This document shows, one piece after another, positions 1 to 64,000 of a DNA stretch of 64,000 nt. Positions within the stretch are counted from its first letter, which is position 1; each line of letters opens with the position of its first letter. A model generated the notes under the pieces. The model ran no database searches, was not told where the DNA came from, and saw only the letters and a program-made list of their open reading frames with translations. The position numbers and the translations under genes were made by a program. The stretch is from Candidatus Tectimicrobiota bacterium (lineage in GTDB: Bacteria; JACPUC01): NCBI GenBank assembly GCA_016192455.1, contig JACPUC010000028.1, positions 46,260 to 110,259 on the forward strand, read 5' to 3'.

Positions 1-971
1 AGGTCGAGGGTCCGAGCCAGGAGACCGCCGCGGCGGAGTTCTACCGCCTGGGGCTGAGCCCGATGCTGCCGGTGTCGGCGGAGCACGGTCGCGGCGTGGG
101 CGATCTGCTCGATGCCGTCCTGGCGTTACTGCCGCGGGCGCCGACCCAGGAAGTCGTCGAACCTGAGGTCCGGCATCGCATCTGCGTCCTGGGGCGGCCC
201 AACGTCGGCAAGTCCTCGCTCATCAACTACCTGCTGCGGCAGCCGCGCCACCTCGTCGATCACCGTCCCGGCACGACGCATGACGCCATCGACACCATCA
301 TTCGCTACCACGGCTTGGAGTACCTCTTCATCGACACCGCGGGGATACGCCGCAAAGGGCGCGTCAGTCAGGCGGTGGAGAAGTTCAGCGTGGTAATGGC
401 CTTGAAGAGCCTGCGCCGGGCGGATATCGCCCTCCTCATGATCGACGCGGTGGAAGGGGTGACGGACCAGGACGCCACCATCGCCGGCTACGTCCACGAG
501 GCCGGCAAGGCGTGTATCGTCCTGGTAAACAAGTGGGACTCCATTGAACGAGATACCCATACCTTCCGCGGCTACGTCGACACCGTTCGAGAGCACCTGA
601 AGTTTTTCCCTGACGCGCCGGTGCTGACGATCTCCGCCAAAACGGGGCAGCGCGTCATGAAGATCTTCGCCGCGATCGAGCGCGTCGGGGCCGCCCATGA
701 GAAGCTGGTGCCGACCCCGGTGTTGAACGATGTGCTGCACGCCGCCTTGCAACGCCACCCCCTTCCCGTTCCGCGTGGTCAACCGGTGCGCTTCTACTAC
801 GCCACCCAGTGTGATGTCCGCCCTCCTACCTTCATCCTTTTTGTGAACAACCCGAAAGGGGTGCATTTCTCTTCGACGCGCTACGTCGTCAACCAGATCC
901 GCGAAGCCTTCGGGTTTGTCGGCACCCCCCTGCGCGTCATCTGGCGTCGCAGCCGTTCTGCAAAGAGGTGA
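1..971 (+). CDS. der: GTPase Der (EngA), 3' part
   Basis: Ribosome-assembly GTPase with two tandem G domains and a C-terminal KH-like domain. The window starts inside the gene: the reading frame is open from base 3 with no start, so the first G domain lies mostly outside. Visible are the end of G domain 1 (PVSAEHGRGVGDLL), then the whole second G domain with P-loop GRPNVGKSS, the DTAGIRRKGR switch II motif and NKWD for guanine recognition, and the KH-like end (FVNNPKGVHFSSTRYVVNQIREAF). The protein ends RRSRSAKR, a basic tail usual for Der. An AT-rich stretch with a run of seven T follows the stop. Identity is clear from the paired motifs. Confidence 0.95.
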   Translation, partial: VEGPSQETAAAEFYRLGLSPMLPVSAEHGRGVGDLLDAVLALLPRAPTQEVVEPEVRHRICVLGRPNVGKSSLINYLLRQPRHLVDHRPGTTHDAIDTIIRYHGLEYLFIDTAGIRRKGRVSQAVEKFSVVMALKSLRRADIALLMIDAVEGVTDQDATIAGYVHEAGKACIVLVNKWDSIERDTHTFRGYVDTVREHLKFFPDAPVLTISAKTGQRVMKIFAAIERVGAAHEKLVPTPVLNDVLHAALQRHPLPVPRGQPVRFYYATQCDVRPPTFILFVNNPKGVHFSSTRYVVNQIREAFGFVGTPLRVIWRRSRSAKR

Positions 972-995
972 TGAAAGTTCTCTTTTTTTAAGTGC

Positions 996-1024
996 TTGAC
1001 ATATTTTTCTTCAAGTGTTACTGA
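996..1024 (+). promoter_or_regulatory. Possible sigma70 promoter upstream of the EF-G-like gene
   Basis: A perfect TTGACA lies at 996-1001 in an AT-rich patch that stands out from the GC-rich surroundings. The -10 at about 1019 (TACTGA) is poor, so the call is tentative. The rest of the 286-base gap between der and the next gene shows no coding signal. Confidence 0.35.
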
Positions 1025-1257
1025 TAGGCTCTGCGTCTACTTCGATCAACTGCCAAGCATCGAGCGCCGCCGGGACCCGCAGAGATCCTTACCCTCTCCC
1101 TTGCCCGCGTGGCTGGGATGATGTGTTGGGGAGGACTTGCAGGTTTTCCGCCACGGTTTCCTCGTTGCCAGGGGCGCGGGGTAGAGAGGCAGGTTCGCCG
1201 AGTCAGAATAACGGCACGAGGTCCAGTTGCTGGGTCGACGCAGAAAGGTGACGCTGT

Positions 1258-3342
1258 ATGAAGGTTCAACGGGTGGCGTTGCGCAATGTGGGACTCCTGG
1301 GCGATACGGGAAGCGGCAAGACCTCTCTGGCGGAGGCTCTCTTGTTCAGCGCCGGAGCGATCGAGCGCTTGGGGTCCGTGCTGGACGGCACCACCACCAT
1401 GGACTTCGATGCCGATGAACAGAAACGTTCACGATCCCTAAGCTCCGCGCTTGCAACCCTCTCCTGGAAGAAGACCAAGATCAACCTCATCGATACCCCG
1501 GGCGCTGGCAACTTCGTGGCCGACGCCTTCGCCTGTTTGCGGGTGCTGGACGCCGCCATCTTCGTCATCCATGCGGGATCAGGCGTGCGCGTGCAGACGC
1601 AACGGCTCTGGCAGGCGTGCAAAGAGCTGGGTGTGGTTCGTCTGGTTTACATCAATGCCATGGATGCGGAGCGCGCAGACTTCGACCAAATCATGAATGA
1701 TCTTACTGCAACTATTGAAGATAACTCAATTATTCCATTTCACCTCCCACTCGGCAAGGGGCCTGCGTTTGCTGGTGTAGTGGACGTGGTGCGGCAGCGC
1801 GGGCTGAGCTTTCAGGCCGGCGGGCGAGGCGAGGTGAAACCCTGTGAGGTGCCTGAGGCGCTCGCCGACAGCCTCGCGGCGACGCGCGAGCGGCTTACCG
1901 AAGCAGTGGCCGAGGCGGACGACGCACTGCTGGAAAAGTACCTCGAGGCGGGGACCTTAAATGACGACGAGCTGGTGGAAAGCCTGCGGGCGGCGGTACG
2001 CCAGGGGAGCGTGACGCCGGTGGTGTGTGGCGTCGCCACGCAGTGCCTGGGGGCGCAAGCACTGCTCGACCTCATCCTCGACTATCTCCCCGCCCCCAAC
2101 GAGCGGCCTCCGCTGCGCGGCGCCGCCCCGGGCAACGGCGCGGAGGTGCTGCGCCAGCCCATCGACGAGGCTCCCTTCTCAGCCCTCGTCTTCAAGACGA
2201 TGGCCGACCCTTACTCCGGCAAGCTGACGCTCTTCCGCGTCATGTCCGGCATCCTCACTCCGGACAAGGTCGTCTTGAACGCTAACACGGGCGAGAAGGA
2301 ACGCCTCGGCCAGCTCAATAACCTGCTCGGCAAGAACCAGCTCACCGTGACGCAGGTCAGCGCCGGAGACCTCGCGGTGGTGGCGAAGCTGAAGAGCACC
2401 ACCACCGGGCACACGCTCTGCGATGAGAAAGAGCCCATCCTCTACCCCGTCATCGAATTCCCCAAACCGGTCATCAGCATTGCCGTGGTGCCGAAATCGA
2501 AGGGCGACGAGGAGAAGGTGAGCAGCGGCCTGCGCCGCCTCAGCGAGGAGGACCTCACCCTGCAGTTCTCCGTTGATCACGAGAGCAAGCAGCTCGTCAT
2601 CTCCGGCATGGGGGAGGACCACCTGGACGTCGTCATCGACCGCTTGAAGCGCAAGTTCGGGGTGGAGGTGGAAGCGGAGGAGATGCAGGTGCCGTACCGC
2701 GAAACCATCCGCTCCAGCGTCAAGGTGCAGGGACGGCACAAGAAGCAGTCGGGCGGCCGCGGCCAGTTCGGCGATACCTGGCTGGAGATCGAACCGCGCG
2801 AGCGCGGCAGCGGTTTCGAGTTCGTCGACAAGATCGTCGGCGGGGCCATCCCGCGCCAGTACATCCCGTCGGTGGAGAAGGGCATCGTGGAGGCCATGAA
2901 GCGCGGCTCCCTGGCGGGGTTTCCGGTGGTGGACCTGACGGTCACCCTCTACGACGGCTCGTACCACTCCGTCGACTCGTCGGACATGGCCTTCCAGATC
3001 GCCGGCTCCATCGGCTTCAAGAAGGGAGTTGAGCAGGCAGACCCCGTGCTGCTCGAGCCCATCGTCAACATGGAGGTGTTCGTTCCCGAAGACGCCATGG
3101 GGGACGTGATCGGTGATTTGAATGCGAAGCGCGGCAAGGTCTTAGGCATGGACTCGCGCGGCAAGCTGCAAGTGATCCGGGCCCAGGTGCCGCTGGCCGA
3201 GGTCTTGAAGTATGCCACGGTGCTGAAGTCCATGACCGGTGATCGGGGCTCCTTCAGCATGGAGTTCTCTCACTACGAGATGCTGCCGCCGCACCTCTCC
3301 GAAAAGGTGATCGCCACCAGCAAGAAGCGGGGAGAGGCCTGA
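1258..3342 (+). CDS. Elongation factor G-like GTPase (FusA2-type paralogue)
   Basis: Translational GTPase with EF-G architecture, 694 aa, matching the family length. G1 is GDTGSGKTS (about residues 15-23) where true EF-G has AHIDAGKT, and G3 is DTPGAGNF. The switch I region has no RGIT motif; it reads RSRSLSSA. The G4 motif is N-A-M-D (VYINAMDAERADF) where NKxD is expected, so the lysine that packs on guanine is replaced by alanine. Domains II to V are present (domain IV around GRGQFGDTWLEIEPRE, domain V near the C-terminus). These differences place it with the EF-G-like group instead of housekeeping fusA, which should be elsewhere with rpsL and rpsG. The function of such paralogues is not established. 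The start has GAAAGGTGACGCTGT just upstream. Confidence 0.88.
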   Translation: MKVQRVALRNVGLLGDTGSGKTSLAEALLFSAGAIERLGSVLDGTTTMDFDADEQKRSRSLSSALATLSWKKTKINLIDTPGAGNFVADAFACLRVLDAAIFVIHAGSGVRVQTQRLWQACKELGVVRLVYINAMDAERADFDQIMNDLTATIEDNSIIPFHLPLGKGPAFAGVVDVVRQRGLSFQAGGRGEVKPCEVPEALADSLAATRERLTEAVAEADDALLEKYLEAGTLNDDELVESLRAAVRQGSVTPVVCGVATQCLGAQALLDLILDYLPAPNERPPLRGAAPGNGAEVLRQPIDEAPFSALVFKTMADPYSGKLTLFRVMSGILTPDKVVLNANTGEKERLGQLNNLLGKNQLTVTQVSAGDLAVVAKLKSTTTGHTLCDEKEPILYPVIEFPKPVISIAVVPKSKGDEEKVSSGLRRLSEEDLTLQFSVDHESKQLVISGMGEDHLDVVIDRLKRKFGVEVEAEEMQVPYRETIRSSVKVQGRHKKQSGGRGQFGDTWLEIEPRERGSGFEFVDKIVGGAIPRQYIPSVEKGIVEAMKRGSLAGFPVVDLTVTLYDGSYHSVDSSDMAFQIAGSIGFKKGVEQADPVLLEPIVNMEVFVPEDAMGDVIGDLNAKRGKVLGMDSRGKLQVIRAQVPLAEVLKYATVLKSMTGDRGSFSMEFSHYEMLPPHLSEKVIATSKKRGEA

Positions 3343-3450
3343 GGGAGCGCCGGGGAGTCTTGTGCCGCGCGCCGCGGCGCCGCCGCGTGGATGGTGGTTG
3401 GCGCAAGCATCGCCACCGCCAGCGGGCAGACGTGGAGAGGCGAGAGCAGC

Positions 3451-3759
3451 GTGATTAAAGCCGATCTCGTAGACACCGTGTACCAAAAGGTAGGTCTGTC
3501 ACGAAACGAGGCTGCCCATATCGTCGAGGTCATCTTCTCGGTTATGAAGGAAGCGCTGCGCAACGGTGAGGATGTGCAGGTTGTCGGTTTCGGCAACTTT
3601 AAGATTCGCCAGAAGAGGACGCGCGTCGGGCGGAATCCCAAGACCGGCGAGGAGATCATGATCACCTCGCGCAAGGTGCTCACCTTCAAACCCAGCAGAA
3701 ACCTGCGCGACATTGCGAACGGCAAGGTTGGCAGGCCCCATGAGGCGCCGCTGGCCTGA
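3451..3759 (+). CDS. ihfA: Integration host factor alpha / HU-family DNA-binding protein
   Basis: Small DNA-bending protein of the HU/IHF family, 102 aa from a GTG start. It begins VIKADLVDTVYQKVGLS and carries the DNA-binding arm GRNPKTGEEIMITSRKVLTFKPS, with VVGFGNFKIRQK before it. GTG at 3451 is preferred over the further upstream GTG because GGAGAGG sits about ten bases before it and homology starts there. A MerR regulator follows 138 bases later, an order common in Deltaproteobacteria-like genomes, where pheT is often the upstream neighbour. IhfA is preferred over HU because of the sequence and this linkage. Confidence 0.88.
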   Translation: MIKADLVDTVYQKVGLSRNEAAHIVEVIFSVMKEALRNGEDVQVVGFGNFKIRQKRTRVGRNPKTGEEIMITSRKVLTFKPSRNLRDIANGKVGRPHEAPLA

Positions 3760-3897
3760 ACGCGCGGCGGCGTCGGCCGTTGCAACCATGCGGGTGGGTA
3801 ACGGTTGACAGAACCGAGGGGAGCTGACGTTCAGTGGTGAGGGTGCGGCCTCGGCGTCGCCCCGGACGACCAGTGCGGCAGGCTGCCGTGCCGCTGG

Positions 3898-4263
3898 ATG
3901 CCAGGAAACATGGCTAGTACTATCCCGGATAAGATGTTCTTCAAGATCGGCGAAGTCGCTGACATCACCGGCATCAAGCCCCATGTGCTGCGCTACTGGG
4001 AGTCCGAGTTCAAGCTCCTGAAGCCGGCGAAGAATAAGTCGGGGCAACGCATCTACCGCCGTCGCGATGTCGAGGTTGTGCAGCAGATCAAGCAGCTTCT
4101 CTACGAGGAGTCGTATACCATCGCAGGGGCGAAGAAGAAGATCGCGCGGCGCTTCGGCGAGGAAGTTGAGAATGGCAATGGCGCCGACCTCGCCGTGGCT
4201 CGTCGCGTTTTCCAGGAGGTGCGAGGAGAGCTAATGGAAATTCTAAGTATTTTAAAGAATTAG
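3898..4263 (+). CDS. MerR-family transcriptional regulator
   Basis: A 121-aa regulator with an N-terminal winged helix-turn-helix: [21 protein letters not shown], then [18 protein letters not shown], typical of the MerR DNA-binding domain (about residues 14-80). The C-terminal part is a short helical region without the metal-binding cysteines of CueR or MerR, so a metal sensor is unlikely. It is the small MerR protein usually found beside ihfA; its targets are unknown. The start may be ATG 3898 or ATG 3910 (MASTIPDKM). The sequence turns AT-rich at the 3' end. Confidence 0.88.
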
Positions 4264-4340
4264 GAGAGTAAACTTAAGAAGTTCCTTTATAATTGTTCCG
4301 CATCCGCAGCCAGTATCGAGAGGTTCGCTCTCCGCTCCCC

Positions 4341-5162
4341 TCAGGGCCGCCCTCCGTCGCCCCCCGTAAGCTGGTGGCCCAGGTAGAACGTCCGCAGCTC
4401 AGCTTCCCAAGCGCGACTGCCGGAAGCCTCCCATTGGAACGGCAGATCGACGATCTCCCCCGCTTGGGTGATGCCGGGCGCGGCTTCGAGCGCGGCCCGC
4501 AGAATGCGCCGTTGCTCATCCGCCTCTCCAGGTCTCCCCACCGTATGCCCCATGGGGAAATCAAGGAAGGCAGCACGAGGCATCCGTACCAATGCCGCGA
4601 TGTCCCGCGCCAGCACCAGGCAAATGGTGGGAATCCCCCGCTCCTCGATGCCGCGCGCAACCAGACCCACGGTCTGGTGGCAGACGGGTCAAAGCGGCAG
4701 GAGGAGCACCAGGTCAGTGTGCTGCGCGGCGAGCTGCTTGGCGAGCTCTGGCGTGACGAGCTGCAGCAGCTTTGTGCGCTGGTAAAACTGCCCGGTGATG
4801 GAGAAGTGCCAGGGCGCAACCTCGCCGATCACCCCCTGAGTTTCCAGCTCGAGCAGGCGCGTCAAGGGGAAGATGCAGTTGATGTCCCGCTCGCCAACAT
4901 AGCGCACCGGCGCCGTATGCGCAAAGGTCAGCTCCTGCGGCGGGACCTGCCGAGGCAGGCGCACGACTCTGGGGTCGTTCTTGCTTTGCAGCGGCGTCTC
5001 ACCGTTGCAGTAGATGGCCGCGGTGCTGATCATCGCCACGCGACACTCGGCCAGCGGTTTCGTGAGCGCGGCCCAGGGAGCCTCGTCGTGCACCGACCAG
5101 GCATAGGGGCCATAGGTCTTCGTGAAGAGCTCATCCACGAGTTGCAGGTAGTTGAACGGCAC
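4341..5162 (-). CDS. Selenoprotein of the glycine/sarcosine/betaine/D-proline reductase B family (in-frame UGA)
   Basis: Two open frames on the minus strand, before and after a TGA at 4691-4689, are in the same register and together give one protein. The junction reads VLLLPL-U-PVCHQTVGLVA, a UxxC redox motif like that of GrdB-family proteins (Selenoprotein B, PF07355 type). The N-terminal part (WAALTKPLAECRVAMISTAA) and the tail (FLDFPMGHTVGRPGE) fit that family. An 8-bp hairpin starts 13 bases after the U (4678-4660). I chose GTG 5162 (VPFNYLQLVDELF) because AGGGG lies upstream and homology begins there; ATG 5279 would add 39 weakly conserved residues. The protein is about 273 aa, shorter than true GrdB. 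Substrate unknown; it stands alone with no GrdE partner beside it. Confidence 0.82.
4660..4678 (-). promoter_or_regulatory. SECIS-like hairpin after UGA 4691-4689
   Basis: On the minus strand ACCAGACC, loop GTG, GGTCTGGT forms a perfect 8-bp stem with a 3-base loop. It begins 13 bases after the U of the UGA, close to the spacing of bacterial SECIS elements, and contains GGTC, as in the apical part of the E. coli fdhF element. Confidence 0.6.
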
Positions 5163-5448
5163 GGCGCGACATCCCCTGAGGTGAATGGAGTCCTCGGCGC
5201 TCTCCTTTCCGCTGACCAGAACGGCCTGGTCGAGAGTAGCCGGGGGTCGTATGGTAGCTCCCTTCCGGCAGCTTGCCAAGCGAAGTTCGCATCGTCGTCT
5301 TGCCCTACCTGGCGCCTATCGCTATGATCAGGGTGCGGATGGACACCTGCCCGGAACCGCGCCGACCGCGGAGTTCCTTCTCCTTCCCATTCCCTCGGCG
5401 CGACGCGCCGGTCGTAGGCGAGCGTCAGGGCTTTGAGGCGCAGTACGG

Positions 5449-5886
5449 ATGAGCTCCACCGTCATGCTGTTCGTGCAGGGGTTCCATCTGCTCGCCGCCA
5501 TGGTGGTGGTGGGCGGCGTCATCTTCCTGCGCGCTCTGCTCATTCCAGCAACACGGCGGCTCGAGGCGCCCGCGGGAGATGTTCTCTTGCAACGCGTCCA
5601 TCGTCGCTTCCGCATCCTCCTCTGGGTTGCCATGCCCGTGCTTTTCGCCAGCGGCGTGTTCAACATGCTCGACAAGGCATTCAAGGGGATTCAGGCGCCG
5701 AGTTACATCGGGACCTTGGGTGTGAAGATCATGCTCGCTCTCCTCGTCTTCAGCATCCTCCTGCTGCTGACGCTGCCGGTCAGAAGCTTCGCACCCTTCC
5801 AGGCGCAGCGAGATCGCTGGCTCGTCATCTCCATCATCCTCGCGGTTCTCGTCGTCGGCCTGGCCGGTTACCTGCGGTTGATGTAG
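5449..5886 (+). CDS. CopD-like integral membrane protein
   Basis: 145 aa with four predicted membrane segments: about residues 5-28, 53-71, 86-107 and 122-143. The pattern (first helix FHLLAAMVVVGGVIFLRALLIP, second WVAMPVLFASGVFNML, third VKIMLALLVFSILLLL) resembles the CopD/DUF2269-type family of small four-helix proteins, some of which have copper roles. A histidine in helix 1 (QGFHLLAAM) is the only obvious ligand. It lies between the divergent selenoprotein gene and the secreted cytochrome and may be part of a respiratory context, but nothing proves this. Family assignment is moderate and function is unknown. Confidence 0.68.
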   Translation: MSSTVMLFVQGFHLLAAMVVVGGVIFLRALLIPATRRLEAPAGDVLLQRVHRRFRILLWVAMPVLFASGVFNMLDKAFKGIQAPSYIGTLGVKIMLALLVFSILLLLTLPVRSFAPFQAQRDRWLVISIILAVLVVGLAGYLRLM

Positions 5887-6191
5887 GGCGCTCCCCGCCT
5901 ACCCCGTTCGCCTTACCTTCCTGCCTCGGCGCCGCTTCACCTTGCCGGCCTGGCGCCGGGCGTGGCGGGGGTGGCATCCGGCGATTCCGCACCACGCTTC
6001 CTCGCCAGACTCGGGTTATTGCTCCAACGTAACAGGCGGCGCCTGAGAGAACTGCGGAGGCGGGAATAAGGTGCTGCGCATCAGTGTTATAGAACATCGG
6101 ATTGGCTGCAGCACCGGCAAACCCTGAACCCCACAGCCAGGCATGGCGCCAAAATTTCGGCATAGGGTCGAATCGAGGAGGAAAACGTATC

Positions 6192-6878
6192 ATGAGATCG
6201 AAGCGAACCATCTCCGCACTCCTGACATTGATCGCGCTGCTGCTGGTGGTGTCCCAGCCTGGCACAGCCGAGATGTTGTCGCCCCAGGCCACGCGGCAGG
6301 CTGAGAGGGTGCCGGTTGTTGCCATGCAGCCTGGTGCCACGCCAGCGCTGCAGGTAGCCCAAGGCATGAACCCCTGCGCCGCAAAAGCCAACCCTTGCGC
6401 CGCGAAGGCAAACCCCTGCGCCGCAAAAGCGAACCCCTGTGGGGCGGCGGCGAACCCCTGCGCCGCGAAGAGCGGTGGTCCCACGCCGATCCGCGCCGAC
6501 TCCATTCGTGACCATGGCAAGCTCGTCGCCATGGGGAAGGACTTGTGGAATGATCGCAAGCTCGGCACCTCCGGCCTTACCTGCATGAACTGCCACGTGA
6601 ACCATGCGCTGCTCAACCTCGACATGACGAAAGGCCGCTTCCCCCACTTCGTGAAGATGCCGAACGACATCGTGACGCTCGATCAGATGATCAACTTCTG
6701 CATGGTGAACCCCATGAAAGCCAAGCCTCTCGAGGCCAACAGCATCACCATGACCGCCATTGCGGCCTATTTCAACCAGCTCGTCGATGAGTACAACGCG
6801 AAGCCTGCCGCAGCCCCGGGCGCCAGCAAGGGCAAGGCGAAAACGAGCGGACCAGCCAACCCCTGCGCAGCCAAATAA
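6192..6878 (+). CDS. Secreted monohaem c-type cytochrome with NPCAAK repeats
   Basis: 228 aa. The start ATG 6192 is supported by GGAGG eleven bases upstream. Residues 1-26 form a Sec signal peptide (RTISALLTLIALLLVVSQPGTA). After a linker come five 7-residue repeats NPCAAKA (about residues 60-94) and one more NPCAAK closes the protein. In between is a cytochrome domain with one haem motif CMNCH (C131, C134, H135), GKDLWNDRKLGTSG before it and NFCMVNPMKAKPL after it, the latter giving a possible Met ligand. This arrangement recalls SoxA/TsdA-type cytochromes. The cysteine-rich repeats could bind metal or attach the protein, which is inference. A strong hairpin follows the stop. Confidence 0.78.
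   Translation: MRSKRTISALLTLIALLLVVSQPGTAEMLSPQATRQAERVPVVAMQPGATPALQVAQGMNPCAAKANPCAAKANPCAAKANPCGAAANPCAAKSGGPTPIRADSIRDHGKLVAMGKDLWNDRKLGTSGLTCMNCHVNHALLNLDMTKGRFPHFVKMPNDIVTLDQMINFCMVNPMKAKPLEANSITMTAIAAYFNQLVDEYNAKPAAAPGASKGKAKTSGPANPCAAK
6369..6473 (+). repeat. Tandem 21-bp repeat inside the cytochrome gene
   Basis: Five consecutive 21-base units (the last incomplete), each starting AACCCCTGCGCCGC or a close variant, encode NPCAAKA, NPCAAKA, NPCAAKA, NPCGAAA, NPCAAKS. An isolated sixth copy encodes the last six residues at 6858-6875. The units are in frame, so copy number can change without breaking the gene. Confidence 0.9.
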
Positions 6879-6900
6879 CAGCCTGCGAAGCCGCACCTTT

Positions 6901-6923
6901 GGTGGGGGGCCTCGCCCCCCACC
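6901..6923 (+). terminator. Terminator-like hairpin after the cytochrome gene
   Basis: GGTGGGGGGC, loop CTC, GCCCCCCACC gives a perfect 10-bp stem 22 bases after the stop codon. It is followed by CTTTGCG with no long T run, so it is intrinsic-terminator-like but not classical. Confidence 0.6.
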
Positions 6924-7661
6924 CTTTGCGCCCGCATCCCTCCTCTCACTCTCGTGGGTCAGACGCTTCGGGTTCACCCTGCCATCGTGGCGACAGATTC
7001 CCCGCCGCCGCACCGGGCCCGGTTCAGCCCACGCCTCCTTTTCCAGCGCCGCGCAGTCTGCCACGGCTGCTCCGCTCGGGTGCGCTCCCATTGACTGCAT
7101 GCAGGACTTGCCGGCCTGGCTGCGTGCGACGCGCGGACAGGCGTGAGCTGCCCTGCCGCGAGGTTGCGCCGCACCCTGGCGGTGCTCGGGGTGTTGGCCT
7201 TGGCTGGCTCGCGGTAGCTGCGGCGGCGGCTGTCGGCGCCCGCTGTCGGGGTGGCCAGCGCGATGAGGGCGATCGTCCGCCGCGGCCAGCCGCCAGCCGG
7301 GCCGACACTCCTCCCGTTCTCCATCTTCAACCGCCAGCTCCGCTTGCGCACGTCGTCTCCCGAGTCGCGCGCCACCTCGACACCCATGGGCACCACCTCT
7401 CGCGGCCCCGCCCCACAAGGTTCTTGACGCTTCCTGGCTATTGGCACATAGTGGCCATGTTGACGCAGTACCGTCTCCAGCGGTACAAGAGCCCTGTTGG
7501 CGGAGGTGTGACACATCTCGGTGCTGCGTCAGCTTGCCGAGGGGTGGTCAGTGTGTCCCTCGCGGTCGAGATAGAGTAGCGGACTTTGAACCCGCTGGAC
7601 GGACGGGTCATCCCGGAGACCGGGCTTGGTCTCGCATTCTACGAGGTGAGGGGGGTAGACG
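6924..7661. other. Intergenic region without a supported gene
   Basis: About 740 bases between the cytochrome and the binding-protein gene. Open frames here (for example 6899-7579 plus) show low-complexity, arginine- and proline-rich translations and no recognisable domain, so I do not call them. The right end holds a promoter candidate at 7424-7452. Confidence 0.5.
7424..7452 (+). promoter_or_regulatory. Candidate sigma70 promoter for the binding-protein gene
   Basis: TTGACG (7424-7429), 17-base spacer, CATAGT (7447-7452). A second weaker pair (TTGACG 7460, TACAAG 7484, spacer 18) follows. The gene starts about 210 bases downstream, leaving a long leader. Confidence 0.45.
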
Positions 7662-8675
7662 ATGAAGGCTATCGTCCAGGATGGCGCGAGGAAGAGACTT
7701 TTCAGAACGTTCATCGTTGTAGCTCTGTTTACAGTGTTCCTGGCGTCTCAGGTTGGCGCCGTGGACAAGGTGAAAGTCGCATATCTCCCTGCTCTTTCCT
7801 TCTCGCCGTTGTTCCTTGCCATCGAAAAAGGTTTCCTGAAAGAGCAAGGAATCGAGGCGGAAATGCTCGACATGGGCGGTGGCCAGCAAATGATGCTCGC
7901 CCTGGCGGCAGGCGAGATTCAAGTCGCTTCCGCCGCGGCGACCGCTGGATTCTACAACCTCATTGCCAAAGCCACCGACCTCAGGATTGTTGCGGATAAA
8001 GGGCAAATAAGTAAGCAGGAGAACTTCGTTCCAGTCGTCGTCAGAAAGGAGTTGTATGATTCCGGCGAGGTGCGCACGCCGAAAGACCTCATGAAGTTGA
8101 AGATCGCGCAGTTCAACAAGGCATCAATCAGTGAATTCGTACTTTGGAAGCTCATCGAACCGTATGGGAAGCGCTATCAGGATCTGAATCTCGTCTACCT
8201 CTTTCCTCCCCAGCAATACACCGCATTGAAAACAGGCGCGGTCCAGGCCGCCGTTACCGTTGAACCATGGGGATCGCGCATGGAGGCGGAAGGATTCGGA
8301 AAGATCCTCGAGCGTGGAACTTCGTGGCTTACGCGACCGGTCTTCCAGATCGCCGTGATCATGTATTCCGGCAAGTTCATCGGCTCCTCCCCGCAAGTGG
8401 CGCAACGCATGATGAACGCCTACGTTCGGGGCTTGAAGTACCACAATGCGAAAGGCTACGGCGACGCGGACGTGCAGATGGCTGTGAGCAAATGGACCAA
8501 GGTCGCCCCTGACGTCATCGGCAAAGCAATCCCCACGGTGTTCTCGAAAGACGGCCGCGTGGACGTGCCATCGTTGGATGAGCAACAGCGCTGGTTCCTC
8601 GCCATGGGCTATCTGAAAGAGCTGCTCCCCACTGAGAAATGGGTCGACATGAGCTTCGTCGACAAGGCGCAATGA
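7662..8675 (+). CDS. NitT/TauT-type ABC transporter substrate-binding protein
   Basis: 337 aa periplasmic binding protein. Residues 1-33 are a signal peptide with a basic start (GARKRLFRTFIVVALFTVFLASQVGA). The mature part opens VKVAYLPALSFSPLFLAIEKGFLKEQGIEAEM, typical of SsuA/TauA/NrtA-like proteins, and continues with GEIQVASAAATAGFYN and TVEPWGSRMEAEG. The start is preceded by GAGGTGAGGGGGGTAGACG. No permease or ATPase is adjacent, so it is an orphan that must share a translocator or act as a sensor. A paralogue with the same motifs lies at 40744-41757. The ligand cannot be told from sequence. Confidence 0.88.
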   Translation: MKAIVQDGARKRLFRTFIVVALFTVFLASQVGAVDKVKVAYLPALSFSPLFLAIEKGFLKEQGIEAEMLDMGGGQQMMLALAAGEIQVASAAATAGFYNLIAKATDLRIVADKGQISKQENFVPVVVRKELYDSGEVRTPKDLMKLKIAQFNKASISEFVLWKLIEPYGKRYQDLNLVYLFPPQQYTALKTGAVQAAVTVEPWGSRMEAEGFGKILERGTSWLTRPVFQIAVIMYSGKFIGSSPQVAQRMMNAYVRGLKYHNAKGYGDADVQMAVSKWTKVAPDVIGKAIPTVFSKDGRVDVPSLDEQQRWFLAMGYLKELLPTEKWVDMSFVDKAQ

Positions 8676-8989
8676 GCGCTGGCGAGCCCCCCGGCATGCG
8701 GCGTCCTGTCGGCAACCATGTTGCCTGGAGGGCGATCCGCAGGTCAGCCGCGGTTCGCAACCCCGGGGTGGAGGAAGACCACTGGCGTTCTCCTCCACCA
8801 GCAGGAGTGGCCTTCGAAACCACTCGCGGGTGATGACGCAAGAGAGCGGGCCGTGCGTGCTGCAAGAGGTGGTCGCCGCGCACCTGATCGCCACTCGGAG
8901 CACACATGGCGACCCGAGCGGAACGTCGGCCTATGAAACGGGGTGAAAAGGCAAACCCACGGCACCTCAAGAGACAAGGTGAAAAAATC
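8676..8989. other. Intergenic region, nothing recognised
   Basis: Some 310 bases between the binding protein and the hydrolase. No promoter with both hexamers, no strong hairpin and no plausible small gene were found. The ribosome-binding sequence AAGGTGA for the next gene is at its right end. Confidence 0.4.
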
Positions 8990-9649
8990 ATGAGTATCGC
9001 GCTCGATCCAGCCAAGACCGGTCTGTTGCTGGTGGATTATCAAAACGGCTTCCTGAGTCCGGAGGGAAGACTAGCTCAAGAAGGCGAAAACGTCGAACTC
9101 ATGCGCGCGATCATCGAACCAACCAAACGGCTTCTCGAGGACTGCCGGCAGGCGGGGATCGTCGATTTCTGGTCCATCCAGGAACATTACGCTGAAGACA
9201 AGGCGCGCGAGAAGCATAAGGTAACCCCGCACCTGAAGAAACGCAAGGCTCCTCCTTGCCTGCACGGCACCTGGGAGACGAAGATCATCGATGAACTGCA
9301 AGGTTATCTCAGCGATTCGAGCCAGGTCTTTGTAAAGAACAAGTGGAGCTGTTTCTTTAACACCAACCTGGAATTTCTCCTTCGCCGCTTAGATATTGAC
9401 ACCCTGCTGGTTTGCGGCGTTTCCACCTGCATCTGTGTTGAGACGACGGTGCGCGACGCCTACATGCGCGACTACGACGTCATCCTGGTGGAAGAGTGCA
9501 CCAGCCACTACGATCCTGAAGCCCACCGCGCCACCCTGAAGTTCATCAACCGCTTCGCCGGCATGACGGCGACCGTGGAGGATGTTCGCCGGATGCTGGC
9601 GCGCCACCCCCAGGAGGTGCTGGCCCCTGCCTCGTCGGCACGGTGCTGA
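8990..9649 (+). CDS. Isochorismatase-family cysteine hydrolase
   Basis: 219 aa from ATG 8990, which has AAGGTGA just upstream. Fold and catalytic triad of the isochorismatase/nicotinamidase family are visible: Asp in LLLVDYQNGFLSPEGR, Lys in FVKNKWSCFFNTNLE, and the nucleophile Cys in VCGVSTCICVETTVRDAY. Members hydrolyse amides such as nicotinamide, N-carbamoylsarcosine or isochorismate; the exact substrate is not readable here. The neighbouring orphan binding protein upstream might supply the substrate, but the 314-base gap argues against a tight operon. N-carbamoylsarcosine amidase is a relevant possibility because hydantoinase genes are present at 49-53 kb; this is speculation. Confidence 0.87.
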   Translation: MSIALDPAKTGLLLVDYQNGFLSPEGRLAQEGENVELMRAIIEPTKRLLEDCRQAGIVDFWSIQEHYAEDKAREKHKVTPHLKKRKAPPCLHGTWETKIIDELQGYLSDSSQVFVKNKWSCFFNTNLEFLLRRLDIDTLLVCGVSTCICVETTVRDAYMRDYDVILVEECTSHYDPEAHRATLKFINRFAGMTATVEDVRRMLARHPQEVLAPASSARC

Positions 9650-9821
9650 GGAACGGTGGTGGCGCTTCTCGCGTCGGCGTCGGCGGGGGATATGGAGAAG
9701 GAGCACGCCGCGAACGAGAGCGGCGCCACCGCATTTCACGGCTTCCCCGTCGAGAAGCTCCCCAGCAACAAGCGAAGGTTTCATTCTTACCCCTGGCCGT
9801 AGGGTGAGGAGAGCGCTCGGC

Positions 9822-10835
9822 ATGCTCTCGTGGAGGCGTCTGCGGCGATTGTTGCTGCCCAGCTCTCCGCCGCGTCGCCGGTGGGTGGCGACGCTCCTCC
9901 TCGCCTTCATCGCCACCGTCGGCTGGTCTACCGCCGCGAGCGCGGCGCAGGCTGCCGCACCCACCCCGCCAGCTCCTGCAGCTCAGGAACCGATGGTGGT
10001 CATCCCGGCCGGCCCCTTCATCATGGGGAGCACACGGTCCGAGCGCGACTACGGCTATCGCCTCGATGAGACACTCCACAACAGCGCGACGGCCCGCACC
10101 TATGGCTGGTTCGAAACAGAAACACGTCAAACTGTAGAGCTGCCAACCTACTCTATCGACCGCCTGCTCGTCACCAACGAGCAGTACCAGCGCTTCGTCA
10201 CAGGTGCGGCTCACCCCGCCCCCTTTGTCGATGAAGCAACCTGGAAGAGCTACGGCCTCATCCACCCGTACAAGACCGCGCAGCGGTTCCTCTGGCAGGA
10301 GACCTCCTTCCCCGTTGATCGCGGCAAGCACCCCGTGGTCCTCGTCAGCCATGCCGATGCCGCGGCCTTCTGCGCCTGGCGCGGCAAGCGGGAGGCCCGG
10401 CCCTTGCGCCTGCCAACCGAGGCGGAGTGGGAGAAGGCGGCGCGCGGCACGGACGGCCGCGCCTTCCCGTGGGGAAACGAGTTTGACCCAACGCGGCTGA
10501 ACAGCTTCGACCGGGGACCTTACGACACATTGCCGGTAGGAAGCTACCCGCGCGGGGTAAGCCCATACGGGGTGCACGATATGGCGGGGATGGTCTTCGA
10601 GTGGACGGCGACCGCCGGCGCGAGGCCGGGGACATTCATGGTGAAGGGAGGATCGTGGGATGACCTGCCCGGCGTCACGCGGAGCGCCGCCCGCCACGAT
10701 CGCCCGGCGGCCCTCAAGCACGTCCTGATCGGCTTCCGCTGCGCCGCCGAGGGCGCGGTGCGCGGCGCCCTGCCCAGCACCGCGACCGGCACGCCTGCCG
10801 GCGGCCCGCAGCCTCCGCCCTTGCCGCTACGTTAG
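9822..10835 (+). CDS. Secreted formylglycine-generating-enzyme-fold (SUMF1) protein
   Basis: 337 aa from ATG 9822, with GAGGAG eleven bases before. A basic N-terminus and hydrophobic segment (RWVATLLLAFIATVGWSTAASA, about residues 20-41) form a signal or anchor, then a proline-alanine linker. The rest is an FGE-sulfatase domain: MVVIPAGPFIMGS, LLVTNEQYQRF, RLPTEAEWEKAARG, FPWGNEFD, GVHDMAGMVFEWT, VKGGSWDD and GFRCA. The two active-site cysteines of true formylglycine-generating enzymes, expected near the C-terminus before the GFR motif, are not seen (the segment reads RSAARHDRP), so oxidation of sulfatases is unlikely. Its role is unknown. The stop overlaps that of the convergent VOC gene by four bases. 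Confidence 0.82.
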   Translation: MLSWRRLRRLLLPSSPPRRRWVATLLLAFIATVGWSTAASAAQAAAPTPPAPAAQEPMVVIPAGPFIMGSTRSERDYGYRLDETLHNSATARTYGWFETETRQTVELPTYSIDRLLVTNEQYQRFVTGAAHPAPFVDEATWKSYGLIHPYKTAQRFLWQETSFPVDRGKHPVVLVSHADAAAFCAWRGKREARPLRLPTEAEWEKAARGTDGRAFPWGNEFDPTRLNSFDRGPYDTLPVGSYPRGVSPYGVHDMAGMVFEWTATAGARPGTFMVKGGSWDDLPGVTRSAARHDRPAALKHVLIGFRCAAEGAVRGALPSTATGTPAGGPQPPPLPLR

Positions 10836-11332
10836 TCCGGGAACTCCTCGGGGATGTTATGGCGATGCAGCCCGCGTTTATCGGCTTCGTCTCTCCAGGC
10901 CTGGGCATCCCAGCCGTCTGGAACCTCTTTCGGCGATGAGATTTCGAGGACGTTCCCGTCGGGGTCCTCGAAGTAGGTGATCGTGGTCAGGTCCTCGATG
11001 TGCAGGTGAGGCCCCTTGAGCACCTTCACCCCCTTCTCGCGCAGCCATTCCGTCGCCTTCTCCACCGCCTCGGCGCTCTCCAGCTCAAACGCCACATGAT
11101 TCAGGCCCGGCCGCTGGCGGTGGTTGTCCGCTTTCTCCCCCGGCACCTGGTAGAGCGCAATGTTGTGGAAGAAGAGCTCCGCCTTGCCATGCTGACCCCA
11201 GTTCATCCAGACGACGCGGCCGGGCACCCGCCCCGCCGGCTTCAGACCGAGGATGTCGCGGTAGAACTTCTCGGAGCGCTCCAGGTCCGTCACATTGATG
11301 TTGACGTGAGCCAGCCCGAGAGGCTTGATCAT
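10832..11332 (-). CDS. VOC-family (glyoxalase/bleomycin-resistance/dioxygenase) protein
   Basis: 166 aa starting MIKPLGLAHVNINVTDLERSE at ATG 11332, preceded by AGGTGA. One complete VOC unit pair is visible: first half GLAHVNINVTDLERSEKFYRDILGL, second half PGLNHVAFELESAEAVEKATEWL, closing with TYFEDPDGNVLEI. Metal ligands expected in this fold are the His of LAHVN, the His of LNHVAF and the Glu of VLEI. Such proteins include extradiol dioxygenases, epimerases and lyases; the substrate is not predictable. It ends DKRGLHRHNIPEEFPD. The 3' end overlaps that of the plus-strand gene before it. Confidence 0.85.
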   Translation of the reverse strand: MIKPLGLAHVNINVTDLERSEKFYRDILGLKPAGRVPGRVVWMNWGQHGKAELFFHNIALYQVPGEKADNHRQRPGLNHVAFELESAEAVEKATEWLREKGVKVLKGPHLHIEDLTTITYFEDPDGNVLEISSPKEVPDGWDAQAWRDEADKRGLHRHNIPEEFPD

Positions 11333-11529
11333 CGGTTCACCTCCACTCGCCGGCGCCTGCATCCCTGGTCCCCAGCCGCAACGACGGGCTCTCCCGCCCC
11401 ACCTCGCGCGCCGAAAAAGACCGGTCCAGGCGACCTGCCGGCATTGTCTTCAGTAGATGATGGTCGTGGAAACGATAGGCAATGGCGTCCCCGGCGTCAA
11501 GCCGCGGCGCGGGCCGCGCAGATGCGCCT

Positions 11530-12342
11530 TCAGGCCATGGGATGGCGGCGCATGAAATCGAGGGTCACGCGGTTGAACTCGTCCGCCTGCTCCATGAGCG
11601 CCAGATGCCCGCCTTGCGGGAAGAGGTGGAACTCGGACCCCGGAATCAGCTCATGGACCCGCCGCGAATAGCTCGGCAGGGTGATCTGGTCCTCGGAGCC
11701 GACGGTCACCAACGTCGGGCAGGCAATCCGCCGCAGGCGATCGGCGGTGTCATGCAGGAGGTCCGCCTCGTACTGCCGGATGACCGGCGTGAGCGGCTGC
11801 GTCTCGAGCCGCTGGCGCGACCTCGCGATGGCCAGCTCCACCAGCTCCGGGTGGGCGTTCTGGAAGCTGGCGGAGAAGAGCCAGGTGGCGCTGTTGAGGG
11901 CCATGAGGTCGCGATCTCCGATCTCCAGGAGGCGCCTTCGCACCTGCATCTGAAAGCGCAGGTGCGGCAGGCGCGGACCGTCGGCATAGGTGCTGTGCAG
12001 GGCCAGGGTGTGCACCATCGCCGGCTCGTTCAGCGCCAGCTCCTGGCCGATGAGCGAGCCGAGGGAGAGGCCGCCGATGTGGGCGCGCTCGATGCCGACG
12101 GCGCGCATGAGGGCCGCCGTGTCCTCCGCCATGAGCCGCACGGTGTACGGCGTCTCCGGCGCGTCTGACAAGCCGATGCCGCGGTGATCGAAGATGAGGC
12201 AGCGGTGCTCTTTCGTGTAGTCGCGAAGCTGCAATGCCCAGAGCGTGTGGTCGCAGCCTGTTCCCATGATGAGGACGAGGGGCTCGCCTTCGCCGTGCAG
12301 CTCGTAGTACATGCGGATGCCATTCGCCTCGGCGTGCGGCAT
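11530..12342 (-). CDS. Alpha/beta-fold hydrolase
   Basis: 270 aa from ATG 12342 (MPHAEANGIRMYYELHG), with GGGAGG five bases upstream; an upstream start at 12393 lacks such a site. The oxyanion region is LIMGTGCDHTLWALQL, followed by FDHRGIGLSD. The nucleophile elbow is GGLSLGS (Ser), the acid is probably Asp in TVGSEDQITLP, and the base is His in FPQGGHLALME. This is the esterase/haloperoxidase-like group that includes 3-oxoadipate enol-lactonase. Nothing in the neighbourhood fixes the substrate. It is divergent from the molybdenum hydroxylase gene. Confidence 0.88.
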   Translation of the reverse strand: MPHAEANGIRMYYELHGEGEPLVLIMGTGCDHTLWALQLRDYTKEHRCLIFDHRGIGLSDAPETPYTVRLMAEDTAALMRAVGIERAHIGGLSLGSLIGQELALNEPAMVHTLALHSTYADGPRLPHLRFQMQVRRRLLEIGDRDLMALNSATWLFSASFQNAHPELVELAIARSRQRLETQPLTPVIRQYEADLLHDTADRLRRIACPTLVTVGSEDQITLPSYSRRVHELIPGSEFHLFPQGGHLALMEQADEFNRVTLDFMRRHPMA

Positions 12343-12650
12343 ACGTTCCTCCCGGCCCGTTCGCGGCCCAGCCGCCTCCACCACCGTCGCCACGCCGGCG
12401 GCGAAGCCCGGCGCCCACCTCCGTGACAGCTCTGCGTCTTATACCGTCCCGCGCCGGGCTCGGTCAAGGAAGGCCATCCGGCCGAGGTCGGTCCGGCCCG
12501 GCGCCGTAGCCGCGTTCCCCGAACAATCCCGCGTGCCGCCTCGCCATCGCGGCTGCCTTGACATGCAGAGCACGGCCATGAATACTTGCCCGCAGTGGTG
12601 CCGCCTCGCCCCCCCTGGCGGGTTGTCAAGTTTGCAGAAGGAGAGCCCCC
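12343..12650. other. Divergent intergenic region between hydrolase and molybdenum hydroxylase
   Basis: About 308 bases holding the upstream regions of both genes. One promoter candidate for the rightward gene is listed separately (12558-12586). Short open frames here are extensions of shadow frames and are not called. Confidence 0.4.
12558..12586 (+). promoter_or_regulatory. Candidate sigma70 promoter for the molybdenum hydroxylase gene
   Basis: Perfect TTGACA at 12558-12563, 17-base spacer, AATACT at 12581-12586 (4 of 6 matches). The coding start is 65 bases further on, with GAAGGAGAG as ribosome-binding site. Confidence 0.5.
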
Positions 12651-14957
12651 ATGGCGTCGTACTCGGTGGTTGGCCAGCGCCAGCCCTGGAAGAACGCCCA
12701 GAGCCGCGCGCTGGGGATCGAACGCTATGCGGCGGACCTCAAGCTGGCGGGAATGCTGCATGCCAAGCTGCTGCGCAGCCCCGTGCCGCACGCCGCCATC
12801 CGCGCCATCGACACCAGCCGGGCAAAGCGCCTGCCGGGGGTGCGGGCGGTGCTCTGCGCCGGGGATATTCCGCGCGTCCTCTTCGGGCACTACGGCAACA
12901 TCATCCAGGATCAGCCGCTCCTGGCCTACGACCGCGTCCGCTTCATCGGCGAGCCGGTGGCTGCCGTGGCGGCCATCGATGCCGACATCGCCGAGGAGGC
13001 CTGCGACCTCATCGACGTTGAGTACGACGAGTTGCCCGCCCTCTTCGACCCCATCGCCGCCATGCAGCCCGGCGCCTTGCTCATCCATGAGCACGCGGAG
13101 CAGTACGCTATTTTCCGGCCGCTCATCCGGCAGGGGAATGTCTGTTCCACCACGATCATCACGCATGGTGACGTCGAGCAAGGCTTCGCCGCCGCCGAGC
13201 ACCTCTTCGAGCAGACGTACGAGACGCAGATGGCGCATCAGACCTATGTCGAGCCCCGCGCCCAGCTCGCGGCGGTCGAGCCCGATGGGCGCGTCACGGT
13301 CTGGACCTCCACGCAGGCCGCCTTCGTCGTGCGCGCCGAGCTGGCGCACGTGCTGCAGCTTCCCGTGTCACGCATCCGCGTCATCGCCACCAGCGTCGGC
13401 GGCAGCTTCGGCGCCAAGGGGAAGATGGACTGGGAGCCTTACTGCGTCCTCTTGTCGCAGGCCGCCGGCGCGCCGGTGCGCTTCGTCATGACGCGCGAGG
13501 AAGAGCTGAGCACCGCCACACCCCGGCACCCCTGCACCATCACGATCAAGTCGGGCGTGAAGCGCGACGGCACCATCATCGCGCGCGCGGTGAAGCTCGT
13601 CTACGATACCGGCGCCTATGCCAGCTTCGGTCCGGTGGTGGCCTCGGAGGGCGCCCAGCAGGCGCGCGGTCCCTACCGCATCCCGAACCTGCACCTGGAG
13701 TCCCACGCTGTCTACACGAACAAGGTGAGCGCCGCCTGCATGCGCTGCCACGGCACGCCGCAGCCGACCTTCGCCTTCGAGTCGCATATGGACAGCATTG
13801 CGGCCGAGCTCGGCATCGATCCTTTGGAGTTCCGCCTTCGCCACGCCGTGCAGGATGGCGACCTCCACACCACCGGCTTGCGGTACAAGGACATCGGCCT
13901 CATCGACACCCTGCACCAGCTTGAGGCGCACCACGACCCCGGCCGCCTGAGCCTGCCTCCAGGCCGCGGACGCGGCGTGGCGAGCGGCCAGTGGATGAGC
14001 GGCGGGCGGGCCTCCAGCGCCTTCGTGAAGCTCATCGAGGACGGCACCGTGCAGGTGCAGACCGGCGCGGTGGACGTGACCGGAGCAAATATCGTCATCG
14101 CCCAGGTGGCGGCGGAGGAGCTCGGCCTGCCCGTCGAGTCCGTCAACACCACCGCGGTGGACACCGAATTAAGCCCCTTCGACGCCGGCAGCTCCGGCAG
14201 CCGCATCGCCTACTGCATGGGGCATGCGGTCCGCGAAGCCGCGCAGGACGCGCGCCGGCAGGTCCTCGCCGTCGCCGCCAAACGGTTCGGCGTGGCGCCG
14301 CAGGAGCTGGTGCTACGTGACGGCGCCGTGCGGGTGGCGGCTGATCCGACGCGGCGGCTGCCGCTCGACGAGCTGGCGCGCTACAGCATGGTGGTCGGAG
14401 GCGGGCCCATCATCGGGCGCGGCTCCTTCGTCGGCCCGCCGTCGGAGTTCGATGCCAACCTGGTGCAGGGCCTCTGCTACAGCTCCGCGCAGGACTTCGC
14501 TTACGTCAGCCAGCTCGCCGAGGTGACGGTGGATCGGGAGACCGGGCAGGTGCGCGTGGAGAAGATCGTCTCCACCCACGACATCGGCTTCGCCATCAAC
14601 CCCATGAGCGTCGAGGGGCAGATCGAGGGGGGAGTGGCGCAGGGACTCGGCTACGCGCTGATGGAGGAGGTGCGCCTGCAGGAGGGCAGAGTGGTCTATC
14701 CGAGCCTGCTCGAGTACCGCCCCCCGACGGCCATGGATGTGCCGAAGATCGTCCCCGTGCTCGTCGAATCGCATCCCAGCAAGGGACCGTACGGGGCCAA
14801 GGGCATCGGCGAGCCGCCCATCATCCCCACCAGCGCCGCCATCGCCAACGCCATTCGCCACGCCACCGGCGTGCGGGTGACCGCGCTGCCGATGACCCCG
14901 GAGCGCGTCTGGCGGGCGTTGCAAGCGGCGTCGCCAGCCGCTTGGAGGGCAGGCTAG
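12651..14957 (+). CDS. Xanthine dehydrogenase/CoxL-family molybdopterin-binding large subunit (orphan)
   Basis: 768 aa, the usual length of CoxL/XdhB-type subunits. It opens with the hammerhead domain (VVGQRQPWKNAQSRALG, then LHAKLLRSPVPHA) and the FIGEPVAAVAA motif. The molybdenum domains follow: VGGSFGAKGKMDWEPY, the catalytic Glu in AKGIGEPPIIP near residue 733, and GGVAQGLGYALMEE. The segment that is ACRGFGxPQ in xanthine dehydrogenases reads ACMRCHGTPQ, and the CO-dehydrogenase signature VAYRCSFR is absent, so it is not form I CO dehydrogenase. No iron-sulfur or FAD subunit is adjacent, which is odd because these enzymes work as heterotrimers. Substrate unknown. Confidence 0.87.
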   Translation: MASYSVVGQRQPWKNAQSRALGIERYAADLKLAGMLHAKLLRSPVPHAAIRAIDTSRAKRLPGVRAVLCAGDIPRVLFGHYGNIIQDQPLLAYDRVRFIGEPVAAVAAIDADIAEEACDLIDVEYDELPALFDPIAAMQPGALLIHEHAEQYAIFRPLIRQGNVCSTTIITHGDVEQGFAAAEHLFEQTYETQMAHQTYVEPRAQLAAVEPDGRVTVWTSTQAAFVVRAELAHVLQLPVSRIRVIATSVGGSFGAKGKMDWEPYCVLLSQAAGAPVRFVMTREEELSTATPRHPCTITIKSGVKRDGTIIARAVKLVYDTGAYASFGPVVASEGAQQARGPYRIPNLHLESHAVYTNKVSAACMRCHGTPQPTFAFESHMDSIAAELGIDPLEFRLRHAVQDGDLHTTGLRYKDIGLIDTLHQLEAHHDPGRLSLPPGRGRGVASGQWMSGGRASSAFVKLIEDGTVQVQTGAVDVTGANIVIAQVAAEELGLPVESVNTTAVDTELSPFDAGSSGSRIAYCMGHAVREAAQDARRQVLAVAAKRFGVAPQELVLRDGAVRVAADPTRRLPLDELARYSMVVGGGPIIGRGSFVGPPSEFDANLVQGLCYSSAQDFAYVSQLAEVTVDRETGQVRVEKIVSTHDIGFAINPMSVEGQIEGGVAQGLGYALMEEVRLQEGRVVYPSLLEYRPPTAMDVPKIVPVLVESHPSKGPYGAKGIGEPPIIPTSAAIANAIRHATGVRVTALPMTPERVWRALQAASPAAWRAG

Positions 14958-15305
14958 GCGGGCATAGGAGGAAGCCGCAAGCTCACGCCGTTAGCCCTCG
15001 GCGAAAGAGCACCTCCGTGGCAGCCGGGAATGCCGAACCTCTCCACCGGCCTGCCGGGAGCCGGTGCCGCTTGGCGCGCTACGCGGCCGACGGCAACCTC
15101 GCCCGGCGGCTCTGAAGCCACTCGCTACAGCGTATCTCCGTAGGGGCGGTTCGCGAACCGCCCCTACCATCTCCGCGGCGCCCGGCAGGTCCGCCCGCGG
15201 GCCCGAAATACCGTGCCTCATGGAAGCGCGCCGATCGAAACCCCTCACCAGCCCTCCTCAGCCGTACCAAGATATCCAGCCAAACCTCGATGACAGGACC
15301 GCACC
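14958..15305. other. Intergenic region with one palindromic repeat
   Basis: 348 bases between the molybdenum hydroxylase and a small open frame. Apart from the palindrome at 15140-15167, nothing is recognised. Translations such as GGSRTAPT that appear in several frames here come from the repeat and are not real proteins. Confidence 0.5.
15140..15167. repeat. 28-bp perfect palindrome, dispersed GC repeat family
   Basis: The half-site is GTAGGGGCGGTTCG followed immediately by its exact reverse complement. Near-identical copies occur at 36224-36251 and 36416-36443, with related elements at 27013-27037, 36287-36312 and around 36364-36384. All are intergenic, as expected for REP- or MITE-like elements. 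Confidence 0.85.
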
Positions 15306-15497
15306 ATGACCTCCAAACCGCTCAACAGCCTCTTGGACATCGAGCCCCTGCTGCAGCGGCAGCTCCGCGATCCCGGCGGAGAGATCATCGAGATCCACTG
15401 GCAGAACGGCCCCCTGGTCGCCAGGCTGAAGGTCATGGAAACCAGGCAGGGAGACCCCGGCCTCAAGTATGCCATGCTAATTGACGATCAGATGTAA
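15306..15497 (+). CDS. Small hypothetical protein
   Basis: 63 aa, MTSKPLNSLLDIEPLLQRQL at the start, ending LKYAMLIDDQM. Nearly every codon ends in G or C, as in the surrounding genes, and the composition is like a folded protein and unlike a shadow frame, so it may be real. I see no domain, signal or membrane segment, and no strong ribosome-binding site (AGGACCGCACC precedes). It faces the convergent methyltransferase gene. Not recognised. Confidence 0.5.
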   Translation: MTSKPLNSLLDIEPLLQRQLRDPGGEIIEIHWQNGPLVARLKVMETRQGDPGLKYAMLIDDQM

Positions 15498-15628
15498 GAG
15501 GGTATCCTTCCGCCCCAAGCTCCTCTGCTGAAAAGCGCCTTCGGGGGATGTCCGCGGCGGTCTTCCCGGTCGCTGCCCGTGCGTCCCTTGGCGCGGCAGG
15601 AGTCCGTGGGTGTCGGGCACACGCGGGG

Positions 15629-17086
15629 CTACCCCCCCGTCGGCGGATGCAGCAGGGCGGGGCCGGGGCGCAACCGCACCAGGCATTCGACGTGGTAGGT
15701 CTGCGGGAAGAGATCGAGGGGCTGGACCTCGATGACCTCGTAGCCGAGGGCCGCGAGGGCCTTCAGATCACGCGCCAGGGTCGGCGGGCTGCAGGAGACG
15801 TAGAGCAGCTCGCGGGCGGGAAAGCGGGGCAGCAGCTCAATGACCTTCGGGTGGCAGCCGCTGCGCGGCGGATCGAGCACGACGAGCGACGCTTTCAGCC
15901 CCTCGGCCCAGAGCTTGCGCAGCATCTTCTCCGCCAGGCCGCTGCGGAAGCTACAGTTCAGCAGGCCGTTGCGGCGGGCGTTCATCTGCCCGTCGAGAAT
16001 GGCGGAGTAGGCGCTTTCGACCCCCAGCACCGCGGCGCAGCGTTGCGCCAGCGGCAGCGACAGGCCGCCGCAGCCGGCGTAGAGGTCGAGAATCAGATCG
16101 TCCGGGCGCGGGTTCAGCCACTGCACCACCAGGTCCATGAGCAGGCCGGCCTGGCGGGTATTGGTCTGGAAGAAGGTCTCGGGCAGGAGCTCGTAGCTCA
16201 GCCCGCGAACACTCTCGCGCATGGTCTGCGGGCCGTGGATGTGGTGCGAGTCGCGGCCGAAGTGCTCGTCCCACGGGCGGCGCATGACGTTGAACCAAAT
16301 CGAGGCGCCCTCCGGCAGCGCCGCGATGAGCGGCTGCCAGCGCTGCCGCTGCTCCGCCGCGGCGAGTTCCGGCACGGCCACCCCGAGCATCGCCATGGGG
16401 TGCCCCGTGCCGACGCCGAGGCGCAGCATAAGGTGGCCGAACGACTCGTGCGGCGGCGTGTCCGGGCCGTCGCCGAGCATCCGCGTCAGCGCCGCGTTGA
16501 GGGCGGGGATCAGGGCGTTCGCGCGCGCATCAAGAATGGCGCAGGCGTCGATGGCGATTTGCTGGCGGTTCGTCTGGTAGGGAGCCTTGCCGCGCCCGCC
16601 GCGAGCGACAGCGCCGCCGCCGGCGCTTCGCCCCACCAGGGAGAGCGACACCGCGCCGGCCCGCCGCATGAGGTGGAAGACCATCTTATTGCGGTACCCA
16701 AGCGTTTCTTGGGCGCCGATGATCGGGCGCAGGGGAAGGTTCTCCAGCCCGCCGATCTTCTCCAGGGCCTCGGCAACCTCGGCCTGCTTGTTGGCAAGCT
16801 GGGCCGCGTAGGAGAGGTGCTGGAGCTGGCAGCCGCCGCAGCGGGCGTAGTACGGGCAGGGAGGCTCGACGCGATCAGGCGCCGCCTCCAGGACCTCCTC
16901 CAGCTCGGCGGTGGCGTACTGCCGCTTGCGCCTCAGCACGCGCGCCCTGACGCGCTCGCCCGGAACAGAGCGGGGAACGAAGACGACGAAGCCGTCGTGG
17001 CGCCCTACCCCCTCGCCTCCGTAAGAGAGGCGCTCGATCCGTAGGTCGAGGAGCTGATCTTGCTGCACCGCGGGCATCCTGGTCAT
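15629..17086 (-). CDS. rlmD: 23S rRNA (uracil-5-)-methyltransferase, RlmD/RumA family
   Basis: 485 aa. An N-terminal TRAM domain (RIERLSYGGEGVGRHDGFVVFVP) is followed by the iron-sulfur cluster motif PPCPYYARCGGCQLQHL, the central substrate domain, and a C-terminal Rossmann methyltransferase with LILDLYAGCGGLSLPLA (SAM motif), VVLDPPRSGCHP and the catalytic Cys in LLYVSCSPPTLARDL. ETFFQTN precedes the SAM motif as in RumA. It methylates C5 of a uridine in 23S rRNA, or possibly tRNA, since TrmA-type specificity cannot be excluded. It starts at ATG 17086 with GAAGAGG just upstream. Confidence 0.88.
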   Translation of the reverse strand: MTRMPAVQQDQLLDLRIERLSYGGEGVGRHDGFVVFVPRSVPGERVRARVLRRKRQYATAELEEVLEAAPDRVEPPCPYYARCGGCQLQHLSYAAQLANKQAEVAEALEKIGGLENLPLRPIIGAQETLGYRNKMVFHLMRRAGAVSLSLVGRSAGGGAVARGGRGKAPYQTNRQQIAIDACAILDARANALIPALNAALTRMLGDGPDTPPHESFGHLMLRLGVGTGHPMAMLGVAVPELAAAEQRQRWQPLIAALPEGASIWFNVMRRPWDEHFGRDSHHIHGPQTMRESVRGLSYELLPETFFQTNTRQAGLLMDLVVQWLNPRPDDLILDLYAGCGGLSLPLAQRCAAVLGVESAYSAILDGQMNARRNGLLNCSFRSGLAEKMLRKLWAEGLKASLVVLDPPRSGCHPKVIELLPRFPARELLYVSCSPPTLARDLKALAALGYEVIEVQPLDLFPQTYHVECLVRLRPGPALLHPPTGG

Positions 17087-17419
17087 CGCGGCCTCTTCGA
17101 GCTTCTCTCCAGATCTTCCGCGGCGGGGAGGCGATTTCCTGCACGCCTACTGTGTCGTAAGAGGAGCAGCTCGCCTCGCAAGGGGACGGCCGACGCCCCC
17201 CTCGCGGCAGCGATGCCGGCTCGGATCAAGGGGAACGGCAGGAGGAGCCGCGACGCCCACCCCGCACGCAGCGGGGCGACCGCAACGGCGCGACGCGAGG
17301 CGATGGAGCGTCTTCCCGGCGCGCTCCCCCGCCCTTTTCTAAGCATTGCAGCGGACGAGGCGCACGGCGACAGCGGGCTGAGGCAAAAGAGGTGAAGAAC
17401 GGACGACGGCGGATCGTTC
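17087..17419. other. Intergenic region, nothing recognised
   Basis: 333 bases between the two minus-strand genes for the CBS protein and the methyltransferase. Frames here translate to arginine-rich, low-complexity sequence. No clear promoter or hairpin was found. Confidence 0.4.
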
Positions 17420-18058
17420 TCAACTATAGGTTGAGATCACCTTGTACTGCTTCCTCTTCAGGGCGTCCACGATCGTGGCGAGGTTCTTTCCCTTAATGCG
17501 GAAATAGTAGATGCGCCGCTCGAGATCCTCGTCCGGAGACATGCCGACGCTCAAGACCTCACTCCCCTCCTGAGAGATCGTCGCGGAGACATCCTCGAAG
17601 GCGCCCTTGCGGTTGCCGAGAATGAGGTCAATCCGCTCGCTGCCGCTGATGATGCGCATCATCTCGATGAAGACGTCGAGGATATCAGACTCGGTGATGA
17701 TGCCGACAAGCTCGTCGTGCTCGACCACCGGCAGGCAACCGATACTATGATTGCGCATGAGGCGGGCCGCGTCCTCGATGTACATGTCCGGCGAGGCGGT
17801 GATGACCCTCTGGGTCATGATCTCCTGCACCGAAATTTCCTTCGTCAGGAAGTAGATCTCCTTCTCGTGACTATTGGAGTTCAGCGGCATGAGCGCCATC
17901 CGCAGGTCCCGGTCGGTCAGCACGCCGAGGAGCGTCTTCCCTTCCACGACCGGGAGATGATGGATGCCATGCACCCTGATCAACTCCAAAGCTTCGCCGA
18001 TCGTCCCCTGGGGGGTGATCGTCACTAACTGACGTTGCATGTTGCGCTCAACGATCAT
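17420..18058 (-). CDS. CBS-domain pair plus ACT domain protein
   Basis: 212 aa cytoplasmic regulatory protein. Two CBS motifs are visible: residues about 1-60 (VTITPQGTIGEALELIRVHGIHHLPVVE, VLTDRDLR) and 75-135 (VQEIMTQRVITASPDMYIEDAARLM, LPVVEHDELVGIITESDIL). The last 65 residues (VLSVGMSPDEDLERRIYYFRI) look like an ACT or ACT-like domain. This CBS-CBS-ACT form (AcuB-like) usually binds adenine nucleotides and sometimes amino acids. No partner enzyme is adjacent. A well-matched minus-strand promoter lies upstream and AGGGCAGG precedes the ATG. Confidence 0.87.
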   Translation of the reverse strand: MIVERNMQRQLVTITPQGTIGEALELIRVHGIHHLPVVEGKTLLGVLTDRDLRMALMPLNSNSHEKEIYFLTKEISVQEIMTQRVITASPDMYIEDAARLMRNHSIGCLPVVEHDELVGIITESDILDVFIEMMRIISGSERIDLILGNRKGAFEDVSATISQEGSEVLSVGMSPDEDLERRIYYFRIKGKNLATIVDALKRKQYKVISTYS

Positions 18059-18481
18059 AACCTGCCCTCTACGCGAAGGGACGCTCTCTTGTGTGCCTGC
18101 TGACCAGCGCGCCTATTTTACTCGAAACGCTGGGAAGATTCAAACCGGCAAGGTCCCCCCTCAAGGCGCCCCGAGCGGGGCTGCGCGGCCGCAGCCGAGC
18201 GCGCCTCGGGAAGCAGTCGAAAAGGCCGCGCGCCGGAGTCCGCAGGGGCCTTGAGGGCATGCCGCGGGAACGGGCCTTGCCTCGCACTACCGCAAAGGGT
18301 GACGGCGCAATGCACGGGTCCGACGGGTCTGTCGGGCCGTTCTATTACACACGATTCTCATGGCCTCCGTCAATCCGCGCCGCGCAACCGAGTCTCTGGC
18401 GCCCCGTGGTGGAAACGGAGGTCGCGCAAGCCCACCGCCTCAGTCTCACCCTGTAGGCCAAGTCGGCAAGGGGGACGTACC
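18059..18481. other. Divergent intergenic region upstream of the CBS protein and a small secreted protein
   Basis: 423 bases. The left side holds the CBS-gene promoter. The right side ends in AAGGGGG, the ribosome-binding site of the gene at 18482. No other signal is clear. Confidence 0.4.
18115..18143 (-). promoter_or_regulatory. Sigma70 promoter for the CBS-ACT gene
   Basis: Read on the minus strand: TTGAAT (18143-18138), 17-base spacer, TAAAAT (18120-18115), matching the consensus at 4 and 5 of 6 positions. The coding start is 57 bases downstream. Confidence 0.55.
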
Positions 18482-18898
18482 ATGATCATGCGGACAACGC
18501 TCATCCTGGGTCTCCTGGTTGGCATCGTGATGGTGCTGGGAGCCGCGCGCGGCGCCGGACCGCGAAGCGCCGCGGCGCAGCAACCGGCGGCCATGCCCCG
18601 GATCATCGAAAGCGGGCCGACCGGCGACGGCTACCAGTGGTCCATCGGACGCGCCACGGAGGGCGGGCCGCGACGCTTCCAAGCGCTGGAGCGGACCCCG
18701 GAGGGAATGGTCTGGCGCACCGAACCGGCGCACCCGGAAGTCCTCGAGCCGACGGAAGCCGGCCGCTACCGTGAGTTCCTCCCCTACCTCTTCGGCGCTG
18801 ATGGGTTGCGGGTGGTGGTGCCGGCCTCCCCGTTGTCGCGGCCTGGGACTCGGCCTGGGGCTGTGGTTGACCCGCTGCCAACCCCAGCGGGCCGGTGA
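18482..18898 (+). CDS. Small secreted or anchored hypothetical protein
   Basis: 138 aa from ATG 18482, with AAGGGGG eight bases upstream. Residues 4-24 are hydrophobic (TTLILGLLVGIVMVLGAARG), a signal peptide or anchor. The remainder (PRIIESGPTGDGYQWSIGRA) has no domain I recognise and no cysteines, and ends in a proline-rich tail. It is followed 53 bases later by a small membrane protein on the same strand, so they may be cotranscribed. Confidence 0.6.
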   Translation: MIMRTTLILGLLVGIVMVLGAARGAGPRSAAAQQPAAMPRIIESGPTGDGYQWSIGRATEGGPRRFQALERTPEGMVWRTEPAHPEVLEPTEAGRYREFLPYLFGADGLRVVVPASPLSRPGTRPGAVVDPLPTPAGR

Positions 18899-18951
18899 GG
18901 TCCTCGCTGCGGCGCCCGCCGGCAATCCCCCTGCCAACCGGTGAGGTGGGG

Positions 18952-19398
18952 ATGCGCTACTTCCTTGGCTTTGCCGTGGTCTTCATGGCGCGCCTGGCGT
19001 ACAGCGGTCTCGTGCATGGGCCGCTCTTCCTGCACCGCTTTGTCTACCGCGTCCACGCCGAGCAGATGCGCATGAACCCCAGTTTCAGCGCCCTGGTTCT
19101 GGCGGAGCTCCTCATTTCCCTGTTGCTCGTGCTGGCCTACCACCTCTGGAGAGGGCGGGGAGCCGCGGTTGGTGGGGGGGCGGGCCTCGGCAAGGGGGCG
19201 CTTTTCGGCGGCGTGGCGGGGCTCTACCTGTACCTGCCGCAGAACCTCCTCACTTACCTCCTGTTCGTGCCCTTCAATGCCTCCATGTTCTGGTCCTGGT
19301 TCCTCGCCGGGCTGGGAAGCTGCGTCCTGAGCGGCCTGCTGCTGGCGGCGCTCTGGCCTGCGGCGCAGCCACCCCCGGTTCAGCCGGGTCGGGCGTAA
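18952..19398 (+). CDS. Small integral membrane protein, hypothetical
   Basis: 148 aa from ATG 18952 with AGGTGGGG immediately upstream. Four hydrophobic stretches are visible: FLGFAVVFMARLAYSG, ALVLAELLISLLLVLAYHLW, GALFGGVAGLYLYLP and WSWFLAGLGSCVLSGLLLAALW. The layout resembles small DUF-type proteins with four helices. No catalytic motif is seen. It sits just upstream of the selenoprotein peroxiredoxin-like gene, with 204 bases between. Function unknown. Confidence 0.65.
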   Translation: MRYFLGFAVVFMARLAYSGLVHGPLFLHRFVYRVHAEQMRMNPSFSALVLAELLISLLLVLAYHLWRGRGAAVGGGAGLGKGALFGGVAGLYLYLPQNLLTYLLFVPFNASMFWSWFLAGLGSCVLSGLLLAALWPAAQPPPVQPGRA

Positions 19399-19602
19399 GA
19401 GGAGCGCCGGCGTCGCCGCGGCTCAACGTTCCCCCGCCGCTTCAGGGTGCCTGCCGAGCACCTCCCTTGCGAGAATCTCCTGGCCAACGTAGGATGAGGC
19501 GCGATGGCGCCAGGCGCCATGTCGCGGCAGCAGAAGGCGAACGGCCTGCCGCGCGCAGCCTGGCGCACGAGCCCAGCACCCGATGCAGAGCAGGATTACC
19601 TC

Positions 19603-20097
19603 ATGCCTCGAGACAGCCTGACGTTGAAACTTGGCGACAGTGCTCCGGATTTCACTCTGCCGGCCGAGAATGAGGAGCGCATCCAGCTCTCCTCGTATCG
19701 GCGGGACAAGCCGTTGCTCCTCTTCTTCTTCCGGGGCACCTGGTGAAAAAGCTGTCAGAAGCAGATGGTCGGTCTGCGGGAAGCATCCAGCCTCTTTCAG
19801 CAGCAGCAGGTGCGGCTCCTCGGCGTCGTCGGGGAGCGCCTGGCGCGCCTTCAAGCCCACGTGGCGAAGTCGCCCCTCCCCTTCCGGCTCCTCGCAGATG
19901 CTGATGGGAGCACGCTGAAGACCTACGGGGTGTTTCACAAAGATGGCCTCGCGGGCCGCAAAGTCGCGTACCCCGCCGTCTTCCTCCTCGATGGCGAGGG
20001 GATCATCCGCCTCATCTCCGTCGGCAGCACCCCGCGGGAGCGGCCGCCGGTGAAGCTCCTGCTGCAGGCCGTCGCCATGCTGACGCCGGCGGCGTAG
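19603..20097 (+). CDS. Peroxiredoxin-like (AhpC/TSA) selenoprotein with UxxC motif (in-frame UGA)
   Basis: Thiol peroxidase or disulfide reductase of the thioredoxin fold, 164 residues when TGA at 19744-19746 is read as selenocysteine. Both sides of the TGA are in the same frame and both belong to the fold: LKLGDSAPDFTLPAENEERI and KPLLLFFFRGTW before, KSCQKQMVGL and YPAVFLLDGEGIIR after. The active site thus reads GTW-U-KSC (Sec48, Cys51), exactly where relatives have GTWCPFC. A hairpin with loop TGGTCGG begins 17 bases after the U (19761-19777), consistent with a bacterial SECIS. Start ATG 19603 has AGGA nine bases upstream. Likely a peroxide or disulfide reductase; partner unknown. Confidence 0.84.
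19761..19777 (+). promoter_or_regulatory. SECIS-like hairpin after UGA 19744-19746
   Basis: GCAGA, loop TGGTCGG, TCTGC: a 5-bp stem with a 7-base loop carrying GGTC, located 17 bases after the U. Position and loop resemble the apical stem-loop of the E. coli fdhF SECIS. Confidence 0.6.
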
Positions 20098-20179
20098 CAA
20101 CAGCCGCGGCCTCTCCGGCAAGGGCCTGGGCGGGACACGACGGCCCGGCAGCCGCCGCGCCTTTCGACCCTGAGCAGTT

Positions 20180-20995
20180 ATGCGCCTAATCTTCCTGCTC
20201 CTCAGCCAGCTTGCCGTGGGTGGCAGCGCCGTGATGCTGGCCGTGCCACAAAAACCTCAGCTCATGAGCTTCTTCCGCTTCGCCAGCGGCCTCTTCCTCT
20301 TCCTCGCGGGCTTGGCGCTGCTGTCGGCTCCGAGGTTCTACGCGAGGGAGACCTGGACCCTCGCCGGGCTGGCGGAGTGGCGCTCCCGTGAAGTCCTGCT
20401 CATGCTGCTCTTCGGCATCGGCCACTTGCTGTACGGCCGTCGGCTGCGGGGCCGCCAAAGGGGGAGCCTGCCCGGGATCCTGAGCGTCGTCGCCGCCGTG
20501 GGCATCTTGGCGGTCATCAGCGAGGTGTTCGGCAGCAGCCCGCCGGAATCGTCCGCCGCCGTGAATCTGGCGCTGCTTGCCAGGTACCTGCTGTCGAGCG
20601 CGACGTTGGGCGCCGTCTTCACCGGCATGCTCTTCGGTCACTGGTACCTCAACGTCCCGGGGCTGGAAGTTGAACCGTACCGGCGCATCATCGCCGCTCT
20701 CCTGGTCTGCCTGGCGCTGCAGGCGGGTCTGGATGTCGCCGTCTTTTCCGGCTGGATGCTCGGCGGCGGCTCCGGCCCCGCGGCCTCGGGCGCCGAGGCG
20801 TTCCGCTGGTACCTGTTCTGGGGACGTTGGATCATCGGCCTCCTGGGAGGTTGGCTCATCGCCTTCATGGCCTGGTGGGTGCTGCGGAACAGGGCGACCC
20901 AGGCGGCGACCGGGCTCCTCTACGTGGGAGTGCTCCTCGTTCTCGCCGGCGAGCTGATCGGTCACTTCCTGGTGGTCATTGCCATGGCTAGGTGA
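20180..20995 (+). CDS. Polytopic membrane protein, hypothetical
   Basis: 271 aa with about eight hydrophobic segments, beginning MRLIFLLLSQLAVGGSAVML and ending LIGHFLVVIAMAR. Between them are GLFLFLAGLALLSAP, SVVAAVGILAVISEVFG, LLSSATLGAVFTGMLFGHWYL and GRWIIGLLGGWLIAFMAWWVL. Histidines in helix regions (GHLLYG, FGHWYLN, GHFLVV) could ligate haem, and the layout is faintly like DmsC/PsrC-type quinol-oxidising anchors, but I cannot confirm this and no catalytic subunit is adjacent. The start codon has only a weak Shine-Dalgarno match. Not recognised with confidence. Confidence 0.65.
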   Translation: MRLIFLLLSQLAVGGSAVMLAVPQKPQLMSFFRFASGLFLFLAGLALLSAPRFYARETWTLAGLAEWRSREVLLMLLFGIGHLLYGRRLRGRQRGSLPGILSVVAAVGILAVISEVFGSSPPESSAAVNLALLARYLLSSATLGAVFTGMLFGHWYLNVPGLEVEPYRRIIAALLVCLALQAGLDVAVFSGWMLGGGSGPAASGAEAFRWYLFWGRWIIGLLGGWLIAFMAWWVLRNRATQAATGLLYVGVLLVLAGELIGHFLVVIAMAR

Positions 20996-21149
20996 GTGGG
21001 GCGCCGCGGCTGCCGCGTCGATCCGAGGGTGCGCCACCGCCGCAGTCCTGGCGAGGACCAGCCCGCCGCCGCGCAGGTGGCCGCGGCACGCACTCCGCCG
21101 CCTGTCGCACGCAGCAAGCAGACCGCCGCACTGCCGGGAGGAAGGCGCC

Positions 21150-21551
21150 ATGGCCTCGCAGCTACACAGCAGCAACCACCCAGAGAAAGACGACCTTACC
21201 CTTTACCAGCACCTCTTCGGAGGCGCCTATGGACGCCACGTGTATGAGCGCGTGCAGATGGGACAGGGGGACCTCGTCCCTTACATCCACACGTTCGTGA
21301 TCCGAGAGATGTGGATGCGTCCCGGCCTCGACCTGAAAACAAAGATGCTCGTCGCCATCGGCATGTTCCTGGCGCTGCATCGTGAAGAGGTGAAATTCTT
21401 CGTGGTGGGAGCTCTCGTCCACGGCGCCAGCCGCCAGGAAATCGAAGAGGTCGTCATCCTCTCGGCGGTGGAGGCCGGCTTCCCCGCCGCGTTGCGCGGC
21501 TCGTCGTGGGTCTCGGAGGCTCTGTCCGAGTACGAGCGTCTCGAGGGCTGA
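21150..21551 (+). CDS. Carboxymuconolactone decarboxylase / AhpD-like protein
   Basis: 133 aa from ATG 21150 with GGGAGGAAGG upstream. The sequence FVIREMWMRPGLDLKTKMLVAIGM, then ALHREEVKFFVVGALVHGASRQEIEEVV, is the CMD fold. There is no CxxC, so it is not an AhpD-type peroxidase reductase. The family includes decarboxylases of beta-ketoadipate degradation and many uncharacterised oligomeric proteins. No beta-ketoadipate genes are near. It is followed by coaE 84 bases later on the same strand. Confidence 0.85.
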   Translation: MASQLHSSNHPEKDDLTLYQHLFGGAYGRHVYERVQMGQGDLVPYIHTFVIREMWMRPGLDLKTKMLVAIGMFLALHREEVKFFVVGALVHGASRQEIEEVVILSAVEAGFPAALRGSSWVSEALSEYERLEG

Positions 21552-21634
21552 GGGGCGTCGCCAGGGGGCATCCTCCGCGTCACACCACCCTTTGGCAGAA
21601 CCCCGCGCCAACCTTGCCCAGCGGAGTCAGCCAG

Positions 21635-22255
21635 ATGCTGGTCGTTGGACTCACCGGCGGCGTCGCCAGCGGCAAGAGCACCGTCTCCGCCATGCTCCTG
21701 CGGCCCGGCGCGCACCTCATCGATGCCGACCTGATCGCCCGTGAGATCGTAGCCCCAGGCATGCCAGCCCTTGCCGCCATCCGCGCCCGCTTCGGCCCCG
21801 AGGTGCTGCGGCCCGACGGCAGCCTGGATCGGGCTCGGCTCGGCCACCTCGTCTTCACCGATGCAGCGCAGCGCGAGGCCCTCAACCGCCTCACCCATCC
21901 CTACATCCTGGCGGCGGAGAATGAGCGTATCGCCACGATCCGGGCGACGCACCCGACCTCCATCGTCCTCCTCGATGCCGCTCTGCTCATTGAAGCGCGG
22001 GCCTACCAGCGGGTCGAGCGCCTCATCGTGGTGTGGGTGGATCACGCCACGCAGGTGCAGCGCTTGATGGTGCGTGACGGTCTCGGCGCCGCGGCGGCGG
22101 AGCAGCGCATTGCGGCACAGATGCCGCTCAACGAAAAGCTCGCCTATGCCGATTACATTATCGACAACCGCGGCGACCGCGCCGCCACGCAGGCGCAGGT
22201 GGAGCAAATCTGGACGCTGCTGGAGCGCGAACGCGACGCCAGGAGAGAGGTCTGA
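21635..22255 (+). CDS. coaE: Dephospho-CoA kinase
   Basis: Last step of coenzyme A synthesis: phosphorylates the 3' hydroxyl of dephospho-CoA with ATP. 206 aa, the normal size. It starts MLVVGLTGGVASGKSTVSAML with the P-loop GGVASGKST, has LIDADLIAREIVAPG for substrate binding, RLTHPYILAAENERI and VVWVDHATQVQRLMVRDG in the lid region. ADYIIDNRGD is the typical end motif. The gene precedes rho, an order common in Deltaproteobacteria-like genomes; a 508-base leader with its own promoter separates them. Confidence 0.95.
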   Translation: MLVVGLTGGVASGKSTVSAMLLRPGAHLIDADLIAREIVAPGMPALAAIRARFGPEVLRPDGSLDRARLGHLVFTDAAQREALNRLTHPYILAAENERIATIRATHPTSIVLLDAALLIEARAYQRVERLIVVWVDHATQVQRLMVRDGLGAAAAEQRIAAQMPLNEKLAYADYIIDNRGDRAATQAQVEQIWTLLERERDARREV

Positions 22256-22763
22256 GCCAAGTGAAAAGATTGCGCGCCAGGGGGAAACAGGCGAGACGCC
22301 GCCGCCAGCGCGGCAAAAACCGCCAGCCCAGCGACAGATTTCTCTTGACAACTGTTGAGGACCTCTTTACATTTCACCATAACCTGATATCAAGGCTTAG
22401 CCCCTGCTTCCGAAGCGAATCAACCCCATCAGCCCAAGCATCTCACAGCCAACGTCGCGTTGGGGGCATGACCGGCGTAGCCCAACGCCTCCTCTTGGCG
22501 TACACTCCTGGAGCCGCACGAACGCTTGTGGCGCGAGCCCGACGATGCAGCCGCGTGCCGCGCTCTCGCCGCACGGTACCGGAGAGAGAGCCCTCTGGCC
22601 TTTGCGGGGGACTCCTCGCTGAGTACCTCTGCGCCACTTGATACAGTCAACCAGGTGAACACCTAACCACCCGCCAGTCGAACCCCGCGGTCAGACTGAG
22701 ATGTCTATGTCGTCTGCACGACCTCGCCCCCCTGACGCAACCGAGCCGCCCACCAAGGAGCTC
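22256..22763. other. Intergenic leader region of rho
   Basis: 508 bases with a well-matched promoter at 22345-22373 and then about 390 bases of leader before the rho start. Such long leaders are common for rho, which in many bacteria is autoregulated by termination in its own leader. I see no single strong hairpin, and the 126-aa plus frame at 22261-22641 is arginine-rich and not credible. Confidence 0.5.
22345..22373 (+). promoter_or_regulatory. Sigma70 promoter upstream of rho
   Basis: Perfect TTGACA (22345-22350), 17-base spacer, TACATT (22368-22373). The surrounding patch is distinctly AT-rich. Confidence 0.6.
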
Positions 22764-24014
22764 ATGATGAATATCAATGAACTCAAGGAACTCACGATCT
22801 CCGAACTGCACGCCATCGCCAAGGAGGTGCGCCTCGAAGGCATCTCAACGCTGCGCAAACAGGAGCTTATCTTCAAGATTCTCGAGGCGCAGGCGGAGAA
22901 GAACGGTTTCATCTTCAGCGAAGGCGTGCTCGAAATCCTCCCCGACGGCTTTGGCTTCCTGCGCGCCCCAACGTACAACTACCTTCCCGGCCCCGACGAC
23001 ATCTACGTTTCGCCATCCCAAATCCGCAAGTTCGATCTCCGCACCGGCGATACAATTTCCGGCCAGGTCCGGCCTCCCAAGGAGTCGGAACGCTACTTCG
23101 CGCTGTTAAAAGTTGAGGGGATCAACTACGAGCCTCCCGACCAGATTCGGGACAAGATGTTGTTCGACAACCTCACCCCCCTCTACCCCCAGCAACGGAT
23201 CAAGCTCGAAACCCCGGAGGGCAATCTCTCCACCCGCATCATGGACCTGTTGGCGCCGATCGGAAAGGGACAGCGCGGCCTCATCGTCTCTCCCCCGCGC
23301 ACCGGCAAGACGATGCTCTTGCAGGCCATCGCGCACAGCATCGCCGTCAATCATCCCGAGATCATCCTCATCGTCCTGCTCATCGACGAGCGTCCCGAAG
23401 AGGTCACCGACATGCAGCGCTCCGTGAAGGGCGAGGTCATCAGCTCGACCTTCGACGAGCCGCCGCAGCGCCATGTGCAGGTCGCCGAGATGGTCATCGA
23501 GAAGGCCAAGCGGCTCGTCGAGCACCGCCGCGATTGCGTCATCCTTCTTGACAGCATCACCCGCCTGGCGCGCGCCTACAACACCGTGGTGCCGCCGAGC
23601 GGCAAGGTGCTCTCCGGCGGCGTCGACTCAAACGCCCTGCAGCGGCCCAAGCGCTTCTTCGGCGCGGCCCGCAACATCGAGGAGGGGGGCAGCCTGACGA
23701 TCATCGCCACCTCCCTCATCGACACCGGCAGCCGCATGGACGACGTGATCTTCGAGGAGTTCAAGGGCACCGGCAACATGGAAATCCACCTCGACCGGCG
23801 CCTCGTCGACAAGCGCGTCTTCCCGGCCTTTGACGTGCACCGCTCCGGCACCCGCAAGGAAGAGCTGCTCCTCTCGGAGCGCGAGCTCAATCGCGTCTGG
23901 CTGCTGCGCAAGGTGCTCAGCCAGCTCAATGTGGTCGATGCGATGGAGCTGCTGCTGGAGAAGATGTCGGAGACCGAGAACAATGACGATTTCTTGAACT
24001 CCATGAACAGCTAG
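22764..24014 (+). CDS. rho: Transcription termination factor Rho
   Basis: Hexameric RNA-dependent ATPase helicase that ends transcription. 416 aa from ATG 22764 ([21 protein letters not shown]), which has AAGGAG upstream; an ATG at 22701 would add 21 residues. Visible are the N-terminal Rho_N domain, the RNA-binding cold-shock-like domain ([29 protein letters not shown]), Walker A in [16 protein letters not shown], the Walker B region [18 protein letters not shown], the Q-loop [11 protein letters not shown] and the R-loop [21 protein letters not shown]. Ends [10 protein letters not shown]. First gene of the rho-rpmE-prfA-prmC group. Confidence 0.97.
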
Positions 24015-24384
24015 CCGCCCGCACCCCTCGCGCGTCCTCCTGCCGCTTCTTCCGCGCCCTCGAGCCCGCGCCCCCGCCGCGGCTGCCGCGGCCTGAACCG
24101 AGTATCCCCCAGGAGGGATAGCCGGGCGTATGGGGGCCGGCGGCGGAGCGAAACGCCCCCCGCCTCTCCTTGCGGCGTCGAGCACACTCCGCCCCCGAAG
24201 GGCTGGAAGCCGCGCGGCGCCTTTGCAAAATGAGCAGCTCAGATGTATACTACATCGGCGGTGGTGTGATCCGCCCCGCCGCCGGCAGCACCTGCGAGGC
24301 GAGGGTGCGCCAGGTATGCACGAACGGTCCTGGAGTACGGTTTAGACGAGTGGACAGTGTCAACGTTGTTGATGAGGACGAGGC
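24015..24384. other. Intergenic region between rho and rpmE
   Basis: 370 bases. Contains the rpmE promoter at 24223-24251; nothing else is recognised. It starts with GC-rich sequence after the rho stop without a clear terminator hairpin. Confidence 0.45.
24223..24251 (+). promoter_or_regulatory. Sigma70 promoter for the rpmE-prfA-prmC group
   Basis: TTGCAA (24223-24228), 17-base spacer, TATACT (24246-24251, 5 of 6 matches). It lies 134 bases before the rpmE start. Confidence 0.6.
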
Positions 24385-24654
24385 ATGAAGTCAGACATTC
24401 ATCCTGCGTACGTGGAAGCGACGATCACCTGCTCGTGCGGTGAAGTCATCCAGACGCGCTCAACGGTAGCAAAGCTGCACGTCGAGATTTGCTCGAAGTG
24501 TCATCCTTTCTTCACGGGAAAGCAGAAGATCATTGACACCTCCGGCCGCGTCGAGCGGTTCCAAACGAAGTACCGGAATATCCCCCGCCGCAGCAGCAAA
24601 CCCAAGAAGGGAGAAGCCGTCGGAGAAGCCACCGCCTTGCCGGCCGGCTCCTAA
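24385..24654 (+). CDS. rpmE: 50S ribosomal protein L31
   Basis: 89 aa. [28 protein letters not shown] shows the L31 start, with zinc ligands C16, C18, C36 and C39 (CSC and CSKC), so it is the zinc-binding form that is normally used when zinc is plentiful. [20 protein letters not shown] is the conserved core. The C-terminal tail is longer than average and ends in alanine/glycine-rich sequence. Release factor 1 follows after 54 bases, the standard order. Confidence 0.95.
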
Positions 24655-24708
24655 GGCGGCGCACCCGGTCCCGGAGCATCCCTCCACAGGCGTCCGCCGT
24701 GGTGATCT

Positions 24709-25779
24709 ATGTTGAAGAAATTGACCGCCATAGAGCGGCGGTACGATGAGGTCTGCCAGCTTCTCAGCAACTCCGCCACCCTCAGCGATCGCGCCGCCTA
24801 CCAGAAACTCTCCAGGGAACACGCCCACCTCCACAAGATCGTGGAGCAGGGGCAGCGCTGCCGCTCCATCCTGAAACGGCTGCAGGATGACGACGCCTTG
24901 CTGCACGACCCCGATTTGGACGGCGAGCTCGAGGCGCTGGCGCGCGATGAAATGAAGTCACTCCGCGAGCAGCTCGAGCAAGCCGAGGCGCAACTCAAGT
25001 TCCTCCTCTTGCCCAAGGACCCGAACGAGGAGAAGAACGTCATCCTCGAAATCCGCGCCGGCACGGGCGGCGAGGAGGCGGCGCTGTTCGCGGCCGACCT
25101 CTTCCGCATGTACTGCCGCTACGCCGAATCGCACCGCTGGCGCGTGGAGATTCTCAGCTCCAGCAGCAGCGCCACGGGTGGTTTCAAGGAGGTCATCGCC
25201 CTGGTCGAAGGGCCCGGTGCGTTCAGCGCCCTGAAGTTCGAGAGCGGCACCCACCGGGTGCAGCGGGTGCCGGAAACCGAAGCGCAGGGTCGTATCCACA
25301 CCTCCGCCGCCACGGTGGCGATTCTGCCGGAAGCCGAGGAGGTGGAGGTGCAGATCAACCCGAACGACGTGCGCGTCGATGTGTTCCGCTCCTCGGGACC
25401 GGGAGGGCAAAGCGTCAACACTACCGACTCCGCGGTGCGCGTCACGCACCTGCCGACGGGCATCGTGGTGAGCTGCCAGGACGAGAAATCGCAGCATAAG
25501 AACCGGGCGCGCGCCATGCAGGTGCTGCGGGCCCGCCTCCTCGATCGGCAGCAGCAAGAGATGGAGCAGGAGCGCGCCATGGTCCGCCGCGTGCAGGTCG
25601 GCAGCGGCGACCGCAGCGAACGCATCCGCACCTACAACTACCCGCAGAACCGCGTCACCGACCATCGCATCAACCTCACGCTCTACCAGCTCGACCGCGT
25701 CCTGGAGGGAGGGCTCGATGGGATCGTCGAGGAGCTGCAACTGGCGGACCAGCAGGAGCGCCTGAAGGTATCGGTCTGA
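24709..25779 (+). CDS. prfA: Peptide chain release factor 1
   Basis: Recognises UAA and UAG stop codons and triggers peptide release. 356 aa, normal length. The codon-reading tripeptide PxT is PET in [14 protein letters not shown]; the GGQ that enters the peptidyl transferase centre is in [16 protein letters not shown]-terminal [22 protein letters not shown] is typical. Because RF1 does not read UGA, it does not compete with selenocysteine insertion, unlike RF2. PrmC, which methylates the GGQ glutamine, is encoded next. Confidence 0.97.
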
Positions 25780-25872
25780 GAGCACCCCGCTCCTTCTCCC
25801 CGGCGCTCGAGCTTCCCTTCCCAGGACCGCCCCCTCGGCAACGCTCGGGGGCACTACTCCGGCAGGCGCACC

Positions 25873-26841
25873 ATGCCGCGCGCCCACCATACCGACTCCC
25901 TGACGCTTCGTCAGGTGGTGGCGCAGGCCACGACCCGGCTTCTCCAGGCAGGGGTGAGCGACACGCCGCGGCTCGACGCCGAGATTCTCTTTGCCCATCT
26001 GCTTCGCCGTCCACGGGAGTTCCTCTACCGGGAGGCCGACTGGCGGCCGGCACAGCCCCTGCTCACTGATTACGAGGATCTCCTGCGGCGGCGCCTCGCC
26101 CATGAGCCGGTGGCCTACATCACGGGCAAACGCGAGTTCTGGTCCATGACCTTCCGGGTCACCCCGGACGTTCTCATTCCCAGGCCGGAGACCGAGCGGC
26201 TCGTCGAGAGCCTCCTCGAAGCGGCTGCGGTCCACGCCGGCCGCGGCGTGCCATTGCGACTGCTGGACGTGGGAACCGGCAGCGGGATCATCGCCATCAG
26301 CGCCGCCCGCGAGCTGCCGGCCTGGCAGGTTGTGGCCCTTGACGCCAGCCGCGCGGCGCTGCGCCTCGCCCAGGAGAATGCGCGCCGCCTCATTCCCGAA
26401 CGCGCCGTCGCGGTGCTGGCGGCGGACGTGTTTGCCTTGCCGTTCGCGGCGCAGCCCTTCGCGATGGTCGCCGCGAACCTGCCGTACGTGGCAACGGCGG
26501 AGGTGGCCCTGCTCCCCCGCGAGGTGCACGACTACGAGCCGCGGTCCGCCCTCGACGGCGGTCCGGACGGCCTGCGTTGCATCAGCGCGCTGCTCGGGCA
26601 GGCGCCGCGCCTCCTCATTGACGGTGGCAGCCTGCACCTCGAGGTGGGCCTCGGGCAGGTCCCGGCGCTGCGGCGCCTGATCGAGGGGATGCCCTGGCTC
26701 TCCCTGGCGAAGGTGCTCCCCGATCTCGCCGGCATCGAGCGCGTGGCGGTGCTGCGGTACGCACAGAGCCTCGAGGCGCGAACGAGGCAACCGGCGGAGC
26801 GCTCCCCGGCGCGCCAACACGCTGCTGCCGCGCCGTCCTGA
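25873..26841 (+). CDS. prmC: Release factor glutamine methyltransferase PrmC (HemK)
   Basis: Methylates the GGQ glutamine of release factors, using SAM. 322 aa. N-terminal helical domain (RLDAEILFAHLLRRPREFLYR, ITGKREFWSMTFRV) and Rossmann domain with LIPRPETERLV, LLDVGTGSGIIAISAA and the active-site loop ANLPYV. The last is N-L-P-Y where the family normally has NPPY; the Asn and Tyr are kept. The tail is longer than usual and arginine-alanine rich. Follows prfA by 93 bases, as expected. Confidence 0.92.
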   Translation: MPRAHHTDSLTLRQVVAQATTRLLQAGVSDTPRLDAEILFAHLLRRPREFLYREADWRPAQPLLTDYEDLLRRRLAHEPVAYITGKREFWSMTFRVTPDVLIPRPETERLVESLLEAAAVHAGRGVPLRLLDVGTGSGIIAISAARELPAWQVVALDASRAALRLAQENARRLIPERAVAVLAADVFALPFAAQPFAMVAANLPYVATAEVALLPREVHDYEPRSALDGGPDGLRCISALLGQAPRLLIDGGSLHLEVGLGQVPALRRLIEGMPWLSLAKVLPDLAGIERVAVLRYAQSLEARTRQPAERSPARQHAAAAPS

Positions 26842-26850
26842 GAGGCAGGT

Positions 26851-26893
26851 CCCCATGGGCCTTCGGCCCACCCGCGAAGAGATGAACATGGGG
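26851..26893. repeat. 43-bp dispersed repeat, copy 1
   Basis: Starts CCCCATGGGCCTTCGGCCC and ends GAGATGAACATGGGG. The outer CCCCATG and CATGGGG are inverted repeats, with an inner GGGCC/GGCCC hairpin. Copy 2 is at 36077-36119 and has the same length. Confidence 0.8.
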
Positions 26894-27012
26894 TTTACAG
26901 AGAGCAACCGTCTCTCATGTTGAAGGGATCGGCATCCTTGGTGCAGGGGCACCGCTTGCTGCGCCCCAGCGCGGCGGCTCAGAGGGGGGCGCGACTCGGA
27001 GGGAGCGACTGA

Positions 27013-27037
27013 GTGGGCGGGGCAAGCCCCGCCCCTA
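27013..27037. repeat. GC-palindromic dispersed repeat
   Basis: GGGCGGGGC, loop AA, GCCCCGCCC makes a 9-bp stem, flanked by GT and CTAC like the other copies of the family at 15140 and 36.2-36.4 kb. Confidence 0.75.
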
Positions 27038-27203
27038 CGGCTCTGCACATCCTGTCCGCTGTAAGACGCGCGGTGGCAAACCTCCAATGTCGTGAAATGA
27101 ATCAGTTGGGGGTTCTTTTCCCGAGGCTCGGGCGCTCGCCGCGACGAGACCAACGAAGTGCTCCCCGCCACGCTTTCGCAGCCGCGCAGAAGGGCGGAGC
27201 GCC

Positions 27204-28469
27204 ATGGAGTGCATCGAGATCACCGGGGGCCGGCGGCTCTGCGGCGAGGTGCAGGTGAGCGGCGCCAAGAACGCCGCCCTGCCGCTCATCGCCGCCACCC
27301 TCCTCATGCCCGGCCGGCACGCCCTGCGCAACGTGCCGCGCCTGCGGGATGTCACGACCATCGCCACCTTGCTGGAAGGCTTCGGCGTCGCCATCACCCG
27401 TCAGGATGAGACGCTCTTCCTCGATACGCGCCACCTCCGGCACGCCGAAGCCCCCTACGATCTGGTACGCACGATGCGCGCCTCGATCCTCGTGCTCGGC
27501 CCCCTTCTGGCCCGTCTGGGACGCGCCCGCGTGTCGCTCCCCGGCGGCTGCGCCATCGGCGCCCGCCCCGTAGACCAGCACCTCAAGGGGCTGGCGGCGA
27601 TGGGAGCGGAGATTGCGCTGCGCCATGGCTATATTGAAGCCTCCGCGTCGCGACTGCGGGGCGTCCATTTCACCTTTGACATCGCCACCGTCACCGGCAC
27701 CGAGAACCTCCTCATGGCGGCCGCCCTGGCGGAGGGGACGACGGTCCTCGAAAACGCCGCCCGCGAACCCGAGGTGCAAAACCTCGCCGCTGGGCTGCGG
27801 CGCATGGGCTGCGCCATCGAGGGGGATGGGACGCCGCGCCTGTGCATCGAAGGGCGCCGCGAGTTGCGCGAGCTCGACATCGACATCATCCCGGATCGCG
27901 TCGAAGCCGGCACCCTCCTCATCGCGGCGGCGATCACCGGCGGAACCGTGACGGTACGCGGCTGCCGCGCCGAGCACCTTGGCGCTCTGCTCGAGAAGCT
28001 CGAAGCCACGGGCGCGCGCCTGGCGTGCGGGCACGACGGGGTGAGCGTAACCGCGCCCGAACGGCTGCGGCCGGTGGACATCACCACGCTCCCCTACCCC
28101 GGCTTCCCCACCGACCTGCAGGCGCAGGCGATGGCCCTGCTCTCGCTGGCGGCGGGAGACAGCGTCATCACCGAGACGGTGTTCGAGAACCGCCTCCTGC
28201 ACACCGCCGAGCTGCGACGCATGGGGGCGAACATTCGCGTCGACGGGCGCACCGCCTGCGTGCGCGGCGTGCCGCGCTTGGAGGGCGCGACGGTCATGGC
28301 GACCGACCTGCGCGCCAGCGCCTGCCTCGTGCTGGCCGGGCTGGCGGCGGCGAACTCCACCCGGGTGCTCAGGGTCTACCATCTCGATCGCGGCTACGAG
28401 CGCCTCGACGAGAAACTGGCCAAGCTCGGCGCCGATATCCGCCGCGTGCGCATCCCGCAGGGCTACTGA
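27204..28469 (+). CDS. murA: UDP-N-acetylglucosamine 1-carboxyvinyltransferase
   Basis: First committed step of peptidoglycan synthesis: transfers enolpyruvate from PEP to UDP-GlcNAc. 421 aa, normal length. K22 in VSGAKNAALPLIAATLL and the catalytic Cys at 116 in SLPGGCAIGARPVDQHLKGL are present, so the enzyme should be sensitive to fosfomycin. TVFENRLLHTAELRRMGANI and YHLDRGYERLDEKL are further signatures. It is followed 64 bases later by hisD, where related genomes often have hisG between. Confidence 0.97.
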   Translation: MECIEITGGRRLCGEVQVSGAKNAALPLIAATLLMPGRHALRNVPRLRDVTTIATLLEGFGVAITRQDETLFLDTRHLRHAEAPYDLVRTMRASILVLGPLLARLGRARVSLPGGCAIGARPVDQHLKGLAAMGAEIALRHGYIEASASRLRGVHFTFDIATVTGTENLLMAAALAEGTTVLENAAREPEVQNLAAGLRRMGCAIEGDGTPRLCIEGRRELRELDIDIIPDRVEAGTLLIAAAITGGTVTVRGCRAEHLGALLEKLEATGARLACGHDGVSVTAPERLRPVDITTLPYPGFPTDLQAQAMALLSLAAGDSVITETVFENRLLHTAELRRMGANIRVDGRTACVRGVPRLEGATVMATDLRASACLVLAGLAAANSTRVLRVYHLDRGYERLDEKLAKLGADIRRVRIPQGY

Positions 28470-28533
28470 GCGCGCCGGGCGTCACTGGGGTCGGCAGCGG
28501 AAACCACGCCGGGGGGAAGCCGCGAGGCGGACG

Positions 28534-29835
28534 ATGCGCTGGATCGAAACCACAACACAGGATGCGCGCAAGGCGCTGCGCCGCCTCCTCGAGCGCGGGG
28601 CGGCGTGCCCGCCCGAGGTGGAGGCGGCGGTGCACGACATCATCGCAACGGTGCGGCGCCGCGGCGATGCGGCCCTGCTGCGCTACACGCGCCAGTTTGA
28701 CGGCTGGCGCCCGCGCGCCGAGAGCCTGCGCGTCTCGCCCGACGAGGTGGAGGCCGCCTACGCCGCGGTGGGCAAGCGCGACCTGGCCGTGCTGCGCCAG
28801 GCGGCGCGGAATATCCGCCGCTTCCACCAGCGGCAGGGCCAGCGCTCCTGGATGATGAAGGCCGCCGACGGCGTGCGCCTCGGCATGCGGGTTGCGCCCA
28901 TCGAGCGCGTCGGGGTGTACGTGCCGGGAGGCCAGGCCGCCTACCCGTCGTCGGTCCTCATGAACCTCATCCCCGCGGCCGTGGCCGAGGTTCCCCGACG
29001 CAGCATGTGCGTGCCCGCGCCGCAGGGCCGCCTCAACCCCTACGTCCTCGTCGCCGCCGACCTGGCCGGGGCGCATCAGGTGTTCAAGATCGGCGGCGCC
29101 CAGGCCATCGCCGCCCTAGCGTACGGCACCCGCACGGTGCCGCGGGTGGATAAGATCGTCGGACCGGGCAACCTCTACGTTGCCACGGCGAAGCGCCTGG
29201 TGTACGGTCAGGTTGATATCGACATGATCGCCGGGCCGAGCGAGATCGTCGTGGTGGCCGACAGTTCTGCCAGCGCCCGCTACGTCGCGGCCGACCTGCT
29301 TTCCCAGGCCGAGCACAGCGGCAACGAGATGGCGGCGCTCCTCACCCCGGCGCGCGGGCTGGCCGAAGCAGTGCGGGGGGAGCTGGCCGGGCAGCTTCGT
29401 CGCCTGCCGCGGCGGCGGGAAGCAGCGCGCTCCCTGTCGCGCTTCGGCGCCCTCGTCGTCACGAGATCGCTGCGGGAGGCCTACGAGCTGGTGAACGAGC
29501 TGGCCCCGGAGCACGTCATCCTGGCGGTGCGCGACACCGAGGAGGGCCTTGCGGCGGTGCGCCACGCCGGCGCCATCTTCCTGGGCCACTACAGCCCGGA
29601 GACCATCGGCGACTACATGGCCGGTCCGAACCACGTGCTGCCGACGAACGGCACGGCGCGCTTCTTCTCGCCGCTGCAGGTGGAGCAGTTCCAGAAGAAG
29701 ACGAGCGTCATCGCATACACGCGCGAGGGCCTGCGGCGGCTCGCCGCCCCCGTGATGCGCTTCGCCGAGATCGAAGGGCTGACGGCTCACGCCGAGGCGG
29801 TGCGGGTGCGGCTGAGCGATTCCGAGAACCTGTGA
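28534..29835 (+). CDS. hisD: Histidinol dehydrogenase
   Basis: Oxidises L-histidinol to L-histidine in two NAD-dependent steps. 433 aa, standard length. Visible are RVGVYVPGGQAAYPSSVLMN for NAD and substrate binding, the FKIGGAQAIAALAYGT loop, KIVGPGNLYVATAKR, IDMIAGPSEIVVVAD, the zinc-site region SQAEHSGNEMAALLT and the catalytic region ELAPEHVILAV, then AIFLGHYSPETIGDYMAGPN. It begins the histidine cluster here and is 33 bases from hisC. Confidence 0.97.
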   Translation: MRWIETTTQDARKALRRLLERGAACPPEVEAAVHDIIATVRRRGDAALLRYTRQFDGWRPRAESLRVSPDEVEAAYAAVGKRDLAVLRQAARNIRRFHQRQGQRSWMMKAADGVRLGMRVAPIERVGVYVPGGQAAYPSSVLMNLIPAAVAEVPRRSMCVPAPQGRLNPYVLVAADLAGAHQVFKIGGAQAIAALAYGTRTVPRVDKIVGPGNLYVATAKRLVYGQVDIDMIAGPSEIVVVADSSASARYVAADLLSQAEHSGNEMAALLTPARGLAEAVRGELAGQLRRLPRRREAARSLSRFGALVVTRSLREAYELVNELAPEHVILAVRDTEEGLAAVRHAGAIFLGHYSPETIGDYMAGPNHVLPTNGTARFFSPLQVEQFQKKTSVIAYTREGLRRLAAPVMRFAEIEGLTAHAEAVRVRLSDSENL

Positions 29836-29868
29836 AGGGTGGAGCGTCGGGGAAGGATGCACGGTTCC

Positions 29869-30969
29869 ATGCAACGAACTCCTATCTGCCGCTACGCGCG
29901 GCCGCGCATCGCCGCCATGTCGGCCTACTCCCTGAAGCAGCGCCCCTGCCGCGTGCGCTTGAACGCCAATGAGCTCGGCTACCCCCTGCCCGAGGAGCTG
30001 CGCGAGCTGCTCATGGAGAGACTGCGCCGGGTGGAGCTGCACCGCTACCCCGACCCCGAAGCCAGCGAGCTGCGCGAGACGTTGGCGCGGTTCCATGACC
30101 TCGAAAGCTCCAACATCCTGGTAGGGAACGGCTCGGATGAGTTCATCACGTTGGTGCTGGCCGCTTTTGCGGAGCCGCCGGCCAGGGTTTTGGCGCCGAT
30201 CCCTACCTTCAGCGTCTACCACATGGCCGCAACCATCCTGGGACACGAGGCGCTGGAGGTGCCGCTGACGAAGGACTGGCATCTCGACGCGGAGCGCATG
30301 CTCGACGCGGTCCGGAGGTATCGGCCGGCCGTCACCTTCCTCAGCTCTCCGAACAACCCCACGGGCAACTTGTTCGACGAAGCAGTCATGCGCGCCATCG
30401 TCACGGAGAGCCCGGGGATCGTGGTGCTGGATGAAGCCTACGGCGTGTACGGAGCGCGCACTTACCTGCCCTGGCTGGACGAGTATCCCAACGTCCTGGT
30501 GCTGAAAACGATGTCCAAGGTAGGTCTGGCGGGAACGCGCCTGGGTTTTCTCGTGGGCCGGCGGGAGGCCATCCACGAGGTGAACAAGGTGCGCCCCCCC
30601 TACAACGTCAACGCCATGACGCAGGCGGTGGTGGGCCTCGTGCTGGAGCGCTACGAGCTGGTGGCGCCGCTCATCGCGGCGGTCATCGAGGAGCGGCGGC
30701 GTCTATCGGCCTGGTTGGGCAAGCAGCCGGGAGTGACCGCCTTCCCGTCGGATGCGAACTTCATCCTCTTCCGCGTGCACCCTGATGCGACCTGGGGCGA
30801 TGCCGTCCGGCTCCACGAGGCGCTCATGGACCGGGAGGTGCTGCTGCGCGCCTTTCCCGGCCACCCGCTCCTGCACGACTGCCTGCGGGTGACCATCGGC
30901 CAGCCGCAGGAGAACGCCGCCTTCCGGGAAGCGCTCACCGTACTGCTGGCAAGCGGCAGGGAGGGGTGA
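29869..30969 (+). CDS. hisC: Histidinol-phosphate aminotransferase
   Basis: PLP-dependent step of histidine synthesis, converting imidazole acetol phosphate to histidinol phosphate. 366 aa from ATG 29869, which has GGAAGG twelve bases upstream; GTG 29839 and ATG 29857 are alternative starts. Key elements are VRLNANELGYPLP, HRYPDPEASELRETLA, LVGNGSDEFITL, SSPNNPTGN, VVLDEAYGVYG and the PLP lysine in VLKTMSKVGLAGTRLGFLVG. The last helix region gives CLRVTIGQPQENAAF. Confidence 0.95.
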   Translation: MQRTPICRYARPRIAAMSAYSLKQRPCRVRLNANELGYPLPEELRELLMERLRRVELHRYPDPEASELRETLARFHDLESSNILVGNGSDEFITLVLAAFAEPPARVLAPIPTFSVYHMAATILGHEALEVPLTKDWHLDAERMLDAVRRYRPAVTFLSSPNNPTGNLFDEAVMRAIVTESPGIVVLDEAYGVYGARTYLPWLDEYPNVLVLKTMSKVGLAGTRLGFLVGRREAIHEVNKVRPPYNVNAMTQAVVGLVLERYELVAPLIAAVIEERRRLSAWLGKQPGVTAFPSDANFILFRVHPDATWGDAVRLHEALMDREVLLRAFPGHPLLHDCLRVTIGQPQENAAFREALTVLLASGREG

Positions 30970-31065
30970 CGGGGTGCGCTGGAGAGGCGCGCGCCGCGCT
31001 CCGGCGCAGGGCCAGGGAGCACAGGGCAGCGGCAACGACGCAACGATCACCATGGGGGAGTCACC

Positions 31066-31653
31066 ATGGGGCGGGTAGCGGAGATCACGAGAACGACGCA
31101 GGAGACGGACATCCAGGTGCGGCTCGACCTCGACGGCAGCGGCAAATACGATGTGCAGACGGGCATCCCGTTCCTCAACCACATGCTGGAGCAGTTCGCG
31201 CGGCACGGCTTCTTCGATCTCAGCCTGCGGGCCGCGGGCGACCTCGAGGTGGACAGCCACCACACCGTCGAGGATGTCGGCATCTGCCTGGGCCAGGCGC
31301 TGGCGCAGGCGAGCGGCGATCGCCGCGGCATCCGGCGCTTCGGCGAGGCGCGCGTGCCCCTCTCCGAGACGCTCGTCTCCGTCGTCCTCGACCTCTGCGG
31401 GCGGCCGTACCTCGTCCTGCGGGGCGATCTGCCGGAGACCACGATCGGCGCCTTCCGCACGGGGCTGGTGGTCGATTTCTTCAAGGCGTTCACGGACCAC
31501 GCCGGGCTGACCCTGCACGTGGTGATCGACCATGGGCGGAACGCCCACCATATCGTCGAGTGCCTCTTCAAGGCCGTGGCCCGGGCGCTCGATGCGGCGA
31601 CGCGGCCCGACGAGCGCCTCGCCGGGGTGCTCTCCACGAAAGGCGTGTTGTAA
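31066..31653 (+). CDS. hisB: Imidazoleglycerol-phosphate dehydratase
   Basis: Manganese enzyme that dehydrates imidazoleglycerol phosphate. 195 aa, the monofunctional bacterial size. The two metal motifs are SHHTVEDVGICLGQAL and AHHIVECLFKA; GIPFLNHMLEQFARHGFFDL and RGDLPETTIGAFRTGLVVDFF are also conserved. It ends STKGVL as usual. Upstream GGGGGAGTCACC is the ribosome-binding site. No phosphatase domain is fused. Confidence 0.96.
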   Translation: MGRVAEITRTTQETDIQVRLDLDGSGKYDVQTGIPFLNHMLEQFARHGFFDLSLRAAGDLEVDSHHTVEDVGICLGQALAQASGDRRGIRRFGEARVPLSETLVSVVLDLCGRPYLVLRGDLPETTIGAFRTGLVVDFFKAFTDHAGLTLHVVIDHGRNAHHIVECLFKAVARALDAATRPDERLAGVLSTKGVL

Positions 31654-31781
31654 GTCGTGAACGAGCGCCGGGGTGACGGCGCTTGCCGATCGACGCGCGG
31701 CAGAAGGCCGCGTCGCCCGGCCGCGCGGCTTCATGATTCGCCTTGCCGGTGTCGTTTCGCAATGAGCTGAGGACCTCTCCC

Positions 31782-32525
31782 ATGCTGGCGGTGGTTGACT
31801 ACGAGATGGGCAACCTGCGCAGCGTCGCCAAGGCCTTCGAGCGGCTCGGCCAGGCCGTCGAGGTGACCAGCGACCCCCAGCGCCTGCTGGCGGCCGAGGG
31901 CATCGTGCTGCCCGGCGTCGGCGCCTTCGGCGACTGCATGGGGAACCTCGAGCGGCACGGCCTGGTGGACCCCCTGCGCCGCCTCATCGCCGCCGGCCGG
32001 CCCTACCTCGGCATCTGCCTGGGGCTGCAGGTCCTCTTCGAGTGGAGCGAGGAATCCTCGAACGCCGCGGGCCGCGCCGGCCTGGGCGTGCTGCCCGGCG
32101 TCGTGCGCCGCTTCCCAAGCGGGCTGAAGGTTCCCCACATGGGCTGGAACCAGGTCCGCTTCACGCGCACGCCGCCCCTCTTCGACGGCATTGCGGACGA
32201 CTCGTACTTCTATTTCGTCCACTCCTACTACGCTGTGCCAGCCGACGACTCGGTGGTGGCCGCCCGCACCGACTACGGAGAGGCGTTCGTCTCGGCCGTC
32301 TGGCGGCAGCGCCTCTTCGCCGTGCAGTTCCACCCCGAGAAGAGCCAACAGCTCGGCCTGCGCGTGCTGGAGAACTTCGCCGCCTTCTGCCGGCAGGCCG
32401 CGGCGACGACGCGGCTGCACAACCGGCCGGGAAACGGCCACAGCGGGGAGTGGCGTGCCGACGTGAGCCGGACGAGCGTCAGCAAGGACGACGGGGCCCA
32501 GGATGCAGATTTACCCCGCCATTGA
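31782..32525 (+). CDS. hisH: Imidazole glycerol phosphate synthase, glutaminase subunit
   Basis: Class I glutamine amidotransferase that supplies ammonia to HisF. 247 aa from ATG 31782. VDYEMGNLRSVAKAFERLG at the start, LPGVGAFGDCM oxyanion region, nucleophile Cys in PYLGICLGLQVLFE, and His/Glu in VQFHPEKSQQLG complete the triad. The C-terminus is about 35 residues longer than usual and overlaps hisA by 23 bases, indicating coupled translation or a downstream shift of the true stop. Confidence 0.95.
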   Translation: MLAVVDYEMGNLRSVAKAFERLGQAVEVTSDPQRLLAAEGIVLPGVGAFGDCMGNLERHGLVDPLRRLIAAGRPYLGICLGLQVLFEWSEESSNAAGRAGLGVLPGVVRRFPSGLKVPHMGWNQVRFTRTPPLFDGIADDSYFYFVHSYYAVPADDSVVAARTDYGEAFVSAVWRQRLFAVQFHPEKSQQLGLRVLENFAAFCRQAAATTRLHNRPGNGHSGEWRADVSRTSVSKDDGAQDADLPRH

Positions 32526-33234
32526 TCTGCGCGGCGGCAAGTGCGTGCGGCTCGTGCAAGGGGATCCGCAACGGCAAACGGTCTTCTCCGACGACCCGGC
32601 CGCCATGGCGCTGCACTGGCGGCAGGCCGGCGCCACCTACCTGCACGTCGTGGACCTCGACGGCGCCTTCGACGGCTCCAGCGCGCAGCTCGCCACCATC
32701 GCCGCGATCGTTGAGGCCGCCGCCATCCCCGTCCAGGTCGGCGGCGGCCTGCGCAGCCTCGACGCCGTGCGCGACCTCTTCGCGGCGGGCGCCAGCCGGG
32801 CGATCATCGGCACGGCGGCGGTGCGGCAGCGCGACTTCCTGGAGCGGCTCTGCGAGGCTTTCCCCGGCCGCATCGCCGTCGGCATCGATGCGCGCAACGG
32901 CAAGGTGGCGGTGCGCGGCTGGCAGGAGATGACCGAGATCGCCGCGACGACCCTGGCGGAAGGTCTCGCCGGGCTGCCCCTGGCGGCGCTCATCTGCACG
33001 GACATCGCCACCGACGGCATGCTGCAGGGGCCGAACCTGGCGGCGCTGCGGCAGATGGCCGAAGCGGCGCCCTGCCCCATCATCGCCTCGGGAGGCGTCT
33101 CGACCATCGAGGACGTGCGCGCCCTGCGCCGGCTCGAACCACTCGGCATCGCCGGGGCGATCATCGGCAAAGCGCTCTATACCGGCGCTCTGACTCTCGC
33201 GGCGGCCCTCGCGGCGGCGGTGCAGGATCGGTAG
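32503..33234 (+). CDS. hisA: ProFAR isomerase (HisA)
   Basis: TIM barrel that isomerises N-5'-phosphoribosyl-formimino-AICAR-phosphate. 243 aa, normal. IYPAIDLRGGKCVRLVQGD gives the first catalytic Asp, YLHVVDLDGAFDG, PVQVGGGLRS and VGIDARNGKVAVRGWQE the middle of the barrel with the second Asp, and ASGGVSTIEDV the phosphate-binding end. The start overlaps hisH. Confidence 0.97.
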   Translation: MQIYPAIDLRGGKCVRLVQGDPQRQTVFSDDPAAMALHWRQAGATYLHVVDLDGAFDGSSAQLATIAAIVEAAAIPVQVGGGLRSLDAVRDLFAAGASRAIIGTAAVRQRDFLERLCEAFPGRIAVGIDARNGKVAVRGWQEMTEIAATTLAEGLAGLPLAALICTDIATDGMLQGPNLAALRQMAEAAPCPIIASGGVSTIEDVRALRRLEPLGIAGAIIGKALYTGALTLAAALAAAVQDR

Positions 33235-33303
33235 GAAACGCCCGCCGCCTGGCCCGTTGGCCCAAATGCCCTGGCGGGCGGAGAAACAGCACGAGGTCCC
33301 GTA

Positions 33304-34149
33304 ATGCTTGCCAAGCGCATCATCCCCTGCCTGGACGTGAAGGCCGGCCGCGTGGTCAAGGGGATCAACTTCCTCGGCCTGCGGGACGCCGGGGATCCGG
33401 TCGAGGCGGCGGCGCTCTACGACGCGCAGGGCGCCGATGAGCTGACCTTCCTCGACATCACCGCCTCGCACGAGCAGCGCGACATCATGATCGACGTGGT
33501 GCGCCGGACGGCCGAGCAGGTCTTCATTCCGCTGACGGTGGGAGGCGGCATCGGCTCCCTCGAGGCGATCCGCGGCCTGCTGCTGGCGGGGGCCGACAAG
33601 GTCTCCATCAACACCGCGGCGGTGCGCGACCCCCAGTTCGTGCGGCGGGCGGCGGAGCGCTTCGGCACGCAGTGCATCGTGGTGGCGATCGACGCGAAGC
33701 GGCGCGCCGCAACCCCCAGCGGCGGGGCGAGCCAGGATGGGCCGACCGCGCCGCAGCAGCAGGGCGAGGCAGGGTGGGAGGTCTACACGCATGGGGGACG
33801 CATCCCCACCGGCCTCGATGCGCTGGCTTGGGCGCACCGCGTCGTCGAGCTGGGGGCGGGCGAGATTCTCCTCACGAGCATGGACCGCGACGGCACGAAG
33901 ATCGGCTACGACCTCGAGCTCACCCGCGCCATCGCGGATGCCGTCAGCGTGCCGGTGATCGCCTCGGGCGGCGTCGGCACGGCCGAGCACCTGCTGGCGG
34001 GGATTCGCGAGGGACACGCCGATGCGGTGCTGGCGGCGTCGATCTTCCACTACGGCGAGTATACCATCGGCGACGTGAAGCGCTTCTTGCATGCCGCCGG
34101 GGTGCCGGTTCGCCTGACCGCGGAGTCGGCCTCCCCCGCCGGCCCCTAG
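33304..34149 (+). CDS. hisF: Imidazole glycerol phosphate synthase, cyclase subunit
   Basis: TIM barrel forming imidazole glycerol phosphate and AICAR with ammonia from HisH. 281 aa instead of about 253. Catalytic Asp residues are in [19 protein letters not shown] and [27 protein letters not shown] and [11 protein letters not shown] bind phosphate. The extra length is a loop of about 20 low-complexity residues ([20 protein letters not shown]) inserted between AIDAKRR and WEVYTHGG. The insertion site is a surface loop in this fold, so activity is probably kept. Confidence 0.96.
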
Positions 34150-34184
34150 GCGCCCCCGTCGCGACAGGAAGCGAGAGACCGCAG

Positions 34185-34892
34185 ATGCCTGAACGCCTTA
34201 CCCTAGCCTTCGATGCCCGGGGCTTGGTCCCCGGCATCATCCAGGACGCGGAGAACGGCCAGGTGCTGATGCTCGCCTACGTCAATGGCGAGGCCCTGGC
34301 CAAGATGCTGGAGACCGGCGAGACGCACTTCTGGAGCCGCTCGCGCCAGATTCTCTGGCACAAAGGGGAGACCTCGGGGCATATCCAGAAGGTCCATGCC
34401 ATCTTCCGCGACTGCGATGCGGACACGCTGCTCATCCAGGTGCACCAGACCGGCGTGGCCTGCCACCTCGGCACGCGGAGTTGCTTCACGCACCGCGTCG
34501 AGGACGGCCGCGCGGAGCCGGCGCCGCTCTTCGCCCCGCCTGCCGCGCCGCCCTCCGAGGCCGAGGGGGACATCCTGCGCCGGCTCTACGACGTGGTGCA
34601 GGACCGCAAGCAGAGCCGCCCGGAGGAGTCTTACGTGGCGAGCCTGTTCGCCAAAGGGCAGGACCGCATCCTGAAGAAGATCGCGGAAGAAGCCGGCGAG
34701 CTGATGCTGGCCTCGAAGAATGGCGCGCCCGATGCGATCATCGCCGAGCTGGCCGATCTCTGGTTCCACAGTCTCATCGTGCTGGGGCATCACAACCTCG
34801 AGCCGCGGGCGGTGCTCGATGAGCTGCGGCGGCGCTTCGGCGTCTCCGGCCTGGTCGAGAAGGCGCAGCGCGGCGAACACGGAGCTGCCTGA
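34185..34892 (+). CDS. hisIE: Phosphoribosyl-AMP cyclohydrolase / phosphoribosyl-ATP pyrophosphatase fusion
   Basis: Steps 2 and 3 of histidine synthesis in one chain, 235 aa from ATG 34185. The HisI part (residues about 1-115) has [36 protein letters not shown] and [11 protein letters not shown] with the zinc ligands. A proline-alanine linker leads to HisE (from about 125): [33 protein letters not shown] and [13 protein letters not shown]. It closes the his block, which has D-C-B-H-A-F-IE in that order; hisG and hisZ are not in the window. Confidence 0.95.
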
Positions 34893-34937
34893 GGAGGCGC
34901 CTTTGCGCGCCGCGAGCGGCCGCGAAAGGTGATCACC

Positions 34938-35888
34938 ATGGCTGAGCCGGGCGACCGATCGCCGCAGCCGAATCCCCCGCCTCCGCCCCCTGAGCATCCC
35001 GCGCCTGCGAATCCCGGCACGCCGCAAGCTTCCTCGAATGATCCCTCCCGGGCGCCAATCGTCTGGACGGCCGAGGCTCGGCAGCGCGTCGAGAACGCCC
35101 CGGCTTTCGTGCGCGCCGGCATCCTGAAGCTCACCGAGCTGCGGGCGCGGGAGCGCGGTCTGCGCGCCATCACCTCGGAGTTCCTCACCGAAATCCGCAA
35201 CGAGTCGATGCTGCGCGTCTCGAAGAGCATCAAGAAGTTCGGCTTCGAGGAGCTGAGCCTGGAGGCCTTCGAGGTGGCGAAGGAGAAGATGCGGCGCCAC
35301 CCGCGCAAGGTGGAGGTGATCGGCGAGATTCAAGAGTTCCTGGCGCAGCGCACGGAACGCAACCAGGAGATCATGGAAAAGTTCGCCCGTTACCTGGAGA
35401 TCGTGCCGAAGCAGGGCATCCCCTGGACGATGGAAGCGCTGCGGCGCCTGGAGGTGATGCCGCCCTTCGCGCGGCGGATGGCGAAGGAGGCGGTGGAAGA
35501 ACAGGCCCGCAAGAGCCGCGAGGTGGTGATCTCCTCGACATTCCTTGCAAAGGTCCTGAATGAACTGCTGCCCGACGCCCGTCGGTTCATGTCAGCGCTC
35601 GGCGGGGCTCTTCCCAATGCAGGTGGCGTGGGCGATGCGAGCGGAGCGCCAGCATCGGAAGAGGCGGCGCCCGACGCGAAGCACCTGGCCCCTCTGGAAT
35701 CCCTCCCCATCACCATGCCCTGGGAAGAGGAGCCTCTGCGGCGCGTGCGGCGCGTGCCGCTCGATTTCATCAGGGAGCGGCTCATCCGGCGCGTCGAGGC
35801 CTACGCCCGGCGCCAGGACACCCCCACCGTCACCCTGGCGCACTTCACGACCGCCAGGTTCCTGCCTGACGACGAAGAGCCTTCTTGA
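34938..35888 (+). CDS. Protein with three PCP_red (protochlorophyllide-reductase C-terminal-like) domains
   Basis: 316 aa from ATG 34938, with AAGGTGA upstream. After a proline-rich head come three copies of a roughly 49-residue unit that starts with a Trp and reads like the PCP_red domain (PF08369) at the C-terminus of ChlB/BchB: WTAEARQRVENAPAFVRAG (from about 43), WTMEALRRLEVMPPFARRM (from about 163) and WEEEPLRRVRRVPLDFIRE (from about 262). The segment between the first two is helical and charged. No ChlN, ChlL or photosynthesis gene is near, so these domains probably have another role, such as binding iron-sulfur or tetrapyrrole proteins. Third copy is the most divergent. Confidence 0.72.
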   Translation: MAEPGDRSPQPNPPPPPPEHPAPANPGTPQASSNDPSRAPIVWTAEARQRVENAPAFVRAGILKLTELRARERGLRAITSEFLTEIRNESMLRVSKSIKKFGFEELSLEAFEVAKEKMRRHPRKVEVIGEIQEFLAQRTERNQEIMEKFARYLEIVPKQGIPWTMEALRRLEVMPPFARRMAKEAVEEQARKSREVVISSTFLAKVLNELLPDARRFMSALGGALPNAGGVGDASGAPASEEAAPDAKHLAPLESLPITMPWEEEPLRRVRRVPLDFIRERLIRRVEAYARRQDTPTVTLAHFTTARFLPDDEEPS

Positions 35889-36028
35889 CGCCCTTCCCCT
35901 CGGCACCGGAGAGTCCGGCAGCATCGCCGCCGTCCCAGCCTGGTTGCTTTCGTGGCGCGCCGGTTCTCCCTCACCCCTGAGGCGACGTTCCGTCTCCAGG
36001 AGCTGCCGATGACGAAAGCGCCGGCATG

Positions 36029-36058
36029 AAAAAAACTGCCGGGCCCATCACCCGGCAG
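36029..36058 (-). terminator. Intrinsic terminator, minus strand
   Basis: On the minus strand CTGCCGGG, loop TGATGGG, CCCGGCAG forms a perfect 8-bp stem followed by seven T. It lies 504 bases past the stop of the zinc-ribbon PCP_red gene, the nearest minus-strand gene. Confidence 0.8.
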
Positions 36059-36076
36059 CTCGTTTCCGAAGCAATT

Positions 36077-36119
36077 CCCCATGGGCCTTCGGCCCGCTGG
36101 CGACGAGATGAACATGGGG
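36077..36119. repeat. 43-bp dispersed repeat, copy 2
   Basis: Same ends and inner hairpin as the copy at 26851-26893: starts CCCCATGGGCCTTCGGCCC and ends GAGATGAACATGGGG, with changes only in the middle. Confidence 0.8.
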
Positions 36120-36223
36120 GAGGCTCGGCGGCGCCGTTTCCAGAACGGCGCCGACCATTCCTTGGTACGCGCCGGGGTACGCGCCAGTCTGTCGGAGGAG
36201 AGAACCGTGGATGATCGCCGCTG

Positions 36224-36443
36224 GGAGGGGCGGTTCGCGAACCGCCCCTACGCCTGACCTCACACGTACGCGCAGGGTCGAGCCTTGTAGGGGCAGGGCG
36301 TGCCCTGCCCGCCCGCACCTCACCTCATCACATCCGTGCGGGATCGTGCCGGCGGGGGAAGGACGGGGCAAGCCCCGCCCCTACCTCACCTCACGCGTGC
36401 GGGTCGGGCCGGATGGTGGGGGCGATTCGCGAACCGCCCCTAC
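36224..36443. repeat. Tandem array of four GC palindromes
   Basis: Four palindromic elements start near 36224, 36287, 36356 and 36416, a period of about 60-70 bases. Elements 1 and 4 are near-copies of the 28-bp palindrome at 15140; 2 (GTAGGGGCAGGGC and inverse) and 3 (CGGGGC-AA-GCCCCG) are relatives. The spacers are also related (ACCTCAC followed by CGTGCGGGTCG), so whole units were duplicated. Confidence 0.8.
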
Positions 36444-36561
36444 GAGATGCTCCGTGCGCCTTCGTCGTGCTCATTGCTGGCGCGCCCCTCGGCGGCCCAA
36501 GTTCAACGCCGAAGGGCAGCGGTCATGTTCTAAGGCACGCGCTCCGCCCGCTACCCCCGTC

Positions 36562-37029
36562 TCACATGCCGAACTGCGAGCGCGCCTCATCCATCACCTT
36601 GGCGGTGATGCGCGTCTCGCCGCGCTGGCGGGCGAACTCCTCGATACCGCTCTTCGCCATCGGCCGCACGAAGCTGGGGATGCGCTGGAGGCGCTCGGCG
36701 GCCTCATCGGTCCACACCGGCGCGCCCTGCTGGGAGGCGGTCTCGCCTGGGGCCTCCATGTCGCCCGCCAGCTCCTTCTCGCGCAGCATGCCGCTGATCG
36801 GACACTTGCCGGACGCCGCCGCGGCTCCGTCGGCGGCCGGCTGCGTGCCGGCAACCCCAAGCTGCACATCCATCGACCTCAGCAAGTGCGTCTCGCCGGG
36901 GTTCGTGAGCATGCCGAAGCGCGCCTTGCAAGTGGGACAAGCGAGGATGATCGTCAGCGAGTCGCGGCGCGGCCCCTCAAGGTCGGCCAGGCGCATCTGC
37001 TCATCGCACTGCAAACAAAGGAACTTCAT
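36562..37029 (-). CDS. Zinc-ribbon protein with C-terminal PCP_red domain
   Basis: 155 aa. The N-terminus has two CxxC pairs, C5/C8 and C31/C34 (LCLQCDE and ACPTCKA), a probable zinc ribbon. The C-terminal 50 residues (WTDEAAERLQRIPSFVRPMAK, then FARQRGETRITAKVMDEAR) are a PCP_red domain like those in the protein at 34938-35888. The start overlaps the end of the Mrp ATPase gene by four bases (ATGA), so they are translationally coupled. The coupling to an Fe-S carrier suggests a role in iron-sulfur or cofactor assembly, which is inference. Confidence 0.78.
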   Translation of the reverse strand: MKFLCLQCDEQMRLADLEGPRRDSLTIILACPTCKARFGMLTNPGETHLLRSMDVQLGVAGTQPAADGAAAASGKCPISGMLREKELAGDMEAPGETASQQGAPVWTDEAAERLQRIPSFVRPMAKSGIEEFARQRGETRITAKVMDEARSQFGM

Positions 37030-37967
37030 GGAAGGTCTCCATGTTGGGTGGCGGGTGCGGTCGTCGTCGAAGGCTGCTCCACCTCAACCAAGCCGGCCTC
37101 GATCAGCCGGGCAACGCTGGTGATCGCTCGTGACGCGGGCGCTTCAGGATGCTCGAGAAGGAAGGGGCGCCCGGCATCGCTGGCGGCTCCGAGACGGGGA
37201 TCGAAGGGGATGCCGCCGAGGTACGGGACACCGTGCCGCGCCGCCAACATCACCGCACTCTCGCTGCTGCTAAAGAGCGGTCCAATCTCGCCGCACCCCT
37301 GGCAGACGTAGCCAGCCATGTTCTCCACCACACCCAGCACTCTTCGCTTTACAACCTCCGTGGCCATCGTGATGGACTTGCCGACGATGAACTGCGACAT
37401 CTCCGATGGGATGGTGACGACCACCGCGGCGGCAGACTCGGGCAGCAGGCTGCTGACGTTCTGCAGGCGATCCGTGCCGGGCGGCAGGTCGATGAGCAGG
37501 AAGTCGAGCTCACCCCAGGCGGCCTCGGTGAGGAAGTGGCGCAGCGTGTTGACCTCGAGGTTGCCGCGCCACATGTAGGTCTCCCGCGGCGGTCCTTCCC
37601 AAGTCACGGGCGTGGCGTCGCCCGCCAGGAAGAGGTCCATGCTCAACACCTTGATGCCCTGGCTGCTGCGGGCGGGTTCCAACCCCTGCGCCGCGGCGGG
37701 GAAGCGCTGCTGGCGCACCCCCAGCATGGCGGCGATGGACGGGCCGTTGAGGTCGCCGTCCAGCACACCCACCCGCCGGCCGGCGGCGGCGAACGCCAGG
37801 GCGAGATTGGCCGTCAGCAGGCTCTTTCCCACGCCTCCTTTGCCGCTCATCACCGCAACCACCCAGCGGACGCGGGCGAGACGGTCGAGGAGCCGCTTCT
37901 GTTGCTCCGCCACCTGGGCGGCAATGTTCGAGCCCCCGTCACCTTGCAGGTCAAAGTAGCTTTTCAT
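37026..37967 (-). CDS. Mrp/ApbC/NBP35-family iron-sulfur carrier ATPase
   Basis: 313 aa from ATG 37967 (MKSYFDLQGDGG); alternative starts exist up to 38015. Deviant Walker A in VAVMSGKGGVGKSLLTANLA, switch residues VGVLDGDLNGPSIAAMLG and DFLLIDLPPGTDRLQN, and the cluster-binding CxxC in GYVCQGCGEIGPLF. These are hallmarks of Mrp proteins, which carry 4Fe-4S clusters to target proteins. The usual N-terminal DUF59/MIP18 domain is absent. It forms an operon with the zinc-ribbon PCP_red gene. Confidence 0.92.
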   Translation of the reverse strand: MKSYFDLQGDGGSNIAAQVAEQQKRLLDRLARVRWVVAVMSGKGGVGKSLLTANLALAFAAAGRRVGVLDGDLNGPSIAAMLGVRQQRFPAAAQGLEPARSSQGIKVLSMDLFLAGDATPVTWEGPPRETYMWRGNLEVNTLRHFLTEAAWGELDFLLIDLPPGTDRLQNVSSLLPESAAAVVVTIPSEMSQFIVGKSITMATEVVKRRVLGVVENMAGYVCQGCGEIGPLFSSSESAVMLAARHGVPYLGGIPFDPRLGAASDAGRPFLLEHPEAPASRAITSVARLIEAGLVEVEQPSTTTAPATQHGDLP

Positions 37968-38129
37968 TACCGAGAGCATCCCCAGCAAGAACAGTGAAGA
38001 GCATGCAGGAGTCACAGCCCTGCCCGACCAGGAGCGCCTCTGGGCCCTCGTGGCCGCGCCCCGGCCGCGGTCGCCGCGCCGCCGCGCCTGAAGCTGGGGT
38101 GGGAGCGCGGCCCTCCTCCTCGACTCGAA

Positions 38130-38158
38130 TTGACAAGCGCGGTCGGCTATATTATAAG
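38130..38158 (+). promoter_or_regulatory. Strong sigma70 promoter of tRNA-Ala
   Basis: Perfect TTGACA (38130-38135), 17-base spacer, TATAAG (38153-38158, 5 of 6 matches), the closest to consensus in the window. The tRNA begins 43 bases downstream. Confidence 0.8.
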
Positions 38159-38200
38159 CGAACGATCGCGCCGGGGTTCAACCCCCTTCTGGATGCGTGT

Positions 38201-38276
38201 GGGGACGTAGCTCAGCTGGGAGAGCGCTGGAATCGCACTCCAGAGGTCGAGGGTTCGAATCCCTTCGTCTCCACCA
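38201..38276 (+). tRNA. tRNA-Ala (anticodon CGC)
   Basis: 76 nt with encoded CCA. Acceptor GGGGACG/CGTCTCC contains the G3-U70 wobble pair that marks alanine tRNAs. D stem GCTC/GAGC, anticodon stem CTGGA/TCCAG with loop ATCGCAC (anticodon CGC, codon GCG), variable AGGTC, T arm GAGGG-TTCGAAT-CCCTT. Fits a high-GC genome where GCG is a common codon. Confidence 0.95.
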
Positions 38277-38575
38277 GAACCTACACTGAGGTGCGGGATT
38301 CCCACCCTGCCGACCTCGAGCCGACGCGCCCGCTTCGCCAGGCCATCAGGCAGCTCCCCGCTCCTTCCCCTCCCTCGTCGAGAACTCAAGGTGGTTTTCC
38401 TGTACGGGGGCTTCCCTCTTCATCTCCCCCGGGATAATCCCACGCCGCCTACGCGAGCCGCCACGCAGCGCGCGAGGAAGGGGCGTGGCCGGAAACACCG
38501 GTCCCCACAGGAACCCTTCCCGCTGGTTCCCCTTTTCACGCAGCAAATCAGTCCGCGACCTCGTGAGACATCCCC

Positions 38576-38785
38576 TTAGCCGGAGACGAGCTTGTAGCCG
38601 AGTTCCACCACCTTCGCCTTCAGATGTTGCAACGTCTCCGCCTTGTCGTACGTCACCTGCGCTTGTTTGCGCTCCAGGGAGACCTTGATGGTGCCGGCGC
38701 CGGTGACCGAGGCAAGCCCCTCGGTGACGCGCTTCACGCAATGCTCGCAGGTCATGCCTTCAATGCCGAGAACCGCTGTTGCCAT
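38576..38785 (-). CDS. Heavy-metal-associated (HMA) copper chaperone, CopZ-like
   Basis: 69 aa single HMA domain: LGIEGMTCEHCVKRVTEGL with the metal-binding CxxC (MTCEHC), then VSLERKQAQVTYDKAE and the closing KVVELGYKLVSG. It binds Cu(I) and hands it to P-type ATPases. The copper ATPase fragment at 63626 carries its own C-terminal HMA domain and is 25 kb away. Nearest neighbour is the UbiD-family gene on the same strand, 109 bases upstream in its reading direction. No CueR site is visible. Confidence 0.9.
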   Translation of the reverse strand: MATAVLGIEGMTCEHCVKRVTEGLASVTGAGTIKVSLERKQAQVTYDKAETLQHLKAKVVELGYKLVSG

Positions 38786-38894
38786 CTTCTTCCTCTCCTG
38801 CGCCCGCCAGCCGCGAACAATTGGGTGAGAGCGCCAAACCGCGGGCCGTGCGCCCTCCCCCTTGCACGCTCACGCAGACGCGCCCGCCGCGGCG

Positions 38895-40289
38895 CTATGG
38901 CTCGCTGAGCGCCTCGAGATCAAGGTTCTCCCAGAGCCGCCGCGGCACCTCGGCCCGCGCCGGAAAGGGCGCCTCCACGGTCTTCGTGGCGTCGATGAGC
39001 ACCTTGGTGTTGAGGCCGTTCGGCTCGGCGCGGCTGCGGATGGTATACCCCGACACCTCCAGGACGTTGGTGTAGACATCGTTGATGAAGCAGAAGTCCA
39101 GGCTCGGCTTGGTGCGCGTCGCCACGGCCCAGAGCACCTCGTCGGTGTTATGGATGTCGATGTCTTCATCCACGACGATGACGTAGGTGGGCCGGAAGGC
39201 CGCGCCAAGCGCGGCAAGTCCCGCCTGCTTCGCCAGCCCGTCGAACTCGGTGCGGATTTTCAGCACCGCCATGCCGACGTTCAGGAAGCGCACGTCGAGG
39301 AGCTGCGGGATCAGCTCCTTCACCTTCTGGTAAAGCGCGATCGGGCGCAGGTCGATGGGACCGCGCGGCAGGCGGATATCCGCCATGGGGATGTTCTGGT
39401 AGCGGGCGTCGCGGCGGTGCGTGATCGCGGTGATCTCCAGCACCGGGCTCTGCCGCTGCAGGCCGTAGTACTTGTGGTACTCGCCGAAGGGGGCCTCAGG
39501 CTCGCGGTGATGGGGTGGGACGACCCCTTCAATAACGATCTCGGCATACGCCGGCACGTAGAGGTCCACCGTCTCGCACTTCACCACCTCGAGCGGCTCC
39601 TGCAGGAGGCCGCCGATAAGTCCATACTCATTGCAAATGCCGGTCGGCGCCGAGGACGGGCCGGCAAAGACCGACCCCATGAACACCGCCGGGTGGTGAC
39701 CGAGGAAGACCGCCACCTCCATCGGCTCGTCGGCTTGCTCGCGCAGGTAGTAGATGTGTTTCGTCTCGATGCTGTCACCCAGGAAGAAGAAGCCGAGCCG
39801 CCGTTTCTCCCCCTTGTACATGAGGCGATAGACGCCGCAGTTCTGTTTGCCGGTCTCCGGATTCTTCACTGTGGTGATGCCGGCGGTGATGTAGGGAGCC
39901 GCGTCGAGCTCCGCATGCTTGACGATGGGCAGCATACCGATGTCAATGTCGTCCCCCTTTAGGATCACATCCTTGATCGGACCCGACTCCACGATGCGCG
40001 GCGGAATCGGGGCCGCCAGCCGCCGCACGATCTCATCCCGCAACTTCGCCTCCGGCGTGGCGAAGGCGATCGACTGCTTGCGCAGAGTATCGACGAGACG
40101 GCTGGAGACGATGGGGAAGCGCGAGCCTTTCACCTTCTCGCAGTAGACCACCGGCCAGCGGTTCTCCGCCTGCAGCTTACGGGCGATGGCCACCGGACCG
40201 AACTCCGGATCAACCTCCCGGCGCACGCGAAACACTTCCTCCGGCGCGCGTTCCTCCAAATCCTCCAGGAATGAGCGCAAGTCCTTCAT
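38895..40289 (-). CDS. UbiD-family prenylated-FMN decarboxylase
   Basis: 464 aa. UbiD-fold signatures: SRFPIVSSRLVD, GDDIDIGMLPIVKHAELDAAPYIT, AEIVIEGVVPPHHREPEAPFGEY with the conserved E-x-x-F-G-E region, and YVIVVDEDIDIHNTDEVLWA near the end. Members need prenylated FMN made by UbiX and reversibly decarboxylate aromatic or unsaturated acids. No UbiX is next to it, so the function cannot be set to ubiquinone synthesis; an aromatic-acid decarboxylase is as likely. Start ATG 40289 follows GGATGCCCAACCG. Confidence 0.9.
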   Translation of the reverse strand: MKDLRSFLEDLEERAPEEVFRVRREVDPEFGPVAIARKLQAENRWPVVYCEKVKGSRFPIVSSRLVDTLRKQSIAFATPEAKLRDEIVRRLAAPIPPRIVESGPIKDVILKGDDIDIGMLPIVKHAELDAAPYITAGITTVKNPETGKQNCGVYRLMYKGEKRRLGFFFLGDSIETKHIYYLREQADEPMEVAVFLGHHPAVFMGSVFAGPSSAPTGICNEYGLIGGLLQEPLEVVKCETVDLYVPAYAEIVIEGVVPPHHREPEAPFGEYHKYYGLQRQSPVLEITAITHRRDARYQNIPMADIRLPRGPIDLRPIALYQKVKELIPQLLDVRFLNVGMAVLKIRTEFDGLAKQAGLAALGAAFRPTYVIVVDEDIDIHNTDEVLWAVATRTKPSLDFCFINDVYTNVLEVSGYTIRSRAEPNGLNTKVLIDATKTVEAPFPARAEVPRRLWENLDLEALSEP

Positions 40290-40743
40290 CGGTTGGGCAT
40301 CCTTTCAACCGTCAGACACCTGACCTGCCGCGGATCACACCGCTGCTCCCCGGCTGCCGCGGTTCTCCTGGCCCCGCTCGCCGCGGCATCGGGCGCACGG
40401 CGCGGATAACTCGGTTCATGCAGGTTCCGCAGTGATGCTCCCCTCCAGGCGGCGACCCTGCACGCCCCTGCGCCAGATGCCGGCGCCGCTTGCCGATCCG
40501 TCGCCACCGACCGCGCGAGGCCCTCCCGCGGGCGCGCCGCGGCCGCGGCCGAGTGGCCGTGCGGCGTGCCAGGGGGCTTGCATCAAGCGCGGAATGGTCT
40601 ATAGTGCAGAGCTGCTGAGGAAAATGCAAATGGGGGCGGAGACCACGCGCCGTCGCCGGGAATCCCAGGGCGGGAGGAAGAGCTGCGACGGCCTGCGCTC
40701 ACGGAACCGGTTCACCCCGGAGAAGGTAAGGAGGAGGAGAGCA
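40290..40743. other. Divergent intergenic region upstream of UbiD and a binding protein
   Basis: 454 bases. A -10-like TATAGT at 40600-40605 with a poor -35 (TTGCAT at 40578) is the best promoter for the rightward gene. The left part has nothing clear. Confidence 0.4.
40578..40605 (+). promoter_or_regulatory. Candidate promoter for the binding-protein gene
   Basis: TTGCAT, 16-base spacer, TATAGT (5 of 6). The gene starts 139 bases downstream with AAGGAGGAGGAG as ribosome-binding site. Confidence 0.4.
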
Positions 40744-41757
40744 ATGTCTCGGGCAAGGGGCTATCAACGCCTCATTCTGCTTCTCGTCAGCATGGTGCTT
40801 GCGGGCAGCCTGCTCGCCCCGCCGGCGCGGGGAGCCGATACGGTCGAGCAGGGGTACATGCCGTTCATCTCATTCGCGCCGCTCTTCGTCGGCATCGAGA
40901 AGGGCTTCTACACCGAGCTGGGCATCGAGCTGAAAATGACGCGCTTCGCCGATGGCAGCAAGATGATCGCGCCCCTGGGGCGGGGCGATCTCGATGTCGC
41001 CTCGGGTTCGCCCACGGCCGGCCTTTACAACGCCATCGCCTCCGGCCTGAAGTTCCGCATCGTCGCCGACAAGGGGCAGGTGCGCAAGGGCGAGCCGGGG
41101 TTCGTCCCCCTCGTGGTGCGCAAGGACCTCTTCGACTCGGGTCGGGTGAAGAAGCTGGCGGACATCAAGGGGCTGGTGATCGGTCAGATCACGAAGGGCG
41201 CCATCAGCGAGTATAGCCTGATGCGCATGGCCAAGGTGGCGGGGCTGAGCTTCGAGGAGCTTAACCAAAACCAAAAGTACCTCTCGCCCCCGAAGCAGTA
41301 CCAGGCCTTGAAGACCAAAGCGATCGATCTGGCCTCCACGGTGGAGCCATGGGGCACCAGTTCCGTGCTCGACGGCGATGGGGTCATCCTGGCAACGAGT
41401 CTGGAATGGCTCGATCGCGACGTTTTCCAGATCGCCACCATGATGTTCTCCGGCAAGTTCATCGCCGAGCGCCGTCCGGTGGCCCAGCGCTGGGTGAATG
41501 CCTACGTCAAGAGCATCCAGTACATGAACAAGCAAGGCATTGCTTCCGAGTCGATTGTGCCGATTATCAACAAGTGGACGAAAGCCGGCGACCAGATGAT
41601 CAAGAAGTCCATCCCTCCCCGCTTCGCGGATGATGGCAGCGTCGATAAGCCATCACTCGAGCTGTCGCAGGACTTCTACTTCGAGCGCGGCCTGATGAAG
41701 CAGAAGATCTCGATGGACGAGGCGGTTGACCTGAGCTTCGTGCGCAACGTCAAGTAA
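40744..41757 (+). CDS. NitT/TauT-type ABC transporter substrate-binding protein (second orphan)
   Basis: 337 aa from ATG 40744. Signal peptide YQRLILLLVSMVLAGSLLAPPARG (about residues 7-30). Mature part VEQGYMPFISFAPLFVGIEKGFYTELGIELKM and GDLDVASGSPTAGLYNAIAS, then TVEPWGTSSVLDGDGV, matches the protein at 7662-8675 motif for motif, so the two are paralogues of one family. It has no permease or ATPase nearby. A convergent binding-protein gene follows with terminator hairpins between. Ligand unknown. Confidence 0.88.
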   Translation: MSRARGYQRLILLLVSMVLAGSLLAPPARGADTVEQGYMPFISFAPLFVGIEKGFYTELGIELKMTRFADGSKMIAPLGRGDLDVASGSPTAGLYNAIASGLKFRIVADKGQVRKGEPGFVPLVVRKDLFDSGRVKKLADIKGLVIGQITKGAISEYSLMRMAKVAGLSFEELNQNQKYLSPPKQYQALKTKAIDLASTVEPWGTSSVLDGDGVILATSLEWLDRDVFQIATMMFSGKFIAERRPVAQRWVNAYVKSIQYMNKQGIASESIVPIINKWTKAGDQMIKKSIPPRFADDGSVDKPSLELSQDFYFERGLMKQKISMDEAVDLSFVRNVK

Positions 41758-41902
41758 CGGCGACCCCAGCGGGCGCGGAGGGATCTTCCTCCCGACCTCG
41801 AAGAGAAGTCCCTGGCGCCCCTCTCTCCGCGTGGGGGGGCGCAGCTCCCTGCCGCTTCGGCCCCCATCTGGTCATGGATTCCACTTCCGCGAGATATGAA
41901 GA

Positions 41903-41927
41903 GGGGGGCTGCATCGTTCAGCCCCCC
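41903..41927. terminator. Bidirectional terminator hairpin between convergent genes
   Basis: GGGGGGCT, loop of nine bases, AGCCCCCC, a perfect 8-bp stem. A second GC hairpin (GCGCCCC/GGGGCGC) lies near 41817-41842. The surrounding 269 bases separate convergent genes and hold no gene. Confidence 0.6.
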
Positions 41928-42026
41928 ACGCCGCCACAGTACGGCTGATGAAACCGCGGGCAGTCCACCACCCTGGCTCATCCATCTTCCTCTCACGCCG
42001 CAGGAGCGGACCGCTGAGATCGCTTC

Positions 42027-43208
42027 CTACGGGTTGACGATTTCAAACTTGCCGTTCCGAACCTCGAGAATCAGCGCCTTGCGTTTGCCGTCGCCGTCTT
42101 CGTTGATGCTCATGGTGCCGCTCAGCACCGGGTGGTCCTTGAGGTTTTGCCAGCAATCGCGCACCTTCACGCGGTCGCTCTCCAGGTCTTTCGGATCGAG
42201 GGTGGCGCCGGATTTTTCGATGCAGTTCTTGTAAATCCACATCGTTTCGTACTGGAAGATCGCCACGAAGTGCGGGCGGCGATGGAACGGATCGAGATCG
42301 ACGTACCTCTTCACCCAGGCGGCGATCTTCGGATCGGGGCTGTCCAGCCACAATCCCGCCGCAATGATGGTCCCCTCGGTGGCCTTGCCGCCGAGTTCGA
42401 TGAAGGTCGGCACCGCGAGCGGCTGCGGACCCCAAAACGACTGTTGCATGCCCTGGCGCCGCACTTCCCGAGCCACGCCGGCGCCCTCGTTTTGCAACGC
42501 CGCGATCACAATACCACCGGGATTGAGCTGCTTGACCTTGGTGACGTGGGCGCTGAAATCGACGTTGCCACTTTGGAAACTCACCGTATCAAGAAGCTCT
42601 ACGTTCAGTATTTTCAGCAAGGAAGGCACCACGATCGTGCCGTTGGCCTTGCTGACGATGTCCTTGTTATCAACGAAGATCGCCACGCTCTTGATCTTGT
42701 TCTTCTTCACCCAATACTCAAGGGCCGGCCAGGCGCTGTCCGCCTCGAGAGTCGTGTTCCGGAAAGCCCAGGGGCGATTCTTCGCGCCGATCCCAGGCGC
42801 CGAGGAGGCCGAGCTGACGATCGGCACCTGGGCCCGGTTGGCGATCGGAAAGGTGACGAGCGTGCAACTGCTCAGCAGCGGACCGGCAAGCGCGAAGACC
42901 TTGTCGCGCTCGATGAGCCGGCGCACCACGTTGATGCATTCGTCCGGCTTGCTGGCGTCGTCGTAATGGATGACGCGCAGCTTCTTGCCCTTGATGCCGC
43001 CCGCGGCGTTGATGTCCTCCACCGCCATGTCGGTGGCGATGCGCTGCTGCCGACCATACTCACCGGCCGGGCCGGAAACGGACAACGGCACGCCGATGAC
43101 CACTTCATGGCTACTCGCCTGGGCGCTGGCCTGCGGCAGCATGACCAGGCCGAGAGCCGCCGCCACCATGACGACGCGTGTTACGAACCGACTGTACCGC
43201 ATGCTCAT
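42027..43208 (-). CDS. Branched-chain-amino-acid-type ABC transporter substrate-binding protein (LivK family)
   Basis: 393 aa from ATG 43208 (or 43202), both just after GGGGGG. Signal peptide VTRVVMVAAALGLVMLPQASAQA. The mature protein starts VVIGVPLSVSGPAGEYGRQQRIATDMA and has INAAGGIKGKKLRVIHYDDASKP, ERDKVFALAGPLLSSCTLVT and AGLWLDSPDPK. This is the LivK/AmiC-like type I fold, which binds amino acids, aromatic acids or amides. No liv transport genes are adjacent. A TTGACA on the minus strand at 43323-43318 is a weak promoter candidate. Confidence 0.9.
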   Translation of the reverse strand: MSMRYSRFVTRVVMVAAALGLVMLPQASAQASSHEVVIGVPLSVSGPAGEYGRQQRIATDMAVEDINAAGGIKGKKLRVIHYDDASKPDECINVVRRLIERDKVFALAGPLLSSCTLVTFPIANRAQVPIVSSASSAPGIGAKNRPWAFRNTTLEADSAWPALEYWVKKNKIKSVAIFVDNKDIVSKANGTIVVPSLLKILNVELLDTVSFQSGNVDFSAHVTKVKQLNPGGIVIAALQNEGAGVAREVRRQGMQQSFWGPQPLAVPTFIELGGKATEGTIIAAGLWLDSPDPKIAAWVKRYVDLDPFHRRPHFVAIFQYETMWIYKNCIEKSGATLDPKDLESDRVKVRDCWQNLKDHPVLSGTMSINEDGDGKRKALILEVRNGKFEIVNP

Positions 43209-43714
43209 CCCCCCTCTGGCGCGCATTGAAACTCCATCGTTCACGAGCTGAATATCACATATCCCGTTGGAAATTCCCCAGCAGTCCTCCCGAATGGTTA
43301 CACGACGTTGTGCCTTATGTCAACCCATCGCTCGTCCATGATTACCTCGAGCTCCACGGCTCGCCGTGGCCGGCAAGGCGTCGGACGTCCTGCTCGGACA
43401 CTTCGCGTACCTCATCCTGACTCGCGTCGGTGACTCGGGGAGAGGGAACTTTTGCGCTGAAATCGTGGAACACCATGAGGGGCAATGAGTTACTTAACTA
43501 TCTCGAAACCGCGCCGCAGCCATTTAGCATGGTTCGCGTGAGGTGTGCGGCCTCGCATCGGCACTGCCCAGCGCGAGGGCTACCCTCGTGCCATGCCCGC
43601 CAGCCCCCTGTCGCCGAGGATCGGCGGAGGGGCTGGTGCGCGGCTGGCAAAGATATTGGCTCGCCCGCCGTCACGCGGCGCCCTTGCTTCGCGGCTCAGT
43701 TCTTCAGCCGCGGC
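43209..43714. other. Intergenic region upstream of the LivK-type gene
   Basis: 506 bases. Apart from a perfect TTGACA on the minus strand at 43323-43318 with no good -10, nothing is recognised. The plus-strand frame running from 43430 is a shadow of the msrQ gene. Confidence 0.4.
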
Positions 43715-44455
43715 TCACTTCGCCACCCCAGCTCGCCGGCGCAACAGAAGGCCACGGCGTGCCGCAGCCAGCGCTCCCGTGGCCCACTCCATCATAGCCC
43801 TCCCCCACCAGGTCCAGGCACGTATCCCCAGGAGCAGCAGGAGGATGGCGCCGTATTTCGCCGGCGAGCTGATGTCCGACTTCACCAGCAAAAGGAAGTG
43901 CAGCACCCCCAGGAAGCCGATCACGTAGATCAGGCGATGGAGCTGCAGCCAGCGCTTGCCGAGGCGCCTGATCATCTTCTTCGTGGAGGTGACGGCAAGC
44001 GGCACCAGGAGGGTGAACGCGGTTGCGCCGATCGTGATGTACGGCCGCTTCGTCACATCCTCGAGGATCATCCGCCAGGCGAAGAACTGGTCGAGCACGA
44101 GGTACGATGCCGCATGCAGGCAGGCATAGGTGAAGGCGAAGAGGCCCAGCATGCGCCGGTAGCGGATGAGCCAGGTCCAGCCGCTGAGGCGCCGGGCCGG
44201 TGTGATCGCCAGGGTGATGAGAAGGAAGCGGAGCGCCCAGCGGCCGTTGCGGGCGATGATCGCAGTGATGGGATTGGCCCCCAGGTTGGCGCTCCACGCA
44301 TCCCAGGCAAGAAGCGCCAGGGGCGCCAGGCAGGCGAGAAACAGGGTAGGCTTCAGGAGCCAGAGCAGGCGTTGCGGCGCCGTCACGCTGTCACCTCGGA
44401 TCACCACCATGCTCGACAGAATACTGGGGAATACGGCAGGAGCTCCGGGCGGCAT
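43715..44455 (-). CDS. msrQ: MsrQ haem-binding membrane subunit of the MsrPQ methionine sulfoxide reductase
   Basis: 246 aa. Six hydrophobic segments, including LFLACLAPLALLAWDAW, LRFLLITLAITPARRL, MLGLFAFTYACLHAASYLVL, LVPLAVTS and LIYVIGFLGVLHFLLLV. The haem ligand histidines are in YACLHAASYL and LQLHRLIYVIGFLGVLHF. MsrQ takes electrons from the quinone pool to MsrP. The start codon overlaps the msrP stop (TGATG), so the pair is one transcription unit and translationally coupled. The first Met may be at 44410 instead. Confidence 0.9.
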   Translation of the reverse strand: MPPGAPAVFPSILSSMVVIRGDSVTAPQRLLWLLKPTLFLACLAPLALLAWDAWSANLGANPITAIIARNGRWALRFLLITLAITPARRLSGWTWLIRYRRMLGLFAFTYACLHAASYLVLDQFFAWRMILEDVTKRPYITIGATAFTLLVPLAVTSTKKMIRRLGKRWLQLHRLIYVIGFLGVLHFLLLVKSDISSPAKYGAILLLLLGIRAWTWWGRAMMEWATGALAAARRGLLLRRRAGVAK

Positions 44456-45441
44456 CAGTAGTTCTTCGTCAGGTCCATGCCGGAGTAAAGCTTCGCCACC
44501 TCGTCTCCGTAGCCGTTGAACATCAACGTCGGGCGCTTCAGGAACTCCCCCAGGCGGCGCTCGCGCTTCTGGCTCCAGCGCGGATGATCGACGTTGGGGT
44601 TGACGTTCGAGTAGAAGCCATACTCCTGCGGCGCCTGCATGTTCCAGCTCGTCGGCGGCGGCTGCTCGATGAAGCGCATGGCCACGATAGACTTGATGCT
44701 CTTGAAACCGTACTTCCAGGGGACGACGAGACGGATGGGCGCGCCGTTCTGGTTTGGCAGCACCTTGCCGTAAAGCCCCACCGACAGGATCGTCAGGGGA
44801 TGGGTGGCCTCATCCAGGCGCAGCCCTTCGCGGTAAGGCCACTCGAGCACCGACCCGAAGAGCGACGGACGCTGCCCCGGCATCTGCGCCGCATCCAGCA
44901 GCGTCTCGAAGGCGATATACTTCGCCTTCGAGGTGGGGCCGAATCGTTTCACCACCTCCTTCAGGGGAAACCCCACCCAGGGGATGACCATCGACCAGGC
45001 CTCCACACAGCGCAGACGGTAGATGCGCTCCTCAAGCGCATTGGGTTTGATCAGGTCGTCCAGGTCGTAGACGCCGGGCTTTTCGCACTCCCCACTCACC
45101 TTGATTGTCCAGGGCCGAGCCTTCAACGATCCCGCATGGCTCGCTGGATCACCCTTGTCGGTCCCGAACTCATAGAAATTGTTATACGTGGTGATGTCCT
45201 TGTAGGCGTTGAGCTTTTCGCTCGTGCTGTAGGGACTCTTCGCCAGCGGCTCAAGCTTCCCGCCGGTCGGCGCCGACGCATCGGCGCGCGCCGCGGCCGA
45301 ACCGAGCAGCAGCGGCGTCGCCGATGCCGCTGCGGCGGCGAGGGCCGCACCGCGCAGGAATCGGCGCCGATCCCAGAACAACTTTTCGTCGGTGATCTCG
45401 CTCGACCTCACCTCCGAAGGCTTCCTTACCTTGATCAACAT
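44455..45441 (-). CDS. msrP: MsrP catalytic molybdopterin subunit (periplasmic methionine sulfoxide reductase)
   Basis: 328 aa from ATG 45441, with GAGGGT upstream; a longer frame upstream is not credible. A twin-arginine signal ([20 protein letters not shown]) directs the folded protein out. The Moco-binding Cys lies in [51 protein letters not shown] and [14 protein letters not shown] are typical YedY/MsrP signatures. With MsrQ it repairs oxidised methionine in periplasmic proteins. It fits with the molybdenum use seen at 12651. Confidence 0.93.
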
Positions 45442-46115
45442 GGTGCGTACCCTCATGCGAAAGCAAACGTGGCGGCAAGACCCCTCCAAACTCGGGAGAC
45501 CCGTTCCCGCCACCTGATGGGAGTTGCAATCCTGACGCGCCGGAGCGCCAGCAGCCCTCCAGCTCCAGCGCCGCCCCGCTCCTCTCCGCCGGGACAGGAC
45601 GCCGTCGCGCCGCAGGGGCCGCCTCACAGCTACCCCCAACCGAGGCACGCCGCCGCCTCTGCGCGGCTCACGGAACTGCCCCTGGCGCGCCGCGCCCCCG
45701 ATCGCCTCCAGCCAACACCCTTCCTTGCCAGTATAAAACGAGAAGAGCACCAATGAAATTCCATTTTCTCTGTGACTATTGGCAAAACCGCGCCTGACAT
45801 AGGGAAGCGAACACTACCAGCCAGGCGCTGCCGCCGACTTTAGTAGTCCCCTGCCCAAAGCACCAGTGGGGAGAGGCCCGGGCCGTTCGACTGCTCTTCC
45901 CGCGGCGGCCGAACCCTGCTCTCAAAGCATCGCTTTCCGCCACCTCTTGGTGTAGAATTTGCTCCCTAGAGCCGAGCAACCGCGACGCGATTCTGGTCGC
46001 GCGGAGTGGCTCGGTGCCGCGCCACCTGCGCAGGCGGCGAATCTCTGAAGAATGCACAGGTCTCCCCATGCGCCTGACCGGCAAGCCAGATCCCGCCAAT
46101 GTCACGTCTTTCTTC
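45442..46115. other. Intergenic region between msrP and tRNA-Arg
   Basis: 674 bases. On the minus strand TATACT (45735-45730) could be a -10 for msrP but no -35 is found. TAGAAT at 45953-45958 could be the -10 of tRNA-Arg. Frames such as 45776-46105 and 45966-46193 minus are not genes; the latter is the well-known antisense of a tRNA (ARQAGLEPATCG). Confidence 0.5.
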
Positions 46116-46192
46116 GCGCCAGTAGCTCAGCAGGACAGAGCAGCGGACTTCTAATCCGCAGGTCGCAGGTTCGAGCCCTGCCTGGCGCGCCA
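46116..46192 (+). tRNA. tRNA-Arg (anticodon TCT)
   Basis: 77 nt with encoded CCA. Acceptor GCGCCAG/CTGGCGC, D stem GCTC/GAGC, anticodon stem GCGGA/TCCGC with loop CTTCTAA (anticodon UCU, codon AGA), variable AGGTC, T arm GCAGG-TTCGAGC-CCTGC, discriminator G. AGA is a rare codon in high-GC genomes. It lies just downstream of the 3' end of the minus-strand grdB operon. Confidence 0.95.
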
Positions 46193-46322
46193 ATTTAACT
46201 TATTGAAGAAAAGTAAGTTGTGGGATCGTGGGAAGGAACTGCCTGGTAGCTATTAGGCTTTTGCAGCGGTGCGCGCCGCATTTGCGCCGCGTCCGTGCAT
46301 GCGGCCGGCCAAGAGGCACGGT

Positions 46323-46350
46323 GAAGTTCCCCCGAAAGCGGGGGAACTTC
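46323..46350 (-). terminator. Perfect hairpin directly after the grdB-like stop codon
   Basis: GAAGTTCCCCCG, loop of four, CGGGGGAACTTC: a 12-bp perfect stem that starts two bases after the stop. No T run follows. It may end transcription or protect the 3' end of the hyuAB-grdEB mRNA. Confidence 0.6.
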
Positions 46351-46352
46351 AG

Positions 46353-47684
46353 TCACACGGGGGCAACCCAGTCAAAGATGCGCGGCGCCTGGACTTCGGT
46401 TGTCAGCGCTTGGGTTGCCACCTCCACGAGGGCGCGGCGGAATTTTCGCTCCTCCTCTTCAGGCAAGTCGGGATTGCCGACCGGATGGGTGATGCCGGCG
46501 CCTCTGATGATGCGTGGCGCACCCACCATCATGGCCACGGAGGTCAGGGTGGCGATGAGTGCGGTCGGCAGGCCGTTGGCCTCCAGCTCCTTCGCCATCG
46601 CTGCCCCGCAGCGCACCCCGGTGCCTCACGTGGCGGTGAGGATGACGCCGTGCACGCCGTGGGCGCGCAGTTCCTGCGCGATGCCACGGGCCATCGCTTG
46701 CGCCTTCTCGAGGTAGGTGGCGCAGCCGGCGGTGGTGTAGAGTCGATCATGCAGCGCGCCGATGGCCCCCGCCCGCTCCAGCTCCCGCAGTACGTCGAGC
46801 GGCACGAGGCGATTCGGGTTGTCGAGCGCATGCGTCTTGTCATAGCCGGCGTGGATCGTTTCGTATCTTCCGGCCTCGAACTGGTCCTCCCGCCCGATCT
46901 CATAGGAGGCGTAGCGGCTCGACCGCAGGGACGGCAGGTGATCAGGGTTGCCGCGCGGCACCAGGCCGCTCTCCGTCACCAGGGCGAGGCGCGCCCGCCG
47001 CAGATCGGCCAGCGGGGGAGCGCAGGTCACGAGAGGAGGCGGCTGGAAGGGGACCTCCGTCTTGAACGCTTCTCCCGCCAGCTTGCGCAGGAGCATGGTG
47101 ACAGCGCGCTGCGAGGCGAGCTCGGTCTGGGGGACGTTGACGCGGACGCCGCGCGGCAGGCAGCCCTCCGCCTCGCCGCCGAGGAGGGCTTCCCCCCGTC
47201 CCAGCCGCAACGCCAGGGCCGCCATGGTGGTCAGCGCCTGCCGCATGGACGAGGCGCTGGGACCGGTGCGGACGATGGCGAGGGAACGTGAGCGCCGAAA
47301 GAACTCAGCGGCGGGGTTCTCTTCATGCAGCCCGGTAAGGGCAGGAATCCCGAAGCGCTCATGCACCGCCGTGCACATGGCACCGCAGGCCAACCCGTAG
47401 CGCCCGGCGTTGAAGGCCGGCCCGGCGATGAAGAGCGCGGCATCGCAGGCCTGCATGAGTTCGAGGGCACAACGCACCGCGCGCTCCTCCTGCTCGGCCA
47501 CATAGTTGTCGCCGCAGATGATCGTGGCGACAATCCGCGCCTGCTGGCCGAGCTTCTCCTGCAAGGAGACTCCGGGGCCGACGGGACCTTCCCGCAGCCG
47601 CGGCTCGAGATGCGCCTGCGATTCGCCTCCAAGCTGCCCGAAGAACTGGTTCAGGTAGTGCACGATCCTGATGGGCGGGCTCAC
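46353..47684 (-). CDS. GrdB/GrdF/GrdH-type reductase selenoprotein (in-frame UGA)
   Basis: Selenoprotein subunit of a glycine/sarcosine/betaine reductase-type component B. 443 aa when TGA at 46628-46626 is read as Sec353; both halves are in the same frame. The N-terminus RIVHYLNQFFGQLGGESQAH, IICGDNYVAEQEERAV and GPAFNAGRYGLACGAMCTAV are classic GrdB. The active site reads ILTAT-U-GTGVRCGAAMAKELE; true GrdB has UGTCTRCGAT, so the middle Cys is Gly here. It lies downstream of the GrdE-like gene in the hyuA-hyuB-grdE-grdB operon. No GrdA, GrdC or GrdD is in the window. Confidence 0.85.
46599..46613 (-). promoter_or_regulatory. SECIS-like hairpin after UGA 46628-46626
   Basis: On the minus strand CGCTGC, loop GGG, GCAGCG: a perfect 6-bp stem beginning 15 bases after the U. 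The loop is smaller and lacks the GGTC seen after the other two UGA codons, so this one is less certain. Confidence 0.45.
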
Positions 47685-47789
47685 CGTGCGTGCCCCCTTA
47701 TTTCACGTAGACGGGTGCGAGGGAGCCGCGCCCCCTCGCGCTCCCCTATTACGCAAGCTGCCGCGCAGCTTGCGGCGAGATCGTAGCTC

Positions 47790-49049
47790 TCACAGTGGCA
47801 CAGCGCGCAGCCGGGTGAAGCCGAGGGAGCTGTTGCTGTTGGGGATGTAGGAGATGGAGACAGTGGTTGCGGCATGCGGGTCGCCGTTGATGGCGGCGAA
47901 GGTGTCCCCTCCCAGGAGGCGCGAGGCCGCCGGCAGGTGGACGCGCTCCTCGATGTTGCCGGCGCTGACGATGGCGTCGGCGGCCGCCCGCAGGTCGATG
48001 AGCGGCAGACCCTCTCCCGCTTCGTTGAGCTGTTCGCTGTCGATGAGGACGGTTTTCACGCCGGCACGCTCGCAGGCCTCGCAGTGTTCCATCAGGTCGT
48101 AGTCGCCGGCGCCGGCCGCCTCCTTGGTCATCACCACCCCGTCCGCCCGCAGCGTCTGCCGCAGCAGGCGCGCCGCCAAGCGGGCCGCGCGCTGCTTGTC
48201 CTCCAGGCGGACCGGCTGCGGGGCGAGCACCAGGCCGCGGAAGTCGAGCTGCTCGCCGTGCAGCCGCAGGAGATCCTCGACGAGTGGATGGCGTTGGTAG
48301 GAGTAGGTGTTGTTCTTTACTCCCGGAGGCATGTCGTAGTGGAACGAGACGACCGCGCCATCGAGCATCTCCGTCGGTTGCAAGAGGAACGGCAGGGCCT
48401 CCCGGATGCGCGCGCCGTAAACGAAGGTCTCGCGCAGGTCGCCGATGCCGTGGAGGAGGCAGAGGTAGGCCACCTTGGGGAGCGGAGAGGCGAGGGCGCC
48501 GTCGCCACTGCGAGGGTAGGTCTCGCGCCGCGGCGCGGGATTGCCGAGCGCCAGGCGGGCAAGGTAGACCGCCGCCCGCAGACCCGCCGCGCGCACGGCC
48601 CGGCAGTAGGCGAGCTTGTTCATGCCGGCGGCCGGCCTGGTGCGCAGGACGACCTGGTGCAGATCGGCAAGGGGGGTGAGCTGGCGGGTTTCGGCATGCA
48701 GGTCGAGGAGGCCGCCGACAACGCCGGCCATCTCTCCCGTTTCAACCACGGCGACGCCGCGCAGCACCCTGGTCACGCCTTCCCCCACCAACCCCGGCGG
48801 CGCCACCCAGGAGGGGAAATAGGACCCATCCTCCTTAACGCAGGGCTCGCAGATGTCAAGGACGTTGAGGATGCGCGACCCATCCCCCGGCGCGGCCAGC
48901 TCGACGCGCACCTCGGCGAGACCGCTGCGCTCTTCAAGGTGGCGCTCGAGTTCGGCGCGGTCGATGACGAGCGTCGTTCCCCGCAAGCAGGAGGCGGGGC
49001 CGAAGCAAACCGCCTCGATCGGGTAGAGCTGCTTCTCTAGCGTCAGCAT
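47790..49049 (-). CDS. GrdE/GrdG-type reductase component B proprotein homologue, without the pyruvoyl cysteine
   Basis: 419 aa from ATG 49049 (LEKQLYPIEAVCFGPASCLRG), with GGGAAGAG upstream. LNVLDICEPCVKEDGSYFPSW and the later CLLHGIGDLRETFVYG and PTEMLDGAVVSFHYD match the GrdE/GrdG family, which is cleaved at a cysteine near residue 242 to form a pyruvoyl group. Here residues 198 to about 330 contain no Cys and the segment reads MPPGVKNNTYSYQRHP, so self-cleavage to a pyruvoyl enzyme seems lost. It pairs with the GrdB-like gene 105 bases downstream. Either chemistry has changed or a different cofactor is used. Confidence 0.83.
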   Translation of the reverse strand: MLTLEKQLYPIEAVCFGPASCLRGTTLVIDRAELERHLEERSGLAEVRVELAAPGDGSRILNVLDICEPCVKEDGSYFPSWVAPPGLVGEGVTRVLRGVAVVETGEMAGVVGGLLDLHAETRQLTPLADLHQVVLRTRPAAGMNKLAYCRAVRAAGLRAAVYLARLALGNPAPRRETYPRSGDGALASPLPKVAYLCLLHGIGDLRETFVYGARIREALPFLLQPTEMLDGAVVSFHYDMPPGVKNNTYSYQRHPLVEDLLRLHGEQLDFRGLVLAPQPVRLEDKQRAARLAARLLRQTLRADGVVMTKEAAGAGDYDLMEHCEACERAGVKTVLIDSEQLNEAGEGLPLIDLRAAADAIVSAGNIEERVHLPAASRLLGGDTFAAINGDPHAATTVSISYIPNSNSSLGFTRLRAVPL

Positions 49050-49075
49050 GAGGCTCTTCCCTGGCAACCGGGGAC

Positions 49076-50824
49076 TCAGGCGCGGCGCGTCCACTTGCGC
49101 AGCGCCTCCGTGGCCGGCAGATCGACGTTCAAAGTGAGCGGGTCAATGACCACCCCGTACAGCTCGCGCGCCGCCGCCGGGGTCACGTAGCCATTCGCCA
49201 CGTCGTCCGCGACCAGCTCGATGGCGCGCTCGAAGGGATCGCCGAAGCCTCCCCCGCCGCTCGAGGCGACTTCGAGCACGTCGCCGCTGCGCAGTTCGTA
49301 GAGGGCGTTGACGTCGATCTCCCGCTCCGTCCCATCCGGGCGTCGCAGGCTCAGGTGCGAGAGGACGCCGCCGCGGCCGCCGGCCAGGCCCGGCGGCGTG
49401 GTCTCGGGGCGCAGGCCCCCGCCGGCGGTGGCGCAAAGCACCTGGTCCGTCTCCATGCGCCAAATCGCCCTCGTCCCCAGCCCGCCCCGCCACTTGCCGG
49501 CGCCGCCGCTGTCCGGACGGTATTCATAGAGAAGCTGGGTGTACGGGTAAACAAACTCGAAGAGCTCGGGGTCCGCCGCACGTGCTCCGCCGGAGGAGCT
49601 GATGGGGCCGATGTGCCCCCAGCCATCGTAGCCCTCCGTCGCGCCCGACCCCGGCTTGCACTGGTTGCTCAAGCTCGCCGTCCAGCGGCCGGTGCGGGGA
49701 TTGTAGGCCGTCTTCATGGGGCCGCACCAGCGGCCCCAGGGGGCCTGCACCTGGCTGGGCACGGCTTGCGCCAGGGCCAGCCAGCCGGCCTCGACCAGGG
49801 CGGCGCAGGTGACGAGGGTGCAGCCGCTGGTGGCGGCGGGCGGACGCGGGTTGGTGACGGTCCCGTCGCGGGAGATGACGGAGACGGGCGCGGTCGAGCC
49901 GGCCGTCACCGGCACCTCATCCTGGAGCGACGAGAAGAGGGCGATGTAGGTGCAGGAGGTGGTGTTCGACAGCGGGCTGTTCACGTAGCCCTTCACTTGG
50001 GGGTCGGATTCGGAGTAGTCGAAGGTGATCGCGTCCTCGTTGACGGTGAGGGTCAGGCGGACGCCGACGAGGCGGTCCTTGACGATGCCGTCGTGATCCA
50101 AGAACCGCTCCGCCTTGTAGACGCCGTTCGGGATGCGGCGGATTTCGCGCCGCATCTGCTCCTCGGTACCTTTCAGGTAGGTCTCGATGGCCGTCCCGAC
50201 CAACGCCATGCCGAACTTCGCGGCCAGCCCCTGGAGTCGGCGCTCACCCACCACGCAGGCGCCGATCTGGCACTGCAGGTCGCCCTCGACGATGTCCGCC
50301 AGGCGGATGTTGAGGAGGAGGAACTCCCACAGATCGCTGCGCCGCACTCCCCCCTCGTACAGCTTTACGGGAGGGATGCGGATGCCTTCCTCCCAGACGT
50401 TGCTGGCCTCCGGGTTGTACCCCGACGATCCCTTCGCCCCCACGTCGGCGTGGTGCCCGCGCGTCATCACCCAGAAGGCGACGTCGCCGGCGACCATGAC
50501 CGGTTTGGCGACGGTGAAGTCGGGAAGGTGATTGTTGCCGTGGAAGGGGTCGTTGAGGAGGTAGACGTCGCCGTCGCGGATTTCCTCCCGAAAGCGCGCC
50601 GCGATGGCATCCATGGCGAACGGCGTCGATCCCATGAGAACGGGGATGAACGCCGTTTGGGCGACGAGGCGCCCCTGGCGGTCGAAGATGGCGGTGATGA
50701 AGTCACGCACCTCGCTGAAGATCGGCGAGCGCGAGGTGCGCAGCATGCTCTCGGCCATCTCGCGGGTCACCGTCTGCAAGGTGCTGACAATCAGCGCCAA
50801 CTGAATGGGGTCTGGCTTGGTCAT
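49076..50824 (-). CDS. hyuB: N-methylhydantoinase B / 5-oxoprolinase-type subunit HyuB
   Basis: 582 aa from ATG 50824 (MTKPDPIQLALIVSTLQTV), which overlaps the hyuA stop by four bases (ATGA) and has GAGGGG upstream. Typical of the hydantoinase B family: ESMLRTSRSPIFSEVRDFITAI, VYLLNDPFHGNNHLPDFTV, GHHADVGAKGSSG, YSESDPQVKGYVNSPLSN and GGGFGDPFERA. Together with HyuA it performs ATP-dependent opening of hydantoin or 5-oxoproline rings; relatives also include acetone carboxylase and acetophenone carboxylase subunits, so carboxylation cannot be excluded. Confidence 0.92.
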   Translation of the reverse strand: MTKPDPIQLALIVSTLQTVTREMAESMLRTSRSPIFSEVRDFITAIFDRQGRLVAQTAFIPVLMGSTPFAMDAIAARFREEIRDGDVYLLNDPFHGNNHLPDFTVAKPVMVAGDVAFWVMTRGHHADVGAKGSSGYNPEASNVWEEGIRIPPVKLYEGGVRRSDLWEFLLLNIRLADIVEGDLQCQIGACVVGERRLQGLAAKFGMALVGTAIETYLKGTEEQMRREIRRIPNGVYKAERFLDHDGIVKDRLVGVRLTLTVNEDAITFDYSESDPQVKGYVNSPLSNTTSCTYIALFSSLQDEVPVTAGSTAPVSVISRDGTVTNPRPPAATSGCTLVTCAALVEAGWLALAQAVPSQVQAPWGRWCGPMKTAYNPRTGRWTASLSNQCKPGSGATEGYDGWGHIGPISSSGGARAADPELFEFVYPYTQLLYEYRPDSGGAGKWRGGLGTRAIWRMETDQVLCATAGGGLRPETTPPGLAGGRGGVLSHLSLRRPDGTEREIDVNALYELRSGDVLEVASSGGGGFGDPFERAIELVADDVANGYVTPAAARELYGVVIDPLTLNVDLPATEALRKWTRRA

Positions 50825-52932
50825 CGGGAGGCCCCTCGGAGGCGGGCAAGGAGATCGTCGAGCGATGCTCCCGCCTGCAAGAGCAAGAAGTTGCCGTACT
50901 CGTCCACCTGCGCCTGGAAGGCCGGACTGATGACGATGCTGGTGGTCGGCAGCTCGATGATGGCGGGACCCTCGAGGCAATTGCCGTACTCGAGCCGCAC
51001 GCCGTCGTAGACGGGCGTGAGGGTGGGGGTGGGATCGAAGAAGACCTGCCGCCGTTCGATCAACGCCGCCGTCGCCTCCCGGCCCCGCCGCGGCAGGCTC
51101 TTGAAGCGCGGCTTCTCCGTCATCCCCTCGGCGGTGAGGCGCACGGTGATGACCTCCATGGGCACCTTGGGCAGATGGTAGCCGAAGAGGGCGTCGTGGC
51201 GGTGATGGAACAGGGCGGCCACCCGCCGCAGCTCCTCCTCCGTCACCGGCGCGTCGCCGTGGGGGAGGTCGATCTCGACTTCGTTGAATTGCCCCTCGTA
51301 GCGCATCTCGAACGACACCGTCAGGCGCATCCTCGCCTCCGCCACCCCCTCGGTGCGGAGCATCGCCGTGCCCTCCGCGGTCATGGCCGCCAGGGTCTCG
51401 TTGAGGCGGGCGACGTTCACCTCCGACAGCCGGCCCGGCATGGAGCGCACGAACTGGTGCTTCAGATCGGCCATCAGCATGCCGGCGCCGCAGAAGAGCG
51501 CCGATTCCTTCGGCACGATGATGAGGGAGATGTTAAGCTCGCGCGCCAAGGGTTCGGCGTGCAGCGGCCCCGCCCCTCCCGCGACCACCAAGGCGAACTC
51601 CCGCGGGTCGTGGCCGCGGCGCACCGACAGGAGGCGCATGGCCATCGCCATGGTGGTGTTGACGACCTTGTAGATGCCCCAGGCGGCCTCCTCGACGGTG
51701 AGTCCCAGGGGGCGCGCCGTGTGCTCCGCGATGGCGGCGCGGGCGCGGGCGGCATCGAGCAGCAGCTCGCCGCCGAAGAAGCGCTCCGGGTTGAGGTAGC
51801 CGAGCACCAGGTCGGCATCGGTGACGGTTGGCTTCTCGCCCCCGAAGGCGTAGCAGGCGGGACCGGGCATGGCGCCGGCGCTGGCCGGGCCGACGCGCAG
51901 CACGCCCGCGCCGTCCACCCAGGCGATGCTCCCGCCGCCGGCGCCGACCGTGTGGATGTCGAGGCTCTGCGCGGCGATCCGGTGCCCCCCCACCTCGGCC
52001 GCCGTGGTCAGCGACATCCTGCCGTGGTGGACCAGGGAGACATCGAAGCTCGTCCCCCCCATGTCGATGGTCATGAGCTCTTGCAGTCCGTGCTGTCGGC
52101 CATAGAACAGCCCGGCGACGGGACCCGCCGCGGGACCCGACAGGAGCGTCTGCACCGCCAGGCGCTGCGACACCCGCGGCGCCACCACGCCGCCGTTCGA
52201 TTGCATCAGCCGCAGCTCGCCGCGGAACCCCGCCGCCGCCAGGCGCTCCACGAGGTCGTCCAGGTAGGCGCTCAACACCGGCCCCACGGCCGCGTTCAGC
52301 ACCACCGTGCTGGTGCGCTCATAGGCCCGCACCTGGGGCAGAATGGCGCTCGAGACCGAGAGGTAGCACGTCGGCAGGACTTCGCGACACAGCTCGTGGA
52401 GTCGCTCCTCGTGGGTGGAATTGAGGAACGAGAAGAGGAGGCTGATGGCGACCGCCTCGACGCCGCGCCGGCGGAACTGCTCGAGCGCCTCCCTGGCGCA
52501 GGTCTCATCCAGCGGCAGCACGACGGCGCCGTCGCGGTCGACGCGCTCGCGCATGCCGGCGATGAGCGAGCGCGGCACCACCGGAGGCGGCGGGTTCACC
52601 TTGGCATAGTAGTAGGTCTCGCGCAGGCCGCGCCGCATCGCCAGGAGGTCCCGAAAGCCATCGGTAGTCAGCAGGGCGGTGCGGGCCAAGCGGCCCGTCA
52701 ACACGGCATTGGTGGTGATGGTGGTGCCGTGGACGATGAGGCTGACGCTGCCGAGAAAGGTGGGGAGATCGCTGCCGAAGGTTGCGGCGGCCTTCCCCAG
52801 GCCGTCGATCACCGCCTTGGCGGGGGATTCCGGAGTGCTGAGCACCTTGAAGAGCCGGCTCTGGCCCTGCTCGTCCATGACCACGAAATCGGTGAACGTC
52901 CCCCCGACATCGATTCCAACCTTGACTCGCAT
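50821..52932 (-). CDS. hyuA: N-methylhydantoinase A / 5-oxoprolinase-type subunit HyuA
   Basis: 703 aa from ATG 52932 with GAGGGTGACC upstream; the longer frame from 53028 is not needed. VKVGIDVGGTFTDFVVMDEQ is the actin-like ATP-binding start, followed by SLIVHGTTITTNAVL, GLRETYYYAKVNPPPPVVPRSL, QSNGGVVAP and MTIDMGGTSFDVSLV, all characteristic of hydantoinase A/oxoprolinase. It is the first gene of the minus operon hyuA-hyuB-grdE-grdB. The promoter at 53069-53098 carries an operator between its hexamers. Confidence 0.93.
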   Translation of the reverse strand: MRVKVGIDVGGTFTDFVVMDEQGQSRLFKVLSTPESPAKAVIDGLGKAAATFGSDLPTFLGSVSLIVHGTTITTNAVLTGRLARTALLTTDGFRDLLAMRRGLRETYYYAKVNPPPPVVPRSLIAGMRERVDRDGAVVLPLDETCAREALEQFRRRGVEAVAISLLFSFLNSTHEERLHELCREVLPTCYLSVSSAILPQVRAYERTSTVVLNAAVGPVLSAYLDDLVERLAAAGFRGELRLMQSNGGVVAPRVSQRLAVQTLLSGPAAGPVAGLFYGRQHGLQELMTIDMGGTSFDVSLVHHGRMSLTTAAEVGGHRIAAQSLDIHTVGAGGGSIAWVDGAGVLRVGPASAGAMPGPACYAFGGEKPTVTDADLVLGYLNPERFFGGELLLDAARARAAIAEHTARPLGLTVEEAAWGIYKVVNTTMAMAMRLLSVRRGHDPREFALVVAGGAGPLHAEPLARELNISLIIVPKESALFCGAGMLMADLKHQFVRSMPGRLSEVNVARLNETLAAMTAEGTAMLRTEGVAEARMRLTVSFEMRYEGQFNEVEIDLPHGDAPVTEEELRRVAALFHHRHDALFGYHLPKVPMEVITVRLTAEGMTEKPRFKSLPRRGREATAALIERRQVFFDPTPTLTPVYDGVRLEYGNCLEGPAIIELPTTSIVISPAFQAQVDEYGNFLLLQAGASLDDLLARLRGASR

Positions 52933-53037
52933 GGTCACCCTCGACTTCGCTCCCCACCCCTTGCCGCCGAGCGCCCGAGATGGCGACGCCTGATCGCCGC
53001 GTCCGACACCCCGAACTTTTTCCCTCAACCTTTCTGC

Positions 53038-53066
53038 TTGACACAGAGACGCGCTTTAGGTAGAAG
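53038..53066 (+). promoter_or_regulatory. Rightward sigma70 promoter of the tetR operon
   Basis: Perfect TTGACA (53038-53043), 17-base spacer, TAGAAG (53061-53066, 4 of 6). The operator at 53075-53090 covers the expected start of transcription, which fits autorepression. Confidence 0.6.
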
Positions 53067-53068
53067 GG

Positions 53069-53098
53069 ATTTTAGACCGACCAGTCGGTCAATGTAAA
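53069..53098 (-). promoter_or_regulatory. Leftward sigma70 promoter of the hyuAB-grdEB operon
   Basis: On the minus strand TTTACA (53098-53093), 18-base spacer, TAAAAT (53074-53069, 5 of 6). The inverted repeat fills almost the whole spacer. The hyuA start is about 135 bases downstream. Confidence 0.65.
53075..53090. promoter_or_regulatory. TetR-type operator, perfect inverted repeat
   Basis: GACCGAC, CA, GTCGGTC: 7-base arms that are exact reverse complements. The motif is typical of TetR-family sites (GACCGACYRGTCGGTC-like). It overlaps both divergent promoters and the tetR gene lies 177 bases to the right, so it is probably the site of that protein. Confidence 0.8.
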
Positions 53099-53266
53099 GC
53101 CGAAAAGGCACCCTGAGCTGCTGCGCCCCTGACCCGTGAGGCGCTGCTGGAGACGCTTCCCAGGCGCGGCGCCCCCCCTCGGGAGCGACACGCGTAGGAG
53201 AACGCCAGCGCGCAGTAATTGCCGCCACCTCGCAGCTCCTCGGCCGTATGAACGAGAGGCGCAGCC

Positions 53267-53923
53267 ATGCCGCGGGTACAATCAAAAACGGACATCCTTG
53301 AGCGGCGACGACAGATCGCCCAGGCGGCATCGCGTGTCTTCAGCGAGAAGGGGTATGACGCCTGCACCCTGGATGACATTGCAGGGCTCCTGGACCTAAA
53401 GAAACCGTCCCTCTACTACTATATCAAGAGCAAAAAAGAGATCCTCTCCATCGTCCTCGATTTCGCCATTTCCGAGGTCTCCAGCAATCTCGAAGCCATT
53501 TGCCAATCGCAGGTGGATCCGGCTGAGAAACTTCAACGCGCGGTGGCGAATCATTTGAATACCCTGATCCGCCACTTCCACCCCGTCCGCGTGTACCATA
53601 ATGAACGCAAGGCCGTCTCCGCCAGCTACCTTTCAACCTACATTGCCAAACGTAAAAACTACGAGGTGATGTTTAAAGGTATCCTGCGCGAGGGAGTGCA
53701 AAAGAAACTCTTTTCGGTAAAGGATACCCGACTGACGACTTTTATGATTCTCGGCATGTGCAATTGGATCACGCAATGGTATCGACCCGGCGGGCCGCAC
53801 ACTCTTCCCGAAATTATTGGAGAGTTTACTGCCTTCATCCTCAGGGGCTTGGGATTAACGGGCAGAGCTGAAGACACCAATCGAAGAAGGCGAGGACGCA
53901 ACGATGGACTACGATCTTCCTGA
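53267..53923 (+). CDS. TetR-family transcriptional regulator
   Basis: 218 aa. N-terminal helix-turn-helix at about residues 10-60: RRRQIAQAASRVFSEKGYDA and TLDDIAGLLDLKKPSLYYYI, then KSKKEILSIVLDFA. The C-terminal ligand domain (about 65-200) is helical, with HNERKAVSASYLSTYIAKR. It overlaps the acyl-CoA dehydrogenase gene by 20 bases, so it is the first gene of that operon. Similar regulators often sense acyl-CoA thioesters, which would fit the genes that follow; the ligand is inferred, not shown. Confidence 0.92.
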   Translation: MPRVQSKTDILERRRQIAQAASRVFSEKGYDACTLDDIAGLLDLKKPSLYYYIKSKKEILSIVLDFAISEVSSNLEAICQSQVDPAEKLQRAVANHLNTLIRHFHPVRVYHNERKAVSASYLSTYIAKRKNYEVMFKGILREGVQKKLFSVKDTRLTTFMILGMCNWITQWYRPGGPHTLPEIIGEFTAFILRGLGLTGRAEDTNRRRRGRNDGLRSS

Positions 53924-55061
53924 CGAGTTGAAGCTCCTCCAACAAACGATCCGCCGCGTCGTCTCCGAGCATATGATCCCCCTCGAGCCGATTACCCCCG
54001 AGGATGAGGACATTCCCGCCGATTTGCGGGCCAAGCTGGAGCAGATGGCGAAGGATCAAGGGTTGTGGTTGCTCTTCATTCCTGCAGAGTATGGTGGCGC
54101 TGGCCTCAGCATCTTTGGGCAGGTTATCGTCTGGGAAGAGGTCTCGAAAACGGTCCTCATTCCATTCCGCAAAGATAGTATTTTCGGTCCGGAAGGGTGC
54201 TCCATTCTCTTCCTCTGCAACGACCAGCAGAAAGAACGCTACCTGTATCCCGTCATTCGGGGCGAGCGGGTGCCCTGTTTTGCCACCAGTGAACCCAACG
54301 CAGGTTCCGATCCTTCAGCCATGACCACCACGGCGGTGAAGGACGGCTCGAGCTACCTCCTCAACGGCAAGAAGACCTGGGTTACAAGTGGCGATAAGGC
54401 CGATTTCGTTCAGGTTGTCGCCGTCACCGACCCCGCCAAACGTCAGCGCGGCGGCATCACTGCCTTTCTGGTAGACATGGATACTCCAGGGTTGACGATT
54501 ACCGGCAAGTTCGAGCTGATGATGGAAGATCGTCCGAACGAGTTCACCTTCGAGAACTGCCGCGTGCCGGAAGCCAACATCCTCGGCGAGATAGGCCAGG
54601 GGTTTGTGATCAGCCAGACCTGGATCACCATGGGTCGGCTCCGTCAAGGGGCAAAGGCGCTCGGCGTGGCGCAGCGCTGCCTTGATATGGCCATCGAGTA
54701 TGCGAAGCACCGCGTCACCTTCGGGAAACCGATCGCCACCCGCCAGGCGGTTCAGTTCATGATCGCCGATTCTGAAGTTGAGCTTCATGCGGCGCGCCTC
54801 ATGGTGTACCACGCCGCCCAGAAGCTCGACAAGGGAGAGGATGCCCGCCACGAGGTGTACATCGCCAAGCTCTACGCCAACGAGATGGTCGGCCGGGTTG
54901 TCGATCGCGCCTTGCAGATTCACGGCGCGATGGGGTTAAGCAAGGAGCTGCCGCTGGAACGCTGGTATCGAGACGTGCGCAGCCGCCGCATCACGGAAGG
55001 TCCGTCGGAGATCATGCGGTGGGTGATCGCGCGCAAGCTTCTGGGCAGGGTTTCCGACTAG
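53904..55061 (+). CDS. Acyl-CoA dehydrogenase
   Basis: 385 aa flavoprotein that forms an alpha,beta double bond in acyl-CoA thioesters. Motifs: LFIPAEYGGAGLSIFGQVIV, CFATSEPNAGSDPSAMTTTAV for FAD and substrate, GGITAFLVDMDTPGLTI, RVTFGKPIATRQAVQFMIADSE, DRALQIHGAMGLSKELPLERW and the catalytic Glu in ITEGPSEIMRWVIAR. Its product would be the substrate of the crotonase gene 103 bases downstream. Substrate chain is not readable. Confidence 0.94.
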   Translation: MDYDLPDELKLLQQTIRRVVSEHMIPLEPITPEDEDIPADLRAKLEQMAKDQGLWLLFIPAEYGGAGLSIFGQVIVWEEVSKTVLIPFRKDSIFGPEGCSILFLCNDQQKERYLYPVIRGERVPCFATSEPNAGSDPSAMTTTAVKDGSSYLLNGKKTWVTSGDKADFVQVVAVTDPAKRQRGGITAFLVDMDTPGLTITGKFELMMEDRPNEFTFENCRVPEANILGEIGQGFVISQTWITMGRLRQGAKALGVAQRCLDMAIEYAKHRVTFGKPIATRQAVQFMIADSEVELHAARLMVYHAAQKLDKGEDARHEVYIAKLYANEMVGRVVDRALQIHGAMGLSKELPLERWYRDVRSRRITEGPSEIMRWVIARKLLGRVSD

Positions 55062-55164
55062 CGGCCTCGCCCCCGACACCCAGCCGCGCTACGTACGGCC
55101 GGGCGGGCAACCGTGAACTGCAAATCCAGGCGGCGGGTCCTCATTCCTGAAGAGGAAGGCAACC

Positions 55165-55980
55165 GTGGCATACGAGAACATCAGGATCGAAACACAAGAC
55201 AAAATCACCACCATCACCCTGAACCGACCCGAGCAACGCAATGCCCTGAGCCCCGATTTGCACCGCGAGATGGATCGCGCGCTTGATGATCTCGCCGTTG
55301 ACGAGGCAACGCGGGTCGTTGTCTTGACCGGCGAGGGAAAAGCCTTCTGTGCCGGGCAGGACCTGAAAAAGTTCTTCGCGGAGACGTATGATGATCCGCT
55401 GAAATCGAAGCACCTCACGGCCATCGCCATGCGCTGGGGTCGCAAGCTGCGCCTCTTCCCCCGCCCGACGATCGCCCGGGTGAACGGCTTTTGTTTCGGC
55501 GCCGGGCTGCGCATCATGGGCTTGTGCGACTTTGCCATCGCGGACGAGGCGGCGATCTTCGGTCTCTCCGAAATCAACTTCGGCATCATTCCGGCCGGCG
55601 GCGCGTCGAAAGTGCCGATTGACCTCCTCTCCCACCGTGATGCCCTCTACCTCATTTTGACGGGAGACCGCATCGACGGGAAAGAGGCCGAGCGCATGCG
55701 GCTGATCAACCGCGCCGTTCCGGCCGACCAGCTTAACGGGGCGGTACGGCAGTTGGCCGACAAGCTCCTGCAAAAGAACCCCGTGGCGCTCACCGTGGCC
55801 AAGGAAGTCTTCTGGCGCGACAAGTATATGGAGTACGACGAGGCGGTTGATTGGGAGCTGGCCAAGTTTCAGGAGATGTCGAAGCTCGAGAAAGGAGAAT
55901 GGGTGCAACAGGGCGTCGCGCAGTTTGTGAAAGGAGAGTACAAGCCCGGCTTTGAAGCCTACAAGCGCAAGGAGGAATAG
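55165..55980 (+). CDS. Enoyl-CoA hydratase/isomerase, resembling hydroxycinnamoyl-CoA hydratase-lyase
   Basis: 271 aa from GTG 55165 with AAGAGGAAGG upstream. Crotonase signatures: ITLNRPEQRNALSPDLHREM, FCAGQDLKKFF (oxyanion hole), NGFCFGAGLRIMGLCDFAIA (second part) and a Glu in FGLSEINFGIIPAGGAS. The LSEIN-F-G motif and the end PGFEAYKRKEE resemble hydroxycinnamoyl-CoA hydratase-lyase (which ends GLQAYKR), so cleavage of a beta-hydroxy intermediate is possible. It could equally be a plain hydratase in beta-oxidation after the acyl-CoA dehydrogenase. Confidence 0.88.
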   Translation: MAYENIRIETQDKITTITLNRPEQRNALSPDLHREMDRALDDLAVDEATRVVVLTGEGKAFCAGQDLKKFFAETYDDPLKSKHLTAIAMRWGRKLRLFPRPTIARVNGFCFGAGLRIMGLCDFAIADEAAIFGLSEINFGIIPAGGASKVPIDLLSHRDALYLILTGDRIDGKEAERMRLINRAVPADQLNGAVRQLADKLLQKNPVALTVAKEVFWRDKYMEYDEAVDWELAKFQEMSKLEKGEWVQQGVAQFVKGEYKPGFEAYKRKEE

Positions 55981-56106
55981 CGGAGCAAGGATCCCAGTGC
56001 GGCAGCGCAGAAAGAAACGTGGTCGTCGATTAACCCGCGGTGCAAGTTTGCATGTGGGGTACCCTGCCTGGCAAGTGGTCCCGCATTGCAGGAGGGGGGT
56101 TCAGTG

Positions 56107-57309
56107 ATGAAGGGAAAAGAGTTACGGCTCATCGTCGTTGTGGTGTTGGCGGTGCTCGTGCTCACTGGTTGGAGCGTGCCGAATCTTCAGGCCCAAAACA
56201 CCATCCAGATTGGCCTCCTCACCGAGTTCACCCTGCCCTTCCTGGCGGAATTCAGCAAGAACCAGCAGAAGGCGTTCGACATGGCGCTCGAGGAGGTCAA
56301 TGCTGCTGGTGGCGTCATGGGAAAAAAGCTTGAGCTGGTGACGGAAGAGGTCGGCGGCGGGCTGGACCAGGTTACTGCCGGGGCGGAGAAGCTCATCAGT
56401 CGCAAGCAAGTGCCGCTGATGATCAGCACTCAGTTCAGCACCTTCACCCTGGCGTTGCAGAAGATTACCGAAGCCTACAAGGTCCCCCTCCTTGTCCCGA
56501 TCTCCGGCTCCGATAAGATCACCGAGCAGAACTTGAAGTATACCTTCCGCATTTCGGCGCGCACCGGCATCGCATACGCCGGCATGATGGTGGAGTTCCT
56601 GAAGCGCTACGCCAAGCCGAAGAAAGTGGCGATCTTTTACGAGCAAGGGGGCTATGGGTCTGATTTTGGCCGCAAGGCCAAACTCCTGGTCGAGCAAGCG
56701 GGGTGGGAGATCGTCATGTTCGAGGGCTACAACCCGCGCGCCATCGACTTCAAGCCGCTGCTCACCAAAGCCAAGTCCATTCAGCCTGACGCCATCATGG
56801 TGGCAAACTTTTTCCTCGACGCCGTACTCATGATCCGCCAGGCAAAAGAGATCAACCTCAACACCCTGTGGATCGGCTCGCCGGGGTTCGGTTTTCCCCA
56901 GTTCCTTTCCAAGGACGGCGCCGGCAAAGATGCCGAGTACATCTTCTCCATTCAGCAGTGGAACCCTAACGTGCCCTGGCCGGGTGCGAAAGAGTTTGCC
57001 GAGAAGTTCCGCAAGCGGTACAACATTGATCCCGATTGGAATATCTCCCAACCCTACTACGCCATCCACTTCGTTGCCGACGTGCTGAAACGGGCAGGGT
57101 CGCTCGATCGCGAGAAGATCCGCGCCGCTCTCGTTGCCACGGACATCAAGGAGAGCATGTACGGGCCGATCAAGTTTGACGAACAGGGACAAAACCTGCA
57201 TCCGGTGCTGGTCGCCCAGGTGCAGAACACGCAGTACGTCATTGTCTACCCGACCGACCTCGCCCGTGGCAAGCCGAACCTGACGATTCCACCATGGGAT
57301 AAGCGCTGA
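56107..57309 (+). CDS. livK: Branched-chain-type ABC transporter substrate-binding protein
   Basis: 400 aa from ATG 56107 (GTG 56104 is also possible), with AGGAGG eight bases upstream. Signal peptide LRLIVVVVLAVLVLTGWSVPNLQA. Mature TIQIGLLTEFTLPFLAEFSKNQQKAFDMA, VNAAGGVMGKKLELVTEEVG and LVPISGSDKITEQNLKYTFR follow the LivK pattern. It is the periplasmic receptor of the importer encoded by the next four genes; given the operon, its ligand may be an acid or amide degraded by the same genes. Confidence 0.93.
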   Translation: MKGKELRLIVVVVLAVLVLTGWSVPNLQAQNTIQIGLLTEFTLPFLAEFSKNQQKAFDMALEEVNAAGGVMGKKLELVTEEVGGGLDQVTAGAEKLISRKQVPLMISTQFSTFTLALQKITEAYKVPLLVPISGSDKITEQNLKYTFRISARTGIAYAGMMVEFLKRYAKPKKVAIFYEQGGYGSDFGRKAKLLVEQAGWEIVMFEGYNPRAIDFKPLLTKAKSIQPDAIMVANFFLDAVLMIRQAKEINLNTLWIGSPGFGFPQFLSKDGAGKDAEYIFSIQQWNPNVPWPGAKEFAEKFRKRYNIDPDWNISQPYYAIHFVADVLKRAGSLDREKIRAALVATDIKESMYGPIKFDEQGQNLHPVLVAQVQNTQYVIVYPTDLARGKPNLTIPPWDKR

Positions 57310-57524
57310 GCAAGCGCGCCTCACTCCGCACCCTCATCGCCGTTGGCCGTTCGGGCGCTGCGAGGCAAGGGGGGCGCAGGTTCGCCGGCAAGAACGGCGT
57401 CCGCGCTCCCCTCCCTCCGGCGTTCCCGTCCCGGCCCTGTGGCTGATCGCGGTATCGCGACGAGTGCCGGCCGCGGCGTGGCGGCGGGAGTGCGGGGGGG
57501 GCGCGGAGAGAAACTAGGCTCGCC

Positions 57525-58388
57525 GTGATTGTCCTGCAAGTCCTCATCAATGGGTTGCTTACCGGCGGCATCTATTCGCTCATCAGCGTCGGCTTGGCGC
57601 TGATCCTGGGCACGATGCGCATCATCAACATCTTCCACGGCGAGTTGTTGATGATGGCGATGTACTTGACGTACTGGCTCTATCTCTACATTCATCTCGA
57701 TCCATACGTCAGTGTGCTGATTACGGCTCCGGTGCTCTTCGGCTTCGGCTATGTCATGCAGCGCGTGCTGATAAACCGCGTTCTGGCGCAGCCCGAAGTC
57801 AATCAAGTGCTGTTAACGCTGGGTATCTCCATGGCCTTGATCAATCTATTCCAGCTCTTCTTTTCACCAACATACCGGCAGGTGCGGACAGGGTATTCGA
57901 CGGCGGTTTTGGCTTTTGCTGATGTGAGGATCAGTATTCCCTATACTATCTCTTTTATGCTTGCTTTCGCCTTCACGTTCCTTCTCTATAGCTTTCTCAT
58001 CCGCACGTTCCCAGGGAAGGCTATTCGGGCAACGGCGCAGGATCGTCAGGCTGCGGTCATGATGGGCGTCAACATTGCGACGGTGAACGCGATCTCCTTC
58101 GGCATCGGGGCCGCGCTGGCGGCCGCCGCCGGCTCGCTCCTGGTCCCCATCTACTACATTTTTCCCGGCGTCGGCTTTCCTTTTGCGATCAAGGCTTTTG
58201 TGGTAGTCGTGTTAGGGGGCATGGGGAGTGTTGTGGGAGCGGCGTTGGGCGGAATCATTTTCGGCGTGGTCGAAGCCTTGGGTTCCTTCTTTATCTCGAC
58301 ACGCTACACCGATGCCATCGGCCTGCTGATTTTCATCGTCATCCTTCTGGTGCGCCCCGCCGGCCTCTTTGGGAGGTCGCGCGTATGA
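57525..58388 (+). CDS. livH: Branched-chain-type ABC transporter permease LivH
   Basis: 287 aa from GTG 57525. Eight or so membrane segments; the first is LQVLINGLLTGGIYSLISVG, then INIFHGELLMMAMYLTYWL, and RTFPGKAIRATAQDRQAAVMMGVN is the cytoplasmic loop (EAA-like) that contacts the ATPase. The C-terminal VRPAGLFGRSRV matches the usual end. LivM overlaps by four bases. Confidence 0.94.
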   Translation: MIVLQVLINGLLTGGIYSLISVGLALILGTMRIINIFHGELLMMAMYLTYWLYLYIHLDPYVSVLITAPVLFGFGYVMQRVLINRVLAQPEVNQVLLTLGISMALINLFQLFFSPTYRQVRTGYSTAVLAFADVRISIPYTISFMLAFAFTFLLYSFLIRTFPGKAIRATAQDRQAAVMMGVNIATVNAISFGIGAALAAAAGSLLVPIYYIFPGVGFPFAIKAFVVVVLGGMGSVVGAALGGIIFGVVEALGSFFISTRYTDAIGLLIFIVILLVRPAGLFGRSRV

Positions 58389-59398
58389 AGGCAGCCTCCC
58401 TGTCGCGGCGCAGCGCTGGACGGATGCAAGGGCGTCGGTTCACTCCCATGAATCTGCTGATAACCATGCCGCTTATCCTACTTCTCCTGCTCGGCGTTCC
58501 CTGGCTCGTGAGCAGCCCCTATTTCCTGGACATCGTCATCCTGATGCTGATGTACATGTTGCTGGGGATGAGCTGGAATCTTTTGGGAGGATTCGCCGGC
58601 CAGATCTCACTCGGTCATGCAATCTTCTTTGGCCTGGGTGCGTATTGCTACGGCTTTCTCATTAACCAGCACCTGACGTCGGTCTGGATCGCTCTTGCCA
58701 GCGGAGCGCTGGCGGCAACCGTGGCCTCGATCCCCATCGGCATCCTCTGTTTTCGCCTGCGGGGTCCCTATTTCGTCCTCGTTACCCTGGCCGCCGCCGA
58801 GGTGGTCAGAATCCTCGCCGTCAACCTCGTCGACCTAACGCAAGGAGCCGAAGGGATGGTGATCACCCCCGCCTTCGGCATCAGCAAGACGCCGTACTAC
58901 TACCTGGCCCTGGCCTTCGTCCTCCTTGAGTTGATCACCATGGTCGTGCTCTGCAGTTCCCGCTTCGGTTACTACTACATGGCGGTGCGCGAGGATGAGG
59001 ACACGGCGCTGGCGATCGGGGTGAATCCGCTGATCCATAAACTCTGGGCCTTTGGCATCAGCGCCTTCTTCGCCGGTCTGACCGGCGCCTTCTATGCGAG
59101 TTACCGCCACGTCATTGATCCGTCAGTAGTCCTCTCTCTCGAACGTTCCGTCGACATCCTTCTCGGGCCGCTCGTCGGCGGCATTGGAACCTTGGCCGGC
59201 CCCTTGGTCGGCGCGGTTATCATGGTCAGCGTCAATGAAGGGTTGCGCTCTCTCTTGGGCGGCGCGTACCTGGTGGCCTACGGCCTCATTCTGGTCGTCA
59301 TCGTGCTCTTCTTCCCCAGCGGCGTCCTGGGGGTGACCCAACGGTTTTTCACCCGCGAAGCGGGCGGTGAGGCAGGCAAGGCCGATGAAGCTGCTTGA
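58385..59398 (+). CDS. livM: Branched-chain-type ABC transporter permease LivM
   Basis: 337 aa with about ten helices. SWNLLGGFAGQISLGHAIFF and CFRLRGPYFVLVTLAAAEV are typical, and RFGYYYMAVREDEDTALAIGVN is the ATPase-contact loop. The start overlaps the livH stop (ATGA). An alternative internal start at 58448 (MNLLITMPLILLLLL) would remove a short N-terminal extension. Confidence 0.93.
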   Translation: MKAASLSRRSAGRMQGRRFTPMNLLITMPLILLLLLGVPWLVSSPYFLDIVILMLMYMLLGMSWNLLGGFAGQISLGHAIFFGLGAYCYGFLINQHLTSVWIALASGALAATVASIPIGILCFRLRGPYFVLVTLAAAEVVRILAVNLVDLTQGAEGMVITPAFGISKTPYYYLALAFVLLELITMVVLCSSRFGYYYMAVREDEDTALAIGVNPLIHKLWAFGISAFFAGLTGAFYASYRHVIDPSVVLSLERSVDILLGPLVGGIGTLAGPLVGAVIMVSVNEGLRSLLGGAYLVAYGLILVVIVLFFPSGVLGVTQRFFTREAGGEAGKADEAA

Positions 59399-60110
59399 AG
59401 TGCGGGACGTCCAGAAGCATTTCGGCGGGCTTGCGGCCATTCACGGCGTGTCGCTGTCGGTCGATGCCGGGGAGATCGTCAGCATCATCGGTCCCAACGG
59501 CGCCGGCAAGACAACCCTCTTCAACCTCATCAGTGGGTTCGAGCGTCCTGACGCGGGCACCATCTTCTTCAACGGTAACGAGATCAGCGGTCTGTCTCCG
59601 CACCAGATTTGCCGCAGGGGCATCGCCCGAACGTTTCAACTCGTCAAGCCTTTCCATAACCTGACGGTATGGGAGAACGTCATGGTGGCCGGCTTGATGA
59701 GGTTGAGCAAGCGCGACGCCGCACGCCAGGCCGATCGCATCCTGGCCCGGCTGCACCTGAGCGACCGCGCCGACCAGCGGGCGCGCAACCTGACCATCGG
59801 CGCCAAGAAGCGTCTGGAGGTGGCGCGCGCCCTCGCCACCCAGCCGCACTTCATCCTCCTCGACGAGGTCGTTGCCGGTCTCAACCAGCGCGAGACCGCC
59901 GACATGAGTGCCATCATCCGCGACCTGCGCCAGGAAGGCATCTCCACGGTGGCGGCGGTCGAGCACGTCATGCAGATGGTGATGAGCGTCTCCGACCGCA
60001 TCTACGTGCTGAACTACGGCGAATGCATCGCCGAAGGACGGCCGGACGAAATTCGCCGCAATCCCCATGTTCTCGAGGCCTACCTTGGAAGCGACGGTGC
60101 TCTCCGTTGA
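59385..60110 (+). CDS. livG: Branched-chain-type ABC transporter ATPase LivG
   Basis: 241 aa from ATG 59385. Walker A IIGPNGAGKTTLFNLISGF, Q-loop ARTFQLVKPFHNLTVWEN, signature LTIGAKKRLEVARALA in place of LSGGQ, Walker B FILLDEVVAGLNQRE (the usual P after DE is V), H-loop AAVEHVMQMVM. The degenerate signature is common in LivG proteins. It overlaps livM by 14 bases and livF by 44 bases. Confidence 0.94.
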   Translation: MKLLEVRDVQKHFGGLAAIHGVSLSVDAGEIVSIIGPNGAGKTTLFNLISGFERPDAGTIFFNGNEISGLSPHQICRRGIARTFQLVKPFHNLTVWENVMVAGLMRLSKRDAARQADRILARLHLSDRADQRARNLTIGAKKRLEVARALATQPHFILLDEVVAGLNQRETADMSAIIRDLRQEGISTVAAVEHVMQMVMSVSDRIYVLNYGECIAEGRPDEIRRNPHVLEAYLGSDGALR

Positions 60111-60843
60111 TGGGATAGACGTAGCGTACGGCGTCGGATTCCCGACCCTGCGCAACGTCTCGCTGCGCTTGCCCGAGGGGGAGATCATCGCCCTGGTGGG
60201 GAGCAACGGCGCCGGCAAGACCACGCTCCTCAATACCATCTCCGGATTGCTGCGGCCCTCGCGCGGCGGCATCAGGCTGCGCGATACCCCCCTCCACCTC
60301 CTCCCTCCCCATGAAGTGGCCGAGCTCGGCATCGCCCACGTGCCGGAAGGCCGCAAGCTCTTTCCCATGATGACGGTGGAAGAGAACCTGCACATGGGCG
60401 CCTATACGCGGCGTTCCCGGCCGCACCTGGCCGCCATGATCGAATCCGTCTACGATCTCTTCCCGGTGCTGCGGGACCGGCGGCGTCAGTACGCCCGCAC
60501 CCTCAGCGGCGGCGAGCAGCAGATGGTGGCGATCGGCCGCGGCTTGATGTCGATGCCCGAGATCATCATGTTCGATGAACCCTCCCTCGGCCTGGCGCCG
60601 CTGATCGTGCGCGAGATGTTCGAGGTCATCAAGCGCGTCAACGCCGAGGGGAAGACTGTCTTCCTGGTGGAACAGAACGTGCGCTTTGCCCTTGGCATCT
60701 GCCACTATGCCTACATTCTCGAACAAGGGCAGATCATCGGCAGCGGCAAGGGGCAAGACCTCCTGAACGACGAGTTCATTCAAACCTCGATCTTGGGGAC
60801 GGGGTTGTCGAACTCCGGGATGGACAGTCAGGCCGACGCCTGA
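60067..60843 (+). CDS. livF: Branched-chain-type ABC transporter ATPase LivF
   Basis: 258 aa. Walker A ALVGSNGAGKTTLLNTISGL, Q-loop region VPEGRKLFPMMTVEENL, signature LSGGEQQMVAIGRGLM, Walker B IIMFDEPSLGLAP, H-loop VFLVEQNVRFAL. Completes the importer with livK, livH, livM and livG. The true start may be slightly downstream, inside the overlap with livG. Confidence 0.94.
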   Translation: MFSRPTLEATVLSVDGIDVAYGVGFPTLRNVSLRLPEGEIIALVGSNGAGKTTLLNTISGLLRPSRGGIRLRDTPLHLLPPHEVAELGIAHVPEGRKLFPMMTVEENLHMGAYTRRSRPHLAAMIESVYDLFPVLRDRRRQYARTLSGGEQQMVAIGRGLMSMPEIIMFDEPSLGLAPLIVREMFEVIKRVNAEGKTVFLVEQNVRFALGICHYAYILEQGQIIGSGKGQDLLNDEFIQTSILGTGLSNSGMDSQADA

Positions 60844-60956
60844 GGCTCACATCGAGGCGGCTGCTTCCGGCGCGGCGTTCTTCCGGTCGCGCCGGCCGTC
60901 GCGAAGAGGCCACGGTTGCCCCGGGGTCGGGCAGCCTCCCCCCATGGGATCACAAT

Positions 60957-62369
60957 ATGGATGAGCGTCTGCGCGCCTTGATGTTCCCCCGCTCGATCGC
61001 CGTGATTGGGGCCTCGGCCAATCTCGCCACCATCGGCGGGCGCCCCCTGCGCCTGCTGCGCAAGCACGGCTTCAAGGGAAACCTCTACCCGGTGAACCCG
61101 AAGTACGCGGAGATCGACGGCCTGCGCTGCTACCCCTCCATCGGCGCGGTGGGCGAGGCGATCGATTGCGCCCTCATCGCCTTGGGACGCGACCAGGTCA
61201 TCCCGGCGCTGGAAGCGTGCGCCGCGGCGGGAGTGCGCGCGGCCACGGTCTTCTCGAGCGGCTTCGCGGAGGTGGGCGGCGAGGGTACCCGCCTGCAACA
61301 GGAGATGACCAACCTCGCCCGCCGCACCGGCCTGCGCATCAACGGCCCGAACGGCATGGGCGTGATGAACTTCAAGGAGGGCGTGGTGGCGACGTTCTCC
61401 AATTCCGCCGAGCTGGAGCGGGTGCGGCCCGGCAACCTCGCCCTGGTGGCGCAGAGCGGCGGCCTGGCCGGAGCCTTGCTCGACCGCTCCCACGAGCTCG
61501 GCCTGGGCGTGAGCCACGTCGTCTCCACCGGCAACGAGGCCGACGTGGAGGCGAGCGAGTACCTCGAGTACCTCGTCGAGGACCCAGCCACCGAGGTGGT
61601 CGGGGCCTACATCGAGGGATTTCGCAACGTGGAACGGTTAGGCCGGGTCTGCGAGCGCGCGGCGCAGAAGCGCAAACCGATCATCGTGCTGAAGGCCGGC
61701 AGCTCCACGATCGGGAGGGAGATGGCGGCCTCGCATACCGCCGCCGCCACGGGCTCCGACGACATCTACAACACCTTCTTCCGCCGCCACGGCATTATCC
61801 GCGTCGCTGACCTCGACGAGCTCATGGGCACGGCCTCCCTGCTGACACGCTACCGGCACGCCGCCGGCACGCGCCTGGGGGTCTTTTCCGCCTCGGGCGG
61901 AGCCGCGGTGCTCATCGCCGACGAGTGCGCGCGGCACGGCATCGAGCTGCCACCGCTCGCCCGGGAGACACAGCAGGCGCTCGCCCCGCTCGTGGGCGCC
62001 TTCTCCACCCTGATGAATCCCTTTGACCCCACGGGACAGAGCTACAACGATCCCAGTCTGGTCAAGACGACCTTTGAAATCTTTCTCCGAGACCCGAATT
62101 TCGATTGGATTCTCTTCCTCATACCCACGGTGGCCCTGCGCATGGCCGACCTCTTCGTCGACTACCTCCTCGACACCGCGCCGCAAACGAGCAAGCCGGT
62201 GCTGGTCTACTGCATCGGAGGGTCCCTGTCGAGCCCGGTCTTCACGGCCTTGCGCGACAGTCCCCTGCCCTACTACCGGTCGCTCCGCACCTGCTTCCAG
62301 GCCTTGGCGGCCGCCCTGCGCTACCAAGACTTCCTCGGCAAGCGGCAGCACGCGAAGGGGTTGCGATGA
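60957..62369 (+). CDS. ADP-forming acyl-CoA synthetase, alpha-subunit type (CoA-binding/ligase domains only)
   Basis: 470 aa. CoA-binding Rossmann start MFPRSIAVIGASANLATIGG, RINGPNGMGVMN, LALVAQSGGLAGALLDRSHE for the ligase domain and the phosphohistidine region KAGSSTIGREMAASHTAAATGS. The ATP-grasp beta subunit that should complete the enzyme (as in AcdAB or Acs fusions) is not adjacent. It could make CoA thioesters of the compound imported by LivKHMGF, or release free acid with ATP gain. The stop overlaps the next start (ATGA). Confidence 0.88.
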   Translation: MDERLRALMFPRSIAVIGASANLATIGGRPLRLLRKHGFKGNLYPVNPKYAEIDGLRCYPSIGAVGEAIDCALIALGRDQVIPALEACAAAGVRAATVFSSGFAEVGGEGTRLQQEMTNLARRTGLRINGPNGMGVMNFKEGVVATFSNSAELERVRPGNLALVAQSGGLAGALLDRSHELGLGVSHVVSTGNEADVEASEYLEYLVEDPATEVVGAYIEGFRNVERLGRVCERAAQKRKPIIVLKAGSSTIGREMAASHTAAATGSDDIYNTFFRRHGIIRVADLDELMGTASLLTRYRHAAGTRLGVFSASGGAAVLIADECARHGIELPPLARETQQALAPLVGAFSTLMNPFDPTGQSYNDPSLVKTTFEIFLRDPNFDWILFLIPTVALRMADLFVDYLLDTAPQTSKPVLVYCIGGSLSSPVFTALRDSPLPYYRSLRTCFQALAAALRYQDFLGKRQHAKGLR

Positions 62370-63385
62370 TGGATGTGAAATTTGGAGCTAGCTTCGTTCC
62401 CTGTCAGCCCGATGAGCTGGCGCGGCTCTGCGTCACCGCCGAGGACGCAGGCTACGACCGCCTCGGCCTCGTCGATTCGCAGAGCATCTACCGCGAGCTG
62501 TGGGTGAGTTGCACCGTGGCGGCCAGCCACACCACGCGCATCAAGGTGGGGCCGCGCGTCACCAATCCGATCACCCGCCACCTCTCCGTCACCGCCAGCG
62601 CCGCCGCCACCTTGGAGGAGCTGGCGCCGGGGCGCATCTTCCTCGGCCTCGGCAGCGGCGACAGCGCCCTGGGCAACATCGGCCTGCGGGCGGCTTCCCT
62701 GAGCGAGATGGAGGAAGCGATTCACGCCGCGCGCGCCTTGATGACCGGCTCGGCGGCCGCCTACCACGGCCGGAGCTGCGCCATGCCCTGGTCGCGCCGC
62801 GCCGTGCCGATCTACATGTCCGCTCACGGGCCGAAGTCCCTGCGCCTGGCCGGGCGGGTTGCCGATGGGGTGGTGATCGGCACCGGGCTAAATAGGGAGG
62901 CGGTCGCCTACAGCCTGGAGATGATCCAGCAGGGCGCCGAGGAGGGCGGCCGCCGCCTGGCCGACCTCGACCTCTGGTGGCTCTCCACTTGCAACCTGGC
63001 GGCCAGCCGGGTGGCCGCCATCGCCGAGGTGCGCATGCTGCTGGCGGCAAACGCGCACGTGCTGCCGAATCAAGTGCGCAACCCCGCCCTCGTGCCGCCG
63101 CGCTACAGTGAGGCAATCGCCACCCTGGCGCGCGAGTATGTCATCTCCGAGCACCTCATGCCCGGCGCCGCGCGCACGAACGTGCAACTCGTGCAGCGGC
63201 TCGGCCTCGAGGACTACCTCGCCGAGCGCTTCGGCATCGTCGGCACGCCCGACGACTGCCTGCGCCAGATCGAGCGCGCCCTGAACGCCGGGGCCAATCA
63301 GTTGTGGATGAGCATCTACTTTCCGCACCGGCAGAGCTTCATGGAGCGCTGGGGGAGGGAGATCATCGCGCGGTTCCAGGGATGA
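62366..63385 (+). CDS. LLM-class flavin-dependent oxidoreductase (F420/FMN luciferase-like)
   Basis: 339 aa from ATG 62366 (or 62369). Luciferase-like TIM barrel: VKFGASFVPCQPDELARLCV, AEDAGYDRLGLVDSQSIY, RIKVGPRVTNPITRHLSV, GRIFLGLGSGDSALGNIG, VPIYMSAHGPKSLRLAGRVADGV. It resembles methylenetetrahydromethanopterin-reductase-like and RutA-like monooxygenases, which use F420 or FMN. As last gene of the operon it may oxidise or open the substrate that the CoA-dependent genes process. Cofactor and substrate are unknown. Confidence 0.89.
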   Translation: MMDVKFGASFVPCQPDELARLCVTAEDAGYDRLGLVDSQSIYRELWVSCTVAASHTTRIKVGPRVTNPITRHLSVTASAAATLEELAPGRIFLGLGSGDSALGNIGLRAASLSEMEEAIHAARALMTGSAAAYHGRSCAMPWSRRAVPIYMSAHGPKSLRLAGRVADGVVIGTGLNREAVAYSLEMIQQGAEEGGRRLADLDLWWLSTCNLAASRVAAIAEVRMLLAANAHVLPNQVRNPALVPPRYSEAIATLAREYVISEHLMPGAARTNVQLVQRLGLEDYLAERFGIVGTPDDCLRQIERALNAGANQLWMSIYFPHRQSFMERWGREIIARFQG

Positions 63386-63625
63386 CGGAGCGGCGGGTGG
63401 CGATGTCGCCGCGGGAGGAGTCGCGGAGGGAGCGCTTCCACGGGCCGCTGAGCGCCGCACCATGCTTGCCGCCAACGCCAGCAACGCCAGTGTCTCCTGA
63501 GCTGAAACCCTGCTCTCCACCTTCAACACATGAATCCTGATCGCAGGCTCAGAGCTTGCGGTTTCAGCCTGCAAGGAAGGTGGCGTAGTTGACGGCGGAG
63601 GATTGCGCCGGCGCTCAGATTGGTC

Positions 63626-64000
63626 TCACACGACGAACCCGGCCTTGATGATCTCCTCTCGGATCGCCTCCTTGTCCAGCCATTCCTTCTCATACGTCAC
63701 GGTTACGTACTTTTCCGCGGCATCGCCGGTCACCGTGTCCGCGCCGCGCTTCATGAGCGCCTCGCGGATGGTCTGGATGCAGCCCTCGCAGTGGATGCTC
63801 GGCACCGGGATGGTGGTTTTCTCCAGGGCACGCGAGCTTTTCCGCGCCGCCGGCAGCAACCGGCCGCCGAAGGAGTTGAGGAGCACGGTCGTGACGCTCG
63901 CCGCCATCGCCAGCATGGCCATGGCGGGATGCACGATGCCCGTCACCGCCGCCGGCACGCCGAGGCCGTTGAAGAGGAAGGCGAGGACGACGTTCTGCAC
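63626..64000 (-). CDS. Copper-type P-type ATPase, C-terminal part with C-terminal HMA domain
   Basis: The gene continues past the window edge, so only about 124 residues are visible. The first part QNVVLAFLFNGLGVPAAVTG and VHPAMAMLAMAASVTTVLLNS is the last membrane pair of P1B ATPases (the SVTTVLLNS motif is typical). After a short linker comes an HMA domain with VPSIHCEGCIQTIREAL and a CxxC. HMA domains are normally at the N-terminus of these pumps, so a C-terminal one is unusual. Metal specificity (probably Cu) needs the missing part. Confidence 0.85.
   Translation of the reverse strand: MQNVVLAFLFNGLGVPAAVTGIVHPAMAMLAMAASVTTVLLNSFGGRLLPAARKSSRALEKTTIPVPSIHCEGCIQTIREALMKRGADTVTGDAAEKYVTVTYEKEWLDKEAIREEIIKAGFVV

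Follow-up and report, generated by a model that had tools for sequence, protein, structure and literature searches.

A hydantoinase-type gene pair adjoining grdE and a predicted selenoprotein grdB gene in a Candidatus Tectimicrobiota genome

The window analysed, a 64,000-nucleotide stretch of a draft genome (88% complete), contains the gene row hyuA-hyuB-grdE-grdB, in which two genes for a hydrolase of the hydantoinase/lactamase type, predicted to use ATP in opening rings, adjoin those for a Grd-type reductase whose GrdB subunit is likely to be a selenoprotein, a pairing seen once and absent from the comparison loci. The reading favoured here, albeit tentatively, is that a single small cyclic amide is processed first by HyuAB and then by GrdEB. 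The substrates known for Grd-type selenoenzymes are glycine, sarcosine, betaine, D-proline and fluoroacetate; a Grd enzyme fed by an ATP-dependent ring-opening hydrolase would extend the family to cyclic amides or ureides, and would link hydantoin/lactam breakdown to selenium-dependent reduction.

Results

Organisation of the Locus

The four genes lie on the minus strand between positions 46353 and 52938 (Table 1), and all four products were named by Pfam with E-values from 4.9e-19 to 2.5e-148. Based on their spacings, an overlap of 4 bases between hyuA and hyuB followed by gaps of 26 bases (hyuB-grdE) and 105 bases (grdE-grdB), they are likely to constitute one operon. Gene calls and Pfam bore out the one-strand row, overlap and 26-base gap described in an earlier note on this DNA; the hyuA start is at 52938, the 52932 given in that note being the second in-frame ATG. 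An alternative start for grdE, an upstream GTG at 49094, would run into hyuB. The inverted repeat beyond grdB is possibly an operon-end hairpin; a terminator scan for a T-run terminator at the locus returned 0 against 3.0 by chance, and a promoter scan returned 1 against 0.6 by chance.

Table 1. Features of the hyuA-hyuB-grdE-grdB locus, in positions of the window.
Feature	Position	Strand	Description	Family and E-value
hyuA	50821..52938	-	ATP-dependent hydantoinase/oxoprolinase alpha subunit	PF05378/PF01968/PF19278
hyuB	49076..50824	-	Hydantoinase/oxoprolinase beta subunit, predicted metal-dependent hydrolysis	PF02538, 2.5e-148
grdE	47790..49049	-	GrdE-type component B subunit without pyruvoyl-forming cysteine	PF09338, 3.3e-93
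grdB	46353..47684	-	Selenoprotein-B-type subunit, 443 codons, one in-frame TGA	PF07355, 9.6e-130
In-frame TGA, grdB codon 353	46626..46628	-	Predicted selenocysteine, TAT-U-GTGVRCG	
Predicted SECIS-like hairpin	46599..46613	-	CGCTGC-GGG-GCAGCG, directly 3' of grdB TGA	
Perfect inverted repeat	46322..46351	.	13-nt arms, 1 base past grdB stop	
TetR-type regulator gene	53267..53923	+	Divergent	PF00440/PF17932

The In-Frame TGA Codon of grdB

The grdB frame is open only when its TGA is read through, and the resultant protein matches the profiles for Grd selenoprotein B, namely TIGR01918 (residues 6-437; 462.1 bits against a cut-off of 65.45) and PF07355 (433.3 against 22). TGA occupies the selenocysteine site in 136 of 138 collected GrdB rows (132 of 134 once duplicate contigs are removed), the two exceptions being one TAG and one unresolved codon, and is likewise present in both grdB paralogs of the genome. 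In the predicted reading UGTGVRC of the UxxCxxC motif, the TGA and the last cysteine are present and the middle cysteine is replaced by glycine. The hairpin that follows covaries and outscores each of 1000 shuffles that preserve the amino acids. Downstream of the TGA, fold-energy z-scores were unremarkable for the window gene (-0.35) and for those on contigs C31 (-0.02) and C5 (+1.04), compared with -1.89 for GrdA, -2.37 for UGSC and a mean of -0.98 for 25 others; what counts in this region is the fixed stem, with its covariation, and not fold energy.

Because the TGA stands at a conserved site ahead of a covarying hairpin in a genome that encodes tRNA-Sec (75.5 bits) as well as SelA and SelB, both over cut-off, it is likely to be read as selenocysteine, making GrdB a predicted selenoprotein. 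The note's description of a hydrolase plus selenoprotein-reductase gene row is likewise supported. That the TGA might be a plain stop and grdB a truncated gene, as a stop-to-stop reading of 352 residues would allow, is extremely improbable: the codon recurs in the paralogs and across the collected rows, homology runs on past it and the hairpin covaries, and a true stop was accordingly rejected.

An AlphaFold model of GrdB with cysteine in place of selenocysteine had a pLDDT of 90.6 and a pTM of 0.57. Neither a sequence search of solved structures nor comparison of the model with PDB folds gave a credible match, one fold hit at E 4.8e-4 having TM-scores of 0.18 and 0.13; a scan of the named genomes with the GrdB protein as sole query gave no match.

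GrdE Without the Pyruvoyl-Forming Cysteine

The window GrdE carries SFHYDMPPG in place of the canonical SGNCVSACDK, and the pyruvoyl-forming cysteine is missing from all three GrdE proteins of the genome (window, C5 and C31), whereas both GrdE-type proteins of Tissierella creatinophila keep it, the sarcosine-type one within an SGNC...AC site. GrdE-type subunits lacking the processing cysteines, as in the window, are reported in an excerpt of PMC10838667 for betaine reductase GrdHI (GrdI) and the fluoroacetate system FarEB (FarE). Among 131 GrdB genes from other loci, the glycine-type GrdB motif coincided with a cysteine-bearing GrdE in 79 and occurred without the cysteine in 0; a further 32 had neither, 11 the cysteine only, and 9 no GrdE nearby. 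The AlphaFold model of GrdE (pLDDT 90.2, pTM 0.92) had no credible match among PDB folds, nor did a sequence search of solved structures give one.

The HyuAB Hydrolase

The HyuA motifs DVGGTFTD (10), DMGGT (292) and GAMPGP (355), associated with ATP, and the D-H-D-H metal site of HyuB place the pair in the hydantoinase/oxoprolinase superfamily and underlie its prediction as an ATP-driven ring-opening hydrolase. The nearest curated and solved relative is caprolactamase CapAB, which has the same ATP motifs and metal ligands: Asp41, His99, Asp102, His124 and Tyr136 of HyuB align with positions of CapB (residues from an excerpt of PMC8453981). HyuAB differs from CapAB in that the vicinal disulfide of CapB, Cys410-Cys411, aligns with Ser-Ser, and in that its genes adjoin those of a selenoprotein reductase. 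Assignment as a caprolactamase was rejected, with 693.4 bits for HyuA (NF050156, CapA) and 395.3 for HyuB against a cut-off of 1000 each, and HyuAB fell under the cut-off of every curated family matched. A solved N-methylhydantoinase, 7hk5, is also a relative of HyuA (E 5.5e-136); NCBIfam profile scores do not file the pair as an N-methylhydantoinase.

Subfamily Assignment of GrdEB

GrdF and GrdG were the best-scoring NCBIfam subfamily models for the window GrdB and GrdE, and every subfamily model matched by the pair remained under its cut-off. Sarcosine reductase, in which the UGA has the same place as in the window grdB, was rejected at 472.6 against 800 (GrdF) and 216.6 against 780 (GrdG), the latter a strict cut-off that a GrdG-type protein of T. 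creatinophila also misses (554.7). Glycine reductase component B (TIGR01917, 412.9 against 602.2), betaine reductase GrdH (439 against 775), fluoroacetate reductase FarE (146.3 against 675) and D-proline reductase (PrdA 57.6 against 700; PrdB 73.7 against 300) were likewise rejected, as was a glycine/sarcosine component B on account of the cysteine missing from all three GrdE proteins. Of two motifs taken from PMC9751293, that for GrdB was present in 82 of the 138 rows and in none of the three GrdB proteins of this genome, while that for GrdF occurred in 0 of 138, the T. creatinophila gene among them, and hence had no positive control. The window GrdB fell in a clade separate from the T. creatinophila gene.

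Related Genes Elsewhere in the Genome

GrdA, GrdC and GrdD had been noted as absent, which for the first two applies to the locus but not to the organism: contig C1 encodes GrdC and a GrdA with its TGA, each scoring over its NCBIfam cut-off. A GrdD query gave no match in the 88% complete genome, in a search run without a positive control.

Two further grdE-grdB pairs are present, on contigs C5 and C31. The C31 pair, for which GrdF and GrdG were again the best-scoring NCBIfam models, lies directly behind an amidase-like gene, and forms a second, different hydrolase-grdEB row. The best solved relative of that gene's product is N-carbamoylsarcosine amidohydrolase (E 1.6e-38), with whose active-site Asp, Lys and Cys it aligns; its top NCBIfam models, biuret hydrolase and RutB, were both under cut-off. 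The N-carbamoylsarcosine amidase that the note had suggested seeking elsewhere in the genome is represented by a look-alike.

Comparison Loci and Literature

A HyuA or HyuB match was found in 0 of 127 other distinct GrdB loci, a set with no kin genome closer than the same domain, nor was one found in the sarcosine-type locus of T. creatinophila. One Chloroflexi genome has several GrdEB pairs beside transporter-like genes, with no hydrolase match. Metagenome contigs carry 73-85% relatives of HyuB, GrdE and GrdB; the lengths given for these contigs, 9043 for GrdE, 3280 for GrdB and 2421-4044 for HyuB, provide no link between the three.

No report of GrdB with a hydantoinase was found in the open-licence literature searched, nor was the hydantoinase-Grd pairing met in the titles or abstract openings listed. 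An excerpt of PMC9768040 gives the sarcosine reductase cluster as trxB-trxA-grdA-grdCD-grdGF and names no hydantoinase in it, hydantoinase being named there in betaine methyltransferase clusters. Selenoproteins of the pfam07355 (PrdB, GrdB) and UGSC types are described from ocean samples in PMC2398784, and the word 'hydantoin' does not occur in its text. The farACEB cluster, as given in an excerpt of PMC10838667, includes a transporter and a radical-SAM gene rather than the hydantoinase-type genes of the window row. In degradation of N-methylhydantoin/creatinine by Clostridium sp. FS41 and T. creatinophila, a Grd reductase is reported in one genome together with hydantoin hydrolase and carbamoylsarcosine amidase (PMC4417704, PMC5364220), as hydrolase, amidase-type and Grd genes are here; however, the FS41 hydantoin hydrolase is reported not to depend on ATP, and the sole gene found for it is that of a subunit B (PMC4417704, PMC5364220).

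Discussion

Were HyuAB and GrdEB to act in series, HyuA would spend ATP on activating the ring amide, the HyuB metal site would open the ring, and GrdEB would bind the resultant N-substituted linear amino acid, whereupon Sec353 of GrdB would attack the alpha carbon and expel the nitrogen-bearing part, the selenium-bound acyl fragment passing to the GrdA selenoprotein and then to GrdC, the genes for these two proteins lying outside this locus. As GrdE lacks the pyruvoyl cysteine, it would not be expected to form a Schiff base with a primary amine, in keeping with what is reported for betaine GrdI and fluoroacetate FarE; the nitrogen of the substrate is therefore likely to be blocked, or the substrate to carry a different good leaving group. 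Because the search for GrdD was empty, the end product may be other than acetyl phosphate. A narrower version, which must be considered rather unlikely, is that the ring opened by HyuAB is hydantoin-like and that the ureido or N-acyl acid so formed is reduced directly by GrdEB, selenocysteine splitting the alpha C-N bond to yield (methyl)urea or an amide plus an acyl group on GrdA/GrdC, with neither an amidase step nor an acetyl-phosphate-forming GrdD. Its nearest chemical precedent would be creatine reductase, which converts creatine to N-methylguanidine and acetyl phosphate, and if true it would represent a new substrate class for Grd selenoenzymes. Action in series, if confirmed, would also render a broad, cysteine-less and often GrdD-less Grd branch testable for substrates.

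That the two enzymes merely adjoin, HyuAB serving one nitrogen compound and GrdEB another, such as a betaine-like or, as with FarEB, a halogenated acetate, is somewhat unlikely. It would be consistent with the lack of HyuAB at the 127 other loci, with the transporter-associated Chloroflexi pairs and with the cysteine-less FarE and betaine GrdI (excerpt of PMC10838667); against it stand the gap of merely 26 bases between hyuB and grdE, and the amide-hydrolase-type gene that also heads a second grdEB pair. A creatinine-like route, as the note envisaged, is upheld to the extent that both hydrolytic steps have look-alikes beside Grd pairs, and lacks support in respect of its sarcosine reductase. 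In full, this route would have HyuAB as an N-methylhydantoinase, the C31 amidase-like protein forming sarcosine, and the GrdEB pairs as sarcosine reductases. The solved relatives of HyuA and of the amidase-like protein and the top-ranking GrdF and GrdG models for both pairs favour this route, yet it is improbable when those models score far under cut-off, GrdE is without the cysteine kept by the sarcosine-type protein of T. creatinophila, GrdB falls outside the clade of the gene from that organism, and biuret hydrolase and RutB, themselves under cut-off, rank highest among the models for the amidase-like gene. A self-contained reductase that dispenses with GrdA is more doubtful still: the mechanism proposed for PrdAB in an excerpt of PMC3091704 uses no selenoprotein A, but PrdA requires the pyruvoyl group missing here, both Prd models score far under cut-off, the middle cysteine of the GrdB motif is glycine, and the genome has GrdA.

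Gene Organisation and Probable Selenocysteine Coding

The four genes collected in the table below are separated by successive spacings of −4 (hyuA/hyuB), 26 (hyuB/grdE) and 105 bases (grdE/grdB), which suggest that they constitute a single operon. The gene row is genuine, and joins a selenoenzyme of known type to HyuAB, a combination not met in searches of open-licence papers.

Features of the hyuA-hyuB-grdE-grdB region (positions in the window)
Feature	Position	Strand	Remarks
hyuA	50821–52938	minus	Pfam
hyuB	49076–50824	minus	Pfam
grdE	47790–49049	minus	Pfam
grdB	46353–47684	minus	Pfam; in-frame TGA at 46626–46628
Perfect inverted repeat	46322–46351		one base past the grdB stop
TetR-type gene			divergent from hyuA

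Elsewhere in the window (43715–45411, minus), a molybdopterin oxidoreductase gene adjoins a ferric-reductase-type membrane gene, a pair which we take to resemble MsrP/MsrQ.

The grdB frame is open only with readthrough of its TGA, and the readthrough protein fits TIGR01918 across residues 6–437. TGA occupied the Sec site in 136 of 138 collected GrdB rows (the three from this genome included, and four contigs counted twice), the others being one TAG and one unresolved; with duplicates removed the count was 132 of 134. In 100 distinct GrdB sequences a post-TGA stem, pairing bases 16–21 with 25–30 from the TGA, averaged 5.93 of 6 pairs, as against a mean of 5.84 and a maximum of 5.90 in same-amino-acid shuffles (n = 1000), and one stem pair covaried (T-A in 86, C-G in 13, A-T in 1). 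By fold-energy z-score the post-TGA region did not stand out. In an AlphaFold model of GrdB with Cys substituted for Sec, residue 353 lay between a strand (346–351) and a helix (354–369). The TAG row, a Coriobacteriia GrdB (locus L101, ~4907–6202), carries that codon exactly at the Sec position with homology continuing beyond it, possibly reflecting UAG-coded Sec, sequencing error or decay.

Candidate Partner Genes Elsewhere in the Genome

The 88% complete genome (4.46 Mb in 31 contigs) contains a tRNA-Sec (75.5 bits), adjoining SelB and SelA genes, and three grdE-grdB pairs, in the window and on contigs C31 and C5, with the TGA at the same place in each; a fourth GrdB-profile match on contig C25 was weak and partial (25.4 bits). 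On C5 (L017, 8623–16070) an acyl-CoA-ligase-type gene comes after the pair, and beyond it lies a UGSC-family gene that likewise contains an in-frame TGA. The earlier note had proposed looking elsewhere in this genome for GrdA, GrdC, GrdD and N-carbamoylsarcosine amidase. GrdC followed by a single GrdA, with TGA in its CFVU motif, was indeed found on contig C1 (L029, ~9814–11764, minus), both above NCBIfam cut-offs. On C31 (L016, 7537–11009) an amidase-like gene of the isochorismatase family precedes grdE-grdB. Among solved proteins its product came closest to N-carbamoylsarcosine amidohydrolases (E 1.6e-38 and 1e-35); by NCBIfam it was nearest to biuret hydrolase and RutB, under both cut-offs.

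The GrdD query gave no match in this 88% complete genome (a search run without in-tool control), nor in the C1 stretch bearing GrdC and GrdA; by tblastn the same query detected GrdD in 60 of 80 loci from the named-genome scan. GrdC + GrdA loci lacked a GrdD match in 9 of 69 cases in that named set and in 18 of 25 outside it (6/6, 9/13 and 3/6, among L158–L165, L188–L207 and L222–L224), with loci here, too, cut by contig ends. A gene set is likewise written GrdEBCA in PMC9469722. With no GrdD, acetyl phosphate is not assured as the product, and transfer to CoA is a guess.

Relationships of HyuAB and GrdEB

The closest solved relatives of HyuA were caprolactamase and then N-methylhydantoinase, its nearest curated model was the caprolactamase subunit CapA (score under the cut-off), and all three ATP motifs were present. 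HyuB retained Asp41, His99, Asp102, His124 and Tyr136 at the numbers of CapB, as that subunit's residues are given in PMC8453981, whereas CapB Cys410-Cys411 aligned with Ser-Ser. Among the 120 relatives listed, four shared 78–85% identity with HyuB and the next 54%; in a quick tree (41 rows, with a long-branch warning) the window and those four formed a long-stemmed clade (SH-aLRT 100).

At the GrdE cysteine site the canonical SGNCVSACDK is replaced by SFHYDMPPG in the window and by S-[FH]-HYD-[MI]-[SP]-P in C5 and the relatives P0002 (metagenomic) and P0003; the C31 GrdE also lacks the canonical site. PMC10838667 describes the same loss in the fluoroacetate reductase subunit FarE and betaine GrdI. 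In T. creatinophila, which breaks down creatinine via sarcosine (PMC5364220), the second GrdE-type protein, whose GrdB neighbour has a TTGTGT motif, keeps SGNCVAACDK, and the two probably constitute the sarcosine pair. A PDB search with the predicted fold of window GrdE gave nothing at E ≤ 0.001.

Cross-counting of 131 GrdB genes of other loci (this genome's three and four duplicates excluded), using the glycine-type motif from PMC9751293, gave 79 with motif and Cys-bearing GrdE, 0 with motif and Cys-less GrdE, 32 with neither, 11 with Cys only and 9 with no GrdE near. The GrdF motif from the same paper matched no GrdB row whatever, and so did not discriminate. In the GrdB tree (88 sequences) the window joined metagenomic P0021 (100/100) and then C5 (100/97) within a 17-row clade (96/96), with C31 in a different part of it; both T. 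creatinophila genes fell with the glycine types in a separate 40-row clade (99/97).

Of the combined hydantoin-to-sarcosine-reductase-like selenoprotein pathway that had been proposed for this row, the general idea stands, but the specific sarcosine route probably does not. HyuAB would open a ring at the expense of ATP, GrdEB would bind the linear N-substituted acid without a Schiff base, Sec353 would attack its alpha carbon, and the product would pass to GrdA and then GrdC, the Sec chemistry being modelled on the D-proline reductase proposal (PMC3091704) and a glycine reductase account (PMC13188914). The best-fitting putative substrates are ureido acids derived from hydantoins, or N-blocked acids of other kinds.

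Occurrence of the Pairing

GrdB loci were drawn from a named-genome scan (best 80 of 552 confirmed) and from 4 of the genomes to which named loci belong. One phylum contributed 10 of 400 genomes and a second 18 of 395 (one listed place, on contig C35 of genome G487, left out), and 7 of 386 came from the domain at large, the source genome included. HyuA, HyuB and the amidase each gave 0 matches in 127 distinct GrdB loci (E 1e-6; many cut by contig ends). The HyuAB + GrdEB pairing was seen once, in the window; as the genomes drawn as kin were no closer to the source than the same domain, the zero counts do not refute its conservation. One Chloroflexi genome (G059, L133–L140) had nine GrdB-profile matches, several adjoining transporter-like genes, and on its contig C358 one such match contained an internal TAG.
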